A stretch of 64,000 nt of DNA, from positions 1,178,001 through 1,242,000 of the forward strand of contig JAUDYN010000008.1 in NCBI GenBank assembly GCA_030407005.1, given 5' to 3'. Origin of the DNA: Desarmillaria ectypa. Taxonomy: Eukaryota; Basidiomycota; Agaricomycetes; Agaricales; Physalacriaceae. Positions 1 through 64,000 of this stretch are shown here, piece after piece. The position numbers and the translations under genes are program-made. Each line of letters opens with the position of its first letter. Within the stretch, counting starts at the first letter, position 1. The notes beneath the pieces were generated by a model, which saw nothing but the letters and a program-made list of their open reading frames with translations, was not told the DNA's origin and ran no database searches.

Positions 1-2
1 CA

Positions 3-1652
3 CTTCCGCCCAAGAAGGCATCCGTGTGGTACCGCCCAAGTCAGCTTATCCGTAAATCGGGATTGCACATTCGGGCTCTCTTGATTGCAGATAAACGTGA
101 CAAGGTTTTGGAGGTGTTCCAGGTACTGATGGGGAAGCAATTTGTACAACCGGTCCCAGAGCTCTCCGCGTCGCAAGAATTTGGGGTCATCGTTCTCTTG
201 ACCCTGACGAAAGCATGGTTTCATTGGGACTGGCGAGACATTGGTATGCTGCTCTTGATCGACGGGGTCCGCCAGCCGAATGCTTTCGACGCGGCGATTG
301 CATCTACCACACATCGCCTCATCGCAGATTCTGTTCACCAGTGTGTCCAGCATGCCAGGCACCGCGAACTGGGCGAGTGTCTAGGACTTCTCTTTCAGCT
401 CCATTCTATCTCGCCTCTTCCCGATAATATCATTCATGCGTTATATATTGCCGTCAAAACGCAGGGATTTTTTCCCCTAGGCTTGAAGCTGTACGGTTTC
501 GTCAGCGATCCCTCAGTCATCAAGTATCACGCATATCCGCCTCCACCGAGCGAAGTTCTACTATGGCTACTGCAATCAATTGACAATCAATCGTCAGGGT
601 CCCATTTGGCCCGATCTCTCGCTGGAGCGGTCGTACATCAAAACGTTCACCTTCCCGTACAGGACCGCGCCCATTTTATTGCGATACTGGCAAAAAATGG
701 TTTTGGAAATCTCGCAAGGACACTGTGGCTCCGTTATTCCACCGGGCCAGATAAGGCTTATGTTACCGGCAACGCGACTTGTATGATTCGCATGGTTTCC
801 ATTTTCACACATCTCCGAAAACGGCTCCAAGCCCCAGAAAGTCGACCATCGTCGAGAATTCCAGACCCTGCACTGGCTCGGGAGCGCGATGCTGAATTTG
901 TGACTTTCGTAAACCATGTGTTGACAGAGTGGTCCCTGGTTCATACGCCTTTGACATCCACTAGCCACGAGAATTTGACATCGTTTGCACGAGCCAATTT
1001 CATAGCGGGACGGCAATCTGACGTGTTTAACGTCTATGAGATACTTCTCGAACGCAGAGAAATCCCAGATCTATATGACGTGAACATCGTGTTGGGGGCT
1101 CTGGCGGAGCGACATCCTCGCGCTGCGGCGAGGATGATCGAGAGAATGGTCGAGAAAGGATTGTATCCCGACGGAGTCACTTTTGCCACCGTGCTGCACC
1201 AATCCCTTGTACACAACGATCTATCACTTTTCCAGGATCTCATTCTCCGACTTGGCGAAATGCAAGTGGCGCTGACGGAGAAAGCGTTGGTATCTTTCCT
1301 GCGCGCCAACGCGACGCTGAGCCTAACGACGGCCCCCGACGTTCAGCGAAAGAAATTCCTTGGCATTTTGTCGGTCGTCACAACCATGAAACATACGGGG
1401 ATCACGTCGTCGCCACATCTAGGCAAGTTTCTCGCGTATGCGGCGTTGAAAGCGGGATTGGCGGTATTTGCCTACAGATTCTGGAAACTGCTACTGTCAG
1501 AGTCGGCTCAATGGGACGATAATGAACAAGGGCAGCTGCGAAGTACATTGATCTCCAATATCAGGTCTCGCTGGCACAAAGGTATAATAGCGGAAGGGCG
1601 GGCTAGACTCATGCTCAGGCATCTCGCGGGTAGGAATGGTAATAGCACATAA
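3..1652 (+). CDS. PPR-like (helical repeat) protein, 5' partial
   Basis: The frame is open from the left edge, so the N-terminus lies outside the window; the GTG at 24 is not a credible eukaryotic start. At least 549 residues are present, ending at TAG 1650-1652 with no intron needed. The protein looks all-helical. A stretch around codons 365-400 of the visible part (MVEKGLYPDGVTFATVLHQS) reads like a pentatricopeptide repeat, with the usual 'G..PD..T' signature followed by a second weaker repeat. Fungal PPR proteins mostly act in mitochondrial RNA processing or translation; that role is inference here because the targeting region is missing. The next gene starts about 500 bp downstream on the same strand. 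It could also be another TPR/PPR-type scaffold. Confidence 0.6.
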   Translation, partial: LPPKKASVWYRPSQLIRKSGLHIRALLIADKRDKVLEVFQVLMGKQFVQPVPELSASQEFGVIVLLTLTKAWFHWDWRDIGMLLLIDGVRQPNAFDAAIASTTHRLIADSVHQCVQHARHRELGECLGLLFQLHSISPLPDNIIHALYIAVKTQGFFPLGLKLYGFVSDPSVIKYHAYPPPPSEVLLWLLQSIDNQSSGSHLARSLAGAVVHQNVHLPVQDRAHFIAILAKNGFGNLARTLWLRYSTGPDKAYVTGNATCMIRMVSIFTHLRKRLQAPESRPSSRIPDPALARERDAEFVTFVNHVLTEWSLVHTPLTSTSHENLTSFARANFIAGRQSDVFNVYEILLERREIPDLYDVNIVLGALAERHPRAAARMIERMVEKGLYPDGVTFATVLHQSLVHNDLSLFQDLILRLGEMQVALTEKALVSFLRANATLSLTTAPDVQRKKFLGILSVVTTMKHTGITSSPHLGKFLAYAALKAGLAVFAYRFWKLLLSESAQWDDNEQGQLRSTLISNIRSRWHKGIIAEGRARLMLRHLAGRNGNST

Positions 1653-2168
1653 TAGAAAATTTTGGGTAACTAAGAAACGGGGGAAATGTTACGACTGACA
1701 AAATGGAGCACGTGGAATTAGGTACCAGCCGCAACTCGGATCGGAGGCAATGAACTTGTGGTGATCTGAGCAATGTTGAGCAAGTCTGAGGAATCCAAAA
1801 CGGTACATCGCCAAACTTCAATCTGGCCGGTTGCGAGAGATTAACCGGAGATAGGCCGGGGCAATGACCGCGGTCTATTGTGAGAACGGAGCTATAGACC
1901 CGTGATACAATATTCACTGAATGATATTCTGGAAACCATATGTGTAAAAGTGCTCGATTGGGACGGAGGTCATTGATTTTTAGGTTTCCATTGCCCTTAC
2001 GAGCCTGATCCCTGTTTGATATATAACATTGACAAGAAGAGCTCTAGAAAAAGAGCCCGAGTAGCAAACAAAGCGCTACACGCATGCTTCAAAACGGCCA
2101 GACATACCGTCCCATTTACTTCCAAGGCCCCATCTGCCCTCTCTGCTTGCTGTAATTTCCTGCCGCCT
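1653..2168. other. Intergenic region
   Basis: No gene is seen. The stretch holds the 3' flank of the PPR-like gene and the probable promoter/5'UTR of the Zn2Cys6 gene; no clear TATA box was recognised. Confidence 0.5.
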
Positions 2169-5024
2169 ATGCCTGTCGCCCGTCCAAAGAAGGAGTCGAG
2201 CTCGGCCACCCCGCCTTCCGACGATGGCCTCCTCAAGGAACCACACTCCGAAATCAGCAAAAGCAAGAGAAAGTATGTCTAATTTCTGCCCATTTCACCG
2301 ACCTTTCTCCGTGCCCCACCCCCGCATTTCTTCCTATTCCCCCCTTGCTCTATCCTCTTTACTTCTACAGGTCGTTTTCATGTTGTGGTTCTCTTATTTT
2401 TTTTTGTCTGTGCTCGTTGCTGACGTCTTTTGTGTTGTTTAGGCGGCAGTCTCAGAGTACGTATTCTGTCACGTCTATTTGATTTGCCCTTTATTGATGC
2501 GATATCGAAGGCTGTGATGCTTGCAGAGCGCGCAAGGTTCGATGCGCTCGAGAGAACCCCGATGATCAGAAGCAGTCATGCAAACATTGCATATCGCTCG
2601 GAATTCCCTGCACTTACGAATACCAGCCCAAAAAGAGAGGTCCGCCTAATCTGTGGGTGTCGTCATTCCACGCTGTTCGGCTCTGCCATACTTAGCAACA
2701 TCTGTATACATAGATATCTTCGCAGGCTACATGAAGCCCAAGCAGCGGCAGCGGCAGCTGAAAGCCAGGTCGATGCAGATAGCTCCGCATCACCGTCATC
2801 GACGACTATGACTAGCCCCCAATCACTAATGTCTCCGTCGTTTGGTCCAAAGAGCCCGTCTTCGTTTATGGATTCCCCGATACCAGCACTACCCACCGTT
2901 CCTTCTATTCCTATACCCCCTTCACGCTACCCTATCGCGGCAGATACTTATCATTCCCACTATTCCAGCTCATTGTCCTCGTCGTACCCTGGTCCCCACT
3001 CTGACGCATCTAATATCCAGGACGAATCCAAGGGGTACTCTCCTCAGCCCGATTCTTTCAATACTTATCCTTTATATAATTGGTCGTACAAGCAGCACCA
3101 GATCCTTCCAGTGCAGCCACCAGCCCAAATACCCCCTCTCTCGTTTTATTACCGACCGCATAGATTGGAAGAAATCGTTCCGAGAGACACGATATCTCTC
3201 ATTATAGCGCTCTTCTTCGACTTCGTGTATCCGTTGACTCCTTGCGTTCACAAACCGTCCTTCATGGCAGACCTTCATGCCCGCCGGGAAGAACGCGATC
3301 CGCTCTTTTTCGCCCTTGTTATGTCCACTGTGGCTTCAACGCTCGTTCAAGTTCCCCGTTCCTATCTCCCAATGGACCGTCCGGTCGTTCGGAAGCTCGC
3401 CCAGGTACGTGCATTACTATCGGTCCTGGTTGCTCTCCAACTGAAAGGCAATCAGACTTGTCACGAAGCTAGCCGGCAGGTTTCTATAGCATCCTACGAT
3501 CCACCAACCTCTATGCATGTCATTATTCGATATTTGTTCGTACCTTTTTTTTTTTTTGGTGTGATTTTGGTATTCAGATCTTCTCACAGCGATTGCGTAT
3601 ACCACTTCTGTGAGGGCCATGACGCCACGCAGCATGCAGCATTTGGTGAAGCTGCGCATATTGCCGTTACTCTGCGTATGCACGAAGAAGCTTCGTATGA
3701 AGGCCTCGACCCAATCGAGAGCGAGATTAGACGGAGAACTTTTTGGCTACTCTTTGGAGGTGAGCGCGGGTTGCTTTGTCAGAATGTGAGAGCGCTAGAA
3801 AATTTTGTAATTTTTAGCCGACAAGTCAATGTCGGTCCTCCTTGGACGGCCGATCTGTCTTCGTGACGAAGATTGTACTGTTCATTTCCCCAAGGAACTA
3901 GATGACGAATAGTAAGTTTTTGAGTCTGGTTAAGCGACAATGATCCACTTAACCACCTCGGTTTTTTTCCCCTGTAGCATCACCCCTAGCGCTTACCTTC
4001 CTCAACCACATGGCAAGACTGCCATTGTCTCGGGTCTTAACTATACCTCCCGGATTTTCGCACTTCTCGGAGAGATCCTGGTTCGTATCCGAGTGGACAA
4101 GCGCTCTCCGCCCCAAGGGCAATTTGCGACTGCCAGACTTGAAGAGGTTCAGTCACTTCATGGCCGTATCCTTTCGGCGTTAAGCCACGCGCCTGAACCC
4201 TTACGACTAAAACAAACACATGCCCCTTCCCACATCCCTCCAGAATATGGAGGTGCAGGTTTCCGACAAGCAACCTTTGCCGAGGTGAAAGATTTCTTTG
4301 ACAATCCTCATGCTTCGCGAGCGAATGCGTTGAACCCATTCCTGGTCATGCAAGCGAATTTATATGTGACTCAGGTAACCGCTAAAACTATTTGCGTCGT
4401 CTGCAATACTGACTATTGTCCCAAGCAACTGGTTCGATTTGTGATTGAACAATACCGTGACGAGCTGGTTGTCTCCTTACAAGGAAATATTGACGATCAC
4501 CAAGTCGCCGAGGACCGAGAGGCTGTTGCTAGTGTACTGCTGAGCATCCTTCACAGGCAAGGGTTGTCCAATTGAAACGCGCTTTGTTACTTAACGTTAC
4601 GAATGACATTTACAGCATCCCGATTCAGTCCATCGCCACCAATGGACCTAGTTTGGTAAGTTAGATCTTATGGGTCTTTGTGTTTTCAAGCCTTTGAGCT
4701 ATTCTATAGGTCCATAAGGTGCGCTTTGTCGCATCTACGCTGCTGGACGCAGTGAGAAAAGCTGAAATAGCGCCGGCGTCCGCCGCGCGCGCCCACGCAT
4801 ATCTTTGTGAGTTATTGGTTGCCCATCAATCTTTTCAAAGATGTGCTGACCCTTGGGTATCTAGGGGATTTCCTTAGCATCTTATCTGAGATCGAGAGGA
4901 ACTACTTGTGAGTCTAAAATCTCATGCTCGTTGCGACGTGGGTTTACTAACGCGCGTACCTTGTAGACTTGACGACGACCGGGATGGCACGTCCAGTGGC
5001 GACGGAATGGCCATGATGAGCTAA
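2169..5024 (+). CDS. Zn2Cys6 fungal transcription factor
   Basis: Spliced gene, about 640 residues. The start ATG 2169 is supported by the splice model: exon 1 2169-2272, a 14-bp exon 2443-2456, then exon 3 from 2511, which restores a binuclear zinc cluster. That cluster reads CDACRARKVRC, then 11 residues, then CKHCISLGIPC (C-x2-C-x6-C-x11-C-x2-C-x6-C), followed by the basic linker KKRGPPNLYLRRL. A Ser/Pro-rich linker follows (exon 4 from 2714), then the helical 'fungal specific transcription factor' domain (FYYRPHRLEEIVPRD, FFDFVYPLTPCVHKPSF, EIRRRTFWLLFG, LLGRPICLRDED). The last exons are joined at about 4617, 4709, 4864 and 4967, ending in MAMMS and TAA 5022-5024. The role is nuclear DNA binding, probably in carbon or secondary metabolism as for many family members (inference). 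One intron near 4557 seems to use a GC donor. The acceptor near 3590 is uncertain. Confidence 0.85.
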
Positions 5025-5560
5025 AGGAACTCTGGCAGTTTTTCAGCAAAAACAATAATAGCAACTGTATCTATCGCTTCGGCTTTCTCTTTGTGGTATA
5101 CCCGCGCCCTTCGCATATTGCTCTAGCTGCATAGCAGCGTCTACTGTGTATTATTAATTTACTCATCCTGTCGCATTGTTATCGAATAGTACCCAACATT
5201 TACTTGTGTAGCCCAGCTGACCTACCCTTTAGTCAACAAAATAAAAGCTCGCTTGGTTAGCATTTTTGAATACAGATGGGATCGTATGGTCTTGGAAAGC
5301 AACGAAACAACTCGAATTCCAGTGGTGATCGTTGGTGATCATCATTAATCGCAATTTGCCTTCGGATTCGAGGCCGAAGTGACCGGTGCCTGACTCAAAA
5401 AGGGAATTTCTGTGACTGAGTTTTGTGACGAACGCGACTCATTATTTTCTGCCGTGTCCCTGTTTTCCGTCCGCTCAGCATCTAGCATCCCGAAGAGTTC
5501 TGCTATAATTTCTCTTTTTGCCGCAGATTTTTCAACTAAAATACAAGAATTTGGTCAATC
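5025..5560. other. Intergenic region / promoter of the Aos1 gene
   Basis: No coding potential recognised. Holds the 3' flank of the transcription factor gene and the upstream region of the Aos1-type gene. Confidence 0.5.
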
Positions 5561-6952
5561 ATGTCGGCCACGGAATTCACAGAAGAAGAACAGAGTCGCT
5601 ACGACCGGCAGATCCGTCTGTGGGGAATCGAAGCTCAACAAAGGTGCATTTCTGCGATTTTGTTACCCCGCAGGGTCCTTCAGAGAGCTTCTTTTAATTG
5701 AGAATTGTGGTCGGACTTTCTGAGACTGATTGGCGCGATAGGATGCGTAATGCAACAATTCTCGTTGCACGATTGCGAGGCACTGCAACTGAAGTTATCA
5801 AAAACATCGTCTTAGCTGGCATAGGCAAGCTCATCATGATTGATGATGCCGACGTTACTGAGGAAGACCTCGGGGCCGGTTTCTTTTTCCGAGACGAAGA
5901 TGTCGGTCAGAAGGTACGCTTCGCAGTTTCGCGTCTTTCGACGGAAATTTGATGGCTATTCTCCGGCGACTGTATGGTGTAGAGGGTAATTGCTGCGAAA
6001 TCAAGAGTCGAGAGTCTCAATCCCCTCGTGACGGTGGAGGCTATCACAACTTTGACCCTGCTTGATGAGGCAGCACTTGAACAGGTGCTCGGATCCGTAG
6101 ATCTGGTGTGTGTGACAGATTGGGATCGAGATAGTCTTGTGAGTCCTTCACTTTGAATACTTACTCTGCTATTCTGAGTCGACTCTTCAAGATCCGTGTA
6201 AACGGCGTGTGTCGGCGGCTCCACATCCCATTTTATTGCGGTGGTACCTATGGCGTTGCGGGTTACATATTCTGCGACCTACTCAATCACGAGTACATTG
6301 CTCCGTGAGTCCAGTCTCTTTTAGCTTGATCTCTCTACCGGTAGGTTTACCCCTCTCGCCGGTACATTTACAGCGACCGTTCTGCTCCCAACACTGCCCA
6401 GAAAAACATCAAGGTCACAGCCGCGTATTCCCCTCTTCGAGATGCTCTACGTCACAAGTGGTCCGCGTTGACAAAAAGGCAAACTAAAGAACTGAATCCT
6501 TCGGTCCTTTTCATGATTCTTGGTAGGTTGCTTGATCGTGACATCATGCGATATTCATGGAAAATACTCGGCTCTAGCACTCTGGGAATTCCAGTCAACG
6601 CACGACGGAGTCCTTCCCGACAGTGTCGCTCAAACGGAAGAATTAGAAACCATAGCGAACGCAATGATAGCTGTGGCGGACGTAAACAGGCAGGTTTTGA
6701 CGGCAATTCCCAGAGACCTTGCCGAGCAAGTTACCTTTGCTCTACTCTTGGTTTATCTTCTTCTGAAGGCCTTTCAGGTCAATATCGACCACTGCAGGTC
6801 ATGAGTTCTCTCCAGTTTGCGCGATAGTCGGCGGTATGCTGGCGCAGGACATACTAAAATCTCTCGCGGCTCGAGAACCCCCAATCGCTAACTTCCTAAC
6901 TTTCGATGGTAACATAGGAGGGGCCACCGTGGCTCGGATGAATATGGCTTGA
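5561..6952 (+). CDS. AOS1: SUMO-activating enzyme E1 subunit 1 (Aos1/SAE1-type)
   Basis: The first exon begins MSATEFTEEEQSRYDRQIRLWG, the hallmark N-terminus of Aos1/ThiF-fold E1 subunits. Exons read as 5561-5643, 5742-5913, 5983-6138, 6192-6304, 6374 to about 6520, about 6590 to 6730, then a short exon and the final one ending with TGA 6950-6952. The Rossmann part gives NIVLAGIGKLIMIDD and VTEEDLGAGFF; later come VCVTDWDRDSL, FYCGGTYGVAGYIF and the C-terminal CAIVGGMLAQDILKSLA. In the family, Aos1 pairs with Uba2 to adenylate SUMO; the catalytic cysteine is on Uba2, and none is expected here. Length, about 330 residues, is normal. The nucleotide-binding glycine motif is less canonical than usual (ARLRGTATEVIKN). 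Confidence 0.88.
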
Positions 6953-7612
6953 TTGTTGATAGCTTGACTAGTTGGGTCTATTGTATTTGTTCTTACTTCG
7001 TTAGGTGTCTCATTTCTCATCTGTAGTACAGGCAGTTTCGCCGATGTTGAATGTTCTATATCTCCGATAAACTCAATGAGGTCATCAAACCTACAGTATT
7101 AACTGTCGAGATTGCCGATCCGGAGTGGTATTTCGTCGCCGACCTTATTCTCAGATGGTTAGGCCCCTTCTATGTACCTGAACGATATATGGAGGATTTC
7201 ACCGCCTTAGAGTAAATCACATCTGATTTTAAGTGCATCATGCAAGCGCCTCAGCTGACCGTTGTCCATGCTCGAGTGGACCGGAAGGCGATATCGAAGT
7301 GATTTTTGCTAGCCAAGATCATCATGACAGTTTGCTGACCGGCAAGGAATGTTGTTCATAGCCGTCACCGTGCCGCCTATCCATCAAGCTCACTGGTTAT
7401 GACGCACTTTAGCTCTTGATTTCTACGATTGTGTGGCTCAGCAGATGAGGGAATCGTCTGCATACAGGTCATGCATGCGCGGACGGTCTTTCTTCGTTTT
7501 CGGGACCTTTCACGAACGAGACATGAGACAACGTGATATGCCGTCTGTCGGTTCTGATGTGCATCCGATCCCCTTCTTTTGCAAAGTTGTATCTCCAACG
7601 ACAGACGTGCTC
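6953..7612. other. Intergenic region with one short ORF of doubtful status
   Basis: Between the Aos1 gene and the FAD enzyme gene. A 54-codon ATG ORF at 7051-7215 (begins MFYISDKLNEV, ends TAA) is the only notable open frame. It resembles nothing I know and has no detectable splice partners, so it is not called as a gene. Confidence 0.35.
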
Positions 7613-9310
7613 ATGACTTACTTTGATTGCATTGTTGTTGGCTCAGGTCATGCGGGGAGTTGTGCCGCACTTTCATCACTGCAAGCGGGGTGTCAGAAAG
7701 GTCAGGCCGATCTGATGTTTTGGATAAACATCTCATTTCGCTTGATAGTTTTGGTAGTCGATAAGTGTCCTCCAGGTTGGGCTGGTGGGAATGGGTACTT
7801 CACTGCTGGGGCCCATAGGACTGTGCATGGTGGACTGCAAGACTTGTTGCCTATCGTAAGCAACCTATCTTCAGAGATGGTCGATCATATAGACATGGAA
7901 CCATACACTCGCGGCCAATTCTTTGAGGATATCATGCGGCTCGGGAACGGAAAAGCAGATCCCGCACTAGTTAGTGCAGTAGTTGACAATTCACGGGACG
8001 TGATACAATGGCTCGCTCAATCCGTCAAGGTTCCTTTTGTGTTCTCCTTCCATCGCCAAGCATATGAAGTTGATGGACGACAAAAGTTTTGGGGAGGAAT
8101 GGTCCTGAGTGTAGAGGCCGGGGGAAAGGGGCTCATAGCGGCACATCAAGATGCCCTAGGCAAGGCAGGTGTCGAACTTTGGTTTGATACCCCTTGCGTG
8201 GAACTTCTGAGGGAGGGCAATGCGATTGCGGGAATTGTCGTTCGGAGGTATGGAGTTAATGTTCCTCTGAAGACCTCTGCAGTTATCCTCGCCACTGGTG
8301 GCTTTGAGGCGAATTCTGAGCTAAGAACCAGGTACTTGGGACCTGAGTGGGAAAGGGCTAAGGTTCGTCGTATGGCCTGTTCACGGATTTACGGTTATAA
8401 TGACGTTTTTGGTTAACCAGGTTCGGGGAACACCATATAACACGGGTGATGGATTTCATCTCGCCCGGGCCGTAGGTGCTAAGACCACAGGTGACTGGGC
8501 GGGGTGCCACAATACTGCCTGGGATGCTGATGCTCCAGATGAGGCTGGGGCACGGGACGTAACTAACCAATACACGAAATCCGGTTACCCACTAGGAATT
8601 ATGGTAAATTCCGACGGAGCAAGGTTTGTTGACGAAGGTGAAGACTTCCGAAATTATACTTACGCGAAGTTTGGACGGGCAATATTAGCACAGCCTGGTG
8701 GAATTGCTTTCCAGATCTGGGATGCGAAAGTCATTGGTTCGTTAAGGAAGGAAGAATATGGCGATGGGATTGTTAAAAAGACGATGACGAATAGCATTGA
8801 AGAGCTGGCGCGTGAGCTCTCTGCCAAAGGGTTGAAAAATCCGGACGTGCTTATTCGAACACTGAACGAGTTCAATGCGGCAGTTGAACGGCATCAGAGA
8901 GACTTTCCCAACCAGAAGTGGGATCCCGCGGTCAAAGACGAGCTCTCTACTCAGTCGAACGGTTGCCGACTTCACATACCCAAATCAAACTGGGCTTTAC
9001 CGATTAATCAACCTCCTTTGTAAGTCGGATTTTATTGACTACTTGCCGTTAATAAATTTCATCCAGTATGGCGGTTAAAGTTTGCTGTGGAATCACCTTT
9101 ACGTTTGGAGGACTGTCTATCGATCCAGACACTGCTGGAGTCATCTCTGAAGAGTCTGGACAACCCATTCCAGGTCTCTTTTGCACTGGAGAAATGGTTG
9201 GAGGGCTTTTCTACAATAATTATCCTGGTGGAAGTGGCTTGACTGCGGGCGCGGTATTTGGGCGCAAGGCTGGTGCTAGTGCTGCAAAGTTGCGTGGATC
9301 CCAAAAGTAG
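7613..9310 (+). CDS. FAD-dependent dehydrogenase/reductase (fumarate reductase / TcuA-like flavoprotein)
   Basis: Four exons: 7613-7700, 7749-8362, 8421-9019 and about 9067-9310 (stop TAG). The start at 7613 gives MTYFDCIVVGSGHAGSCAA, a perfect N-terminal beta-alpha-beta FAD-binding motif (GSGHAG), so I prefer it to upstream in-frame starts. Splicing the first intron joins LQAGCQK to VLVVDKCPPGWAGGNGYFTAGA, the conserved second strand and 'GGN..FTAGA' motif of the fumarate reductase/3-ketosteroid dehydrogenase/tricarballylate dehydrogenase superfamily. Later conserved pieces are SAVILATGGFEANSEL, NTGDGFHLARAVGA and, near the C-terminus, GLFCTGEMVGGLFYNNYPGG with SGLTAGAVFGRKAG, the FAD-closing segment. 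About 514 residues, typical for the family. No signal peptide or membrane segment; the substrate cannot be deduced. Confidence 0.85.
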
Positions 9311-9549
9311 TATGCATACGTAGTTTGCCTAAGGAAGCTCCATTGATATGACGTCAACATCAAACAAGGATTTGGCACAACACCATTCATTATACTTTGA
9401 CACGATACCACCGCCTCTCCTTGGCTTACTCCGTTACCATCACCATCTTTCCGTCCACACTCAGCCTGTCGTATAATCTCACTATTTATCGCCTTTACCG
9501 ACCATCTTATTTGCACGCCTTGTAGGTGTCAAGGTGTCAGTGCTCGGTC

Positions 9550-12500
9550 ATGTCGCGTATTGCAGAGGGGGTTGGGCAAATCATTGAAACTGGCCAGCGA
9601 CATGTGGCACTTCCTGGAGAGGGAGACCATCCATGGTCTGCCCTTTCGAGTCCTTCGCACGCAACACCAAGAGTATCAAGTCAAGAACAACGTGTCGCAC
9701 ATTTCCGTACCCCGCCTAGCACTCCGTCCATGAGGACTGGCCCACCACGGTCTCTATCGTACAGTTATTCGACTCCAAACTCGCCCGCGACCTCTAGGAA
9801 TAATTCAAAGCACGAAAACGGCGATTTGAAAGCGGATTCTGCCGTGGAAGAGCAAGGAGATTTCCCTTTCGTGTCTCCCAGCACCAACTTTCGCGACGCG
9901 TTAGAGGTCAGGAACACTTCTGCTGATAAGAAAGGGAAGAAGAGGGAGAGTAAACTTCTTGACGAGAGTTGGAATCCTCTAAAATGGTTTCACGAGTCTC
10001 CAAGGGAAGAGAAGAGTGGCTTTGATTTCGATGGTGTCAGTGTAGAAGGGCACCCTAAGGAACCGGTGACCGATGGTGAAGAAAGCACGAAGCTTCCTCC
10101 TTCTGGTCTTCGGCGCACAGCATCAGGACCATCCGCTCCTCCAGAACGGAAGACGGGAGCAAAATGGGGCCGGTTGCGTTCTTTAATTCCCAACGTTGTT
10201 AATCAGCCCTCTCATAGCCCCATAACACCAGGACCATCGGTTGTCACGTCTAATGCTGTGAACATTACCGACGAGCTTATCACCGGAGGGCTTTCGACTC
10301 TCATGTTACGCTTATGGTTTGAGCGTGACGAAAATAATCAGCGACGCGTTCCCGTACTCTTCCATCGACTTCGTATCCGTGTTAGCGACAGCCTGCATCC
10401 TCTACATGGTCATAAATCTGTGTTCAGAATCGAATGTGAATACGCGAATGGTGCTGCGCGCTGGGTAGTTTACCGGCAACTCCGCGACTTCATTTCTCTG
10501 CATTATCATTATAGCTTATCTAATGCCCTACAACGAAATGTCGAAAAGCTACCCGAATTTCCTAAGACTAGTACGCCGATGTTCCCTCTGTTCACAAATC
10601 CAGGTACTAATCTACAGTCAGGTTTACCTTATCTTAAATTTTTACAGAAGGAAGGCCGAGAGAAAGGCAATCAAGTTGGACACGCCGACTTTGCTCGCTT
10701 ACAGCGCGAAGCCCTGGAAAATTATCTTTTAGATCTTATTCGTGCTGTCGTACGTCCTTTGCAGATTCCGTTACAGTATTTTGACTTCTTCTCAGATGTT
10801 TCATCCCGCAGCCAACCGCCTGGCTAGTTTTCTTGAGATCAGTGCCCTTTCTATGTACCTTTCCCAGTCTGGAGGTGCCCAGTATAAAGCTGGCTATATG
10901 CGGATAGAAGCCGAAGAAGGAGAATTTGGGCGCAAAGGTTCAAGCTGGAGGGCCAAGCGAGAGTCAAGGTGGTGCGCTGTCCGAGAAAATTACTTGGTAG
11001 CACTTGTTGAGCCGGGAGAGGTACGCGTTTTGCGAGCTTCATATATTAGTTCTGATGGCATGTAGTTGACCGTTTGGGACGCCTTTCTACTGGATTCCGA
11101 TTTCAAGATTGAGCGTCCTAAGCGATATTATCGACAAGGGCTGAGCCTTCTTCATCCTGACACCACACACAACGAGGATGCGTCAGACACCAAAAGGAAG
11201 GAACGCAAGTCGGAAGCAAGTGCAGAAACTGAGCATATGTCCCTGATGGGATCCATCAAGGGCCGATTTTCACGAGCTTTTCGTCTCAACCACAGCACGC
11301 ATTTTCATCCCGGTCACGGTGAAGAAGAGGCACAAGATGGCACCTCCTCATCTTCCTCTTCTGTGGCATCGCATGCTCCGACTCCCATGCTTGACCCGTC
11401 TACCAACACCAATCCTCTTTCGGGTGGTGTCGACCATCAGGACATGGTTGACGGTGAGCCTTGGCAAGCCGAGAAAAAGAAGAAGAAGAAAATTCAAACT
11501 GACGTCTCGAAACATACTTTCTATATATCGAACTCGCAAATGCGGCTGAGATTGTATGCTCGGAATGAGGTCTGTTTGGTTTTTTCTTGTCGCAAGCAGA
11601 TGTTAATAGTTTCGGTACGTAAAGAGACAGATGCTTCAGTGGATAACGGCCTTCGAGCGGGTGGCTGCTGCATCGCATTATACGGGGACCAACAGGTTTG
11701 GTAGTTTTGCTCCGATACGGCTCAACGTTGCGGCACAATGGCTTGTTGATGGGGTGAGTTGCCTCTGTCTTATTTGTGGCACCAGCATAATTAAATACAC
11801 AAGCGTGACTACTTCTGGAATCTATCCCGCGCTATCCTGCTTGCAAGAGAAACAATTTACATTCACGATTGGTGGTTGTCCCCAGGTAGGGAAGTATGAC
11901 ACGATAATGCTACATCTAACATCGTTCTAGAGCTTCAGCTTCGTCGGCCTAACAAAGATCGTTATCGACTAGATCGTTTGTTGGAGAGGAAGGCCAAGGA
12001 GGGTGTCAAGATTTGTATTATTGTATAGTGAGTTTTGAGGTTTCTACTCATGGCTTTCAGAATATTAATCGGATGTAAACAGCAAAGAAGTTTCGAATCG
12101 GACAACCCCGACAGATAGCAAGTAAGATTCATTCTCTGTTCCTTGCCGTCGTTCTCATCACAGTGGATCAGTTATACAAAGCAACGTCTGGCGTCCCTAC
12201 ATCCTAACATCATGGTTCAGCGCTCCCCGTCCCATTTCCAGACAGGTACTTTCTATTGGGCGCATGTAAGCTTCGAAGATCCTCTCGCTTTTGTTTTATT
12301 TGATGCTTCTGGTAACAGCATGAGAAACTTTGCGTCATAGATCAAGCCATCGCTTTCATGGGAGGACTCGATGCCTGCTTTGGAAGGTACGATTTGTCGT
12401 ATTATGACTACAAATTTTCCGCTGATATGTGGAGCTCAGATGGGATACTCCCCAACACGTAGTTATCGACGACTTTGAAGACGAGTCATCTCAAGTATGG

Positions 12501-15350
12501 CCTGGTAAGCAAGAATTCCTATTTCTTTGAGGTTTTTAAAACCATTTGGCATTTGGTCAGGCAAAGATTATAGCAATGCTCGGATCTCAGACTTCCATAC
12601 GCTCAATAAGCCTGAAGAGGATATGTATGATCGTACGAAGATACCTCGTATGCCTTGGTGAGCTAATTTCTATAACGCTTTGCAGGTGCTGATGCCATTT
12701 ACAGGCATGACGTTGGTATGCAGGTCGTGGGGCAACCCGCTCGTGATCTGGCTCGGCATTTTGTGCAAAGGTGTGTTGTCATCTAGTAGGTGTTTACTTG
12801 GTATTGATGGGCCTATCTTTAGGTGGAATTATCTTCTGAGAATCAAGGTACGCATCAAAACCCCTTTACTTGTGTATACGCTGTAGGCATTATCTTAGAA
12901 CCATTCCCGAGCTATGCCATTCCTCTTGCCACCTCCGGAATTCAGACCTGGCGAGCTGACCCAGATGGGTTTGACCGGTACATGTGAGATGCAGATCTGC
13001 CGTTCAGCAGGACCCTGGTCTTTAGGTACCGCAAGCCGTACTGAACATTCCATTCAAAATGCGTATCTCAAGGGTCTGTCCAATGTTGTCGAAAACGTTC
13101 ATACCGCTGAACTTTTTTCAAATAGCAATTCAAATGTCAGAACATTTCGTGTATATCGAGAATCAATTCTTCATCACTTCGTAGGGTTGTTTATGTGCCT
13201 TCTACGCTTGATTGACTCGCGATGCCAGTACCACCGTTAACGACGTTAGGATTGAAAACAAGATCGGCGATGCCTTGGTCCACAGGATAATCAAAGCCCA
13301 TCGTGATGGAACCCCCTGGAAGTGCTGCGTGGTAATCCCTCTACTCCCGGGCTTCGCATTCGCTCTAGATCATAGTGATGGCAGTTCTGTTAGATATGAT
13401 ATCTATGTCTACTTTCGCCCTTTCTGACATCTGACTTCAGATCCGAATCATCCTCGAGTGTCAAAATCGTACCATATCCAGAGGCCCCAATTCAATATTC
13501 GGGAGGCTTAGGAAAGAAGGCATCGACGTGAGTGTCTTCATCTTCATTGCTACTTTCTATTACCTATTACACGCAGCCGGATGATTATATCACTGTATTC
13601 TCCCTTCGTAATTGGGGCAAGCTCAAAGACGTGTTGACGACCGAGCAGGTTGGAAGAGTCGCAATTTGAGCGTCAATTGTACTCATTGCACTTAGGTTTA
13701 CATCCATGGGAAGGTTTGCATCGTAGACGACCGGCTTGCCATTATCGGAAGCGCGAATATCAACGAACGATCTCAGAGAGGGGACAGGGACTCCGAAATC
13801 GCGGCCGTAATTCGAGATACTGATATGATCAATTGGTTTGTGGGAAAATATTTCGTCCGGGCGATTCTGACATTTACTTTAGTACTATGGCTGGGAAGCC
13901 TTACAAAGTCGGACGTTTTGCCCACACCCTTCGGGTCCGGCTGATGAGGGAGCACATCGGTGTTGATGTTGATGCTTTGTATGAAGAAGACTTAATGGCT
14001 TCTGATCCTGTAAAACCTGAGCATGAGCCAGTACCTTCGAACTCTAGTGGCGAACAGCACCATCGGCAGGGGAATGGTGCTGCTGAATCCCCGGTGGCTG
14101 GTAGTTCATCAGAAGCAACTGTACACACTACAACCCAGGACTTGGCGGAAATTGACGATGGCTTGGACACGGCATATTCGAAAAACACCCGCACAGGAAA
14201 AAATGTACCGAATGCCACGCTCGAAGAGAAAGTTGTACAAGATCATCTCAACGAAGACAGGCCACCCGCCAATGGCCATGCCCCAAATGGCAGGGTCCAG
14301 GACATAAAGCGGAAGTCCGAGGACAGGCTATTTCCAAATGGTGCTTCACATCAGGCTCTCACATCGAACGGGAATTTTCACGGGACACCTGTCGATGCCT
14401 ATAGATCTCCCGAAGTAGATGACCAGTCCCCGCATGTTCGTACGGGAACAGATAGCGGGGATGATGAAGAACATGCGGTACCAAGAGCACGTTCGACACT
14501 TCGTAAAAACTTGGGGAGCAAGCTAGGCCAAAACAACAAGTGGACTGTCCCAACACCCCGACCTCATGTTGATCCCAACGGTTTTGAGGATCCTGTGTCG
14601 GACGCGTTTTGGAAAGATGTTTGGGTTGCATGTGCTGTCTATAATGTATGTCGATAAAACCTTTCCCTCCTTGTGGCGGCCCACTCAACTAATACCCACA
14701 CTAGACGGAGATATATCGGAAAGTGTTTCATGCTGTTCCGGATGACCTCGTCACTACTTGGAAGCAGTACAAGGAATTCGTGTTGCATCACGAGCGCTTG
14801 AACAAACCAGTAAGAATAACCTTCTCTTCGGGAATTCAATCAAACATACTATTAACCATATCCAGGCAGCGGATTCGACTACGTTTGAGCCAGTCGGAGG
14901 AATACCGTCCGAGACTGGGGACGACACCGTTCCTTCAAACGAGGTTCCCACAACTCCTGCCGAACATGTAACAGAGCACTGCGATGGGCATGTGCATCTG
15001 AACGAAGAGCCGGATCTGAACAACTCTCCTGGTGTAGCGGACAAAGAGCCTACCCGTGCTCGCTCCCGGTCTGCTCGAAGCACGGAGCCTTTTACGAAGG
15101 CTGAGCGAGACGAGATGGAAAGGTTGCTGGGCGAATTGTGTGGACATTTGGGTAAGGCTACCGTTCTGGCTACAAATGTAATACTGAGCACTGTCCATAG
15201 TGATGTATCCCAACCGCTTTTTAGAGGGCGAGGACGTTGCGAATAATTTCTTATTCAATGCCGATCGGTATGTGGAACCCTGCTATTATGCCCCTCCAGA
15301 AGCCCATTAATCTTTTGTCCAGGCTGTTGCCCCTACCTATTTACGACTGA
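9550..15350 (+). CDS. Phospholipase D (PX-PH-PLD, Spo14/PLD1 type)
   Basis: A large multi-exon gene. The first exon (9550-10749) has a disordered Ser/Pro-rich N-terminus and a PX domain ([13 protein letters not shown] ... [19 protein letters not shown] ... [13 protein letters not shown]). A PH-type region follows from 10796 ([18 protein letters not shown], later [16 protein letters not shown]), with an acidic/lysine-rich insert. The catalytic region holds two HxKxxxxD motifs: HEKLCVID followed by [13 protein letters not shown] (about 12,320-12,440) and HGKVCIVD followed by [21 protein letters not shown] (about 13,705-13,805). The C-terminus ends [17 protein letters not shown] with TGA 15348-15350. 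The enzyme hydrolyses phosphatidylcholine to phosphatidic acid at membranes; PX and PH domains target phosphoinositides. A GTG upstream (9526) is in frame but ATG 9550 is the credible start. A 600-bp Glu/Ser-rich tail after the second HKD motif (about 13,980-14,560) is low-complexity. Confidence 0.9.
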
Positions 15351-15447
15351 TCATTCTGCTTTCTGTACAATGTTGAATGGTGCCTAGGGCTTGTTTAATT
15401 TTACACGATAACACAGATGTTCCATCGCATTGACCACTTCAAATTTA

Positions 15448-15687
15448 ATGTCTTCACCTGACGGAAAAGGCAATCACCGCTTTGAAGGATTTGGAATGAT
15501 TTACCCACCCTGTGGCGGTGGCAATCCATTTCTTCGCCCATCCCTGGATTTAGAAAGCTTTCTAGAGTTCAATGACTACGTCAAACGGCCGTTTATCCTT
15601 CCATCTGGACCATTCCTTGACCGAGAATTTCGATACGGCGCTTTGAATCGCCTCGAAGCCTTGGCGTGCGGCGAAAAGTGGGCGTGA
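15448..15687 (+). CDS. Short uncharacterised ORF (79 aa)
   Basis: Single-exon ORF from ATG 15448 (MSSPDGKGNHRFEGFG) to TGA, about 100 bp after the phospholipase D stop and in the same direction. It contains a Gly/Pro-rich patch (YPPCGGGNPFLRPSLDLESF). No family is recognised, and it might equally be 3'UTR sequence of the phospholipase gene or a gene fragment. Called only because the composition looks coding-like. Confidence 0.25.
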   Translation: MSSPDGKGNHRFEGFGMIYPPCGGGNPFLRPSLDLESFLEFNDYVKRPFILPSGPFLDREFRYGALNRLEALACGEKWA

Positions 15688-16011
15688 TGGTTGACGGAGG
15701 ATGGTTGACGGAGGTTGTATCCAAAAATAACATTGACTATGAATATCAAATGGAAAAAAATCACCGTCATCAAAACTTTATGTTTTAAAGTGGCTGAGTA
15801 CTTGAAGGGGCGGCGCCTTGGAGTGAAGACGGCCAACGTTGGCCTTGAAGTTGTCAAAGCCTGTACAACTTTTTTTCTTGAAAAAAACCGAAACGATTGG
15901 TCAGCGGGAAGGCCCGGACTCCTGGCGAAGACCCTTTGCCAATTCGTGTTCCTCGTTCTTTACTTGTCCAGACTCGTTCACTTCGTTCTTTTCTCTTCAC
16001 GCTTGTTCGCT

Positions 16012-18070
16012 ATGCTTCATTCACTGGCGCCAGCCCTGTCACTCTTTCTTTTCCTTCCTCGCGCTTTTTCAGCCTCTGCTAATGAATGGAAGTCGCGTTC
16101 CATATATCAAGTAAGCTCACCCCGCCTACACTGTACCCGTAGTCGGTAATCGCGACTCCCTTAGATCATTACCGACCGTTTTGCCCTCTCGAATGACTCT
16201 TCTGCGACTTGTAATACTGAAGACCGCATCTACTGTGGTGGCTCCTGGGATGGGATCGTCAACCATCTGGACTACATCCAGAATATGGGCTTTGATGCCA
16301 TTTGGATCTCGCCTGTTGTCAAAAATATCGAGGCGAAGACGGCATACGGATATGCTTACCATGGGTGAGTGTTACGCATTTGTTTTTCCCCAGTTGCAGA
16401 CTTAATTCGGATCCCGAATAGCTACTGGACACAGGATATCAACGCTCTCAACTCGCACTACGGTTCCGAAGATGACCTGAAGAGTCTCTCAACTGCGCTG
16501 CATGCACGGGGGATGTATCTCATGGTCGACATTGTGGTCAACCAGTGAGTAGCATATATTCCATCGGGACTGTTCAGGAGTCAACTCGTTATCAGCTTCG
16601 TACAGAATCCTTCAAGCAATTCTTCGACGCTCCCGCAAACATTCGACTACTCTGGTCTGTCGCCCTTCTCTACCGAGACGGATTTCCACTCGGAATGTTT
16701 CATCACCGACTACACCAATCAGACGAATGTCGAACAGTGCTGGCTGGGAGACTCAAAGTGCGCGCACTATTCTTCTCAGTGACAGATTATCAATTTCGAT
16801 TCTCTCAGCCTTCCACTCATGGATATTGACACGGAGAACAACACGGTCGTTCAAGAATGGAACTCATGGGTTACCAGTTTCGTTAACACATACAGTATTG
16901 ATGGTCTCCGAATTGACACTGTCAAGCACGTTCGCAAAGACTTTTGGCCTGCCTTTGCCTCGGCGGCTGGTGTCTTCACTATTGGAGAAGTGCGTTGCCA
17001 AACTTCAAGGCTTGTCCTCTGACTGAATCTTCTGCAGGTACTGAGTGACAATGTCACTTATACCAGTGACTATACCCGTAAATTTACCCAGTATCTTGTT
17101 GGATCACATTCTCACACATCTTTCTTCAGAGGTTTTGGACAGTGTTCTAGACTACCCTACCTGGTACCCCGTAGTCCAAGCATTTAACACCACATCTGGA
17201 AATCTCTCGGCCATTCAAAGCGCTGTCACTCAAGCGCAGTCATCATACAAGAACGGCTTGTTCGGCACTGGCGCCTTCTTAGAGAATCATGACCAGCCAC
17301 GGTTCCAGTCGCACACCACTGACACGGGCTTGGTTAAGAATGCCATCAGCTTCCCATTCATCCATGATGGTATTCCCATTCTCTACCAGGGCCAGGAGCA
17401 GGGTTATACAGGAGCCTCGGATCCTTCTAACCGCGAAGCGTGCGCTTCAATATTTCTTTGAACGTGTCTGTATGCTAATTGATTTCCCATAGTCTCTGGT
17501 TTAGCGGATACCAAGAAGACAAGGACCTCACCATGCACATCAAAGCTATTAACACTGCCCGGCAGTTGGCCGTCAATGCCAGCTCTAGCTTCTTGACCAC
17601 CAAGGTAACGGGCCCCTCTCCGCTTCTTTTAATACCTCATTTTCTCCTAGATGTCCTTCGTCTCTCAACGCGACGTCGGCGCGATTGCCATTTCCAAGCC
17701 CCCCATACTCGCTCTACTGACGAACGTCGGTTCTTCTGGCTCTGCGTCTTGGAGCGTCTCTGGGGTCTATAATAAGGGGGAAACCGTAGTCGATGTGTTG
17801 ACCTGCAAAACATATACCGTTGACTCGAGCAGTGGTACACTGAGCGCTTCTGCTGAAAGTGGTGCACCAAGGGTGAGTCCTTTAGACATCATCGTACGTG
17901 TAAAATGACTGATGAGATGATAGATTATCCTTCCAACGTCAGCGCTGAAGTCCGATGGTACGCTGTGCACGAGCGTCGTAGGCACAAGCGGGGCGATGTC
18001 GGTAAACGGCGTTAGTCGGGGCGCGCTGGGTATCTCGTTGGTTGTTGGTTTAATCTTGACCTTCTTGTAA
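16012..18070 (+). CDS. Alpha-amylase (GH13), probably GPI-anchored
   Basis: About ten exons. The start ATG 16012 opens a signal peptide ([21 protein letters not shown]). The GH13 core follows: [21 protein letters not shown] (fungal amylase cysteine), [21 protein letters not shown], the nucleophile Asp in [10 protein letters not shown], the acid/base Glu in FTIGEV (split by an intron at about 16,989) and the transition-state Asp in [11 protein letters not shown] canonical intron from 16758 to 16808 removes an apparent in-frame TGA. The C-terminus has a Ser/Thr-rich spacer and ends in a hydrophobic tail ([16 protein letters not shown]) directly before TAA 18068-18070, the pattern of a GPI-attachment signal. 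Secreted enzymes of this type cut alpha-1,4-glucans; anchored forms in ascomycetes act on cell-wall alpha-glucan, so a wall role is an inference. No starch-binding domain is present. Confidence 0.88.
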
Positions 18071-19010
18071 AAGACATTTACTGATACATACACTGGTGCT
18101 GAGAACATTCCTTGTGACAGACTAGTGGACTGCTTTATATAATATCCTTACACCGTAGACTTCAAAAGATTGTCCTGACACATCGGAATCCTACATGTAT
18201 AATAAGGGTGGAATCTTCAGTTCAGATACTTTAGGAACCACTCACTCAATTTGTACATAACTAACCTTGTTCTTTCCGTTGCTTACAGGTGACGAGGCCA
18301 CATGAATCTACTGCTGGCGCGTTAGCCAACCCACTTGAACATCGTTTCAGCATGATGGAACGCTATGTCAATCAACAAATCCTACAGTGGCTTATCAGGT
18401 GGAAGGGGGTACTACACGTGCAAAAAAATGGAGCGTACGCCTGGGGAAGCCGAGAGGCCAAATGACAAAACCATTGGGTATTTTCACTGTGGATGTAAGT
18501 ATGATCCTTTCTATCATCGGCAAACTGCAAACTGATACATGTATAGGTTACAGTATGAAGAATGGGTAACCTTTAACTCTTTTCAAGGCCGCCCAACTTC
18601 TGCACGAAGATGAAACCTAACCAATGGCTCTTGGGCAAGGCAGGGCCTGCTGGGGCAATGATGCGCGACTTTTCATTGGCAGGAACTGTTTTCCAAATGT
18701 CACTGGGGGAGGATAGAAGCTGGATGCCAGGAAAGTTGATGCCAAAGGCCTATCGAAGAACTCGAGGAAAGCTCGGGACTCAAGCTCAGCAAGTATATGG
18801 ATTGATTTTGAATGTACATTGAGCCGACAATTAGCACTAGGATGAGAACTTAAGCTTGCGGGTCATCCATATTCACCTATTCACTGAACAATATTCTTGA
18901 AGATTATTAATATTTAGTCCAAATGATTAGTAAGACTCAGCTAGCATTATCATGGTGGCGTCTCTTGACTCTCGACGTAGTAGTCATACAGGTGATGATC
19001 AATCAGTTTT
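18071..19010. other. Non-coding flank between amylase gene and repeat cluster
   Basis: No gene recognised. Short open frames around 18,387-18,822 have no recognisable family. The sequence becomes AT-rich from about 18,830, close to the left edge of the copia element. Confidence 0.4.
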
Positions 19011-19254
19011 TGTTGGGATAACTGTCCTACACGTGGAGCAGCTGAACACTATAGCAATCCCGAGCAAGTACTAGAATGTGCTCGAAGGATTGGCTTACTC
19101 AGCAGGATTAACTTTGGACCATAAAAAGTGGACATACATGGTATTTCATAGTAAGTTCTAGAAGTAGTACAACATGTATTTAAGTAGGATGCCTCTTGCT
19201 TGAGAGGTAGTATTTTACCATCTTTTCTACATTCTCCTCACTCTCATTACAACA
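19011..19254 (+). repeat. Copia element, left LTR
   Basis: 244 bp with TGTTG/CAACA inverted termini, followed directly by a primer-binding site. Related to the sequence starting at 54172. Confidence 0.7.
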
Positions 19255-19269
19255 GGTTATGGGCCCTGG
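19255..19269 (+). promoter_or_regulatory. Copia primer-binding site (half initiator tRNA-Met)
   Basis: GGTTATGGGCCC directly abuts the left LTR. It is complementary to the anticodon region of initiator tRNA-Met (…GGGCCCATAACC…, with the CAT anticodon), the half-tRNA priming mode known from copia. Confidence 0.6.
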
Positions 19270-19537
19270 TGTAAGGCTGGCAAACTCTCTAGTGAGAGAA
19301 TTACAGTTTGCTTTTGCAAGATCTTTTGTATACAGTAAGTATACAAGGAGGTGCAAGAACCACCCACTTCAGATCAGTATGGATCTGCTTCTGATAGTGG
19401 AGGAGAGTGAAAGAGTGGGACTCAGCATCCTTTCAAGGGTTTGAGCTTTAAGAGCAAGTTCTGAGCAACAGCAATGAGCTTCCATGCTGTCTGCTAGCAA
19501 TACTAGGTGTGAGGCTGCTAAAGTATGCTAAGCTGGA

Positions 19538-19960
19538 TGTTAGGTGCCGACTTGGACACGTGACTTGGGGCAGTCAGCTGATCCCTCTGGGCCATTATGC
19601 GTTCGAACGATCACCCAAATGAGAGATAGAAGCTAAGGAGCCTTCAGTCTTGTGTAGACAAGAAGTGTATGATTGTAATTTAAACAAGAGATAGAGTACA
19701 ACTGTCTAGTTTACTCTGTTTATATAGTATTTCTATGGCATTATAATTAGATGAAACGCTATGGTCCATGCACAAACGGTGTTGAAGTTGGACGATCCGG
19801 GAGGATCATAAAACCAATAGAAAGTGTCTGGGGTGACAGACGGTGAGAACGAGGGTAGTAGCTGGTGAATAGCTAGATACGAGTCAGTTTCTGGGCTAGA
19901 TTAGATGGATGAGTCATGGATATGACTTGGATAAGATAAGATAACGGAAAAATTGTAACA
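19538..19960 (-). repeat. Solo LTR of gypsy family A
   Basis: 423 bp, reverse-oriented relative to copy A, with TGTTA...TAACA ends and clear similarity to the 424-bp LTR of copy A throughout (for example GTTCGAACGATCACCCAA and GACGATCCGGGAGGATCATA). It is flanked by a perfect 5-bp target duplication CTGGA (19533-19537 and 19961-19965). It inserted in the copia leader. Confidence 0.85.
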
Positions 19961-20599
19961 CTGGAGGCTTGAATGAGGAGTTTTATTCCTTTAGTGTGCT
20001 ATGAACTTTATTTTTTTTTCTCTAGTTATATTTTGTGCTTTTATACTTCTTAGAACCAAGCCAACTTCCTACCCCTATACCTATCTGCTCTGATAAATCC
20101 TGCCAAGTAGTGACCTGCTCTGTCTTGTCCACCCCTTTTTACACTCCTAAATGATTCTCCTAGAGAGAAACCATATAGGATCACCATTATTGGTGATATT
20201 AAGGCAGAGGCATAGGCTTCCACTGGTGGATGGCCATCCATTATGTCTGACATGGTCCCTAGTCTAGTGGAAAAGTGGGTTACTGATAGTGGATGGTAGT
20301 GCAGATGGCAGTCCATTGGCCCCTGGTCTCTGGTCTGACAGAAAAGTGGGTTACTGACAAATGGATAGCAGTGCAGATGGCAGCCTATTGTCCCCTAACC
20401 TTCATTTCTAGTGGATCCTAGTCCTGTATTCCTATTAACTGAGTAAGTGGGTGTTGTTAGTCCTGTGACAAGTACTAGCTTAGCAGAAGCCAAAATTTGA
20501 TGCACACATATATATAGTGCAGCATACAGCTCTAACTGAACTACTTATATCATCACCAACTTCACACTCTTGTACTTTACATACACATATAGAACCAAA
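19961..20599. other. Copia leader remnant, no gene
   Basis: AT-rich sequence between the solo LTR and the copia gag fragment. No coding region is supported. Confidence 0.4.
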
Positions 20600-20889
20600 T
20601 AGATAGCCAGTCTATATATAGGATTGAACCCCTTAAGGGCCTAAAAAGCTATCCAACATGGAAAGTCAAGATGATTGATATCCTAACCAATTTAGGTCTA
20701 ATTGACTATGCTAATGAAAGCTCTGTAGCCCCAGCAGAAGTGACACTGGTGGCAGATTGGAAGAAGAGTGATAGGAAGGCTCTTTTAATAATAAGGCTGC
20801 AGATTTTGGATAGCCTGCTGGTGTATATTGCTGGTTCTAAGACTTTGGCAGAAGCCTGACAAGCTCTGAAGAACATGTATGAGTCAAGG
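20600..20889 (+). pseudogene. Copia gag fragment
   Basis: Reads IEPLKGLKSYPTWKVKMIDI then TNLGLIDYANES and ends ALKNMYES, the start of a UBN2/Retrotran_gag_2-type Gag. It is broken by a TGA and ends abruptly at the left LTR of gypsy copy C. Confidence 0.6.
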
Positions 20890-21294
20890 TGTTATAATTT
20901 TTCCATTTTTTGCCTTATTTTATCTTATCATCACTCTTATCTTATTCCATATCTCTCATCTCATTGATTGACACCTGATACTCATTGATATTCTTCATAT
21001 CTATGATAGCATCACATAATAACCTCACCATACTTGCACAATAAGCATGCCATCTCCTTATTCTTGCATGGACACCTTGTTGTTATGGTTATATATTTAG
21101 ATCATCATTTTAGTATATAAGTCATGTAGTTTATGCTGTATATTCTCCATCTTTCAACTAAAGTTTATTTCTATATCACATATTCTCCACAACTGATCAG
21201 AAGACTATAGCCATACCTAAGGGTGACTGTCTGAATGCAAGATAGCCCAAAGGACCATGTGAGTCTGCAGATCACATAGACCATGAGTCTAACA
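20890..21294 (+). repeat. Gypsy copy C, 5' LTR
   Basis: 405 bp, TGTTA...TAACA ends. Contains TCTTTCAACTAA (21150-21161), the complement of the primer site just after the LTR. Confidence 0.8.
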
Positions 21295-21295
21295 A

Positions 21296-21307
21296 TTAGT
21301 TGAAAGA
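21296..21307 (+). promoter_or_regulatory. Self-priming primer-binding site, copy C
   Basis: TTAGTTGAAAGA one base after the LTR. It is a perfect 12-nt reverse complement of LTR positions 21150-21161, the expected 5' end of the transcript. Confidence 0.6.
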
Positions 21308-21334
21308 TTCACCCCTGTTTCTTCACTACCAGCC

Positions 21335-22230
21335 ATGAAGAAACAACCTTACATGACCAACAAATCACAATCAACTTGAATCATCACTCTCAGTACTGCC
21401 ATCAGTGGTGCTTTCCTGCTTGTCTTCTTTACTATATTCATATTTCTAATGTGGGGAGAGGAAATTCACAACTATTTATATAGATGATGAGTTCTATGAC
21501 CACAGAGATCCCCACCATTTCTCCTACACTATGTTCTTTCTAGGAGACCAACCTCTACCAGAGTGGATCCCACAAATCTGGCACTCTCTCAGGAAGAGGA
21601 TCTCCCTCACCACAGGATCACCTTCATTCTACAGTCTTCTGATGAATTCATAATGCATCAAGAGACTAGCCAACACTCCCAGCACAGGCTGGAATGACTC
21701 TTCACCATGGAGGAATATGCACAGAACCTACAGGTTAGATTCTGAACCTCCAGTGAGCCTCCCTCCTCCTATGTGCCTGTATGCCCAGCTAGTGCAAGGA
21801 TTTGACACACAAACAACCCTAAGATGGGTATACCCTATTCCAACCACTCATATGGCCTCTGGGCCACCATCCAGAAATGAGGATCTTAGCCAACTAAGAG
21901 AAGCAATTTCATATCCTCCCTCCCCCTCATTGATATCACTAGTGACTCTGTGCCTCTGACCACTATCAGAGAGGCCAATGATCCCCTCAATGCTAAGGGT
22001 CCCAACTTTAAGTGGCCTAGTCTTTCAAATACTGACCAAGCAATACTTGGTCCCTTTAGAAGTAGAGCCTGAAAACTCTAAAGAAGTGACATCAAGGCCA
22101 GAGTGGCCTGGCCAAGAATCCATCCAGACATGGATGAGTATCTGGCCTTCAACAGAGGAGAACTAATCTGAGGTCCTGGAGCTGACACTATTATATGTAT
22201 CAGGATACATGCAGATTAGAACTGAGAGTT
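21335..22230 (+). pseudogene. ORF1 (membrane protein) remnant, copy C
   Basis: ATG 21335 begins a frame with an early TGA, then the membrane segment STAISGAFLLVFFTIFIFLM, matching AIGGAILLSFFTVLAILI of copy A ORF1. Further on the same protein is visible around 21,930-22,170: WPSLSNTDQAILGPF and DEYLAFNRGE, matching WPELSDYDRRIFGPY and DEWLALNRGD. Several stops; not functional. Confidence 0.6.
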
Positions 22231-23762
22231 ATACTCTCTCTTCACTGGAGATTAAGTACTGAGGTTATGCCCCAGAATGGATGATGAACAGAGGGAGTTA
22301 GAATACTCCCTATGGATTCTGGCAAGATGGGAGGGTGACAGACCAGACCTTGATAGAAGGAAGGCCTGATTTCAATAATTTTACATACAATACAGGATTT
22401 TACACTAGGCTGGAATGATTTCAGCCCCAATACATGTTGTATTTGAACTACTCACCTGACACACCAACAAACTAACTCTGACCCCTCCCCAACTCTCTGC
22501 TGACAAGCCAAATCTGGTGATCAGATTACTATCCTCATCAAGAGGAAAGTCTTCTATTCACAGATGTGAGAGAAGATTCCAGATCAAATTCTGCTCCTAC
22601 AGAACCTCTACAACTGTCAACAGAAGAAAGGATACAATTGGCTAGGAACCAATTGGCTCAGAAGAAACAATGGATAATAGAACTCTATCAAGAATTAGAG
22701 GCCACTGAAGTGGTGCAGAATCTTCATGCAGATTTCTGGCAGCTTCCAAACAAGAGAAAGCAACCAGAATAAGGATAACCCTTGAAACTGCCAAAAAAAC
22801 CCACTTCTCAATCCCTACTTGAGCATTAAGCCCATCCTTATCCAGCCTCCTAAGCTATTCAAGGAGAAACATGATGATATTGAGAGATTCATAAGTGATT
22901 GTATTACTTATTTTGAGGTGTTTTGGCATTATTTCCAATTGCTGTCACACTTCATCCTCTTTGCAACCTCATATTTCAAAGAAACAGCAAAGGATTGATG
23001 AGTCTACAAGCAACCTGAATACTGGGTCATCAATGACTAGAGCGAGATAGCTACCCACTTCTAATATCCTAGTTAAAAAGAATTTGTTGAGTTGGTCATC
23101 CAACAATTTCAAGATCTGGTGATTGAGGAAATACATGAAAAGAAAATGTTTGATCTCTGAATGGAGACCTAACCAGCCAGTCACTACTTTCAAAAGTTGG
23201 AAGAAGAGGTTAAACTAGCCAGATGATAGACTAACAAAAACAAGCATGGTGCAATGGTAAAGGCTGTCTGGATTAGTGTACCCTTCTTATACATCATATT
23301 CATTTCCAATATGAGTGTCAATATTTCACACACATATCCAGAATGGAAGGAGTGAATCCTTTGAATGTATGAAGAGCACCAGCATAAATGAGTCTTTGAC
23401 CAGACTTCTGGAGTACTATAAGATAGACAGAAGAAAGAAGCACTATAACCACAAACATACTCTAGTAGCAAACCAGCTGCTGAGGTGTCAAGTTTGATGC
23501 CCTTAAAACCAGCAACAAGCATGAGTCTCAGATGAGACACATCTATAAGATGATGGACAATATATGGAGGATCAGGATAGCTGATGGAGGTTGATTAATA
23601 AAAGGCAGAGAGACAATGTTTCCAATGTAATGAGAAGGGCCACATGGCCAAAGATTGCCCAAAGATTACCCAAAGAAGAAAGAGTACAGGGATATCTGGT
23701 CTATAGTGGTTGCTAAAGAGGAAGAAAAGGGTGATGCCAAGATTGAGGAAGTAAAAGTGTAG
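21480..23762 (+). pseudogene. gag remnant, copy C
   Basis: Gag matches copy A in pieces: NMHRTYRL at about 21,712; the coiled-coil part at 22,566-22,772; the capsid core around 22,860-23,280 (KEKHDDIERFISDCITYFEVF-like, FHA...GAMVKAV); and a degenerate zinc knuckle near 23,610. It ends at TAG 23760-23762. Multiple stops. Confidence 0.6.
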
Positions 23763-23793
23763 GTCACCAAGAGTCTGATTCCCCTTGCATGAC
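23763..23793 (+). promoter_or_regulatory. Gag/pol frameshift hairpin, copy C
   Basis: 31-nt stem-loop directly after the gag TAG, equivalent to 28719-28749 in copy A; nine of eleven stem pairs remain. The -1 frame reads through it (VGHQESDSPC). Confidence 0.5.
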
Positions 23794-24068
23794 TAAAGTC
23801 TCAATTGATGCACCTTCAGTTCCTGCTGGTCAATCTCATATATTATATATAGAATAATTGTTATATATGTGCACCCTAATAAATGACTTTGATATCAATC
23901 CACATGCACTAACAGAATTAAAAGAAAACTAATATAATATACTAACTAGATGTGATGACACTATAATTTATACTGAATCCTGAGCCTCCAATAAAGTGTG
24001 AGATTTGCCAGATGGTGCTGGCACTGCAATATGGGCTATGCTCAGAACTGAGATAAGTCAGTAAGATG

Positions 24069-24492
24069 TGTTACGATTTTTCCGTTATCTTATCTTATCC
24101 AAGTCATATCCATGACTCATCCATCTAATCAAGTCCAGAAACTGGTTCGTATCCAGCTATTCGCCGGATACCACCCTCGTTCTCACCGTCTGTCACCCCA
24201 GACAACTCCCATTGGTTCTATGATCCTCCCGGATCGTCCTACTTCGACACCGTTTGTGCATGGACCACAGTGTTTCATCTAAATATACACGTCGTAGAAA
24301 TACTATATAAATAGAGTAAACTAGCCAGTTGTACTCTATCTCTTGTTTTAATTAACACTATAAACTTCTTACTCGCACTACACTAAAGACTATTAGCGTA
24401 GTTCTCTCAATTGGGTGATCGTTCGAACGCGTAACGGCCCAGAGAGGATCAGCTGACGGTCCCAAGTCACATGCCCAAGACGGTGCATAACA
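24069..24492 (+). repeat. Copy A 5' LTR
   Basis: 424 bp, TGTTA...TAACA. TATA box TATATAAATA at 24305-24314; transcript start is expected near 24338, where ATCTCTTGTTTTA begins. Differs from the 3' LTR at four positions, all at CpG. Confidence 0.92.
24305..24314 (+). promoter_or_regulatory. LTR TATA box
   Basis: TATATAAATA, 33 bp upstream of the inferred transcript 5' end at 24338. The same box occurs in the 3' LTR at 33831-33840. Confidence 0.65.
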
Positions 24493-24505
24493 TAAAACAA
24501 GAGAT
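24493..24505 (+). promoter_or_regulatory. Self-priming primer-binding site, copy A
   Basis: TAAAACAAGAGAT follows the LTR immediately and is the exact 13-nt reverse complement of 24338-24350 (ATCTCTTGTTTTA) in the LTR, 33 bp after the TATA box. This is the arrangement of Tf1/sushi elements, where the folded-back 5' end of the mRNA primes reverse transcription. Confidence 0.75.
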
Positions 24506-24549
24506 TTTACCCACTCTTCTTCTATTACGCTAGCCATATAGAAGACTTC

Positions 24550-25743
24550 ATGTCCGGAGAAGACAGAAATTCTCAAGAACCCCGAACCGTTTCCCTCGGC
24601 GTCGCCATTGGCGGTGCTATACTACTATCCTTTTTTACGGTCCTCGCCATACTTATCTACGAGGAAGAACTCCGGGCCTTGCTGAGAAGGCAACCCCGGA
24701 GACCAGAACCGGAACCCCGACCCGTACCGCCCGTAACCCATGACCTTCCCAGGGGGATATCCCCCGCAAGACTGGGAGAACGAGAGGAACTTCCACTCAT
24801 TCGTCCCCGGGCCCGATTCATTATCGGACCCTCCTCCTCCTCCGAGGAGAGCACTAATTCGCGGGCCCCGTCTCAGGGGATCGCAGAACTTCGGGCTCAG
24901 ATTGCCCGAAATGCTCTCGCCTACAACGCGAGAGCCCTCCTCCTCCGGCGCTGGATGGAACGACCCACTGTTGCAATGGAGCAACCAACAATCGGTCTTG
25001 AGGAGACCGAGGAACACGAGAGGGACGTATGGTCTGATGGGGATGAACCCCCGCCCCCATACCCCAGTCCCCCCCCTCGTCCAAGAACCCCCGCCCCTTG
25101 CCGATCCCAGCGAAGGTCCGATTCCTCGTCACCCGACAGCAACAGCAACAGCAGCAGTGGGTCCAACGGACCCCGACACCCCGACGATCCTGGCATGGAT
25201 CGGACCCACCCCTACGGCCCCTGGAGCCGCGAGCGGTGGCCAAGCGAGGAGGAATTCTCCCTCTCCTCCCTCCCCGTCATCGAAATCTCCGATGACGAGT
25301 CCGACGACGGCCTCGTCGGAGTCCACACCCAGGCCGCTCCCCAGGCCCCCGACGATCCCTTCAACTCCGACGGGCTCGATTACACCTGGCCAGAACTCTC
25401 CGACTACGATCGGAGAATATTCGGTCCATACCGGACCGCAGCATGGGAAATTCGACGAAGGGACGTCGAAGCCCGAGACCTCTGGGAAGAACCCAGAATG
25501 GAGATGGATGAGTGGCTCGCCCTTAACAGGGGCGACCCCATCCGGGTACCAATGGAAGGCCCTAGCAACGCCAGGGCCCTCATCGTCAATCACCGGATTC
25601 ACGCCAATCGTGACCGGTCAATCTTCGGTCCCGCTGCCGGGGATCGTTTTCCAGGGTTATTACCCAGGACCCCACAGGAGCAACGAGAGCTGGACAGGAC
25701 CCTCCAGCATCTCTGGAGGTTGGAGATGGCACGAGAAGATTGA
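24550..25743 (+). CDS. ORF1: single-pass membrane protein overlapping gag
   Basis: 397 codons, ATG 24550 to TGA. Residues about 13-37 form a hydrophobic segment (GVAIGGAILLSFFTVLAILI) followed by EEEL and a basic cluster (RRQPRR), so a single-pass membrane protein with the C-terminus probably in the cytosol. The rest is Pro/Arg-rich with a PPPY motif at residues 168-171 and an acidic C-terminal domain (SLPVIEISDDESDDG, then WPELSDYDRRIFGPY). From 24740 it shares its DNA with gag in the +1 frame. Copies B and C retain both the membrane segment and the C-terminal motif in this frame, so the ORF has been under protein-level selection. The AUG has a weak context (T at -3), and the next AUG on the RNA is that of gag, which fits leaky scanning. 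Function unknown; I know of no matching family. Confidence 0.75.
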   Translation: MSGEDRNSQEPRTVSLGVAIGGAILLSFFTVLAILIYEEELRALLRRQPRRPEPEPRPVPPVTHDLPRGISPARLGEREELPLIRPRARFIIGPSSSSEESTNSRAPSQGIAELRAQIARNALAYNARALLLRRWMERPTVAMEQPTIGLEETEEHERDVWSDGDEPPPPYPSPPPRPRTPAPCRSQRRSDSSSPDSNSNSSSGSNGPRHPDDPGMDRTHPYGPWSRERWPSEEEFSLSSLPVIEISDDESDDGLVGVHTQAAPQAPDDPFNSDGLDYTWPELSDYDRRIFGPYRTAAWEIRRRDVEARDLWEEPRMEMDEWLALNRGDPIRVPMEGPSNARALIVNHRIHANRDRSIFGPAAGDRFPGLLPRTPQEQRELDRTLQHLWRLEMARED

Positions 25744-26754
25744 GGAGGAAGAGCCTCAATACAATACGTTTACCTACGATACAGGCTACTACGGAGGGAT
25801 GGAATACCACCACCCTCAATACGAAATCTATCCGGGTTACCCACCGGATACCCCGGTCGTAAGCCCACGACCACTTCCCAACTCACCCCCTCATCATAAG
25901 GTGCATCACCAAGGATACCACCCTTACCAGGGTGGCAGTCTTCTCTTCGCAGGGGCAGGAGAAGAAATGGAAGCAGAAGGACCGCCGGCAGGAAACGCCA
26001 CCGCAGGGGCGTCAAGGAATCCTGCTACGGCAGAAGAAACTCGGCAGCAGATGCGAACCGAGTTACAGGAAAAAGAGCGGCGCATAGCGGAGATGCGTAG
26101 CGAGCTCGACAAGGAGGATGCCGCCCGCAAGACACTGGCGGATTACCTCCGAGTCCAAGAGCGGGAGAAGGAGCCGGAAAGAGGAAGACCGCCGGGACCA
26201 CCAAGAGGTTACCCGGGGTACAGGCCGGATCGATTTTCGATCCCAAGACCGCCCCCTGGTCAGGGACCACCTGACCCAATCCCGAATCCAGTCGGGAATG
26301 CCGCCGCTGATGCCCCCTATCTGGGCATCAAGCCGACCCTCGTCAAGGTCCCCGCCCCGTTCAAAGGGGACCATGATGATATTGAACGCTTCATAGGCGA
26401 TTGCATCGCCTATTTTGAAGTGTTCAGACACTATTTCCAGATGCCGTCGCACCTGGTACTATTCGCGACATCCCACTTCGAGGGTGCCACCAAGGACTGG
26501 TGGGTCTACAAGAGACCCGAATACTGGGTAGGCGATGCCTTTGACGGCACCGCTGCCCACTTCCGATACCCCGACTGGGCCGATTTCGTCGACTTGGTCA
26601 CAAGACAATTCCGAGATCCGGCGATCGAGGAAATCCACGAAAAGCGCATGTTTGACCTGCGCATGGGAGCACAGCCCGCCTCCCACTACTTCCAGAAGCT
26701 GGAAGAAGAAGCAAAGCTAGCGGGCCGGAGATCCGACGAAGCGGAAAGAGGCGC
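24740..26754 (+). CDS. gag: Gag, 5' part (interrupted by insertion)
   Basis: Starts MTFPGGYPPQDWE (copy B: MSFPGGYLLPDWE). The first about 335 codons overlap ORF1 and are Pro/Ser-rich. A coiled-coil region follows (about residues 430-480, QQMRTELQEKERRIAEMRS), then a capsid-type core (APFKGDHDDIERFIGDCIAYFEVF, ATSHFEGATKDWW, FVDLVTRQFRDP, QPASHYFQKLEEEAKLAG). True gag continues at 28217: removing the insertion plus one GCGC joins ...AER to GAMVKAVRLG with the frame kept. With the insertion, translation runs into TGA 26777-26779. Intact Gag would be about 840 residues. Confidence 0.85.
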
Positions 26755-28212
26755 TGATGTGCTTGGTAACGGCGAGTGACAAAAGAATTAGGGAATGGCA
26801 ATGAACACCAATCACACTAAACCTCTTACTACTCTACACTTAATCACCAATATTGAATTCGGGCGGTTTCGAGTACGATGGAAGCACTCTGCAGACTTCA
26901 ATAATCAAGTACAATTGTCTTTAAGACGTTTTATTCGTTACTAGTGAGTTTATACAAAGTACTACTCGTACTAGTGGGGTGGGTAAGACACAATTAGATA
27001 AGAGTGACTTGGTTTGAGCTACTGCGCTCGTTCTGACTGAAACGGCTTCAGGCTGGTGGCGCTCTTGGCCCTATGCTGCTTCCTACAAGTGATAAACACT
27101 TGACCAGTCGCACTCTTGGCTGACTAGTGGCGCTCTTGGCCTAAGAATAAACTGATGGCACTCTTGGCCCTATACTGCTTCCTACAAGTGATAAACACTT
27201 GACTAGCCGCACTCTTGGCTAACTAGTGGCACTCTTGGCCTAAGAATAAACTATAACTCCGAGAACTTTGCTTGAACTAACTTCAAAACACTCCGGACCT
27301 TTGCAGGACACAACAGTGACTCTAATGGACTTCAATTCAATGCAATTCTATGGGTGACTTAGCGACTATTAATCACTTCGTCGAGGTCAAGCACAAAAGC
27401 CTTTAATTGGGGACACCAGTTACTACCAGTGAGGGCTCAACTGCGGGGATGGCTTGCCTGCTTTGCACGAGTGCCCATCCCACTACTTATATACTACTGA
27501 GGCAAAACTATAAATATTATCTGGGTATAGGGTATATTGGTAAGGATTTCTTGGCTAGTCACGAATAATGGTGAATAATCACACAATAGTCGGTCTAGTC
27601 TGTTTTCTTTTCAAATATTCGGTCTAGAGACTCCACAGTTGGTCTTTCCGCACCCTTGGCACAACTACATGCCCTAGTAACGCGGTTATATGGATATCCG
27701 GATATTGGTGCCTGTAACAGCTATCTGATCATGATCGAGGGTGCAGTCTGGCTCCACTAGCATCGATCATAAGAGATAATATCGAAATAGTCGGATCTGG
27801 GCTCAAGGTTAATCCATTCCTAATTTATTTCTAAGTCCTGTTTCAAGATTGCCATGTGACTAGTTATCCTGACTTAGGCGTTTATGCCCAGTCTGGGCTG
27901 CTAGTGACAGAACTTGACGAGATCTGTGTACTCTGCTCCTGGTTTTTGTGTGCTAGTAGCATCCTTCGTTTGCTAGTGGCTGTATTTCACTTAGTCCTGC
28001 TAGCATTCGAGTTACTAGTCTGGCCGGCTGGTAGATTTAACCCACTAATGGTGTTGCATCTAAGTCCTGGCTCTACCAGTTGCTTACTGCTTTTAACTAT
28101 CAGCTCGAAGCCTCAGCTATAGTCCTCTATGTATCACTAGTATAGGATAGATGTGCAATAGTATTGTTACAAAATCGCAAAATCTAGGTGTGAATGCATA
28201 GACGGCATATCA
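26755..28212. mobile_element. 1,458-bp insertion in gag (solo LTR or non-autonomous element)
   Basis: It begins TGATGTGC and ends GCATATCA, an 8-bp imperfect inverted repeat with TG...CA ends, and is flanked by GCGC on both sides (26751-26754 and 28213-28216). Copies B and C lack it, and excision with one GCGC restores gag. It contains no gene. TG...CA with a 4-bp duplication fits a solo LTR; a DNA element with a 4-bp duplication is the alternative. It contains a tandem duplication at 27051-27253. Confidence 0.7.
27051..27253. repeat. Tandem duplication, about 102-bp unit
   Basis: Two adjacent units with the shared landmarks CTCTTGGCCCTATNCTGC, CAAGTGATAAACACTTGAC and CACTCTTGGCTNACTAGTGG, each ending CCTAAGAATAAACT. 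Most differences are transitions. Confidence 0.8.
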
Positions 28213-28718
28213 GCGCGATGGTAAAGGCGGTACGACTAGGAGTTCCTAGTTCGTATACCACCTTTATCTCGAATATGGGAGTGAGCATTCCGCGCTCATA
28301 CCCAGAATGGAAGGAACGCATTCTTAGAATGTATGAAGAGAGACAGCGGAAGTGGGTCTTTGACCAGACCACAAGTACGCCTCGGGACGGCCAGAAGCAG
28401 GGCCCACGTCCCCAACAACAACAACCCAGCGGCAAGAACACCGCTGGGGCAACAAGTCCCTTGGCTTCAAAGCCGAGTGCTGGGAGTGGAGGGGCCGGTC
28501 GCGATGTTGGAACCGGTAAGTGGACCACATACGGGGGGGCGGGGAAGCCGATGGATGTAGACCGGCAACGAGCCGAGGGGCACTGTTTCAGGTGTGACCA
28601 AAAGGGTCACCTGAGCAGAGATTGCCCTACAAGAAAAGAGAAGAATGTAGTGAGATACGTGGGGCCCACTGACGCAGTGGTGCCGAGTACCTCCAAGATT
28701 GAGGAGGTAAAAGAGTAG
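28213..28718 (+). CDS. gag: Gag, 3' part with zinc knuckle
   Basis: Continuation of gag after the insertion: AMVKAVRLGVPSSYTTFISN, EWKERILRMYEERQRKWVFD, a Gln/Gly/Ala-rich linker, then the CCHC knuckle CFRCDQKGHLSRDC (C-x2-C-x4-H-x4-C). It ends TAG 28716-28718. The last sense codons are GTA AAA GAG, the probable slippage zone. Confidence 0.85.
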
Positions 28719-28749
28719 GGCGTCAAGGGTTCGATTCCCCTTGCACGCC
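28703..28749 (+). promoter_or_regulatory. Gag-pol -1 frameshift window and hairpin
   Basis: In the -1 frame TGA 28700-28702 closes and pol opens at 28703, so slippage must happen within 28703-28718; A AAA in GTA-AAA-GAG would let a lysine tRNA move back one base. A hairpin occupies 28719-28749: an 11-bp stem with one bulged C (28744) and an 8-base loop, about 5 nt after AAA, the usual spacing. Copies B and C have the same two stops, the same A AAA and the same hairpin. Confidence 0.6.
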
Positions 28750-31700
28750 CAAGTCTCAAGGTGTGTCCTCGGTTTCCGCGGGTCAGACTCATTATTATGA
28801 AAACAGAAAATTATCTACAAAAAATATATCTATGACTTCACCGAAGCCGAAGACAAAGAAAGAATCATCAAAAACAAACAGGTACGTCATACTGCTAGAA
28901 GACGCTGACACCAGTATCTGTAGTGACAAATCCCAAGCCTCCGACGAACTGGAGCGGGACTTGCCAAGTGGTGTTGGCGCCGCAACAAAGTCCAACGAGC
29001 AGTGCTCACCGGATACGCCGCTGAGCGCACAGCGATGAGCAGGGACCAGTAGGCGGGACTCCTTCGGGCCTTCCAGAAGTCCGACCGTCCCAGTACCCGC
29101 TTCGAGCAGCAGGGCAAGCTCACCAGTTCCGCCAGGGTCGGCGGAGGACCAGGACAGTGCCTCTAACCAAGGCCAGGCTTTACCCGGACGAACTGGTCCG
29201 GGGAGTGGAAAACTTGATGAAGCTGAGTACCAAACCGGACCGGCAAGTTGCAGGGTTGACAACCGTGCGAAGGTCGCCTTAGGCACTAGCTGGGAGTCAA
29301 TGACCAAGGAATTTCAAACTCCGTCGCGAGTGGTGCTGGCCGAGGAAAAGGAACAGGATCCCGCTAGTGCCCAGGCGGTAAAAAGGGGGCATTTCAGCAG
29401 AACTACCGTCGTTGAAGTACCCGACGAAGAAGATGATACGGCGTTTAGGATGTGGCAAGACAGCCAATCCAAAGCTGGTACCCCGATATGCAGAACACCG
29501 GAAAAACAGGAACTTGACCTTCCGAATGTACGGGGAAGCGTCGAAACCGATACCTATCCTAACAAGGGGGTATCAATCGCTTCCGAATGTACGGGGAAGC
29601 CGGAAAAGTCTTCTAAATGCACAGGGAAGCAAGACGGATTCCAATGGTTTAAACCATTTGGAATTGACTGGACGATGCGCGCTATATGCGACTCCAAGAA
29701 TTTGGCAAATGCCAAAGCAGTTCTCTCCATTTGGGTACATCCCAAACGACTTGGAGAAATCAACGACAAACTTATTCAAAGCTTACAAATGGGAGGGAGC
29801 ATTGCCCGGGAACAGCTCTATGAATTACACGAACCCATTCGTTATATTCGCGGCACCAAGAGTTCTGGACGGGACTTCCTGGTAGACATCCAACTTTCCC
29901 CATGTACCAGGAAAAAAGTATTGACAACCTGAGCATTGTTGGATAGTGGTTGCACGGGCAGCTCTATCAACCGAACATATGTCCAACAACACCAGTTAGA
30001 CACCAGGAAGGCCGCAGCCCCTATACCGGTCTATAATGCCGATGGAACGCGCAATAAAGCAGGGGACGTCACCGAATTCGTAGAACTATGAATGACAATT
30101 GGAGGACACAGCGAGCGCATTGACCTCGCAGTTACAGACTTAGGTTCCAAAACCATGTACTTGGGACATGACTGGCTTAAACGCCACAACCCCCTCGTAA
30201 ACTGGAAAGCGGGGACCTTGACATTTGGACGATGTCATTGTGTTCAGAACTACTTCACCCTGCCAGACGCGGAGGAAGAAGATCGATGGGATGAAGAGCT
30301 CGAAGAAGGAGAAAGTATCCTTGCTGTAAATATGCAAGAAGAAATTATCCTTTGTGCCGTCCATCATGCAAATGAGTTAGCAGCTGCAGCTAATGCTGAA
30401 AAGCCGAAGCAGATGTTTGAGGAGCTCGTGCCTCCTCAGTATCAAAGCTTTAGAGATTTATTCTCTAAAGAAAGCTTTGACGAGTTACCAGAACGAAGAA
30501 CCTGGGACCATGCTATCGAGCTAATCCCCAATGTGAAATCCACCCTAGATTGCAAGGTGTACCCGCTCAATCGCAATGAGCAGGAACAATTAGATAAGTT
30601 CTTAGATGAGAACTTAAACTCAGGACGCATTCGTCCCTCGAAATCCCCGTTCGCCTCTCCCTTCTTCTTTGTCAAGAAAAAGGATGGCTCTCTACGACCA
30701 GTTCAGGATTATCGAAAGCTGAATGAAATGACGATCAAAAATCGTTATCCCCTCCCGCTCATCTCCGAGCTTATCGACAAATTACGAGGAGCCAAATACT
30801 TCTCCAAGTTGGATGTACGATGGGGTTACAATAATGTCCGTATTCGAGACGGAGACGAAGAAAAGGCCGCATTCAGAACTAACTGAGGGCTCTTTGAACC
30901 CACGGTAATGTTCTTTGGGCTCACAAATTCACCAGCCACATTCCAATGGATGATGAACGACATATTCAAGGATTTGATCGCCAGAGGAAAGGTCACCATT
31001 TACCTCGATGACATACTCATCTTCACAAAATCCTTGACAGAACATCGAAACATAGTACGACAAGTACTCCAGCGACTTCGAGAAAACAAATTGTTCCTCA
31101 AAGCCGAGAAATGCGAGTTTGAGGTGCTCGAAACTGAATACCTTGGGGTCATCATAAGCGAAGATGCCATTCGCATGGATCCAGTCAAGATAGCAGGGAT
31201 AGCGGAATGGCCAACCCCAATGAAAAAGAAGGAACTACAATCCTTCTTAGGATTCACGAACTTCTATCGAAAGTTCATCAAAGACTATTCCAAAATAGTC
31301 CGTCCCCTCACCCAGTTGACCGGAAAAGTAGACTGGACCTGGGGATCAGAACAAGAACAGGCGTTTGATCAGATCAAGAAGCTGATGACGACAAACGTAG
31401 TCCTAACGATTCCCTCGGATGATGGAAAATTCCGAGTAGAAGCAGATGCGAGTGACGGAGCCATTGGTGCGGTCCTCAGCCAAGAAAAAGAAGGCAAATG
31501 GAGACCCATCGCCTTTATGTCCAAGGCGCTCACCGCTACCGAGCGCAACTATGAGATCTATGACAAAGAACTACCAGCCATCATGCTAGCATTAGAGGAG
31601 TGGCGCCATTATCTCATGGGCGCCAAAGAAACCATCGAGATCTGGACTGACCACCAGAATCTCCAATACTTCCGAAAACCCCAGAAGTTGAATCGCCGAC

Positions 31701-33562
31701 AAGCGCGATGGGTCACTGAACTAGCGGAATACCACTTTATCCTTCAACATAAAGCCGGAACCGCTAATCAAAAAGCTGATCTTCTCAGTAGACGAGATGA
31801 TCATGATCAGGGAAAAGAAGACAACAAAGATATTGTCGTTCTATCCCCAGAACACTTCCGCGCCTTGATAATACCAACCACGGAAGAAAGAATCACGCGT
31901 ATAAGAGACGCAACAAAACAGAAGGAACAGTGGGACCAGGGAATCGAAAAATCCCTCAACCACGAAAGAGGAATCACACAGGAGAATGAAATCCTGTGGT
32001 ACGATGGACGAGTCTATGTCCCCAACGACTCAATGTTACGTGGTGAGATCATTGCACAATTCCATGATCATATCACCGCTGGACATCCCGGAATCGCCAA
32101 AACCAAAGAACTCATACTCCGTGAGTATTGGTGGCCGAAGATGAAGAAGGACGTAGAATCTTACATCAAAGGATGTGAGACTTGTCAAAGGACGAAGAGC
32201 GACACGCAGGCCAAGGCTGCCCCTCTTCACCCCAATGCAATTCCTGATATGCCATGGACACATATCTCAGTCGATATGATCACCGGACTCCCAGAGTCAG
32301 ATGGATTTGACGCTCTACTAGTCATCGTAGACCGTTTCTCCAAAAATATCCTCTTGATTCCATGCAATGAGGAACTATCAGCAGAAGGATGGGCGTTAAT
32401 CCTTCGCAACCAAGTATATGCGAAGCATGGAATGCCGCAAGTGGTCATCTCTGACAGAGGACCCCAATTCGTCTCAGCATTTATGAAAGAACTATATCGA
32501 ATGCTGAATATCACTCAAAACGCGTCTACGGCCTATCATCCACAGACAGATGGGCAGACAGAGAGAGTCAACCAGGAGGTTGAAAAATACCTTCATATCT
32601 TTGTCAACCATAGACAGACTGACTGGGTAGCATGGCTACCACTCGCCGAATTTGCCCATAACAACCGAATTCACTCGGCTACGGGCAAAAGTCCTTTCAT
32701 GGTCCTATACGGACGAAATCCCCGACTCATTCCTGAGTCAATACAGAAAACCGGCTTTGTAAACCCTACAGCCATTGACTTTACGGAAACTATGGCCAAA
32801 GTCCATAAGGAGGTCCACGAAGCATTGGAAAAAGCGGCAATGCAAATGAAGGCACAATACGACAAAAAGAAGCAGACTCAACGAGAGTACCGAATTGGAG
32901 ACAAGGTATGGCTTGATACCGCCAACCTTCACCTTCCACGACCAAAGAAAAAGCTCGACGATAAACGAACGGGACCGTTCGAAATCGTTGAAAAGTCAGG
33001 AGTGGCAGCATACAAGCTGAAACTGCCACCCCACTGGAAGATCCATCCCCGGTTCAATGAGAAACTGCTGACTCCATATGTCGCACCCTCATTTGTAAAC
33101 CAAGAACAACCGCCTCCTCCTCCTCCGGACCTCATCGATGGTCAAGAAGAGTACGAAATCGAAGAGGTCTTGGACTCGCACACCAGAAAAGTACGATCCA
33201 AACGAGGACAACCATCTAGGGAAGTCACAGACTACCTAGTCAAATGGAAGGGATGGACTCGTGAACACAATTCATGGGTCCGAGAGAACGAAATGGAGAA
33301 CGCCTCAGAAGCAATCCAAGAGTATAAGGCCAACGTAAACTGCGCCGTATATACTCCAAAAATCGCAACCAGGAAAATAGTGGTCAAAATACTGGACCAT
33401 GAATATTCGGAACACGGCGATGTAGCCTATCTCGCCAAAAGAACAGATGGATGTGTCAAATGGATCATCAATCCAGACGAAGAAATATGGAAAAAGCTGA
33501 TTGATCAGTACTGGATCAATCAAATCACAACACAATACGACACCCCTTTGGAAGAGCCTTAG
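28703..33562 (+). pseudogene. pol: Pol (protease-RT-RNase H-integrase-chromodomain) with four TGA stops
   Basis: A single frame of about 1,620 codons, expressed by -1 frameshift from gag, interrupted by TGA at 29036, 29930, 30089 and 30884. Each is explained by CGA to TGA. Order: low-complexity N-terminus; protease around LLDSGCTGSSIN (29,939); RT with FPLPLISELIDKL-like and YLDDILIF (about 31,000); RNase H VEADASDGAIGAVLS (about 31,440); integrase HHCC (HDHITAGHPG...CETC), catalytic D in ISVDMITGLP, D in VISDRGPQF, E in the NQEVEKYLH region; GPY/F (GPFEIVEKSG); and a C-terminal chromodomain (DYLVKWKGWTREHNSWV, about 33,230). Stop TAG 33560-33562. Otherwise well preserved. Confidence 0.9.
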
Positions 33563-33578
33563 CAGTCGGGACGACTGC

Positions 33579-33594
33579 TTTAACAAGGGGGTAA
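33579..33594 (+). promoter_or_regulatory. Copy A polypurine tract
   Basis: AACAAGGGGGTAA just before the 3' LTR. Copies B and C have the corresponding tract. Confidence 0.6.
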
Positions 33595-34018
33595 TGTTAC
33601 GATTTTTCCGTTATCTTATCTTATCCAAGTCATATCCATGACTCATCCATCTAATCAAGTCCAGAAACTGGTTCGTATCCAGCTATTCGCCGGATACCAC
33701 CCTCGTTCTCACCGTCTGTCACCCCAGACAACTCCCATTGGTTCTATGATCCTCCCGGATCGTCCTACTTCGACACTGTTTGTGCATGGACCACAGTGTT
33801 TCATCTAAATATACACGTCGTAGAAATACTATATAAATAGAGTAAACTAGCCAGTTGTACTCTATCTCTTGTTTTAATTAACACTATAAACTTCTTACTC
33901 GCACTACACTAAAGACTATTAGCGTAGTTCTCTCAATTGGGTGATCGTTCGAACGCATAACGGCCCAGAGAGGATCAGCTGACAGTCCCAAGTCACGTGC
34001 CCAAGACGGTGCATAACA
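33595..34018 (+). repeat. Copy A 3' LTR
   Basis: 424 bp, TGTTA...TAACA, directly followed by the target duplication AGATG. Confidence 0.92.
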
Positions 34019-34023
34019 AGATG

Positions 34024-37000
34024 CCTTTGGGTCTCTGAAGCCAAACATCTTAGCATCCTCAGAGGGGTCAAGTCTTGCTTTGCCAGGGTCAGTGGAGGAT
34101 ATTTCAAGTGTCTACCAAGGCCAAAGTATGAAAGGATCAATTGACAACACCTCAAAAGCAGCTACTTCCCAAGTTAGCAACCCCAGGAGAAGTGGGTCAT
34201 ATAACCTGTAGAAAAAGAGGAAGCTCAAACTGTTGGCACCAATAATCCAGGGCAACTCTACTATCCTCAATTGACTCTTCAACATAGAGAATAGCATCTG
34301 CAAGAAATATGACCCAAGTTCCCCTAACCCTCCATCAGGCACTAACACTTCATAAGATAATAAGAAAGCCAAAGAACAGGCCAGATCTATTAGTGCCTAA
34401 GTAGTAAAAAGGGGGCAGAAGGTTACTATCAAAAAAATACCTGATGAAGAAGACAACACTGCTTTTCTTTGTTGGAAAGAGCAACAGTCAAAGAAAACCA
34501 AAATCCTGATCCCAGAACCAGGAACCCACCCTAACAAGAGGATAGAAGATCATGTATGGTACAAGCCATTCAGAGTTTACTGGACTTTATATGCCATCCA
34601 AATAGCTAAGACCATAGCTACCACCAAAGCCACCCTCTCCATGTGAGTATATTCTAAATGACTTAGAGAAATCACTAAAGACCTTGTCAGAAACCTACAG
34701 AACAAGAAAAATAATGCTCAGAAACAGCTCTATGAGCTCTGAGAACCAATTTGATATATCTGCAGTATCAAAAGTTCTGATAGGGACTTCATGGTTGATG
34801 TACAAATTGCCTCATGCATGGGAAAGAAGATTCTCACCACTAAAGCCCTACTCAATAGTGGTTGTACTGGTAGCTTGATAAACTGCACTTACATCTATGA
34901 CTATAGCCTGGATATCCAACAAGCTACTGTCCCGATTCTCATATATAATGTGGATGGAAGCCATAATAAAGCTGGTAATATTACTGAGTTTGTCAAGCTT
35001 AGAATAACAATTGGCAGGCATACCAAATGAATTGATCTTGCAGTCATAGATTTAGGCTCCAAAATGATCTATTTGGGCCATGATTGGTTGAAACAACATA
35101 ACTTGATCATCAACTGAAAAACTGGGAAGATGATCTTCAGTCATTGTCAATGCATCATGAATCCCCTTCTTTTTTCCAACACAGATGAGGAAGATAGATA
35201 GGATGAAGAACTGAAAGATGATGAAACTATTCTCACTATCAATATGCAAGAAGAACTAGTCATACAAGCAGTACACCATGCCAATGACCTAGCAGCAGCT
35301 GCTCACACTGAAAAGTCTAAGAAAACTTTCAAAGAATTGGTATCTTCTCAATACCAAAGCTTCCAAGACTTATTCTCCAAAGAAAGTTTCAACAAGTTGC
35401 CAGAACAGAAGTCTTAGGACCATGCCATTAAGCTGATTCTCAATGCGAAATTCATGCTAGACTGCAAAGTCTACTCATTGAATTGAACTGAACAGGAATA
35501 ACTTAACAAATTCCTGAACAAGAACCTCAGCTCAGGATGAATTCATCCATCTAAATCCCTATTTGCATTACCTTTCTTTTTTATAAAAAAGAAAGATAGC
35601 TCTCTCTGCTCTGTTCAGGACTACTGAAAGCTGAATGAGATGATGATCAAGAGTCATTATCCACTCTCTTTGACCTCTGAGCTCATTGATAAACTATATG
35701 GAGCCAAGTACTTTTCCATGCTGGATGTTTATTGGGGATACAATAATGTTCAGATCTAGGAAGGAGATGAAGAAAAAGCTGTTTTTCACATGAATCACAG
35801 GCTCTTTGAACCCACAGTAATGTTCTTTGGCCTCACCAACTTACCTGCTACCTTCCAGTGGATGATAAATGACATTTTCCAGGATCTTATCATAGATGGA
35901 AAAGTCATGATTTATCTTGATGATATTCTTATATTCACAAAAACCCTGAAGGAACACTGGCAAATCATTCAACAAGTACTGCAGTGGCTGTGAGAAAACA
36001 AGTTATTCCTCAAGGCTGAGAAGTGCAAATTCAAAGTGCTAGAGACCAAATATTTAGGCATCATTATCAGTGAAAACATCATATGAATGAATCTAATCAA
36101 AGTTATTGGAATAGCTGAATGGCCAACAAAAAGAAATTGCAATCCTTTTTAGGATTCACTAATTTTTACTGAAAATTCATATAAGACTATTCTCAAATCA
36201 TATGCCTGCTAATGCAGCTAACCAGGAATGCTGAATGGAATTGGAGAAAGGAATAAGAGAAAGCTTTTCTCTAACTGAAGAAACAGATAATGACAAATAT
36301 TATTTTAGCTATTTCATCAGATGATGGGAAGTTCAGAGTTGAGGCTGACACCAGTGATGGAGCTATAGGCACAGTACTCAGTTAGGAGCAAGAGAGCAAA
36401 TGAAGGCCCATTGCATTCATGTCAAAAGCTTTTACCATCACTGAACACAATTATGAGATATATGACAAGAAGCTATTGGCCATTATGCTCACCTTGGAAG
36501 AATGGCAACACTATCTAATGAGTGCCAAGAAGGAAATTGAAATCTAGATAGATCATCAAAACCTCTAATATTTCTAAAAGCCACAAAAGTTGAATCAATG
36601 ATAAGTCCAATGAGTAACTGAACTGGCTGAATACCACTTCATTTTACAATACAAATCAGACACTGCTAACTGAAAGGCTGACTTGCTCAGTCAACAAGAC
36701 AATCACAACCAAGAGAAAGAAGACAACAATAATATGGTAGTTTTTCTTCCAAAACATTTCTGTGCACTTATCTTGCCTATGAGCACCAAAGAACAGGAGA
36801 GAATCTAAGATATAACATGACAAAAGGATAAGTGGGACCACAGCATTGCTACATTCCTTGATCATGAACAAGGAATCACTCAGGATCAAGAAATTCTATA
36901 TTATGATGGGCATATCTATATTCCTTGAGACAAAATCTTATGAGGCAAAATCATTGTCTGTCATCATGACCATATCACAGCAGGATATCCTGGTATTACT

Positions 37001-38505
37001 AAGACCACTGAACTTATTCTTCAAGAATATTGGTGGCCTAAGCTGAAGAAGGACATAGAAAAGTATGTCAAAGAATGTGAAACCTGTCAGCACACCAAGG
37101 TTAGCACCCAGTCTAAGGCAGCTCTCTTACACTCAAACACAGTCTTCATCACCCCTTGGATGCATATCTCCATCAATATAGTCACTGGACTCCCTGAATC
37201 CAATAGTTATGATGCACTACTAGTCATAGTGGATCAATTTTCCAAAATGATAGTACCAGTCATCTGCTACAAGGAACTCTCCACAGAAGAGTGGGCACAA
37301 ATCCTTTGTGACCACATCTATTCTAAACATGGGATGCCCCAAGTTGTTATCTCAGACCATAGACCCTAATTCATCTTGATCTTTATGAAGGATTTATACT
37401 GAATGTTAAATATCACCCTGAACACCTTCACTGCCTACCACCCACAAACTGATGGACAGACAGAATGAGTAAACCAGGAGATTGAGAAATATCTCTAAAT
37501 TTTCATTAATCACTAACAAGACAACTGGAGTGACTGGCTACCAATAGTGGAGTTTACACATAACAACTGCATATATTTGGCCACAGAAAAAAGTCTGTTT
37601 ATAGTTCTTTATGGAAGAAACCTATGACTTATATCTGACTCAATATGAGATACTCTGTTTACAAATCCAGCAGCCATAGAATTTACTAAAACCATAGCCC
37701 AGATTCACAAAAAGGTGCATAATGCTTTAAAAAAAGTGGCAACTCAGATGAAGAAACAATATGACAAGAAAAAGTGGGCAGCACAGAATTATCAAGTTGG
37801 TGACAAGGTCTGGTTAGACATCAGTAATCTACATCTACCACAACCAAAGAAGAAACTCAATGACAAATAAACAGGACCATTTGAAATCCTCAAAAAAGCC
37901 AGTGTGGTAGTATATAAACTAAAACTGCCACCATACTGGAAATTTTATCCCTGCTTCAATAAGAAGCTATTAATATCTTACCTCATGCTCACATTCTCTA
38001 ATCAACAGTCACCACCACTGCCACCACCAGACCTTGTGGATGGACAAGAAAAATATAAGATTGAAGAGATATTAGATTCCCAGATATACTATATATAAGC
38101 CAAAAAGAGATAACAGTCTAAGACTGTAATAGACTATCTTGTCAAATGGAAGGGATGGACTCAGGAATACAACTTATAAGTCAGGGAGACAGAGATAACA
38201 AATGCACAAGAAGCTATCATTGAGTATAAAAAAGGTATACAACAAGGATGAGCAGTGGACATCACCAAAATTATAACATAAGATAAAGTGATCATCATGA
38301 TTCTTGATCATGAGTACTCAGAAAATGGAGATGTTGCTTATCTGGCACAATAATGAGATAGAGTTCAATGATGGATCAGAAATCCAGACTAGAACTAGTG
38401 GAAATCACTATTGAATGTATATTGGACTACTCAAGCAGTGTCCTAATATAACACCCCTGAAGAAGAGCTCTAGCAGTCAGAACAACTGCTTTAACAAGAG
38501 GGTAA
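34024..38505 (+). pseudogene. pol: Pol remnant, copy C (3' part)
   Basis: Collinear with pol of copy A at the protein level but full of stops. Pieces: protease LLNSGCTGSLIN (active-site Asp changed to Asn); RT MFFGLTNLPATFQWMINDIF and IYLDDILIFTK (35,790-35,990); RNase H VEADTSDGAIGT-like (36,350); integrase CETCQHTK and IVTGLPESNSYDALLVIVD (37,160-37,369); chromodomain DYLVKWKGWTQEYN (38,130). Contains almost no CpG. Confidence 0.8.
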
Positions 38506-38910
38506 TATTATGATTTTTTCATTTTTTATCTTATCTTATCTTATTGTCACCCTCATCTTATCCTGTATCTTCCATCTTATTGATTGACACCCAGTACTCA
38601 TCAATATTTTTCATATCCATGATGGCATCATACAATAACCTCACTATACTTGTACAATAAGCATGCCATCTCCTTATTCTCACATGGACATCTCATTGTT
38701 ACAGTTATATATTTAGATCATCATTTTAGTATATAAGTTGCATAGTTTATGCTATATATTCTCCATCTTTCAACTAAAGTTTATTTCTATATCATATATT
38801 CTCCACAACTGATCAGAAGACTATAGCCATGCCTAAGGGTGACTGTCTGAATGTGAGACAGCCCAAAGGATCATGTGAGTCTGCAGATCATGTGGACTAT
38901 AGGTCTAACA
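38506..38910 (+). repeat. Gypsy copy C, 3' LTR
   Basis: 405 bp, same length as the 5' LTR. The starting TGTTA has decayed to TATTA. Similarity to 20890-21294 is clear along the full length. Confidence 0.8.
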
Positions 38911-41020
38911 TATTATGACTAGAGGATCTACATTTCTCATAACTATGCAGTATAAGGAGAAATCATCATTCACTGCCATGACTATATTACAGCAGGATAC
39001 TCTGGAGTGGAGAAGATGAAGGAGCTAGTCCTATGAGACTACTGATGGCCTAAGATGAAGAAGGATGTTGAAACTTATGTCCAAGAGTGTAAGACTTGTA
39101 TAAGGACCAAATCAAGCACTCAGACCAAACACACACCACTTCACTCTAATAAAGTACTCTCAGAGCCATGAACACATATTTCAGTTGATATGGTTACTAG
39201 ACTCTCTATCTCCAATGGCCATGATACAATCCTAGTCATCATTGACTGATTCTTCAAAGAAATAATCATGATTGCCTGCAGTACCAAGCTCTCATCCAAA
39301 GGATAGGCTCAGATTCTATGTGATGAGGTATATGCTAAATATAGCATGCCTATAACTGTCATATCTGATTGAGGACCACAATTTGTATTCAAATTTCTAG
39401 CAGATTTGTATGATATGCTCTAGATCAAAGGGAATGCCTCTACAGCCTTTCATCCCCAAACTGATGAATAGATAGAGCACATTAATCAAGAAGTGAAAAA
39501 GTATCTTAGGATATTTATCAACCACCAACAAGATGACTGGGCTAAATAGCTGCCAGTGGCAGCTTTTCAACACAACAACTACATACACTCTGCTATAGAC
39601 AAAAGCCTATTCCAGGTCAATTATGGCTGAAATCCTCAAATCACCCCTGACTTGAACACCCATTCTCCTTTCTGAACTCCTGCATCTGAATCATTTAAAG
39701 ACATAATAAAACATATTTATAAAGAAACTCAAACCACCCTGCAAAAAGCTGCTGAGCAGATGAAGATCTAATATGATAAGAAGAAATAGACAGCAGTCAA
39801 ATACCAAATCAGTCAAAAGGTTTGGCTTAACACTACCAATCTACATTTGCCTCATTCTAAGAAGAAGCTTGATGACAAGAGAGTTGAGCCTTTTTCTATT
39901 ATCAATAAATATGGTCTCTCAGCTTACAAGCTAAAACTTCCACTAGCATGAAAAATCTATCTGGTCTTCAATGAAACTCTTCTCATAGCATATGTTCCAC
40001 CAGCCTTCCCCAATCAGAAACAACCATCTCCTCTCTCACCAGACATCATCCACAGTGAAGAGGAATATAAGATTGAATCCATTCTTGATGATAGACCCTG
40101 CAAGATTTGTAGAAGAAAGAGGCAACTGCCAAGAATAGTCACTGACTATCTGGTCAAGTGGAAGGGCTATAAATCTGAGGAAAACCAATGGGTCACTGAG
40201 AGAAACTTGAGCAATGCAAAGAGAGCAATTGCCAAGTACTTTAAGGCCAAAGAAGCTATGGAAGTACAAGCAGTCATAGTAGCTCCTACCATGGCCATGG
40301 TTATCATTGATGCTAAGAAGAATGATGCTAAATAGAAATATTTAGTTAAAAAATATCCACACATTGAATATTAGTACTATGAGGAAGTAATCCCAGAACT
40401 GAAAATGCTCATCAACAAGTATTAGAAGGCTAATGACTAGGATGGGAATAAGAGAGATAACCAATGAAATAGAGACAATAATGTATAGAACATATGGGGG
40501 ACCCTTTTAAGGGACTGATAGTCAGATCATAATGACAGTTGGGATGTCTGTTTTAATAAGAGGATATTATTATAATTTTACTACTTTTTATGTTTATATT
40601 ATTTTATTCTCCTTCTAATCTAAGTGCTGATCTTATCACATCTAATCTCAACACCAAGCATGGATCACAGACCAGTCATCTTATTGTCACCAAATGACAA
40701 CAGGCCATTATACTATAGCTTGTGATGGTCACCTGATTATACTCTTGTATTTATTGTTTCATGCATGAACACATTGTTTTACTCTTTATTATTAGACCTC
40801 TAATTTTAATATATAAGTAGGATAGCTCTCACTGTATATTCTCCAGCTTCAAACTAAGTTTAATCTATACTGAACTTTCTTGTTGACTCATCCTCTTGCC
40901 TAAGGCTAGTCCTTAGTTTTGACTCTTCATCAACAACTCTATAGGACTCATTGAGTGATTGTATGAATATGATACAGCCCACTATTTACCTTTGTTGTTT
41001 AGCAGATTTCAGGTCTAACA
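38911..41020 (+). mobile_element. Gypsy copy D, 5'-truncated
   Basis: Begins abruptly at the copy C LTR inside an integrase: HCHDYITAGYSG, then WPKMKKDVETYVQECKTC, SVDMVTRL and NASTAFHPQTD. A chromodomain follows (DYLVKWKGYKSEENQWVTE, about 40,140). A 456-bp LTR (40565-41020, TATTA...TAACA) closes it. The sequence differs clearly from copies A-C, so it is another subfamily. The gag/RT half is missing. All frames are broken. Confidence 0.7.
40565..41020 (+). repeat. Gypsy copy D, 3' LTR
   Basis: Starts TATTATTATAATTTTAC (decayed TGTTA) and ends AGGTCTAACA, after which copia sequence resumes. Confidence 0.6.
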
Positions 41021-41960
41021 GGTCTGAAGTAGATGATTTTTGCATCTTTCTGTATACATATCATATACAAAAGATCTTGCAAAAACAAACTATAATTCTC
41101 TTATCAGAGAGTTTGCAAGCATTACACCATGCAACAAAACTAGTCTGATTATAGCAGAAAGTGATATCAAGTGATAGCCACTTAAACATAAGATCAGTAA
41201 AGAGACTATTTAGGAAGAAAATGGTCAAAGATATAGATGTGAATGAGTCAGCTAAACCTCAAAAGAATTGTGAAGCCTGTATATAGATGTTAGGTGATGA
41301 CTTATCCCTAGTAATATCAAACAAGTATGACTATATCTTGACACTTGTATACAGTAATTAGAAACCAGACTATTATTGTGACTGCAGCCTAGCCACATGT
41401 GTGATTTTGCAATCTGTCATTATGTACATATATGCTAAGATACTATGAGTGAGTAGGATATAACTGATATGACAATACAAATACTATGCAAGAACTGAAT
41501 AAGAAGTAGAGTTAGATTATAAAAAGTAGAGAATACTAAACAGAACTTAGTTATAGCACTGTATCTACTGGACATGCTAGATAAGAAGGCTGAACCCTAA
41601 ACTCTAAATACTATATACTGAACTTGAAGTATACACTCATAAGAGTTAGATAAAAACTAGAAGATTATATTACACTAGTGATGATGCATTATACCTAAAA
41701 ATCCAGAGAGTTTCTTGCACAAGATAATAAAAATAACATCTACAGACCTTGATAATAGGTTTCAGCTGACATCTATAAGCCTGAATCCTAGTATTCTAGG
41801 AATTCATTTGTTATCATATTTATAAGAAGACTTAGTGAATCCAAGAAAGAAGTACAGAGAAATATATGATATTGTGACAGTGTTGAGTACTTAGGTCTGT
41901 CAATTGCCAGTCAGTAAGTCTGCAGACTTAAGAGAGAGATCTGTCTGGGCCCATCTAGAG
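41021..41960 (+). pseudogene. Copia pre-integrase/integrase remnant
   Basis: Reads ALHHATKLV, then SDSHLNIRSVKRLFRKKMVK and DVNESAKPQKNCEACI, which is the GAG-pre-integrase zinc region (H...H...C-x2-C) of copia Pol. Further integrase-like fragments extend to about 41,960. Stops throughout. Confidence 0.6.
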
Positions 41961-44687
41961 TGAGCTTATTATAAAAATAAAACTAGAATTGAAAGGTCTG
42001 ACTCAGATGCTCAATAAGATGGCAGTGATAGTAGACTATATATGTAGAAGTCTGAAAATTATGCAGCATTTGTAATTCAAATTTATAGTAGAAGTAACTA
42101 GCTATCATAGAATAGAAGCTAAGTTTTGCCTCCCTCTTAGTTATGATATATATGTAAAAAGTGATGCTGTGACTTTGGAGCTGTTCATGACTTCAAATAT
42201 TGTATAGATTTAGCAAGTTCACCTAGAGAAATATGAGATATTTTGGAATAAGACTTTTAGGAGACCTGATCAGAGTGAATATAAAATCAGTGAAGCTGTT
42301 TCTGTTCTGCTAAGCTATAATAAGTCTGTTCAGGATATGATCTAAAGTGAAAACTCAAATTCTATTCTGTTCTATTCTGTATTAGTTCTACTCTGAGTTC
42401 TGTTTTTAAATCTGTTTCTGAATGTGTCTAAAGTGTTCTTAAGTCAAAATATTCTGTTTGAGTCAGTTTGAGAATGTCTATATACAGTTGTATAATGAGT
42501 ATAGTGAGTAGGCTAATTCAGTGATTAGCCTATGCATTTAAATAGCAAGCTCACTAGAGTTGTGATTTGTATCATCTTAGTTCTGTTAAGATCAGTGTCC
42601 TAAAAGATGATGACTATACTAGAAGTGCAAAATGCTATAACACTACACACACTAACATACTCAACAATTTGTGGTTTAAAGGAGATAAAGTTATATTTGG
42701 TTGAATATTTGTATTATAAATACTAGATTCCAGGTAGCAATTGAATATATATAATTTTGAATATACTTGAAATGACACAAGTTGCTACTTTCTGTATTAC
42801 TGAACATGATGGGCTGCCTGATGCAGTTCCTGAATATGTACTAACTACCTAGTTGCAGTGTCTAAACTGATACTGTCTGCCTGATTGAAGTTTTACTGGT
42901 ACTATATAGATTCTGGTCTGTGTCTTAGCTTTCTGTCTGTAACTTTCTGAACTGATTGCTTGCTAACTGTTCTTGCACACACAAAGTGACCAGATCACTC
43001 AATTCTATTTCAGGTGAGTCTGCAACTCAAAGCTCTTGGCCAATAAAATCTGTACTATTTGCTTGGTAGTATTCTAGAGGCCAGCAACTTGCTATCCTGC
43101 TGTGACAAGCTGGTATTTATACTATTCTACCTTTCTCTATATTTTCAATAGTTTTAGGTATCATGATTACTCTTGCTGATGCAAATCAGGCAGGTATGAG
43201 CTCATATCTCTACTATTAGGTAATCCTGATCATATTTAATTCTATTTGTCTCAGTTTTCAGACTGATACCATCAGATAGCTATCACTGCTGGGATACCAG
43301 TTCCAACTAGGAATATGTTTATTACTAGTTCTGGACTTTTAGTTTTCTTCAAAGCTGATTATTGAGTTGTTAGTCCTGTTGCTGAGAGTTTAAACCCATC
43401 ATAGTTACTCTTACTGATCTAGTGGGGCTTTTTGACTTTCAGGTTATCTTTATATGCTTTTCTTATGGGTATAATCACATACACATAGTTTGTATATTAA
43501 TAAAATACAATTTTATATGCTTTTTATAGCAGTGAAGTCTAGTAAGCATATCAGTCCCTCATTTTAAAAGTATCAAATTCACTTTGAAGGTTGTGTCACA
43601 CCAGTGAACTCTCTTTCTGTAAAAGTTCCTAGACTTAGGATCTCAATTGAGAAAGCTTTGAGTGTTGAGAATACAAAAATCCTTATAGGATTTTGAAGTA
43701 CTATCAAGTCATATTAGAAATAATAGCCTCCTCTAAATCTTATGAGGATGACTGTATATTATGTAGTTTATGTGAGTATGTGTGAGTGTTAGAGTGTTAT
43801 CATGCTAGTACCCATGCTATTCCACAGATGCCTACAGCTAGCCTCATCATCATGCACCAAGACATTAGGTCTGTGAGTGAAAGAGCAAGAGCAAGTGAAG
43901 AGAGCTAGAAATAAATTAAATTGATCTGTGTTTAGGATAGAGGTTTTATGTTGATCAACAGCAGAGTTTTTACTGAAGTTCTGGTGGTATTCTGACCAGG
44001 TATTTCTATTTCCTCAGATTTCTTCAGTTGTCCTAGCTGGTCTTTCTTCTCAGTATTAGTAGTTCCCCTAGTTCTTTTAGTTCTGAATGTCCTTCTGAGC
44101 ATCCAATAAGGGTCATTCATATTGTTCCAACCAGGGAGTGAGAGTGTGTATTCAGAAAGTTGCTGCCTTTCCCATCTATAGTTCTAGTTATTATACTAGT
44201 TCTGGTTTTAGAGAGATTGACCATAAACTAGTGTGGGAATTTTGAGCTTCTATGGAATTTTAAGCCCTACTATAGGATTATATCTGCAAGATGATCAAAC
44301 ATGAATCCATTCAGGTATATTTAGGAGGAAGTATCAATGCAGATTCAGGTTTGAAATACAGTGTTATCAGGGATTTTTTCAATGGTGATGCTAGTAAAAG
44401 ACTGAGTATGAAGTGGTCCAAGTGAGAATGAAGTGTTTTGTGTTTTGTGATGCTAGAATAGAGAAGAGTTGACAGTGAGTGATTGGTGTCTGTATTAAAC
44501 AGACAGGTCAGTAATATAAAGGTTCTGGTCATCTAAGAACTATTTATTGAGATAATAAATAGAAATAGGTGAGATTAATCCTGTGAAAACTGCTAGTCTA
44601 AGAAGTGTAAAACATGCATATACATCATTATGTGAGGTATGTCAGGTTAGACTCCAGAAAGGAGGGTGAGGATAGCTTTAGACTAAT
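41961..44687. other. AT-rich, CpG-poor stretch without recognisable gene
   Basis: Probably ruined copia polymerase sequence and other decayed repeats. I recognise no RT motif. T-rich simple patches occur near 42,360-42,480. Confidence 0.4.
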
Positions 44688-45291
44688 TGTTGATAACCAA
44701 CTTGACAAATAAGGTCAAATACCTAGGCTGCTTTGCATTCAGATAGTCACCTATAGTGTTATCACAAGTCTATCATTAATCAGACAACTAAAGTCTTAGT
44801 TTATAACAAAGAAGAAATTCAGAGAAGTCAGGAGATACTCAAGATGAGTATAGAATTAAACTTTAGTCAAAAGCTGAGATTTAAGGCCACAGCTTTACCT
44901 ACTTATATATAAAATATCATACCCTAATAATAAATACAATGAGTCAGAGTCTAATGCATACATTATACAGTTTCATGCCTGAAACCAGGAAATTATTAGA
45001 GATAATCTATATTACAGTAAACAGCTCTGGTCAGTCTGGTATTGATGCACTAATCAGACTGACAGAAAGTTCAGAATCTTGCCTTCAGGTATTTCAGCCA
45101 TCATGTGTAAAAGTCCTGGTCAAGAATGTGGAGAGGTCATAGAGAGGATGCATATTAGCTTGTATATCCCTGTGAGTCATCTTGTATGACTGTGTATGAG
45201 TCATGATGATATAAGTGATTCAGACACTTAGATAGTAGATCAGATAAGAGGTAATATCTGGATAAGATAAGATAATGAAAAAATTATAATA
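44688..45291 (-). repeat. Solo gypsy LTR (family F), minus strand
   Basis: About 604 bp, from TGTTGATAACC to ...AATTATAATA (decayed TAACA). It is the inverted counterpart of the LTR at 54458-56636; shared landmarks include AGATACTCAAGATGAGTATA and CAGACAACTAA. It interrupts copia sequence just before RNase H. No matching target duplication was found. Confidence 0.6.
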
Positions 45292-45739
45292 TATGCAGGA
45301 GGAGCTGTTACTTGGAGTTTAAAAAAACAGCCCACTGCAATCTTATCTACTATAAAAGCAGAATATATAGCTCTTGCATACATAACCTAAAAAGTAATAT
45401 AATTAGAGGCAATTCTAATTGAATTAGAATTGTCATCTGATTATTATAAGCCAGGACTCTTATTCATCTCTTTTACATTATTACTATACCTATATGAGAT
45501 AACTTCAGCCTTCCTACTGTGGTATATAGATACTGTCATCTTTAATTATTTCACATATAACTAACATATAGACTTCTTATTATAGTTCTATTATTAGATC
45601 TAAATACTAATAGTACAACTACTATTTTCATTGACAATCAGTTAGCAATCAAATTTACTGAGAACTCTATATTTCATGCACAATTAAAGCATATAGATAT
45701 ACAGCATCATTTTATTTATGAGTGCATGACTTCAAATGA
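45292..45739 (+). pseudogene. Copia RNase H remnant, 5' part
   Basis: GAVTWSLKKQPTAILSTIKAEY then ALAYIT is the conserved copia RNase H motif. The frame (with stops) runs on to IDNQLAIKFTENS and HHFIYECMTSNE, where copy B is inserted. It continues at 54045. Confidence 0.75.
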
Positions 45740-46157
45740 TGTTAGGACCCTGTCTATACACATGACTTGGGATGTAAGTGTCTCTCTGGGCTGTCTCGCA
45801 TTTGGACAATCACCCATTAATGAGAGGTAGACTTTAGTCTTTGGTGTGGTGCAGTAGAAGGTATATGAATCTAATTTAGTCAAAAGATAGAGTACAATGG
45901 TGGGTTTTACTCTACTTATATACTGAAAATATGGTAGTTATTATTAGGTGAAACACTATGGTCCATAAGGAAACAGTTTGGTCCAGGAGAGGATAGTGTG
46001 GAGTTGGATGGATCATAATCCAATGGGAATGAATGAGGGTGACATTCTGTGTGAAACTGGGGTGGTGGTCAGTGAATAGGTCGATACAAAGTGAGAACTA
46101 CAGTGGATTAGATAAATGTGTCATGGATATGACTTGGATAATGGAAAAATCATAACA
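45740..46157 (-). repeat. Copy B 3' LTR
   Basis: 418 bp. The adjoining CCCCCTTGTT (46161 onward) is the reverse complement of the polypurine tract. Confidence 0.85.
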
Positions 46158-46190
46158 TTACCCCCTTGTTAAAAGCAGTCATCCCGACTG

Positions 46191-49100
46191 CTAAGATTCT
46201 TCTTCAGGGGAGTCGAGTTGTGCTTCAACTTGACTGATCCAATATTGATCAATCAGTTTTTTCCATAAGTCTTCGTCTGGATTAACAATCCATTTGGTAT
46301 ATCCATCTTTGTGCTCAGTGAGATATGCAATATCACCATCCTCGAAGTATTCATGGTCCAGTATCTTGACCACTATTTTGTTCTGAATTATGATTTTGGG
46401 AATGTATAAGGCACGGTTTACACTGGCCTTGTATTCTTTGATCACTTCCATGGCATTTGACATCTCAGTTTCCCAGACCCAAGAGTTATGTTCTCTGGTC
46501 CAACCTTTCCACTTGACAAGATAATCCATGACTTCCTTGGATGGTTGTCCTCTTTTGAAGTGTACTTTGCAAGTGTGCGAGTCTAATACTTCTTTGATTT
46601 CATATTCCTCTTAACCATCGATGAGGTCTGGAGGAGGAGGTGGCAGTTGTTGTTGATTGGGAAAAGAAGGTGCGGTATATGGAGTCAACAGTTTCTTGTT
46701 GAATCATGGATGTATCTTCCAATGGGGTGGCAGTTTTAGCTTGTAGGCTGCCATACCAGACTTCTCAATGATTTCAAATGGTCCAGTTCTTTTATTGTCA
46801 AGTTTTTTCTTTGGTCATGAAAGATGAAGGTTGGCAGTGTCGAGCCAAACCTTATCACTAATGTGGTACTCACAAGGTGATTGCTTTTGCTTGTCATATT
46901 GTGCCTTCATTTGCACTGCTGCTTTTTTCAAGGCATCGTGGACTTCTTTATGGATCTTGGCCATTGTTTTGGTGAAGTCAATGGCTGTGGGATTGGTGAA
47001 GTTGGTCTTCTGGATTGACTCAGGAATGAGTTGGGGATTTTGTCCATATAGAACCATGAAGGAGCTTTTGCTGGTAGCGGAGTGAGTTTGATTATTGTGC
47101 GCAAATTCTGCCAGTGGTAATCATGCAGCCCAATTGGTTTGTCAGTGGTTGACAAAGATGCAGAGGTATTTTTCAACCTCTTAGTTGACTCTCTCTGTCT
47201 GTCCATCGGTCTGTGGATGATACACCATGGATGCGTTTTGCATGATATTCAGCATTTGGTAAAGTTCTTTTATGAATGCTGATATGAACTGAGGTCCTCG
47301 GTCTGAGATGACCACTTGTGGCATTCTGTGCTTCACATAGACATGGTTTTGGAGTGTAAGAGCCCATCCTTCCATGGATAATTCTTCATTGCATGGAATG
47401 AGAATGATGTTTTTTGAGAAATAGTCAATGATGACTAGTAATGCATCAAATCCTTCTGATTCCAGAAGGCCTGTAACCATGTCTACTAAGATATGGGTCC
47501 AAGGGGTGTCAGGGATGATATTGGGATGAAGAGGGGCCACCTTTGCCTGTGTATCACTCTTTGTTCTTTGACATGTTTCACATCCCTTGACATAGGATTC
47601 GACATCTTTCTTCATCTTTGGCCACCAGTATTCATGAAGGATGAGTTCCTTGGTTTTGGTGATTCCTAGATGTCCAGCAGTAATATGATCATGATATTGT
47701 GCAATGATCTCACCATGAAGTGATGTATCTTGAGGGACATAGATTTGTCCATTGTACCATAAGACTTCATTTTCCTGTATGATTCCTCATTTGTGATTGA
47801 GGGATTTCTCTATCCCTCAATCCTATTGACTCTTTTGTTGGGTTGCATCTTGTATACATGTGATTCATTCTTCAGGTGGTGGACAGGATTAGTGCCTAAA
47901 AATGTTTGGGGGAAAGAACAACCACATCTTGGTTGTTTCCTTTTCCTTGGTCATGATCATCTCTTCGACTAAGAAGATCAGCCTTTTTGTTGGCACTTCC
48001 AGCTTTGTGTTGAAGAACAAAGTGGTATTCAGCTAATTCTGTAACCTATCAGGCTTGGCATCAGTTTAGCTTTTGATGCTTTTGAAAGTATTGGAGATTT
48101 TGATAATCTGTCTAGATCTCAATAGTCTCTTTTGCATCCATGAGGTAATGGCACCATTCTTCCAAGGCTAATATAATGGCCAGCAATTCTTTATCATAGA
48201 TTTCATAATTGTGTTCAGTGACCATTAATGCTTTTGACATGAAGGCGACAGGCCTCTATTTACCATTCTGTTCTTGGCTTAGAACAGCATCAATAGCTCT
48301 ATCACTGGCGTCGGCCTCTACTCAGAATTTTCCCTCATTAGAAGAAATTGTTAGAACCATGTTCGTAGTCATCAACTTTTTGAGTTGTGAGAATGCTTGT
48401 TCCTGCTCTATCTCTCATATCCAGTCTACTTTCCTGGTTAACTGAGTGAGGGGTCATATGATCTTAGAGTAGTCATGGATGAATTTTCAATAAAAGTTGA
48501 TGAACCCTAAAAATGACTGGAGTTCCTTCTTTTTCATAGGAGTGGGCCATTCTATAATCCCAGCGACCTTAACAGGATCCATGCAAATAGCATCTTCACT
48601 GATGATTACTCCTAGATATTCAGTTTTGAATACTTTGAACTCATATTTTTCTGCTTTGAGAAACAATTTGTTTTCTCAAAGACATTGAAGAACTTGTCAA
48701 ACAATGATCCAATGTTCAGACAGGGACTTGGTAAATATGAGGATGTCATTGAGGTAAATGGTGACTTTTCCTCCAGTGATTAAATCCTTGAAGATATCGT
48801 TTATCATCCACTGGAACATGGCTGGTGAATTAGTAAGGCCAAAGAATATAACTGTAGGCTTAAAGAGTCCTCATTTAGTTCAGAATGCAGCCTTTTCTTC
48901 ATCTCCATCTCAGATTCATATATTGTTATATCCTCATCAGATGTCTAATTTAAAGAAGTATTTGGCTCCTCATAGCTTGTCAATGAGTTCAGAGATTAGG
49001 GAAAGTGGGTAATGATTCTTGATCATCATTTCATTCAGTTTTCAATAATCCTGAACAGGACATAGAGAGCTATCCTTTTTCTTGATGAAGAAGAAAGGGG

Positions 49101-50984
49101 AGGTGAAAGGAGATTTGGAAGGTCAGATCCTTCCAGAGTCAAGATTTTCATTGAGAAACTTGTCAAGCTGTTCCTGTTTGTTTCAGTTGAGCAGATAGAC
49201 TTTGCAGTCTAACATGGATTTGGCATTAGGAGTTAGCTCAATGGCATGATCCCAGGGTTTTTGGTCAGGGAGTTCATCAAAGCTTTCCTTAGAGAACAGG
49301 TCTCTAAAGCTTTAATACTGAGGAGGCACGAGCTCCTTAAAGGTCTTCTTCAGTTTTTCTGCATTTGCGGCTGCTGCTAATTCATTCATATAGTGTACTG
49401 CTCAGAGAACGATTTCTTCTTGCATATCGACTACAAGAATCATCTCTTCTTCTTCCAATTCTTCATCCCACCTGTCTTCTTCATCAGCATCAGGAATTGT
49501 GAAATAGTTTTTTATGCAATGACATCATCTGAATGTCATAACTCCTGATTTCCAGTTGACTAAGGGATTATAGCATTTAAGCCAGTCATAGTCTAAGTAC
49601 ATTGTCTTGGAGCCCAAGTCCATGACTGCAAGGTTGATTCATTCAATGTGGTCTCTGATAGTCATTCAGAGTTACACGAATTTAGTTACATCACCTGCCT
49701 TATTATGGGTTCTGTCTGCATTGTAAATGGGGATTGGGGCAGTGGCTTTTCTGGTATCCAACTGGTGTTGTTGGATGTATGTTTGATTGATAGAACTGCC
49801 TGTGCAGCCACTATCTAACAATGCTCAGGTTGTCAATGTCTTTTTTTCCATATAGGGAGAAAGCTGGATATCCACCAAGAAGTTCTGTCCAGAGCTCTTG
49901 GTACTATGGATATACCGAATCAGTTTGTGAAGTTTGTAGAGCTGCTCATGCACAGAGCTCTCTTCATTGTTCAAGCTCTGAATGAGCTCATCAGTTATCT
50001 CTCCAAGTCATTTGGGATGAACCCAAATGGAAAAAATGGCTTTGGCAGCTGCCAAGTTCTTGATGGTCCAAATTGCCTATAGAGTCCAGTTGACTCCAAA
50101 GGGTGGATACCACATGTGATCATGTACCCCCTTATTAGGCAGGATTTTGGGATTCGGTACCTCCTTGTTAGGTGGGATTTTGGATGTCGGGGTTCTAGCT
50201 TTGGACTGTTTTGCTTGCCATAGTCTAAAGGCCATGTCGTCTTCTTCATTGGGTACTTCAATGATAGTAGTGATTCTGTTACCATGCCCCCTTTTTACTG
50301 CCTGGGCACTAGTGGCTTCCCCCTGTTCTTCAGCCTGAGTTGCTTTTGGAACTCAAACTATCTCAGGAGGAGATAGGACTCAGCTTGCTGCTTCCAAGGT
50401 TCTGCTGCTACCTGTCCCAGTGGAGTTGGCCATGGTTCTAGGTGTGAATCTAGTCAGCATTGTGGTTGGCTCCACCACTAGGTTTCTCCCAACTGGACCA
50501 GATAGTGTATGGCCCTGATCCTGGCCTTGGTGAGAGGCACTGTCCTGGTCCCCCACCAATCCTGGCAAGGTTGTTGGACTTGTCTCCTCACTTGAGGGGA
50601 GCTCAGGGGCATTTGGACTTCTGGAAGGTCCAAGAACGTTCCACCTACTAGCCCCAGCCCATAGTTTTACCTGTATATCCAGTGAGTTTCACTGTGCTAA
50701 CTTAGTGGACTTCATGGTAGTGCCAGCACCACCCAGCAAATCCTACACCTTGTCGGAGGCTCAGGATTCACTATAGATAATTGTGTCAGCTTCTTTCAGG
50801 AGTGTGATGTATCTGTTTGTTTTTGATTCTTTGAGAGTCTTCAGCTTTAGGGTCTGTGAAGTCATATGATATATATTGTTTGTAGATAATTGTCTAGAGG
50901 TATGTATATTAGTCTGACCCACAGAAACCGAAAACTCACCTTTGGGAGACTTGGTCGAGCAAGAGAAATTGAACCCTTGTTGAC
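46191..50984 (-). pseudogene. pol: Pol remnant, copy B
   Basis: Minus strand. Long surviving pieces: chromodomain plus tail 46191-46529 (DYLVKWKGWTREHNSWVWE), integrase C-terminus 46815-47057, integrase core 47181-47615 (CETCQRTKSDTQ, VISDRGPQF), RNase H/RT around 48,200-49,100 and protease near 49,800. Stops separate them, mostly TGA or TAA where copy A has Arg or Gln codons. Confidence 0.85.
50954..50984 (-). promoter_or_regulatory. Gag/pol frameshift hairpin, copy B
   Basis: 31-nt stem-loop right after the gag stop (TAG at 50985-50987 on the minus strand). Pairs 2-30 and 5-27 differ from copy A on both sides yet still pair. Confidence 0.55.
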
Positions 50985-53458
50985 CTACTCTTTTGCCTTC
51001 TCAATCTTGGCCATAGATGGCACCACTTTGTTAGTGGGCCCTACTGACCAAATGTTCTTGAACTCTTTTCTTCTAGGGCAATCTTTGCTCAGATGACTCT
51101 TTTTATCACATCTGAAGCATCTGCCCTCTATTCTTTGTTGATCTATGTCCATTGGCTTCTCTGCCCCTCCATATATTGTCCATCTGCCTATCCCACTGTC
51201 CCAACTACCCTGGCATTGCCAGTCAGCTTGGGAGCCAAGTAACTTGATGCTCCAGCAGTGGGTTTACTGCTGGGGTGTTGTGGTTGTTGTTGGGGATAGA
51301 AATCCTTCTTCTGCCTGTCCCAGGGCATGCTGGTGGTTTGGTCAAAGACCCATTTGCACTGTCACTCTTTGTACATGTGCAAGATTCACTCCTTCTATTC
51401 CAGATATGAGTGTGGAATATTGACGCCCATGTTAGATATGAAGATCATATAGGAGGAAGGTACTCTTAGACATATGGCCTTCACCATGGCATCATGCTCA
51501 TTTTTATCAGTCCACCAACCTGCTAGCTTTGCCTCTTCTTCCAACTTCTGGAAGTAATGGGAGGCAGGTTGTGCTCCCATGCAGAGGTCAAACATCCACT
51601 TCTCATGGATTTCCTCAATTGCAGGGTCTTAGAATTGACATGAGACCATGTCAACGAAGTTGCTCCAGTCAGGATAGCAGAAATGGGTGGCAGTCCCATC
51701 GTAGGCATCACCAATCCAGAATTCGGGTCTCTTATAGACCCACCAGTCCTTGGTAGCCCCTTTGAAATGGGAGGTCATGAACAATACTAGATGTGACAGC
51801 ACCTGGAAATAGTGTCAGAACACTTCAAAATAGGTGATGCAATCACCTATGAAGCATTCGATATTGTCATGATCCTCTTTGAATAGGGCAGAGACCTTGA
51901 TGAGGGTCAGTTTGATGCCCAGATAGGGGGCATCAGCAGGCGCATTCCTGATGGGGTTGGGAATAGGGTCAGGAGGACCCTTTCCAGGGGGCAGTCTAGG
52001 GATCAAATATCAATCTGCTTGTGATTCAACAGGAGGATATCCCCTTGGAGGATCTGTCAGTCTCTCTCGCTCAGGCTTCTTTTCCTTCTCCTTTCGAAGA
52101 TATTCCTCCATACCTTCCTGTGCAGCCTCTTCTCTTGCCAGTTCATCACACATTTCTTGAATATGCTTTTCCTTTTCAGCTAACGCATTCTTGATGCATT
52201 GCCAGAGTTCCTCTGTGGTTTTCGGCATAGAGGATGATTCTGCAGGGGTGGGGTCTGCAGAGTGAGTGTCAGTTGTCATGTCTTCTCCTGCACCTGCAAA
52301 TAGAAGACTACCACCCTAATAGGAGTGATATCCTTGTTGACATGCCTGATGATAAGATAGCAAATTAAGCAGGGGATATGGTCTTGCGACCGAGGTATCA
52401 GGTGGGTAATTGGGAATATTCATATATTGAGGCTGGAAGTAGTCCAGCCTGCTGTAGTGTCCATAATCAAAATTGGGTGTTTTGCCCCTCTTCTGCCTCT
52501 CAGTCTGCCTCCAACTGCTATAACCTTCGAAGGAAACATTCTAGTTCTCACTATTCATCCTTGTCTTGGGGCTATAGCCCTGGTAATAGGTCTCTGGTGG
52601 TGGCAGGGAAAAGGTTTCAGTGCCTGTTCACATGAATGTGGGCACGAATGGTGGCATTGAGATTGGGGCCCTGGATGATGTTGCCTCAGTTGAGTGCCAA
52701 CCACTCATTCATATTGGATCTGGACTTGATCTAGAGCATTCTTTCTTTGATGTTGGTGCATCAAAGATTCTAGATGATGGTCATAAAGGGGCCAAATAGG
52801 TCTCTGTCAGCCTCAGAGAGGTCAGGCCAGTTGTAATCTGCCCCATTCAGGTTGAAGGGGCTGTCAGAGGCAGTAGGAATTGGTGGGGTCAGGGGGTCAA
52901 GCTCCCCATCAGAGCTGTCAGAGAGCTCAATGATAGGGAGGGAGTTTGAGGAGTCCATTGCCTAGGGGTTATTGGCTCATCCTCAGTGCTAAGGTCCATA
53001 GAGATGGTTTCGATCCATCTCTGGATCATCGGGGGTTCAGGACTCAGGGGAGGAGGAATTCGATCATGGAGGTATTCTCCAGTTATGGGGTTGAAGTGTA
53101 GGGGTAGGGGCACAGGGACGAGTGAGGAGAGAGTATGGGAGTGGGGGGTCCTCGAATATAGCCTGTATGTTCCTTGCATATTCTTCAGTGGGGATGGGGG
53201 CAGGTCATTCCAGCTAGTTTGTTGCGAGTCTTGCTCATGCCTCAGCTTTGTGTGCATCCTCAATGGAGGAGGCAGAGGGGTTTGGGTCTGCGAAGTGGAC
53301 CCAGGAACGAACAAGTGAAATTTCTTCTTGATCTCCCAGTCTGGCAGGAGGTATCCTCCAGGGAAGGACATGGTCGGGATGTCAGGGCAGGTGAGAAGGA
53401 ATAGTTGGTAGTTGGGATCACCTTTTGCAGTGAAGAAGTATCCATGCTTCTTCTTCAT
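50985..53458 (-). pseudogene. gag: gag remnant, copy B
   Basis: Minus strand. The N-terminal piece is 52889-53458 (MSFPGGYLLPDWE, NMQGTYRL); the coiled-coil piece is 52010-52279; capsid pieces are 51815-52006 and 51395-51714 (KNEHDAMVKAI without insertion); the zinc knuckle is near 51,100. Broken by several stops. Confidence 0.8.
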
Positions 53459-53567
53459 ACATTAGTACGAGAAGAGCAGTAAAAAGTATTAAAAGTGTGG
53501 TGCCTCCAATGGCAGTGCTGATTGTCATTGTTTGTTGGTTGTTCTGGTTGTCATTGTTTCTGGACAT
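52770..53567 (-). pseudogene. ORF1 (membrane protein) remnant, copy B
   Basis: ATG at 53567 (minus) starts MSRNNDNQNNQQTMTISTAI and then GGTTLLILFTALLVLMYEEE, clearly the ORF1 N-terminus and membrane segment of copy A. A TGA follows. The C-terminal domain persists at 52770-52958 (LPIIELSDSSDGELD and WPDLSEADRDLFGPF). Same frame as in copy A relative to gag. Confidence 0.75.
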
Positions 53568-53626
53568 GGGTTGGTGCATCTTTTATGGCTAGCATATAAG
53601 ATGTGGGAGATGAATCTTTCAACTAA

Positions 53627-54044
53627 TGTTAGGACCCTATCTATACATGTGACTTGGGACATAAGTGTCTCTCTGGGCTGTCTCACGTTCAGACAATCAC
53701 CCATTAATAAGAGGTAGACTTTAGTCTTTGGTATGGTGCAGTAGAAGGTATATGAATCTAATTTAGTCAAAAGATAGAGTACAATGGTGGGTTTTACTTT
53801 ACTTATATACTGAAAATATGGTAGTTATTATTAGGTGAAACACTATGGTCCATGAGGAAACAGTTTGGTCCAGGAGAGAATGGTGTGGAGTTGGATAGAT
53901 CATAATCCAATGGGAGTGAATGAGGGTGACATTCTGTGTGAAACTGGGGTGGTGGTTGGTGAATAGGTCAATATGAAGTGAGAACTATAATGGATTAGAT
54001 GAATGTGTCATAGATATGACTTGGATAATAGAAAAATTGTAACA
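53627..54044 (-). repeat. Copy B 5' LTR
   Basis: 418 bp. The internal sequence starts TTAGTTGAAAGATTC on the minus strand, the same primer site as in copy C. It pairs with LTR sequence (ATCTTTTGACTAA) with two mismatches that both look like CpG decay. Confidence 0.85.
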
Positions 54045-54164
54045 AATGAAGTTAAGGTTCAGCACTATGCATCTAAGAAGAACTTAGCAGATATATTCAC
54101 TAAGGATTTTCTGAGATCCCAACATGAAATTCTAACTACAGCTATTCCAAGAGCTCAGAATTAA
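54045..54164 (+). pseudogene. Copia RNase H remnant, 3' end
   Basis: Reads NEVKVQHYASKKNLADIFTK then DFLRSQHEIL and ends RAQN with TAA, the typical copia Pol C-terminus. It continues the frame interrupted at 45739. Confidence 0.75.
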
Positions 54165-54171
54165 GTGGGAG

Positions 54172-54262
54172 TGTTAGGACAGCAATCCTGAGCAAGTTCT
54201 AGAATGTACTCAAAGAATTAACTTACTCATCAGAATTAACTTTGGGCTGTAAAAGTGGACAC
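54172..54262 (+). repeat. Copia element, right LTR (truncated)
   Basis: Starts TGTTAGGACAGCAATCC straight after the polypurine tract. Similarity to the left LTR (CAATCC.GAGCAAGT, ACTTACTCA, AGTGGACA) fades after about 54,262. Confidence 0.5.
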
Positions 54263-54457
54263 ATAATTATCACAATTCACCTCTTTAATTTGAAGATTGT
54301 TACACTTGATACCAGGATTGGCTGTCTCAAGATAGGAAAGGCTGTTACTATCCTGTGCAGCAATAGCATAACAAGTGTTATTGGTGATGATAATATAGGT
54401 GTATCCTGGTGTTCCATTGTTGCAGGTAAATTTAACACCTGAGAAAAGAAAGCCTTA
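54263..54457. other. Unassigned sequence between LTRs
   Basis: A frame reading IVTLDTRIGCLKIGKAVTIL and on runs to 54442, and across the solo LTR it may continue at 56637. I do not recognise it. Confidence 0.3.
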
Positions 54458-54567
54458 TATTACAATTTTCCATCTATCTTATCTTATCTGGGCACTACTC
54501 ACTATTTTATCTGACTATCTAAATGCTCAGATCAGTTACATCATCAAGACTCATACACAATTACATG

Positions 54568-54784
54568 TGTTGGAATCCTAGGTATTGTGCAGAGTAGACT
54601 CCAGGCTGGTAAAGCCAGATGTAAGGGAACTGTTATTCTATGGCTCCTACAGAGCTCATATTTATACTACTTCACACTAGAATCTAGAATGTACTACAAC
54701 TTTCTATGACTCTTATGCTTACTCATTGACTCTCAGCATGATGCCAGATTGCTCCTTCTAGAACTTTCCAGCAAAATCCCAACA
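54568..54784 (-). repeat. Gag-only element 3' LTR
   Basis: 217 bp, nearly identical to 55929-56145. Confidence 0.85.
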
Positions 54785-55045
54785 CTCCCCCTCAATACAG
54801 CATCCTGCTGCAATATTCTCAGTCTCTCCCTGAAACTAAGGATAGACCAAAATTCTCAAATATATCCGATGCTTCAGTTATCACTGGTCCCCACCCCCTA
54901 TTGATGCCCATGCTGCAGGAGCACCAAGCTACTTACAGTCAGCCAATCTCATCATTGAGCTACTGAAACACATCTAACCACAGCAGAACAAATCCTCACC
55001 CAGGGCTAAGGGAGCAGACCAAATTATAACCTAGCACACACTGCC

Positions 55046-55852
55046 TCAAAAGGCATAATCCTCTTCTTCATCACTATGCACAATGTTTGCAACATCTGTA
55101 TCCTCCTTGTCATTGCTCAATCTCACGTGCTTTGGACAATCATGACTGAAATGTCCAATTTTGCCACATATATAGCATCTGCCATGCTGATTTGGGCTGC
55201 TTGATCCTCTTGATCGTGTGATCAGAACTGTTGTACTGGGTGCTCCATCCCTCCTTCCTTCTTCATTAATTAGAGCATTTGTCACTGTAGCTAATGAATT
55301 TGGCTCATCATTTTCTGCATACAGTGAGGCTGCAATGTTTGACCACCCTTCATCTAAATTGAAAATGAGCACATCAACTATATCTGTGTCATCCAACTTG
55401 ACTCCAATAGCCTTCAACCTTCTGGCAAGGCTTGTGATGCTGCTTATGTAATTGCAGATCAGTCCATTTGGATCATGCTTGAAGCCATAAAATTGATGCT
55501 TCAGGGCAATGTGGTTAGCTTGGCTATTCTTCTTGTAGATTTCTGCAAGAGCCTTCTATGTCTCAGCACCATCTGAGCAATTCTCAATATATTGATACTG
55601 ACTTGGGTCAATAGTCAGGCCAATAGTAGTGAGTGCTTGATCTAACTTGGAAGCTTTGTCTTTCTCATCCTTTTCCTCAGACCTTGTTTTGCACTGGGCT
55701 GCAGGTTTGGATTCATCAAGCTTGTCCAATAAGATGTCCCATGCACCTGATCTTTGGAGTACCATAAATATAGCGAATTTCCATGTATGGTAGTTGTCTC
55801 CAGTCAATTTTGGGACAGAGCCTAAAAGATTGTTGGTTACCATGCTACTCAT
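55046..55852 (-). pseudogene. gag: Gag (UBN2-type) of the gag-only element
   Basis: About 268 codons from ATG 55852 on the minus strand: SVPKLTGDNYHTWKFAIFMV (Retrotran_gag_2 N-terminal signature), a central helical part (HQFYGFKHDPNG, SITSLARRLKAIG) and a zinc knuckle CYICGKIGHFSHDC. The C-terminus is acidic (DEEEDYAF). One in-frame TAG sits after CSDGAET, where the family normally has Trp (TGG to TAG), so this copy is one mutation away from an open frame. It packages copia-type RNA in virus-like particles in related elements. Confidence 0.8.
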
Positions 55853-55928
55853 GATAGGTAATGAATGAGGGTGAATTAAGAAGTCAAGATACTGTAATCA
55901 GAGTCTAATCAGGCTGGAGCCTATAACC

Positions 55929-56145
55929 TGTTGAAATCCTGGGTGTTGTGCAGGGTGGACTCCAGGCTGGTAAAGCCAGATGTAAGGGAACTGTTATTCT
56001 ATGGCTCCTACAGAGCTCATATTTATACTACTTCACACTAGAATCTAGAATGTACTACAACTTTCTATGACTCTCATGCTTACTCATCAACTCTTGGCAT
56101 AATGCTGGATTGCTCCTTCTAGAACTTTCCAGCAAAATCCCAACA
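55929..56145 (-). repeat. Gag-only element 5' LTR
   Basis: 217 bp. Followed on the minus strand by GGTTATAGGCTCC, a half initiator tRNA-Met type primer site like that of the large copia element. Confidence 0.85.
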
Positions 56146-56636
56146 ACATGAGGTGACTCTGAAGGATGCATAAGTTATATATGTATCCATCTATACTTCT
56201 ACATCAGGACTCTTAGGTATAATGCCTGAAATACTTGCAGGCATACTTCTGAACTTTCTTTTAGTCTGGTTACCACACTAATATTAGACTGACCAGAGCT
56301 GTTTACTGCAACATATGTTATACAGCCTACATTTTAGGTTTTAGGCCTGACTACAGTATCATTTATATATGGACTCTGACTCACAGTACTTATTATTAGA
56401 ATATGCTATTTTATATATAAGTAGGTGAAGCTGTGATCTTAAGCCTCAGCTTTGGACTAAAGTTTAATTCTATACTCATCTTGAGTATCTCCTGACTTTA
56501 CTTCAATTCCTTCTTCTTCATGTGCTAAGACATTAGTTGTCTGATTTCTGATAGACCAGCAATGACATCATAGGTGACTGCCCAAATGCAAAGCAGCCTA
56601 GGTGTTTGACCTTGTTTATCAAGTTTATTGCTAACA

Positions 56637-58226
56637 CCTTGAGTGAACAAAAGGATGGGTATGGTATTTTGAATGTGGTCAGATTGCCCAACAAACCTGA
56701 GGACAACAAAAAAGGGCAGGGTTTCTGAGCATCATGATCAAAATAGAAGAAGTGGTATCTATATGCTAGAAGATAGATGTTTGTTGGGATTTGAGAGTTG
56801 AGCTGAGATGATAGCAATCTGGCATCATGCCGAGCTTGCTGATTAAGAGAGAAATATTAGGAAACTTGTAGAAGATTCTAGTAAATTAGCATTTAGTATA
56901 TAAGTAGGTACAGTAGTGTACATCTGCATGCATTTGCAGAGCTCAGCCAAGCACAATACTATTGGCCTGACATTGCACATGTACTAACTGGGAACGAACT
57001 GATCTATTCATCTCCTGTTTTTCACAACAATGTTTTGACTAGAGAATGTGCATGAACTTTGACATTTTATAGCATGGTACAGTTAAATCCAATAGGTTTA
57101 GCATCTGAGCTCTTTGACTGCTCCACAGTGGTTGTAGTTGAGCATCTATAGTGGCCATCTTCATCTATATTCCCAGACACAGAAGGTGGAAATGATCTGC
57201 CATAAAGAGATAGACAGATTTTTTTCACAAAAGGACCATTCTGATGATTTGGAAGATAAGAAAACCTTAGTCAACAAGATTTACCTCCAGAATTTACAAG
57301 TTGTGGGTGATTGCATTCAATGGTTGGTAACATACTAATTATATGGGTAATTCAAGTTTTGTAAGTATGGCTCTGAAGAATAACAAAAATTCTTAGAAGG
57401 GACACAGAATCAGACATCCAGTGTCTGCTGGACATGGACACTGGATGCAATGTGGATGGCTAGTGCTTCCAGAGTGACAGGGTAAACAAGTCGTCTTTGA
57501 CACAAAGGGAAGCAAACATAGATGAGGATTTAAAGTTTGAAGATCATGACCCATGGTATATGGAGTCGAAGGTCAACTTGTACTTGAAAAGAGTCGAAAA
57601 GAGAGTTTAAGTAATAAGACCACGGTCGGTGGGTTGAACGGTCCCGTCAATTCTTGTTTTTCTCCTCCGTTCCTTGCCAGCACTTATTCCTCCAGCCCAG
57701 CGCGTTCAAACCACTCTCATCATCTGTTTATCTTTGTTTAGTTTATTGATGAACTTCACACACCAATTTGAAAGGAAATTTCGTGTATGGCTCTACCATG
57801 CAAGTTTGCACCAACCGAATATTCTCCAGCGTCCATACAAAAATCTATCGTTACAAGCCTGACATGCTATCATCCTCGCACAGTCCTTTCCTGTTTTAAA
57901 TAGTAACCTGAGACCCGCTTTTCATACTAGGCAAGTCTTTTCGGAACAATTATTTTCAATGCATTGCTTCTGGTCACTACTCGAGTTCGCCCATGCTGAT
58001 CGCAGCACAAAACGGGGCTCAAGAATCTGACCTCGATTCTAGTTTCCTCTGACTTATGAACGTTAAACCTTCAGTGCCATTACCATGGGTCACCGGTCAC
58101 CGGTCAACGATGAAACAAGACTAATTCCTGTCAATGTCACAAATGGATTTTCTCTTACTTTCGACGGTGTATAAAAGGGTCACCCAACCATCCTCTGTAT
58201 CTCAGCACTAGAAGCTACATTCAAAC
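56637..58226. other. Right flank of the repeat cluster, no supported gene
   Basis: AT-rich until about 57,350, then base composition returns to that of the gene island. Short open frames (for example 57138-57338) resemble nothing known. A TATAAAAG box at 58170-58177 belongs to the following LysM gene. Confidence 0.45.
58170..58177 (+). promoter_or_regulatory. TATA box of the LysM gene
   Basis: TATAAAAG 50 bp upstream of the ATG at 58227. Confidence 0.5.
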
Positions 58227-58606
58227 ATGTTCTCTCGTGTTTTCATCCTCGTTGCTTTCATCGCCACAGCCATGACTAGTACGTTCCTCCATTCCTGCTT
58301 CTCCTTCCTGTTCATTTCTTCTCCTCCTCAGGTGTCAAAGCCGAGTGCGATAGCGAAACCCCAGGATAAACTCATATCGTCGTCCCCAATGATACCTGCT
58401 GGGACATCGTCACCGAGAGGGATCTCCGTCTCCCGTCCCGAGGCCGTCAATCCTGGTATTGATTGGACAATTTGAAATTTGGTGATGTGAGCCACGGTTG
58501 ATATCTTGCCGAGATTCTGCTAACCTGTGATTTGTAGAGGCTCTGTGTTCCCCGTAACAGCGCTTCCCCGAGCCATTCGGCTGGCCACAGCAGCTCGCAT
58601 GTTTAA
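58227..58606 (+). pseudogene. Secreted LysM-domain protein, broken
   Basis: ATG 58227 opens a signal peptide (MFSRVFILVAFIATAMTS); introns 58279-58331 and 58487-58537 have good GT-AG sites. Exon 2 encodes THIVVPNDTCWDIVTERDL, a typical LysM start, and later EAVNPGIDW, then NLKFGD; exon 3 gives RLCVPRN, the expected LysM end, and stops at TAA 58606. But the frame is interrupted: a TAA at 58367-58369 just before the LysM, a frame change between ERDL and EAVNP, and one base missing in the ACAATTTG stretch. Fungal LysM proteins bind chitin and can mask it from hosts. A sequencing error is possible for one defect but not likely for three. Confidence 0.6.
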
Positions 58607-59152
58607 TTGCATCCAAAGGAGAGGAGGATCGGTGTACGGCATAGCTGTAGTTTCACTGCTCCGTCTTGAACGACTTGAGTATTGTGACTTGCAGCTCTAA
58701 ATTCACGCCCCCTTTTTTAAAAAATAAAAAATAAAAAAATAAAAAAAAGGATCTGACTCTTCCAAATACCTAGAAGCTGTACTCGAGTTAGTCGACTCTT
58801 TCAATTAACGGCCCCCACTCTTACTCCCAGCTCTTCCGGTACCGCGATATTCCAGTTCAGAGGGGCCTCGACGATACCTCATAGATCGGTGACCGTCATC
58901 TCTAATCACCCTTGACGTTGCAGGCAAGAAAGTGCAGTGGCCAGGGAGACAGTTACAAGTCTGAGGCCTCATGTTGTTCATGTATTATCTTCGTACCCAT
59001 TGTGAAGCAGTAGACCCGAACTCACCTTCCAAACATGAGGAGTAAAGAACCTCGCCAACTTCTGATTTTGCCGCAAATCTTTAATCGGTTCATCGTAGCG
59101 GCACGGCCCGTGCATCCGCTTAACCTTTGTCTCTTAACATTACGGTCGAGCC
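58607..59152. other. Intergenic region with A-rich tract
   Basis: No gene. An A-rich simple repeat (AAAAAATAAAAAATAAAA type) lies at about 58,715-58,748. Confidence 0.5.
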
Positions 59153-61053
59153 ATGACTTCATTCCGCCCTCAAAAAGATTTGATTAACCCTCGATTCGAA
59201 GGGTACAAACTGGATGCGATTTCTCAAGATGATGTTGTAACTCGATATAACCTGGAGCACAAGGCGACCCAGGTCACATCGTCCAACAAATCCCTACTGA
59301 CCTTCAAAGAGATGCAGAGCAGGATAACTCATAATCACCTTGCAACTTGCGGAAAATACGCTGTATATGTCGACTCGCAGCTCAATCTTATTGCTATATA
59401 TTTGGCGCCAGTGAGCACTCTTCATATAGCAGTCACATTGAAAGTTTCATTCAGAACAAGGGAACCGGCCAACCCGATTTCCGTGTCGTATTTGAGATAC
59501 CACGGTCCATCGAATCTACCTCCATTGAAGCCTATCGCAAGGAGTACCCCTCAGCGGTATTTTTGTCGTCTTCAGTCTTATTTCTTGCCGATGGCGATGG
59601 CTCGTTGTATGTCTTACGGACAACGGAGACAGGTCCTTTCGAGCTGATATCCTCCTATCAACTACCATCGTCTCCTGGCCTCCCTTTCCGCATCCATTCT
59701 GTGGACTTTGCGTCCCCGAGCGCTGTTGTGGTAGTCCTTTCATCCCGGAACTACGCAGAAGGCGACGGTGTTCAAGTTCCAAAGAAACACGCACATATTG
59801 ACTTCGATGTTTGGGCAGTCAACCTTGTCGCTCTCGATGTCGTATCCTCTGATGTTCAGACGATGAATATTGTCTGGCAACGACGGGGTGACGACGTTCC
59901 TACTTATGTCGCCTACGTCCCGTCCCGACGATGCCACTTGCTAGTCGGCGGTTCGGTGTATCGAAATATTGGAACTCTCCCCACTCCGTCATATTCTCCA
60001 AAGCCGGATGAAATCTTCCCAATACCACGAGCCAACGAGAATCTCGACAACACAGAGAACGGCCCCAAGAAACCCCCTCCATACTCTTGGTACCAGGCGT
60101 CTGATTCCCTCACAATAGCCTTTGCCCTTCCTTACACTACCCCAAAATCTAACATTCATGTCGAGTTTTTGGCCCACTCCTTAACCCTACACATCCACGG
60201 CGAAGCCTTAGAAGCAATTCCTTTCCCAGACTATCACAATGAGGCGTTCTGGAGTGAAATTGATTTATCCTCGTGCCTATGGACGTGGGACCGAGAGGCA
60301 GAGCATTCCTTTGGACTGTTGACTCTTCATTTAGAAAAGCAGCACGAAGGAACGAGATGGATGCAGGTCTTCAAGAGCAATGTTGTAGAAGTTCCTGAGA
60401 CCCTTGATCCCTCTGAGCTGTATAAAATTCGAGAGGCCCTGGAAAAATACACAGCTGCTCTGAGGGATGGAGAGGATCTGAGCGGGCTGGGATTAGGAAG
60501 AGGAGTACCCAGTTTTGCTGAGGGCGAGATTGACGAGGAAGTAGACGGCTCCGTGGGCCGACAGGCGTATTTGACCTGGGTCACAACCAATGGAGACAAC
60601 CCTTCCTGGGCCTCAAAGTCCCACGAGATTCCGATCCGGCTTCTGTCTACACAATTTCCCGGCAGCGCCACCCCGGGTGTTTCTCTAATCACCAAAGAAA
60701 GCGTCGACGGAACGGTTTTCACTCTCGGATCTGAAGATACACCTGAATGGATCCATACGTCCACTTTTTCAGCGCTCGCTTTTGTTCTCGCGTCGAAGCG
60801 CGACACTAGATTCATCTATCATACAAACGCCGCCGTGCTAGCCTTCGAAAGCGGTGCACAGAACAGGGGTGCAAACGTATACATCTACCGCGCCGTGCCC
60901 ACAACAGAACAATGGGCTAAACAAGCCATTCTAAAAGTCAACGACGGCATAGGTGGATCTCTTTTGGGAGTAGGGACCATTGAGACGCAGGAAGGGGGCC
61001 AGATGATTATATGCCTCGCTGAAAACGAGCTAGTCACTATAAAAGACATATGA
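59153..61053 (+). CDS. NudC domain-containing protein (NUDCD1-like)
   Basis: Two exons, 59153-59410 and 59455-61053 (44-bp intron), 618 residues, no stops. ATG 59153 begins MTSFRPQKDLINPRFEGYKL, as in NUDCD1/CML66 homologues. The N-terminal half forms beta-propeller-like repeats (VLFLADGDGSLYVL, FRIHSVDFASPSAVVVVLSS). The CS/NudC domain is at about residues 320-410: PPYSWYQASDSLTIAFALPY, then SLTLHIHG, ending in SSCLWTWDRE. The C-terminal half resumes the propeller. Human NUDCD1 has 583 residues, so size fits. It is a co-chaperone-type protein linked to Hsp90 and COPI in animals; a similar role here is inference. Convergent with the downstream phosphatase gene, 268 bp apart. Confidence 0.88.
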
Positions 61054-61321
61054 AAGGATGAAAAGGAATCGAGATTTGGTAATGTAAGTAAATACTGGCG
61101 TGAGAACATCACAGAATGCACGGTCAATATTGTATGATACTAAGTAGTGATCGAAGCTGTGACTTAGCTGTCGATGCTATTAGTGAATGCGCAGTGCTAC
61201 ATCAATCGGAGGACAAGGGTACAGAACCAATAGATATATGAGGTAGAGCAACCCAGTAGACGACACAGAAAAACGGGAGAGAGAAAACTAACAGATACAA
61301 CCAGCCATTAAGTACCCGTCG

Positions 61322-63413
61322 CTATACTTTAAAGGGATCTTCGCTCGTGTCCATCAAACCCTCCGCCTTTACAGCCGGACTAGGTTCATCTCCTCCAGGT
61401 GTCGACTTCGGTTGTTCGACACGATGAACATCACCATTCATCCGTAGATTTGGTGGAGGTGGCGTTTCCTGCTTCGAAGGCGGTGAACTAGAGCTGTCAG
61501 AATGGGTGACCAGAGTTGGATCTTCCATGCCATCCATATCATCGGATGTTTCGAAATGGTCCGCGGTAGGAGCATTCGTGTCAACACCCAAGTCTTCCTC
61601 CTCTTGAATGTCCCTCTCAAACTCAGCCAACTGAGCCTTTAGATTTTTTGTTGGTTCAAAATATGAAACCGTGCCTGTGGCTGAATTCTCGTCGTCGTCA
61701 TCCTCTTCTTCATCGCTGTCATCGGTCCCAAACATCAACCCTCCATCGGTGATGATGCCCGCTCCCGGGTGATAGGATATCCCACCGGTACTGCCCAAAA
61801 CACGTGCAAAGGTTCCAAAGGCTGAAGATGTGAGGTAGCCATTGGTATGGGTGTCTTCCAGCTCCTGTCTCGCCCGTTCTCTTGCCTCGTGGGCTTCCCG
61901 TCTTGCCCTGAACGACAGTAGACGGCTTTGCGCATACAGTTGCGGCAGTGTGTTAGGTGTTGTGTAACCGTAGTTCTTCTTGACACGATCTGTTATCCAC
62001 GAGTACCATTCTTCCTTTGTCCGTCCGTGGAGAATGGCCACAATGAGAACGGTCATGTTGTCACAACCAATGCCGGCGCCAGAGGACGTATCCGGCGCAA
62101 GACAATGATCACACATCATCTCGCCGATTTCTGCCAGCTCCTTGCCTTCCGACACCTGGTAGCGTATAAAGTTGACGACCTGTTGTGATGTTAAACAGTC
62201 CCATATCCCTGTTTGACATTAATCAGCAAGACTACAAGAAACTGAAAATACTCACCATCACAAGCCAGCACTAAAAATTCATCTTCGTCGGTTATTTCAT
62301 GGCAGGTAACATCAGGATCGGCTGTTATTATTTGTTTCTCGGGTGAAAGACTATAATTCTTTTTGAATTCAAAATCGCCCAGCGCCCTGGACAATGCGAG
62401 GTTTCCTAATCAATTCAAACATCACGATGACCGTTAGAAATGGAGAAACAAGAGGCACACCATTGACACGCCCATATTCAATATAACCACCGGCGCCGGC
62501 AATTCGGGTTCTCTCGACTATGTGAAGAAGATCATTAGTTACCGTAAGAAAAGATATTGGTGTTATTACCCTCATTAGTCGGCTTGTGGTCGAAACTTAG
62601 AGGTTTAACCTCTCCCTTGATACTCAGCACAGAGCGTGAGTCGCCGGCATTAGCCTGGATGAATACATCGGAAAATTGTGAGAGCAGCGAAGTAGATGAC
62701 GTACGACGTAAATTTTATCGTTGGTGACCAGTGCGGCGACGGCGGTACACCCTGACGGGTCTCTAGAATGCGTGGGGTCTTTGCAAATTGCGATGAGTAA
62801 GAGAACAGCGGCAAACACATGGCGTACACACTTCCCAACATATCTTCATCAGTGCCCAAAAATGCTCTCTTCAAAGATTCTTCGTAGTTCTTTGCTTTGT
62901 ATGACTCTTCATTAAGCAATCGTTTGTGAACGTTGTGGCCTGCGAATCGGGCAACAGCGCCCCCTGGAGTTATTGTACAATTGAGACAGGCTGAGGAAAT
63001 GATGATGAGAGCTGATAACACACCGCCATGTCCGTCATATACAGCAAAGAAAGTATTTGATTCAGCGTTCTCCTCAAGATCCAGCACAATCGCATGAGCA
63101 TCCTCCATCGCTGTTCACAGAAGATCAGAAGATTAGTGGACAGAACTCGATGGCCAACGGGCGCCACTATCGAAGGAATAGACTGACTTATTCTCCATCC
63201 TTGCATCTCCGTCACGGCATACGCAAAACGACTATTCTGGCCCGTTTCCGAGGTTTTTGTCGTAGCTGAAAATGGCTGTTATATCAAAGAACGGTCCACC
63301 GAGAGCCTTTCGGAGGTCGACGAACCTGGTGAAGATAGTGTTTGGCCCTGCAATGCAAAGGGTCCAATATTAACATATTTTTTGCGGCAGCAAACAGAGA
63401 GAATATTAACCAT
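61322..63413 (-). CDS. PP2C-type Ser/Thr protein phosphatase (Ptc2/Ptc3-like)
   Basis: Minus strand, many short exons. The start codon ATG (63413-63411) is predicted to be an exon end by itself, spliced to GQTLSSP at 63347. This gives the MGQTLSSP N-terminus of Ptc2/Ptc3, with Gly2 available for myristoylation. PP2C motifs in order: [30 protein letters not shown] (metal Asp), [48 protein letters not shown] and [12 protein letters not shown]. The long acidic C-terminal tail ([13 protein letters not shown]) is typical of fungal Ptc2. Ends DPFKV and TAG. A Mn/Mg-dependent phosphatase that damps stress MAPK and checkpoint signalling in yeasts. Confidence 0.9.
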
Positions 63414-64000
63414 GGTTGAGGAAGTCTCCTGATATGAAAATTAACGGCGGTAACACCGTGTGGATTCGATTACTTTCTTCGGTATTGCAGAGACGAGTCG
63501 GGATAGCTCTAGCACGGTATACAAGGAGACAAAAGAAGGAAAAGGACGTGGAGGGCTGAAGGTCGTGTGGATGGTCGAGTTCAAGGATGCTGTCCCTCGC
63601 CAATAGGGGATTTTGCAAAATTCAGTGACAAACTTCCATATATGGGAAAATTGTGGCCTAAATCTGACTTTCATATTCCCTCGTAAACTAGCCTCCTTAC
63701 GGTCAACCTCTCGTCCAGAACTTCTAATTCATAGCCGAGAAAAATCTATAGAAAAGTTTCCCAAAGACTTTTGAATTGCCACCTCAGTACCGAAAACGAG
63801 ATGCATTTGACTTCATTTGATCGTGTGGCCGCCTCCATGGACCAATGCGGAACCCGGGTCCATCGGCCAAATTCCGATGCATCATAAAGACAGCGCGTTT
63901 CCAAAAAAGGCATTTAGATCGATATTGAATAACATTATACAACGATAGTGCTTGATCTTTGCTTGTTGATCTTGGCTACCTGCTCGCTATACCTCCTTGG
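63414..64000. other. Promoter/5' flank of the PP2C gene
   Basis: No supported gene. Contains the 5'UTR and promoter of the phosphatase gene reading leftwards; open frames here have no recognisable content. Confidence 0.4.

What the first reader, a model, noticed from the sequence alone, without database searches (positions are those of the whole stretch)
24550..25743. Membrane-protein ORF overprinted on gag in a gypsy retrotransposon, conserved in three copies
Seen: in copy A a 397-codon ORF1 with an N-terminal membrane segment shares about 1 kb with gag in the +1 frame. In copy B the same frame gives GGTTLLILFTALLVLMYEEE and WPDLSEADRDLFGPF; in copy C it gives SGAFLLVFFTIFIFLM and WPSLSNTDQAILGPF. 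Gag is also recognisable in its own frame in B and C (MSFPGG, NMQGTYRL, NMHRTYRL). Both frames therefore kept protein identity before decay. Known Tf1/sushi elements carry one Gag-Pol frame; a second overlapping membrane protein is not something I know of. Inference: membrane targeting of particles, or an env-like or accessory role.
Basis: partly seen in the sequence, partly recalled or inferred. Interest (0 to 1): 0.9.

Follow-up and report, generated by a model that had tools for sequence, protein, structure and literature searches.

The report
Membrane protein gene overlapping retrotransposon gag
A fungal jumping element carries a second gene, for a membrane-anchored protein, written over the start of its capsid gene in another reading frame, and natural selection has preserved that second protein across several old families of the element.

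Summary
In copy A, ORF1 (24550-25743, 397 aa) overlaps gag (ATG 24740, +1 frame) by 1004 nt, with the same layout in copies B and C. The genome gives 107 ORF1 matches, 15 full length and stop-free.

In 46 in-frame aligned copies the overlap holds 71 stops in the ORF1 frame and 12 in gag, against 664 in the third frame. Changes silent in gag but altering ORF1 occur at 0.35 times the rate of doubly silent ones; the same test gives 0.92 in the gag-only control region. Gag is kept open too, but its amino-acid constraint in the overlap is weaker and one gag test is no better than its control. ORF1 is the better conserved frame there.

ORF1 has one N-terminal membrane helix and a long, probably cytoplasmic tail with conserved PPPPY and LPVIEISDDE motifs and a conserved C-terminal block. 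Weak ORF1 start contexts fit leaky scanning.

Best reading: a membrane-anchored accessory protein linking Gag or particles to membranes and the host ubiquitin/ESCRT machinery. That role is inferred. Env-like is not supported. The literature listings I saw describe nothing like it; other species could not be tested.

The parts
24069..24492 (+). 5' LTR of copy A (TGTTACG...CATAACA)
   Evidence: 424 bp, 4 mismatches to the 3' LTR; AGATG on both flanks read by eye
24550..25743 (+). ORF1, 397 aa membrane protein, overlapping gag
24595..24660 (+). ORF1 membrane helix (about aa 16-37)
   Evidence: Hydropathy maximum near the N-terminus in all 29 rows printed; AlphaFold helix 16-46, pLDDT about 92 over aa 21-40
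25042..25062 (+). ORF1 DEPPPPY (PPxY, aa 165-171)
   Evidence: PPxY in 38 of 46 A-family rows and 5 of 12 divergent rows; the binding role is recalled, not tested
25270..25308 (+). ORF1 LPVIEISDDESDD, SUMO-interaction-motif-like (aa 241-253)
   Evidence: Core pattern in 44 of 46 A-family rows and 12 of 12 divergent rows; the SIM label is recalled, not tested
25387..25740 (+). ORF1 conserved C-terminal block (aa 280-397: WPxLS, MDEWLALN, PGLxPR, terminal helix)
   Evidence: ORF1 ratios 0.22/0.22 in 25510-25740; per-residue identity; no confident fold
24740..26779 (+). gag, with an N-terminal extension sharing 24740-25743 with ORF1 and a capsid-type region further on; cut by an insertion in copy A
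   Evidence: Retrotrans_gag only below its cut-off (15.5 of 24.1 bits)
28194..28718 (+). gag remainder with CCHC zinc knuckle, after the insertion (its first bases belong to the insertion)
   Evidence: PF00098; co-linear with copies L010, L013, L014 from 28213
29300..33562 (+). pol (RT, RNase H, integrase, chromodomain), broken by stops
   Evidence: Domains in ORFs 30092-30886 and 30908-33562; stops listed; the stretch before 30092 was not matched to a family
33595..34018 (+). 3' LTR of copy A
52509..53567 (-). ORF1 of copy B, decayed, 36% identical to copy A
21353..22348 (+). ORF1 of copy C, decayed; copy A lies inside copy C

Best explanation
SHOWN by sequence evolution within this genome: ORF1 is a real overlapping (overprinted) accessory gene of a chromodomain Ty3/gypsy lineage. 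Its single-pass membrane protein and the Gag N-terminal extension share about 1 kb in two frames, and both frames were kept while the elements were active. INFERRED: one genomic RNA makes both. Ribosomes meet the ORF1 start first, in a weak context, so some initiate there and make ORF1, while others scan on to the gag start and make Gag(-Pol). INFERRED: the ORF1 protein sits in a membrane with a short outer N-terminus and a long cytoplasmic tail. The PPPPY motif would recruit a host Nedd4/Rsp5-type ubiquitin ligase (hence ESCRT), the SUMO-interaction-like motif a sumoylated partner, and the C-terminal block would bind Gag or another element component. The protein would tether particles or Gag to a membrane and route them through the ubiquitin/ESCRT path (assembly, release, or escape from degradation). 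My probabilities: real dual-coding gene 0.95; leaky scanning 0.6; membrane adaptor with host ubiquitin ligase 0.4.
For:: 107 ORF1 matches, 15 full length and stop-free; in 46 of 47 aligned copies the net indels in 24550-25743 are multiples of three; third-position excess of ORF1 in the ORF1-only and overlap stretches, of gag in the gag-only stretch; the ORF1 pattern ends between the windows 25630-25749 and 25750-25869. ORF1 dSN/dSS 0.35 [0.26-0.50] and dNN/dNS 0.43 [0.36-0.50] in the overlap, against 0.92 and 0.97 in the gag-only control; the same with 23 disjoint pairs drawn 12 times (0.31-0.36, 0.40-0.45); holds against copies at 42-63% ORF1 identity; stops 12 (gag) / 71 (ORF1) / 664 (third frame) over 46 copies. 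ORF1-silent changes making gag stops run at 0.41 against 1.58 for gag missense; no purine at -3 of the ORF1 start in 47 of 47 copies; ORF1 ATG in 46 and gag ATG in 46 of 47; no ATG between them in 17 of the 21 copies nearest to copy A (26 of all 47); membrane helix; conserved PPPPY and LPVIEISDDE.
Against: No transcript, ribosome or protein data, and no second species. ORF1 carries stops in 30 of 46 aligned copies, gag in 9 of 46; I read this as CpG decay of arginine codons, which I did not test. Outside CpG, ORF1 stops are depleted only about twofold (0.56 against 1.07). In 2 of 9 windows touching the overlap (24910-25029, 25270-25389) gag's third position is the faster one. One gag test (dNS/dSS 0.52) is no better than its control (0.55 where gag does not code); among the divergent copies gag dNN/dSN is 0.84 [0.69-1.02]; between 25110 and 25309 gag shows no amino-acid constraint. 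So the gag side rests on stop avoidance and dNN/dSN 0.63 against 1.06. The gag start in family A is also weak (-3 purine in 2 of 47), and 4 of the 21 nearest copies have an ATG between the starts. PPxY is missing from 8 of 46 A-family rows and 7 of 12 divergent rows, and the C-type row L073 has no such site; decay may explain part of this, untested. The topology signal is weak (C-flank more positive in 37 of 50 rows). The AlphaFold model is poor (mean pLDDT 44.5).
Confidence: 0.6

Rival explanations
1. ORF1 is a chance open frame in GC-rich, stop-poor gag DNA; its conservation is forced by gag.
For: The region is Pro/Ser-rich. Random gag codons leave the ORF1 frame open in 4 of 20000 draws, rare but not impossible for one sequence.
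Against: ORF1 dSN/dSS 0.35 against 0.92 in the control. The ORF1-only stretch 24553-24736, outside gag, shows ORF1 N/S of about 0.23. Net indels in that stretch are in frame in 47 of 47 copies, and families B and C keep recognisable protein.
Confidence: 0.02
2. ORF1 is the only protein made from the overlap; Gag starts further downstream or as an ORF1-Gag frameshift or splice product, and the gag-frame extension is not translated.
For: ORF1 is the better conserved frame in the overlap (N/S 0.49 against 0.85 for gag). Gag shows no amino-acid constraint in 25110-25309, and one gag test is no better than its control.
Against: Gag-frame stops are 12 against 664 in the third frame. ORF1-silent changes making gag stops run at 0.41 against 1.58. 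The gag ATG is kept in 46 of 47 copies, and the first stretch of gag is conserved to copy B. One donor-pattern scan over about 24550-25189 found no conserved splice donor.
Confidence: 0.08
3. ORF1 is a fusogen or transmission protein comparable to insect sORF2 and reoviral FAST proteins, allowing envelope-free passage between cells or hyphae.
For: It starts 5' of gag on the same strand; single membrane helix near the N-terminus, with a mean of 4.7 K/R in the next 25 residues over 50 rows. Insect Metaviridae do this with a short membrane ORF (PMC11952523; abstract, passages and section 8 read).
Against: 397 aa against about 70-200. No MG start in 58 rows, 6 of which lack the N-terminus; in copy A the first 15 residues are not amphipathic and the predicted helix 111-137 is no more amphipathic than shuffles (1425 of 2000 reach it). 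Fungal walls stand between cells (general knowledge).
Confidence: 0.12
4. ORF1 is a retroviral Env-like glycoprotein.
For: It has a membrane segment.
Against: No signal peptide plus ectodomain layout, position 5' of gag, and a probably cytoplasmic bulk.
Confidence: 0.03

Closest known systems
Chromodomain Ty3/gypsy elements (chromoviruses; Tf1/sushi-like)
   Same: RT, RNase H, integrase with H2C2 zinc finger, Tf2-1-like SH3 and chromodomain in pol; CCHC in gag; 5-bp flanking repeat read by eye
   Different: Most full-length fungal families in PMC2864245 have one fused ORF or two ORFs, gag and pol (section 5). Here a third gene starts 5' of gag and overlaps it by 1004 nt. [quoted passage not shown]
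sORF2 of Drosophila MDG1-group retrotransposons (PMC11952523)
   Same: Membrane protein encoded upstream of gag on the sense strand of a Metaviridae element, with its own evidence of selection
   Different: sORF2 is about 70 aa and, in the passages read, placed upstream of gag; four of six have a myristoylation motif. ORF1 is 397 aa, overlaps gag and lacks the MG start. No sequence link shown.
Additional ORFs of plant LTR retrotransposons (PMC7264820)
   Same: Extra conserved gene beyond gag-pol, some with membrane segments
   Different: Mostly between pol and the 3' LTR; the word 'overlap' does not occur in its main text
Fungal single-pass Rsp5 adaptors (Rcr1/Rcr2, Ssh4/Ear1; recalled)
   Same: Architecture: one membrane helix plus a cytoplasmic PPxY
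   Different: Copy A's ORF1 reaches no Pfam cut-off and no such family is listed for the 36 members scanned; no direct comparison was made

Membership tests
Chromodomain Ty3/gypsy (Metaviridae) | pol with RT, RNase H, integrase, chromodomain | tested here: met
   Pfam RVT_1, RT_RNaseH, Integrase_H2C2, rve, Chromo above cut-off
Chromodomain Ty3/gypsy (Metaviridae) | Paired LTRs and CCHC gag | tested here: met
   424-bp LTRs, 4 mismatches; PF00098
Overlapping (overprinted) gene pair | Purifying selection on the second frame beyond that forced by the first | tested here: met
   dSN/dSS 0.35 and dNN/dNS 0.43 against 0.92 and 0.97 in the control
Overlapping (overprinted) gene pair | Selection on the gag frame within the overlap | tested here: met
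   Stops 12 against 664, dNN/dSN 0.63 against control 1.06; but dNS/dSS 0.52 against control 0.55 and dNN/dSN 0.84 [0.69-1.02] among divergent copies
Overlapping (overprinted) gene pair | Both proteins made | not testable with these tools
   No expression data
sORF2/FAST-like | Short protein (about 70-200 aa) | tested here: not met
   397 aa
sORF2/FAST-like | N-outside/C-inside single membrane helix with basic patch | tested here: inconclusive
   Single helix clear; charge bias weak (37 of 50 rows)
sORF2/FAST-like | N-terminal MG myristoylation start (frequent, not universal) | tested here: not met
   0 of 58 rows, 6 of which lack the N-terminus
sORF2/FAST-like | Amphipathic ectodomain motif | tested here: not met
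   Copy A only: mean hydrophobicity -0.49, moment 0.26 for aa 1-15
Retroviral Env | Signal peptide, large ectodomain, C-terminal membrane anchor, gene 3' of pol | tested here: not met
   Membrane helix at about aa 16-37 of 397, gene 5' of gag
Rsp5/Nedd4 adaptor | Membrane helix plus cytoplasmic PPxY | tested here: inconclusive
   Motif in 38 of 46 A-family rows and 5 of 12 others; binding untested

The most novel reading that the evidence does not exclude
A whole lineage of fungal chromodomain retrotransposons carries a large overprinted membrane protein that hooks capsids to membranes and to the host ubiquitin/ESCRT machinery, giving these envelope-less elements a way to leave the cell or pass between hyphae: a fungal, independently evolved counterpart of the insect sORF2 route.
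Probability: 0.15. Interest if true: 0.9.

Novelty: new variant of a known kind. Interest (0 to 1): 0.72.

Why it matters
Annotation that keeps one frame per stretch would miss this gene. Here a kilobase of one element encodes two kept proteins, with about a hundred natural copies in one genome as replicates (107 matches, a few of them two pieces of one copy). That makes it a well-powered natural case for studying overprinting. A conserved membrane protein with a PPxY motif in an element thought to stay inside the cell makes a direct question testable: do fungal retrotransposons use membranes or leave cells?

Tried and rejected
Rejected: chance ORF (control comparison). Env-like (architecture). 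Mito_fiss_reg Pfam match (11 of 36 members, best E 0.0004; in copy A below its cut-off and confined to the Pro-rich stretch 112-196). An amphipathic cytoplasmic helix (not above shuffles). PTAP in ORF1 (4 of 58 rows) and YPxL (1 of 58).

Led nowhere: protein searches for relatives (none at E 0.001; the first two scored only the 7995 candidates sharing most words and may be swamped by low-complexity words, the third had 263 candidates). No control shows that this database holds fungal elements, so absence says little about other species. PDB profile search (none at E 1). IMG/VR scan with pol (none). Nine literature searches returned listings (at most 20 of up to 316 papers shown each); none of the titles and abstract starts shown described a gag-overlapping membrane ORF in a fungal element. 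The library is open-licence only. Papers: PMC2864245 (passages and section 5), PMC7264820 (passages), PMC11952523 (outline, abstract, passages, section 8), PMC3248453 (passages), PMC3441728 (one passage); all others seen as listings only.

Rows used and dropped: of the 107 ORF1 matches, 50 A-type and 8 more divergent loci were fetched, plus 10 B- and C-type loci. Of the 50, 47 were aligned; L026, L033 and L047 were left out for split or short matches. L034 was left out of the stop count and the codon alignment for a frameshift. Of the 18 further loci, 11 plus copy B entered the codon alignment; L067, L070, L071, L072, L074, L075, L076 and copy C were left out because their ORF1 match was split or partial. 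'Young' and 'old' mean nearer to or further from copy A; copies were not dated by their LTRs.

Full report
WHAT IS THERE. Copy A is a chromodomain Ty3/gypsy element: LTRs 24069-24492 and 33595-34018 (424 bp, 4 mismatches), with AGATG read by eye on both flanks. Its pol has RVT_1, RNase H, H2C2, rve, Tf2-1 SH3 and chromodomain. ORF1 (24550-25743, 397 aa) starts 57 nt after the LTR, and gag starts at 24740 in the +1 frame. Copy A lies inside copy C, judging by the order of C's pieces and its LTRs (20892-21298 and 38508-38915, 87% identical). Copy B is on the minus strand (LTRs 45731-46157 and 53618-54044, 93%). Copy A's gag is cut near 26760 by about 1.45 kb of foreign DNA that L010, L013 and L014 lack, so copy A is not intact.

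HOW COMMON. In its own genome (40.6 Mb, 32 contigs) the ORF1 protein finds 107 matches, 15 of them full length without a stop; gag finds 67 (lower bounds by the tool's own note, and a few matches are two pieces of one copy). Most stops in decayed copies are TGA, as CpG decay of CGA codons would give; I did not test that. DNA searches with the B and C copies list 48 and 41 matches, apart from the queries themselves 66-84% identical to them.

IS ORF1 SELECTED? I aligned 47 A-family copies by nucleotide. In 46 of 47, net indels in 24550-25743 are multiples of three; L034 has one extra base. In the gag-only stretch 9 of 47 copies carry a frame-breaking indel, not counting gaps that reach the end of the aligned piece. 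Difference rates at ORF1 positions 1/2/3, CpG sites excluded, are 0.135/0.055/0.255 in the ORF1-only stretch, 0.141/0.080/0.181 in the overlap and 0.163/0.049/0.039 in the gag-only stretch. In 120-nt windows the ORF1 position-3 rate drops from 0.185 to 0.054 between 25630-25749 and 25750-25869, at the ORF1 stop; but in 2 of the 9 windows touching the overlap (24910-25029, 25270-25389) gag's third position is the faster one.

Sorting each possible change by its effect in both frames (an overlapping-gene method written here; CpG transitions excluded; intervals by codon bootstrap): ORF1 dSN/dSS 0.35 [0.26-0.50] and dNN/dNS 0.43 [0.36-0.50] in the overlap, against 0.92 and 0.97 in the gag-only control. 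With CpG changes included the overlap values are 0.43 and 0.48. With 23 disjoint pairs drawn 12 times they are 0.31-0.36 and 0.40-0.45. In the subset nearest to copy A the dSN/dSS interval is wide (0.24 [0.13-1.28]), because few doubly silent sites exist, while dNN/dNS stays firm (0.33 [0.23-0.48]). Copies near A against eight copies at 55-63% ORF1 identity give 0.40 and 0.46; against three B-family copies at 42-46% they give 0.43 and 0.64; the eight against the B-family copies give 0.57 and 0.62. That alignment was guided by the ORF1 frame, which leans towards ORF1; the A-family alignment was not.

IS GAG SELECTED IN THE OVERLAP? Less clearly by amino acid: dNN/dSN 0.63 [0.50-0.78] against 1.06 where gag does not code, but dNS/dSS 0.52 against 0.55 in that same control, and dNN/dSN 0.84 [0.69-1.02] among the eight divergent copies. 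By stops it is clear: 12 in the gag frame, 71 in the ORF1 frame and 664 in the third frame over 46 copies; 37 of 46 have no gag stop there, 16 of 46 no ORF1 stop. ORF1-silent changes that make a gag stop run at 0.41 against 1.58 for gag missense; gag-silent changes that make an ORF1 stop at 0.56 against 1.07. By windows, gag is constrained at its start (24743-25109), unconstrained but poor in stops in 25110-25309, mixed in 25310-25509 and constrained again in 25510-25740. So Gag appears to be read through the overlap, its middle serving perhaps as a flexible spacer, while ORF1 is the better conserved protein there. Which frame is older was not determined.

HOW BOTH COULD BE MADE. The ORF1 ATG never has a purine at -3 (C in 31, T in 16 of 47) and the gag ATG follows in the +1 frame in 47 of 47, 190 nt on in copy A. 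Of the 21 copies nearest to copy A, 17 have no ATG between the two starts (26 of all 47) and 20 have none in the 60 nt before ORF1. That suits leaky scanning. Against it, the gag ATG in family A is weak too (-3 purine in 2 of 47); in the divergent copies L059-L066 it reads A at -3 in 6 of 8, with T at -3 of ORF1 in 8 of 8. Several divergent and B-type copies have an extra ATG 27 nt upstream in the ORF1 frame. One donor-pattern scan over about 24550-25189 found no splice donor conserved in 90% of the copies nearer to A.

WHAT THE PROTEIN LOOKS LIKE. One membrane helix near the N-terminus in all 29 rows printed (pLDDT about 92 over aa 21-40); the model is otherwise mostly low confidence (mean 44.5). 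Flank charges favour a cytoplasmic tail only weakly (37 of 50 rows). DEPPPPY lies at 165-171: PPxY is present in 38 of 46 A-family rows and 5 of 12 others. LPVIEISDDESDD at 241-253 has its core pattern in 44 of 46 and 12 of 12. The last part of the C-terminal block has the lowest ORF1 ratios (0.22/0.22 in 25510-25740). That PPxY binds Nedd4/Rsp5 WW domains and that the second motif resembles a SUMO-interaction motif is recalled knowledge, not a test. In copy A no Pfam family reached its cut-off, and no PDB chain matched the profile.

COMPARISON. Most full-length fungal gypsy families in one survey have one or two ORFs (PMC2864245, section 5). The nearest functional parallel is sORF2 of Drosophila MDG1 elements, a short membrane protein encoded upstream of gag that enables transfer of capsids into the oocyte without Env (PMC11952523). 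ORF1 shares position and membrane anchoring but fails on size, myristoylation start and amphipathic ectodomain, and no homology is shown, so it is not filed there. None of the listings of nine literature searches described a gag-overlapping membrane ORF in a fungal element, in an open-licence library only.

VERDICT. The overlapping gene is real (0.95). Its function is inferred: a membrane-anchored accessory protein tying particles to membranes and the host ubiquitin/ESCRT route (0.4). Other species could not be tested here.

Noticed in passing
26760-28212: Insertion of about 1.45 kb inside gag of copy A, absent from the three other copies compared (L010, L013, L014); short matching ends suggest a target duplication. 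Part of it (about 27954-28214) recurs twice in locus L010. Not identified.
   Followed up: partly
20892-38915: Nested insertions: copy A sits inside the older copy C, whose LTRs are 87% identical.
   Followed up: partly
19742-19961: Inverted stretch about 91% complementary to the start of copy A's LTR, possibly a solo LTR or fragment.
   Followed up: no
44688-45126 and 56197-56636: Inverted repeat pairs (78-86%) on either side of the copy B region, with a direct repeat at 54568/55929 (94%): perhaps another element.
   Followed up: no
25110-25309: Gag frame shows no amino-acid constraint but avoids stops: an open spacer whose sequence seems set by ORF1.
   Followed up: yes
28700-28720: The gag remainder ends where the pol frame opens, in the -1 frame: gag-pol may use -1 frameshifting.
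   Followed up: no
L059-L070, first 100 bases: Several divergent and B-type copies have an in-frame ATG 27 nt upstream of the ORF1 start.
   Followed up: no
L010 and L011 (C18:3647, C23:2935747): Copies with equal ORF1 scores on two contigs; the B-type search also gives equal scores on the same two contigs (C18:14944, C23:2939992). Perhaps a duplicated or haplotype stretch.
   Followed up: no
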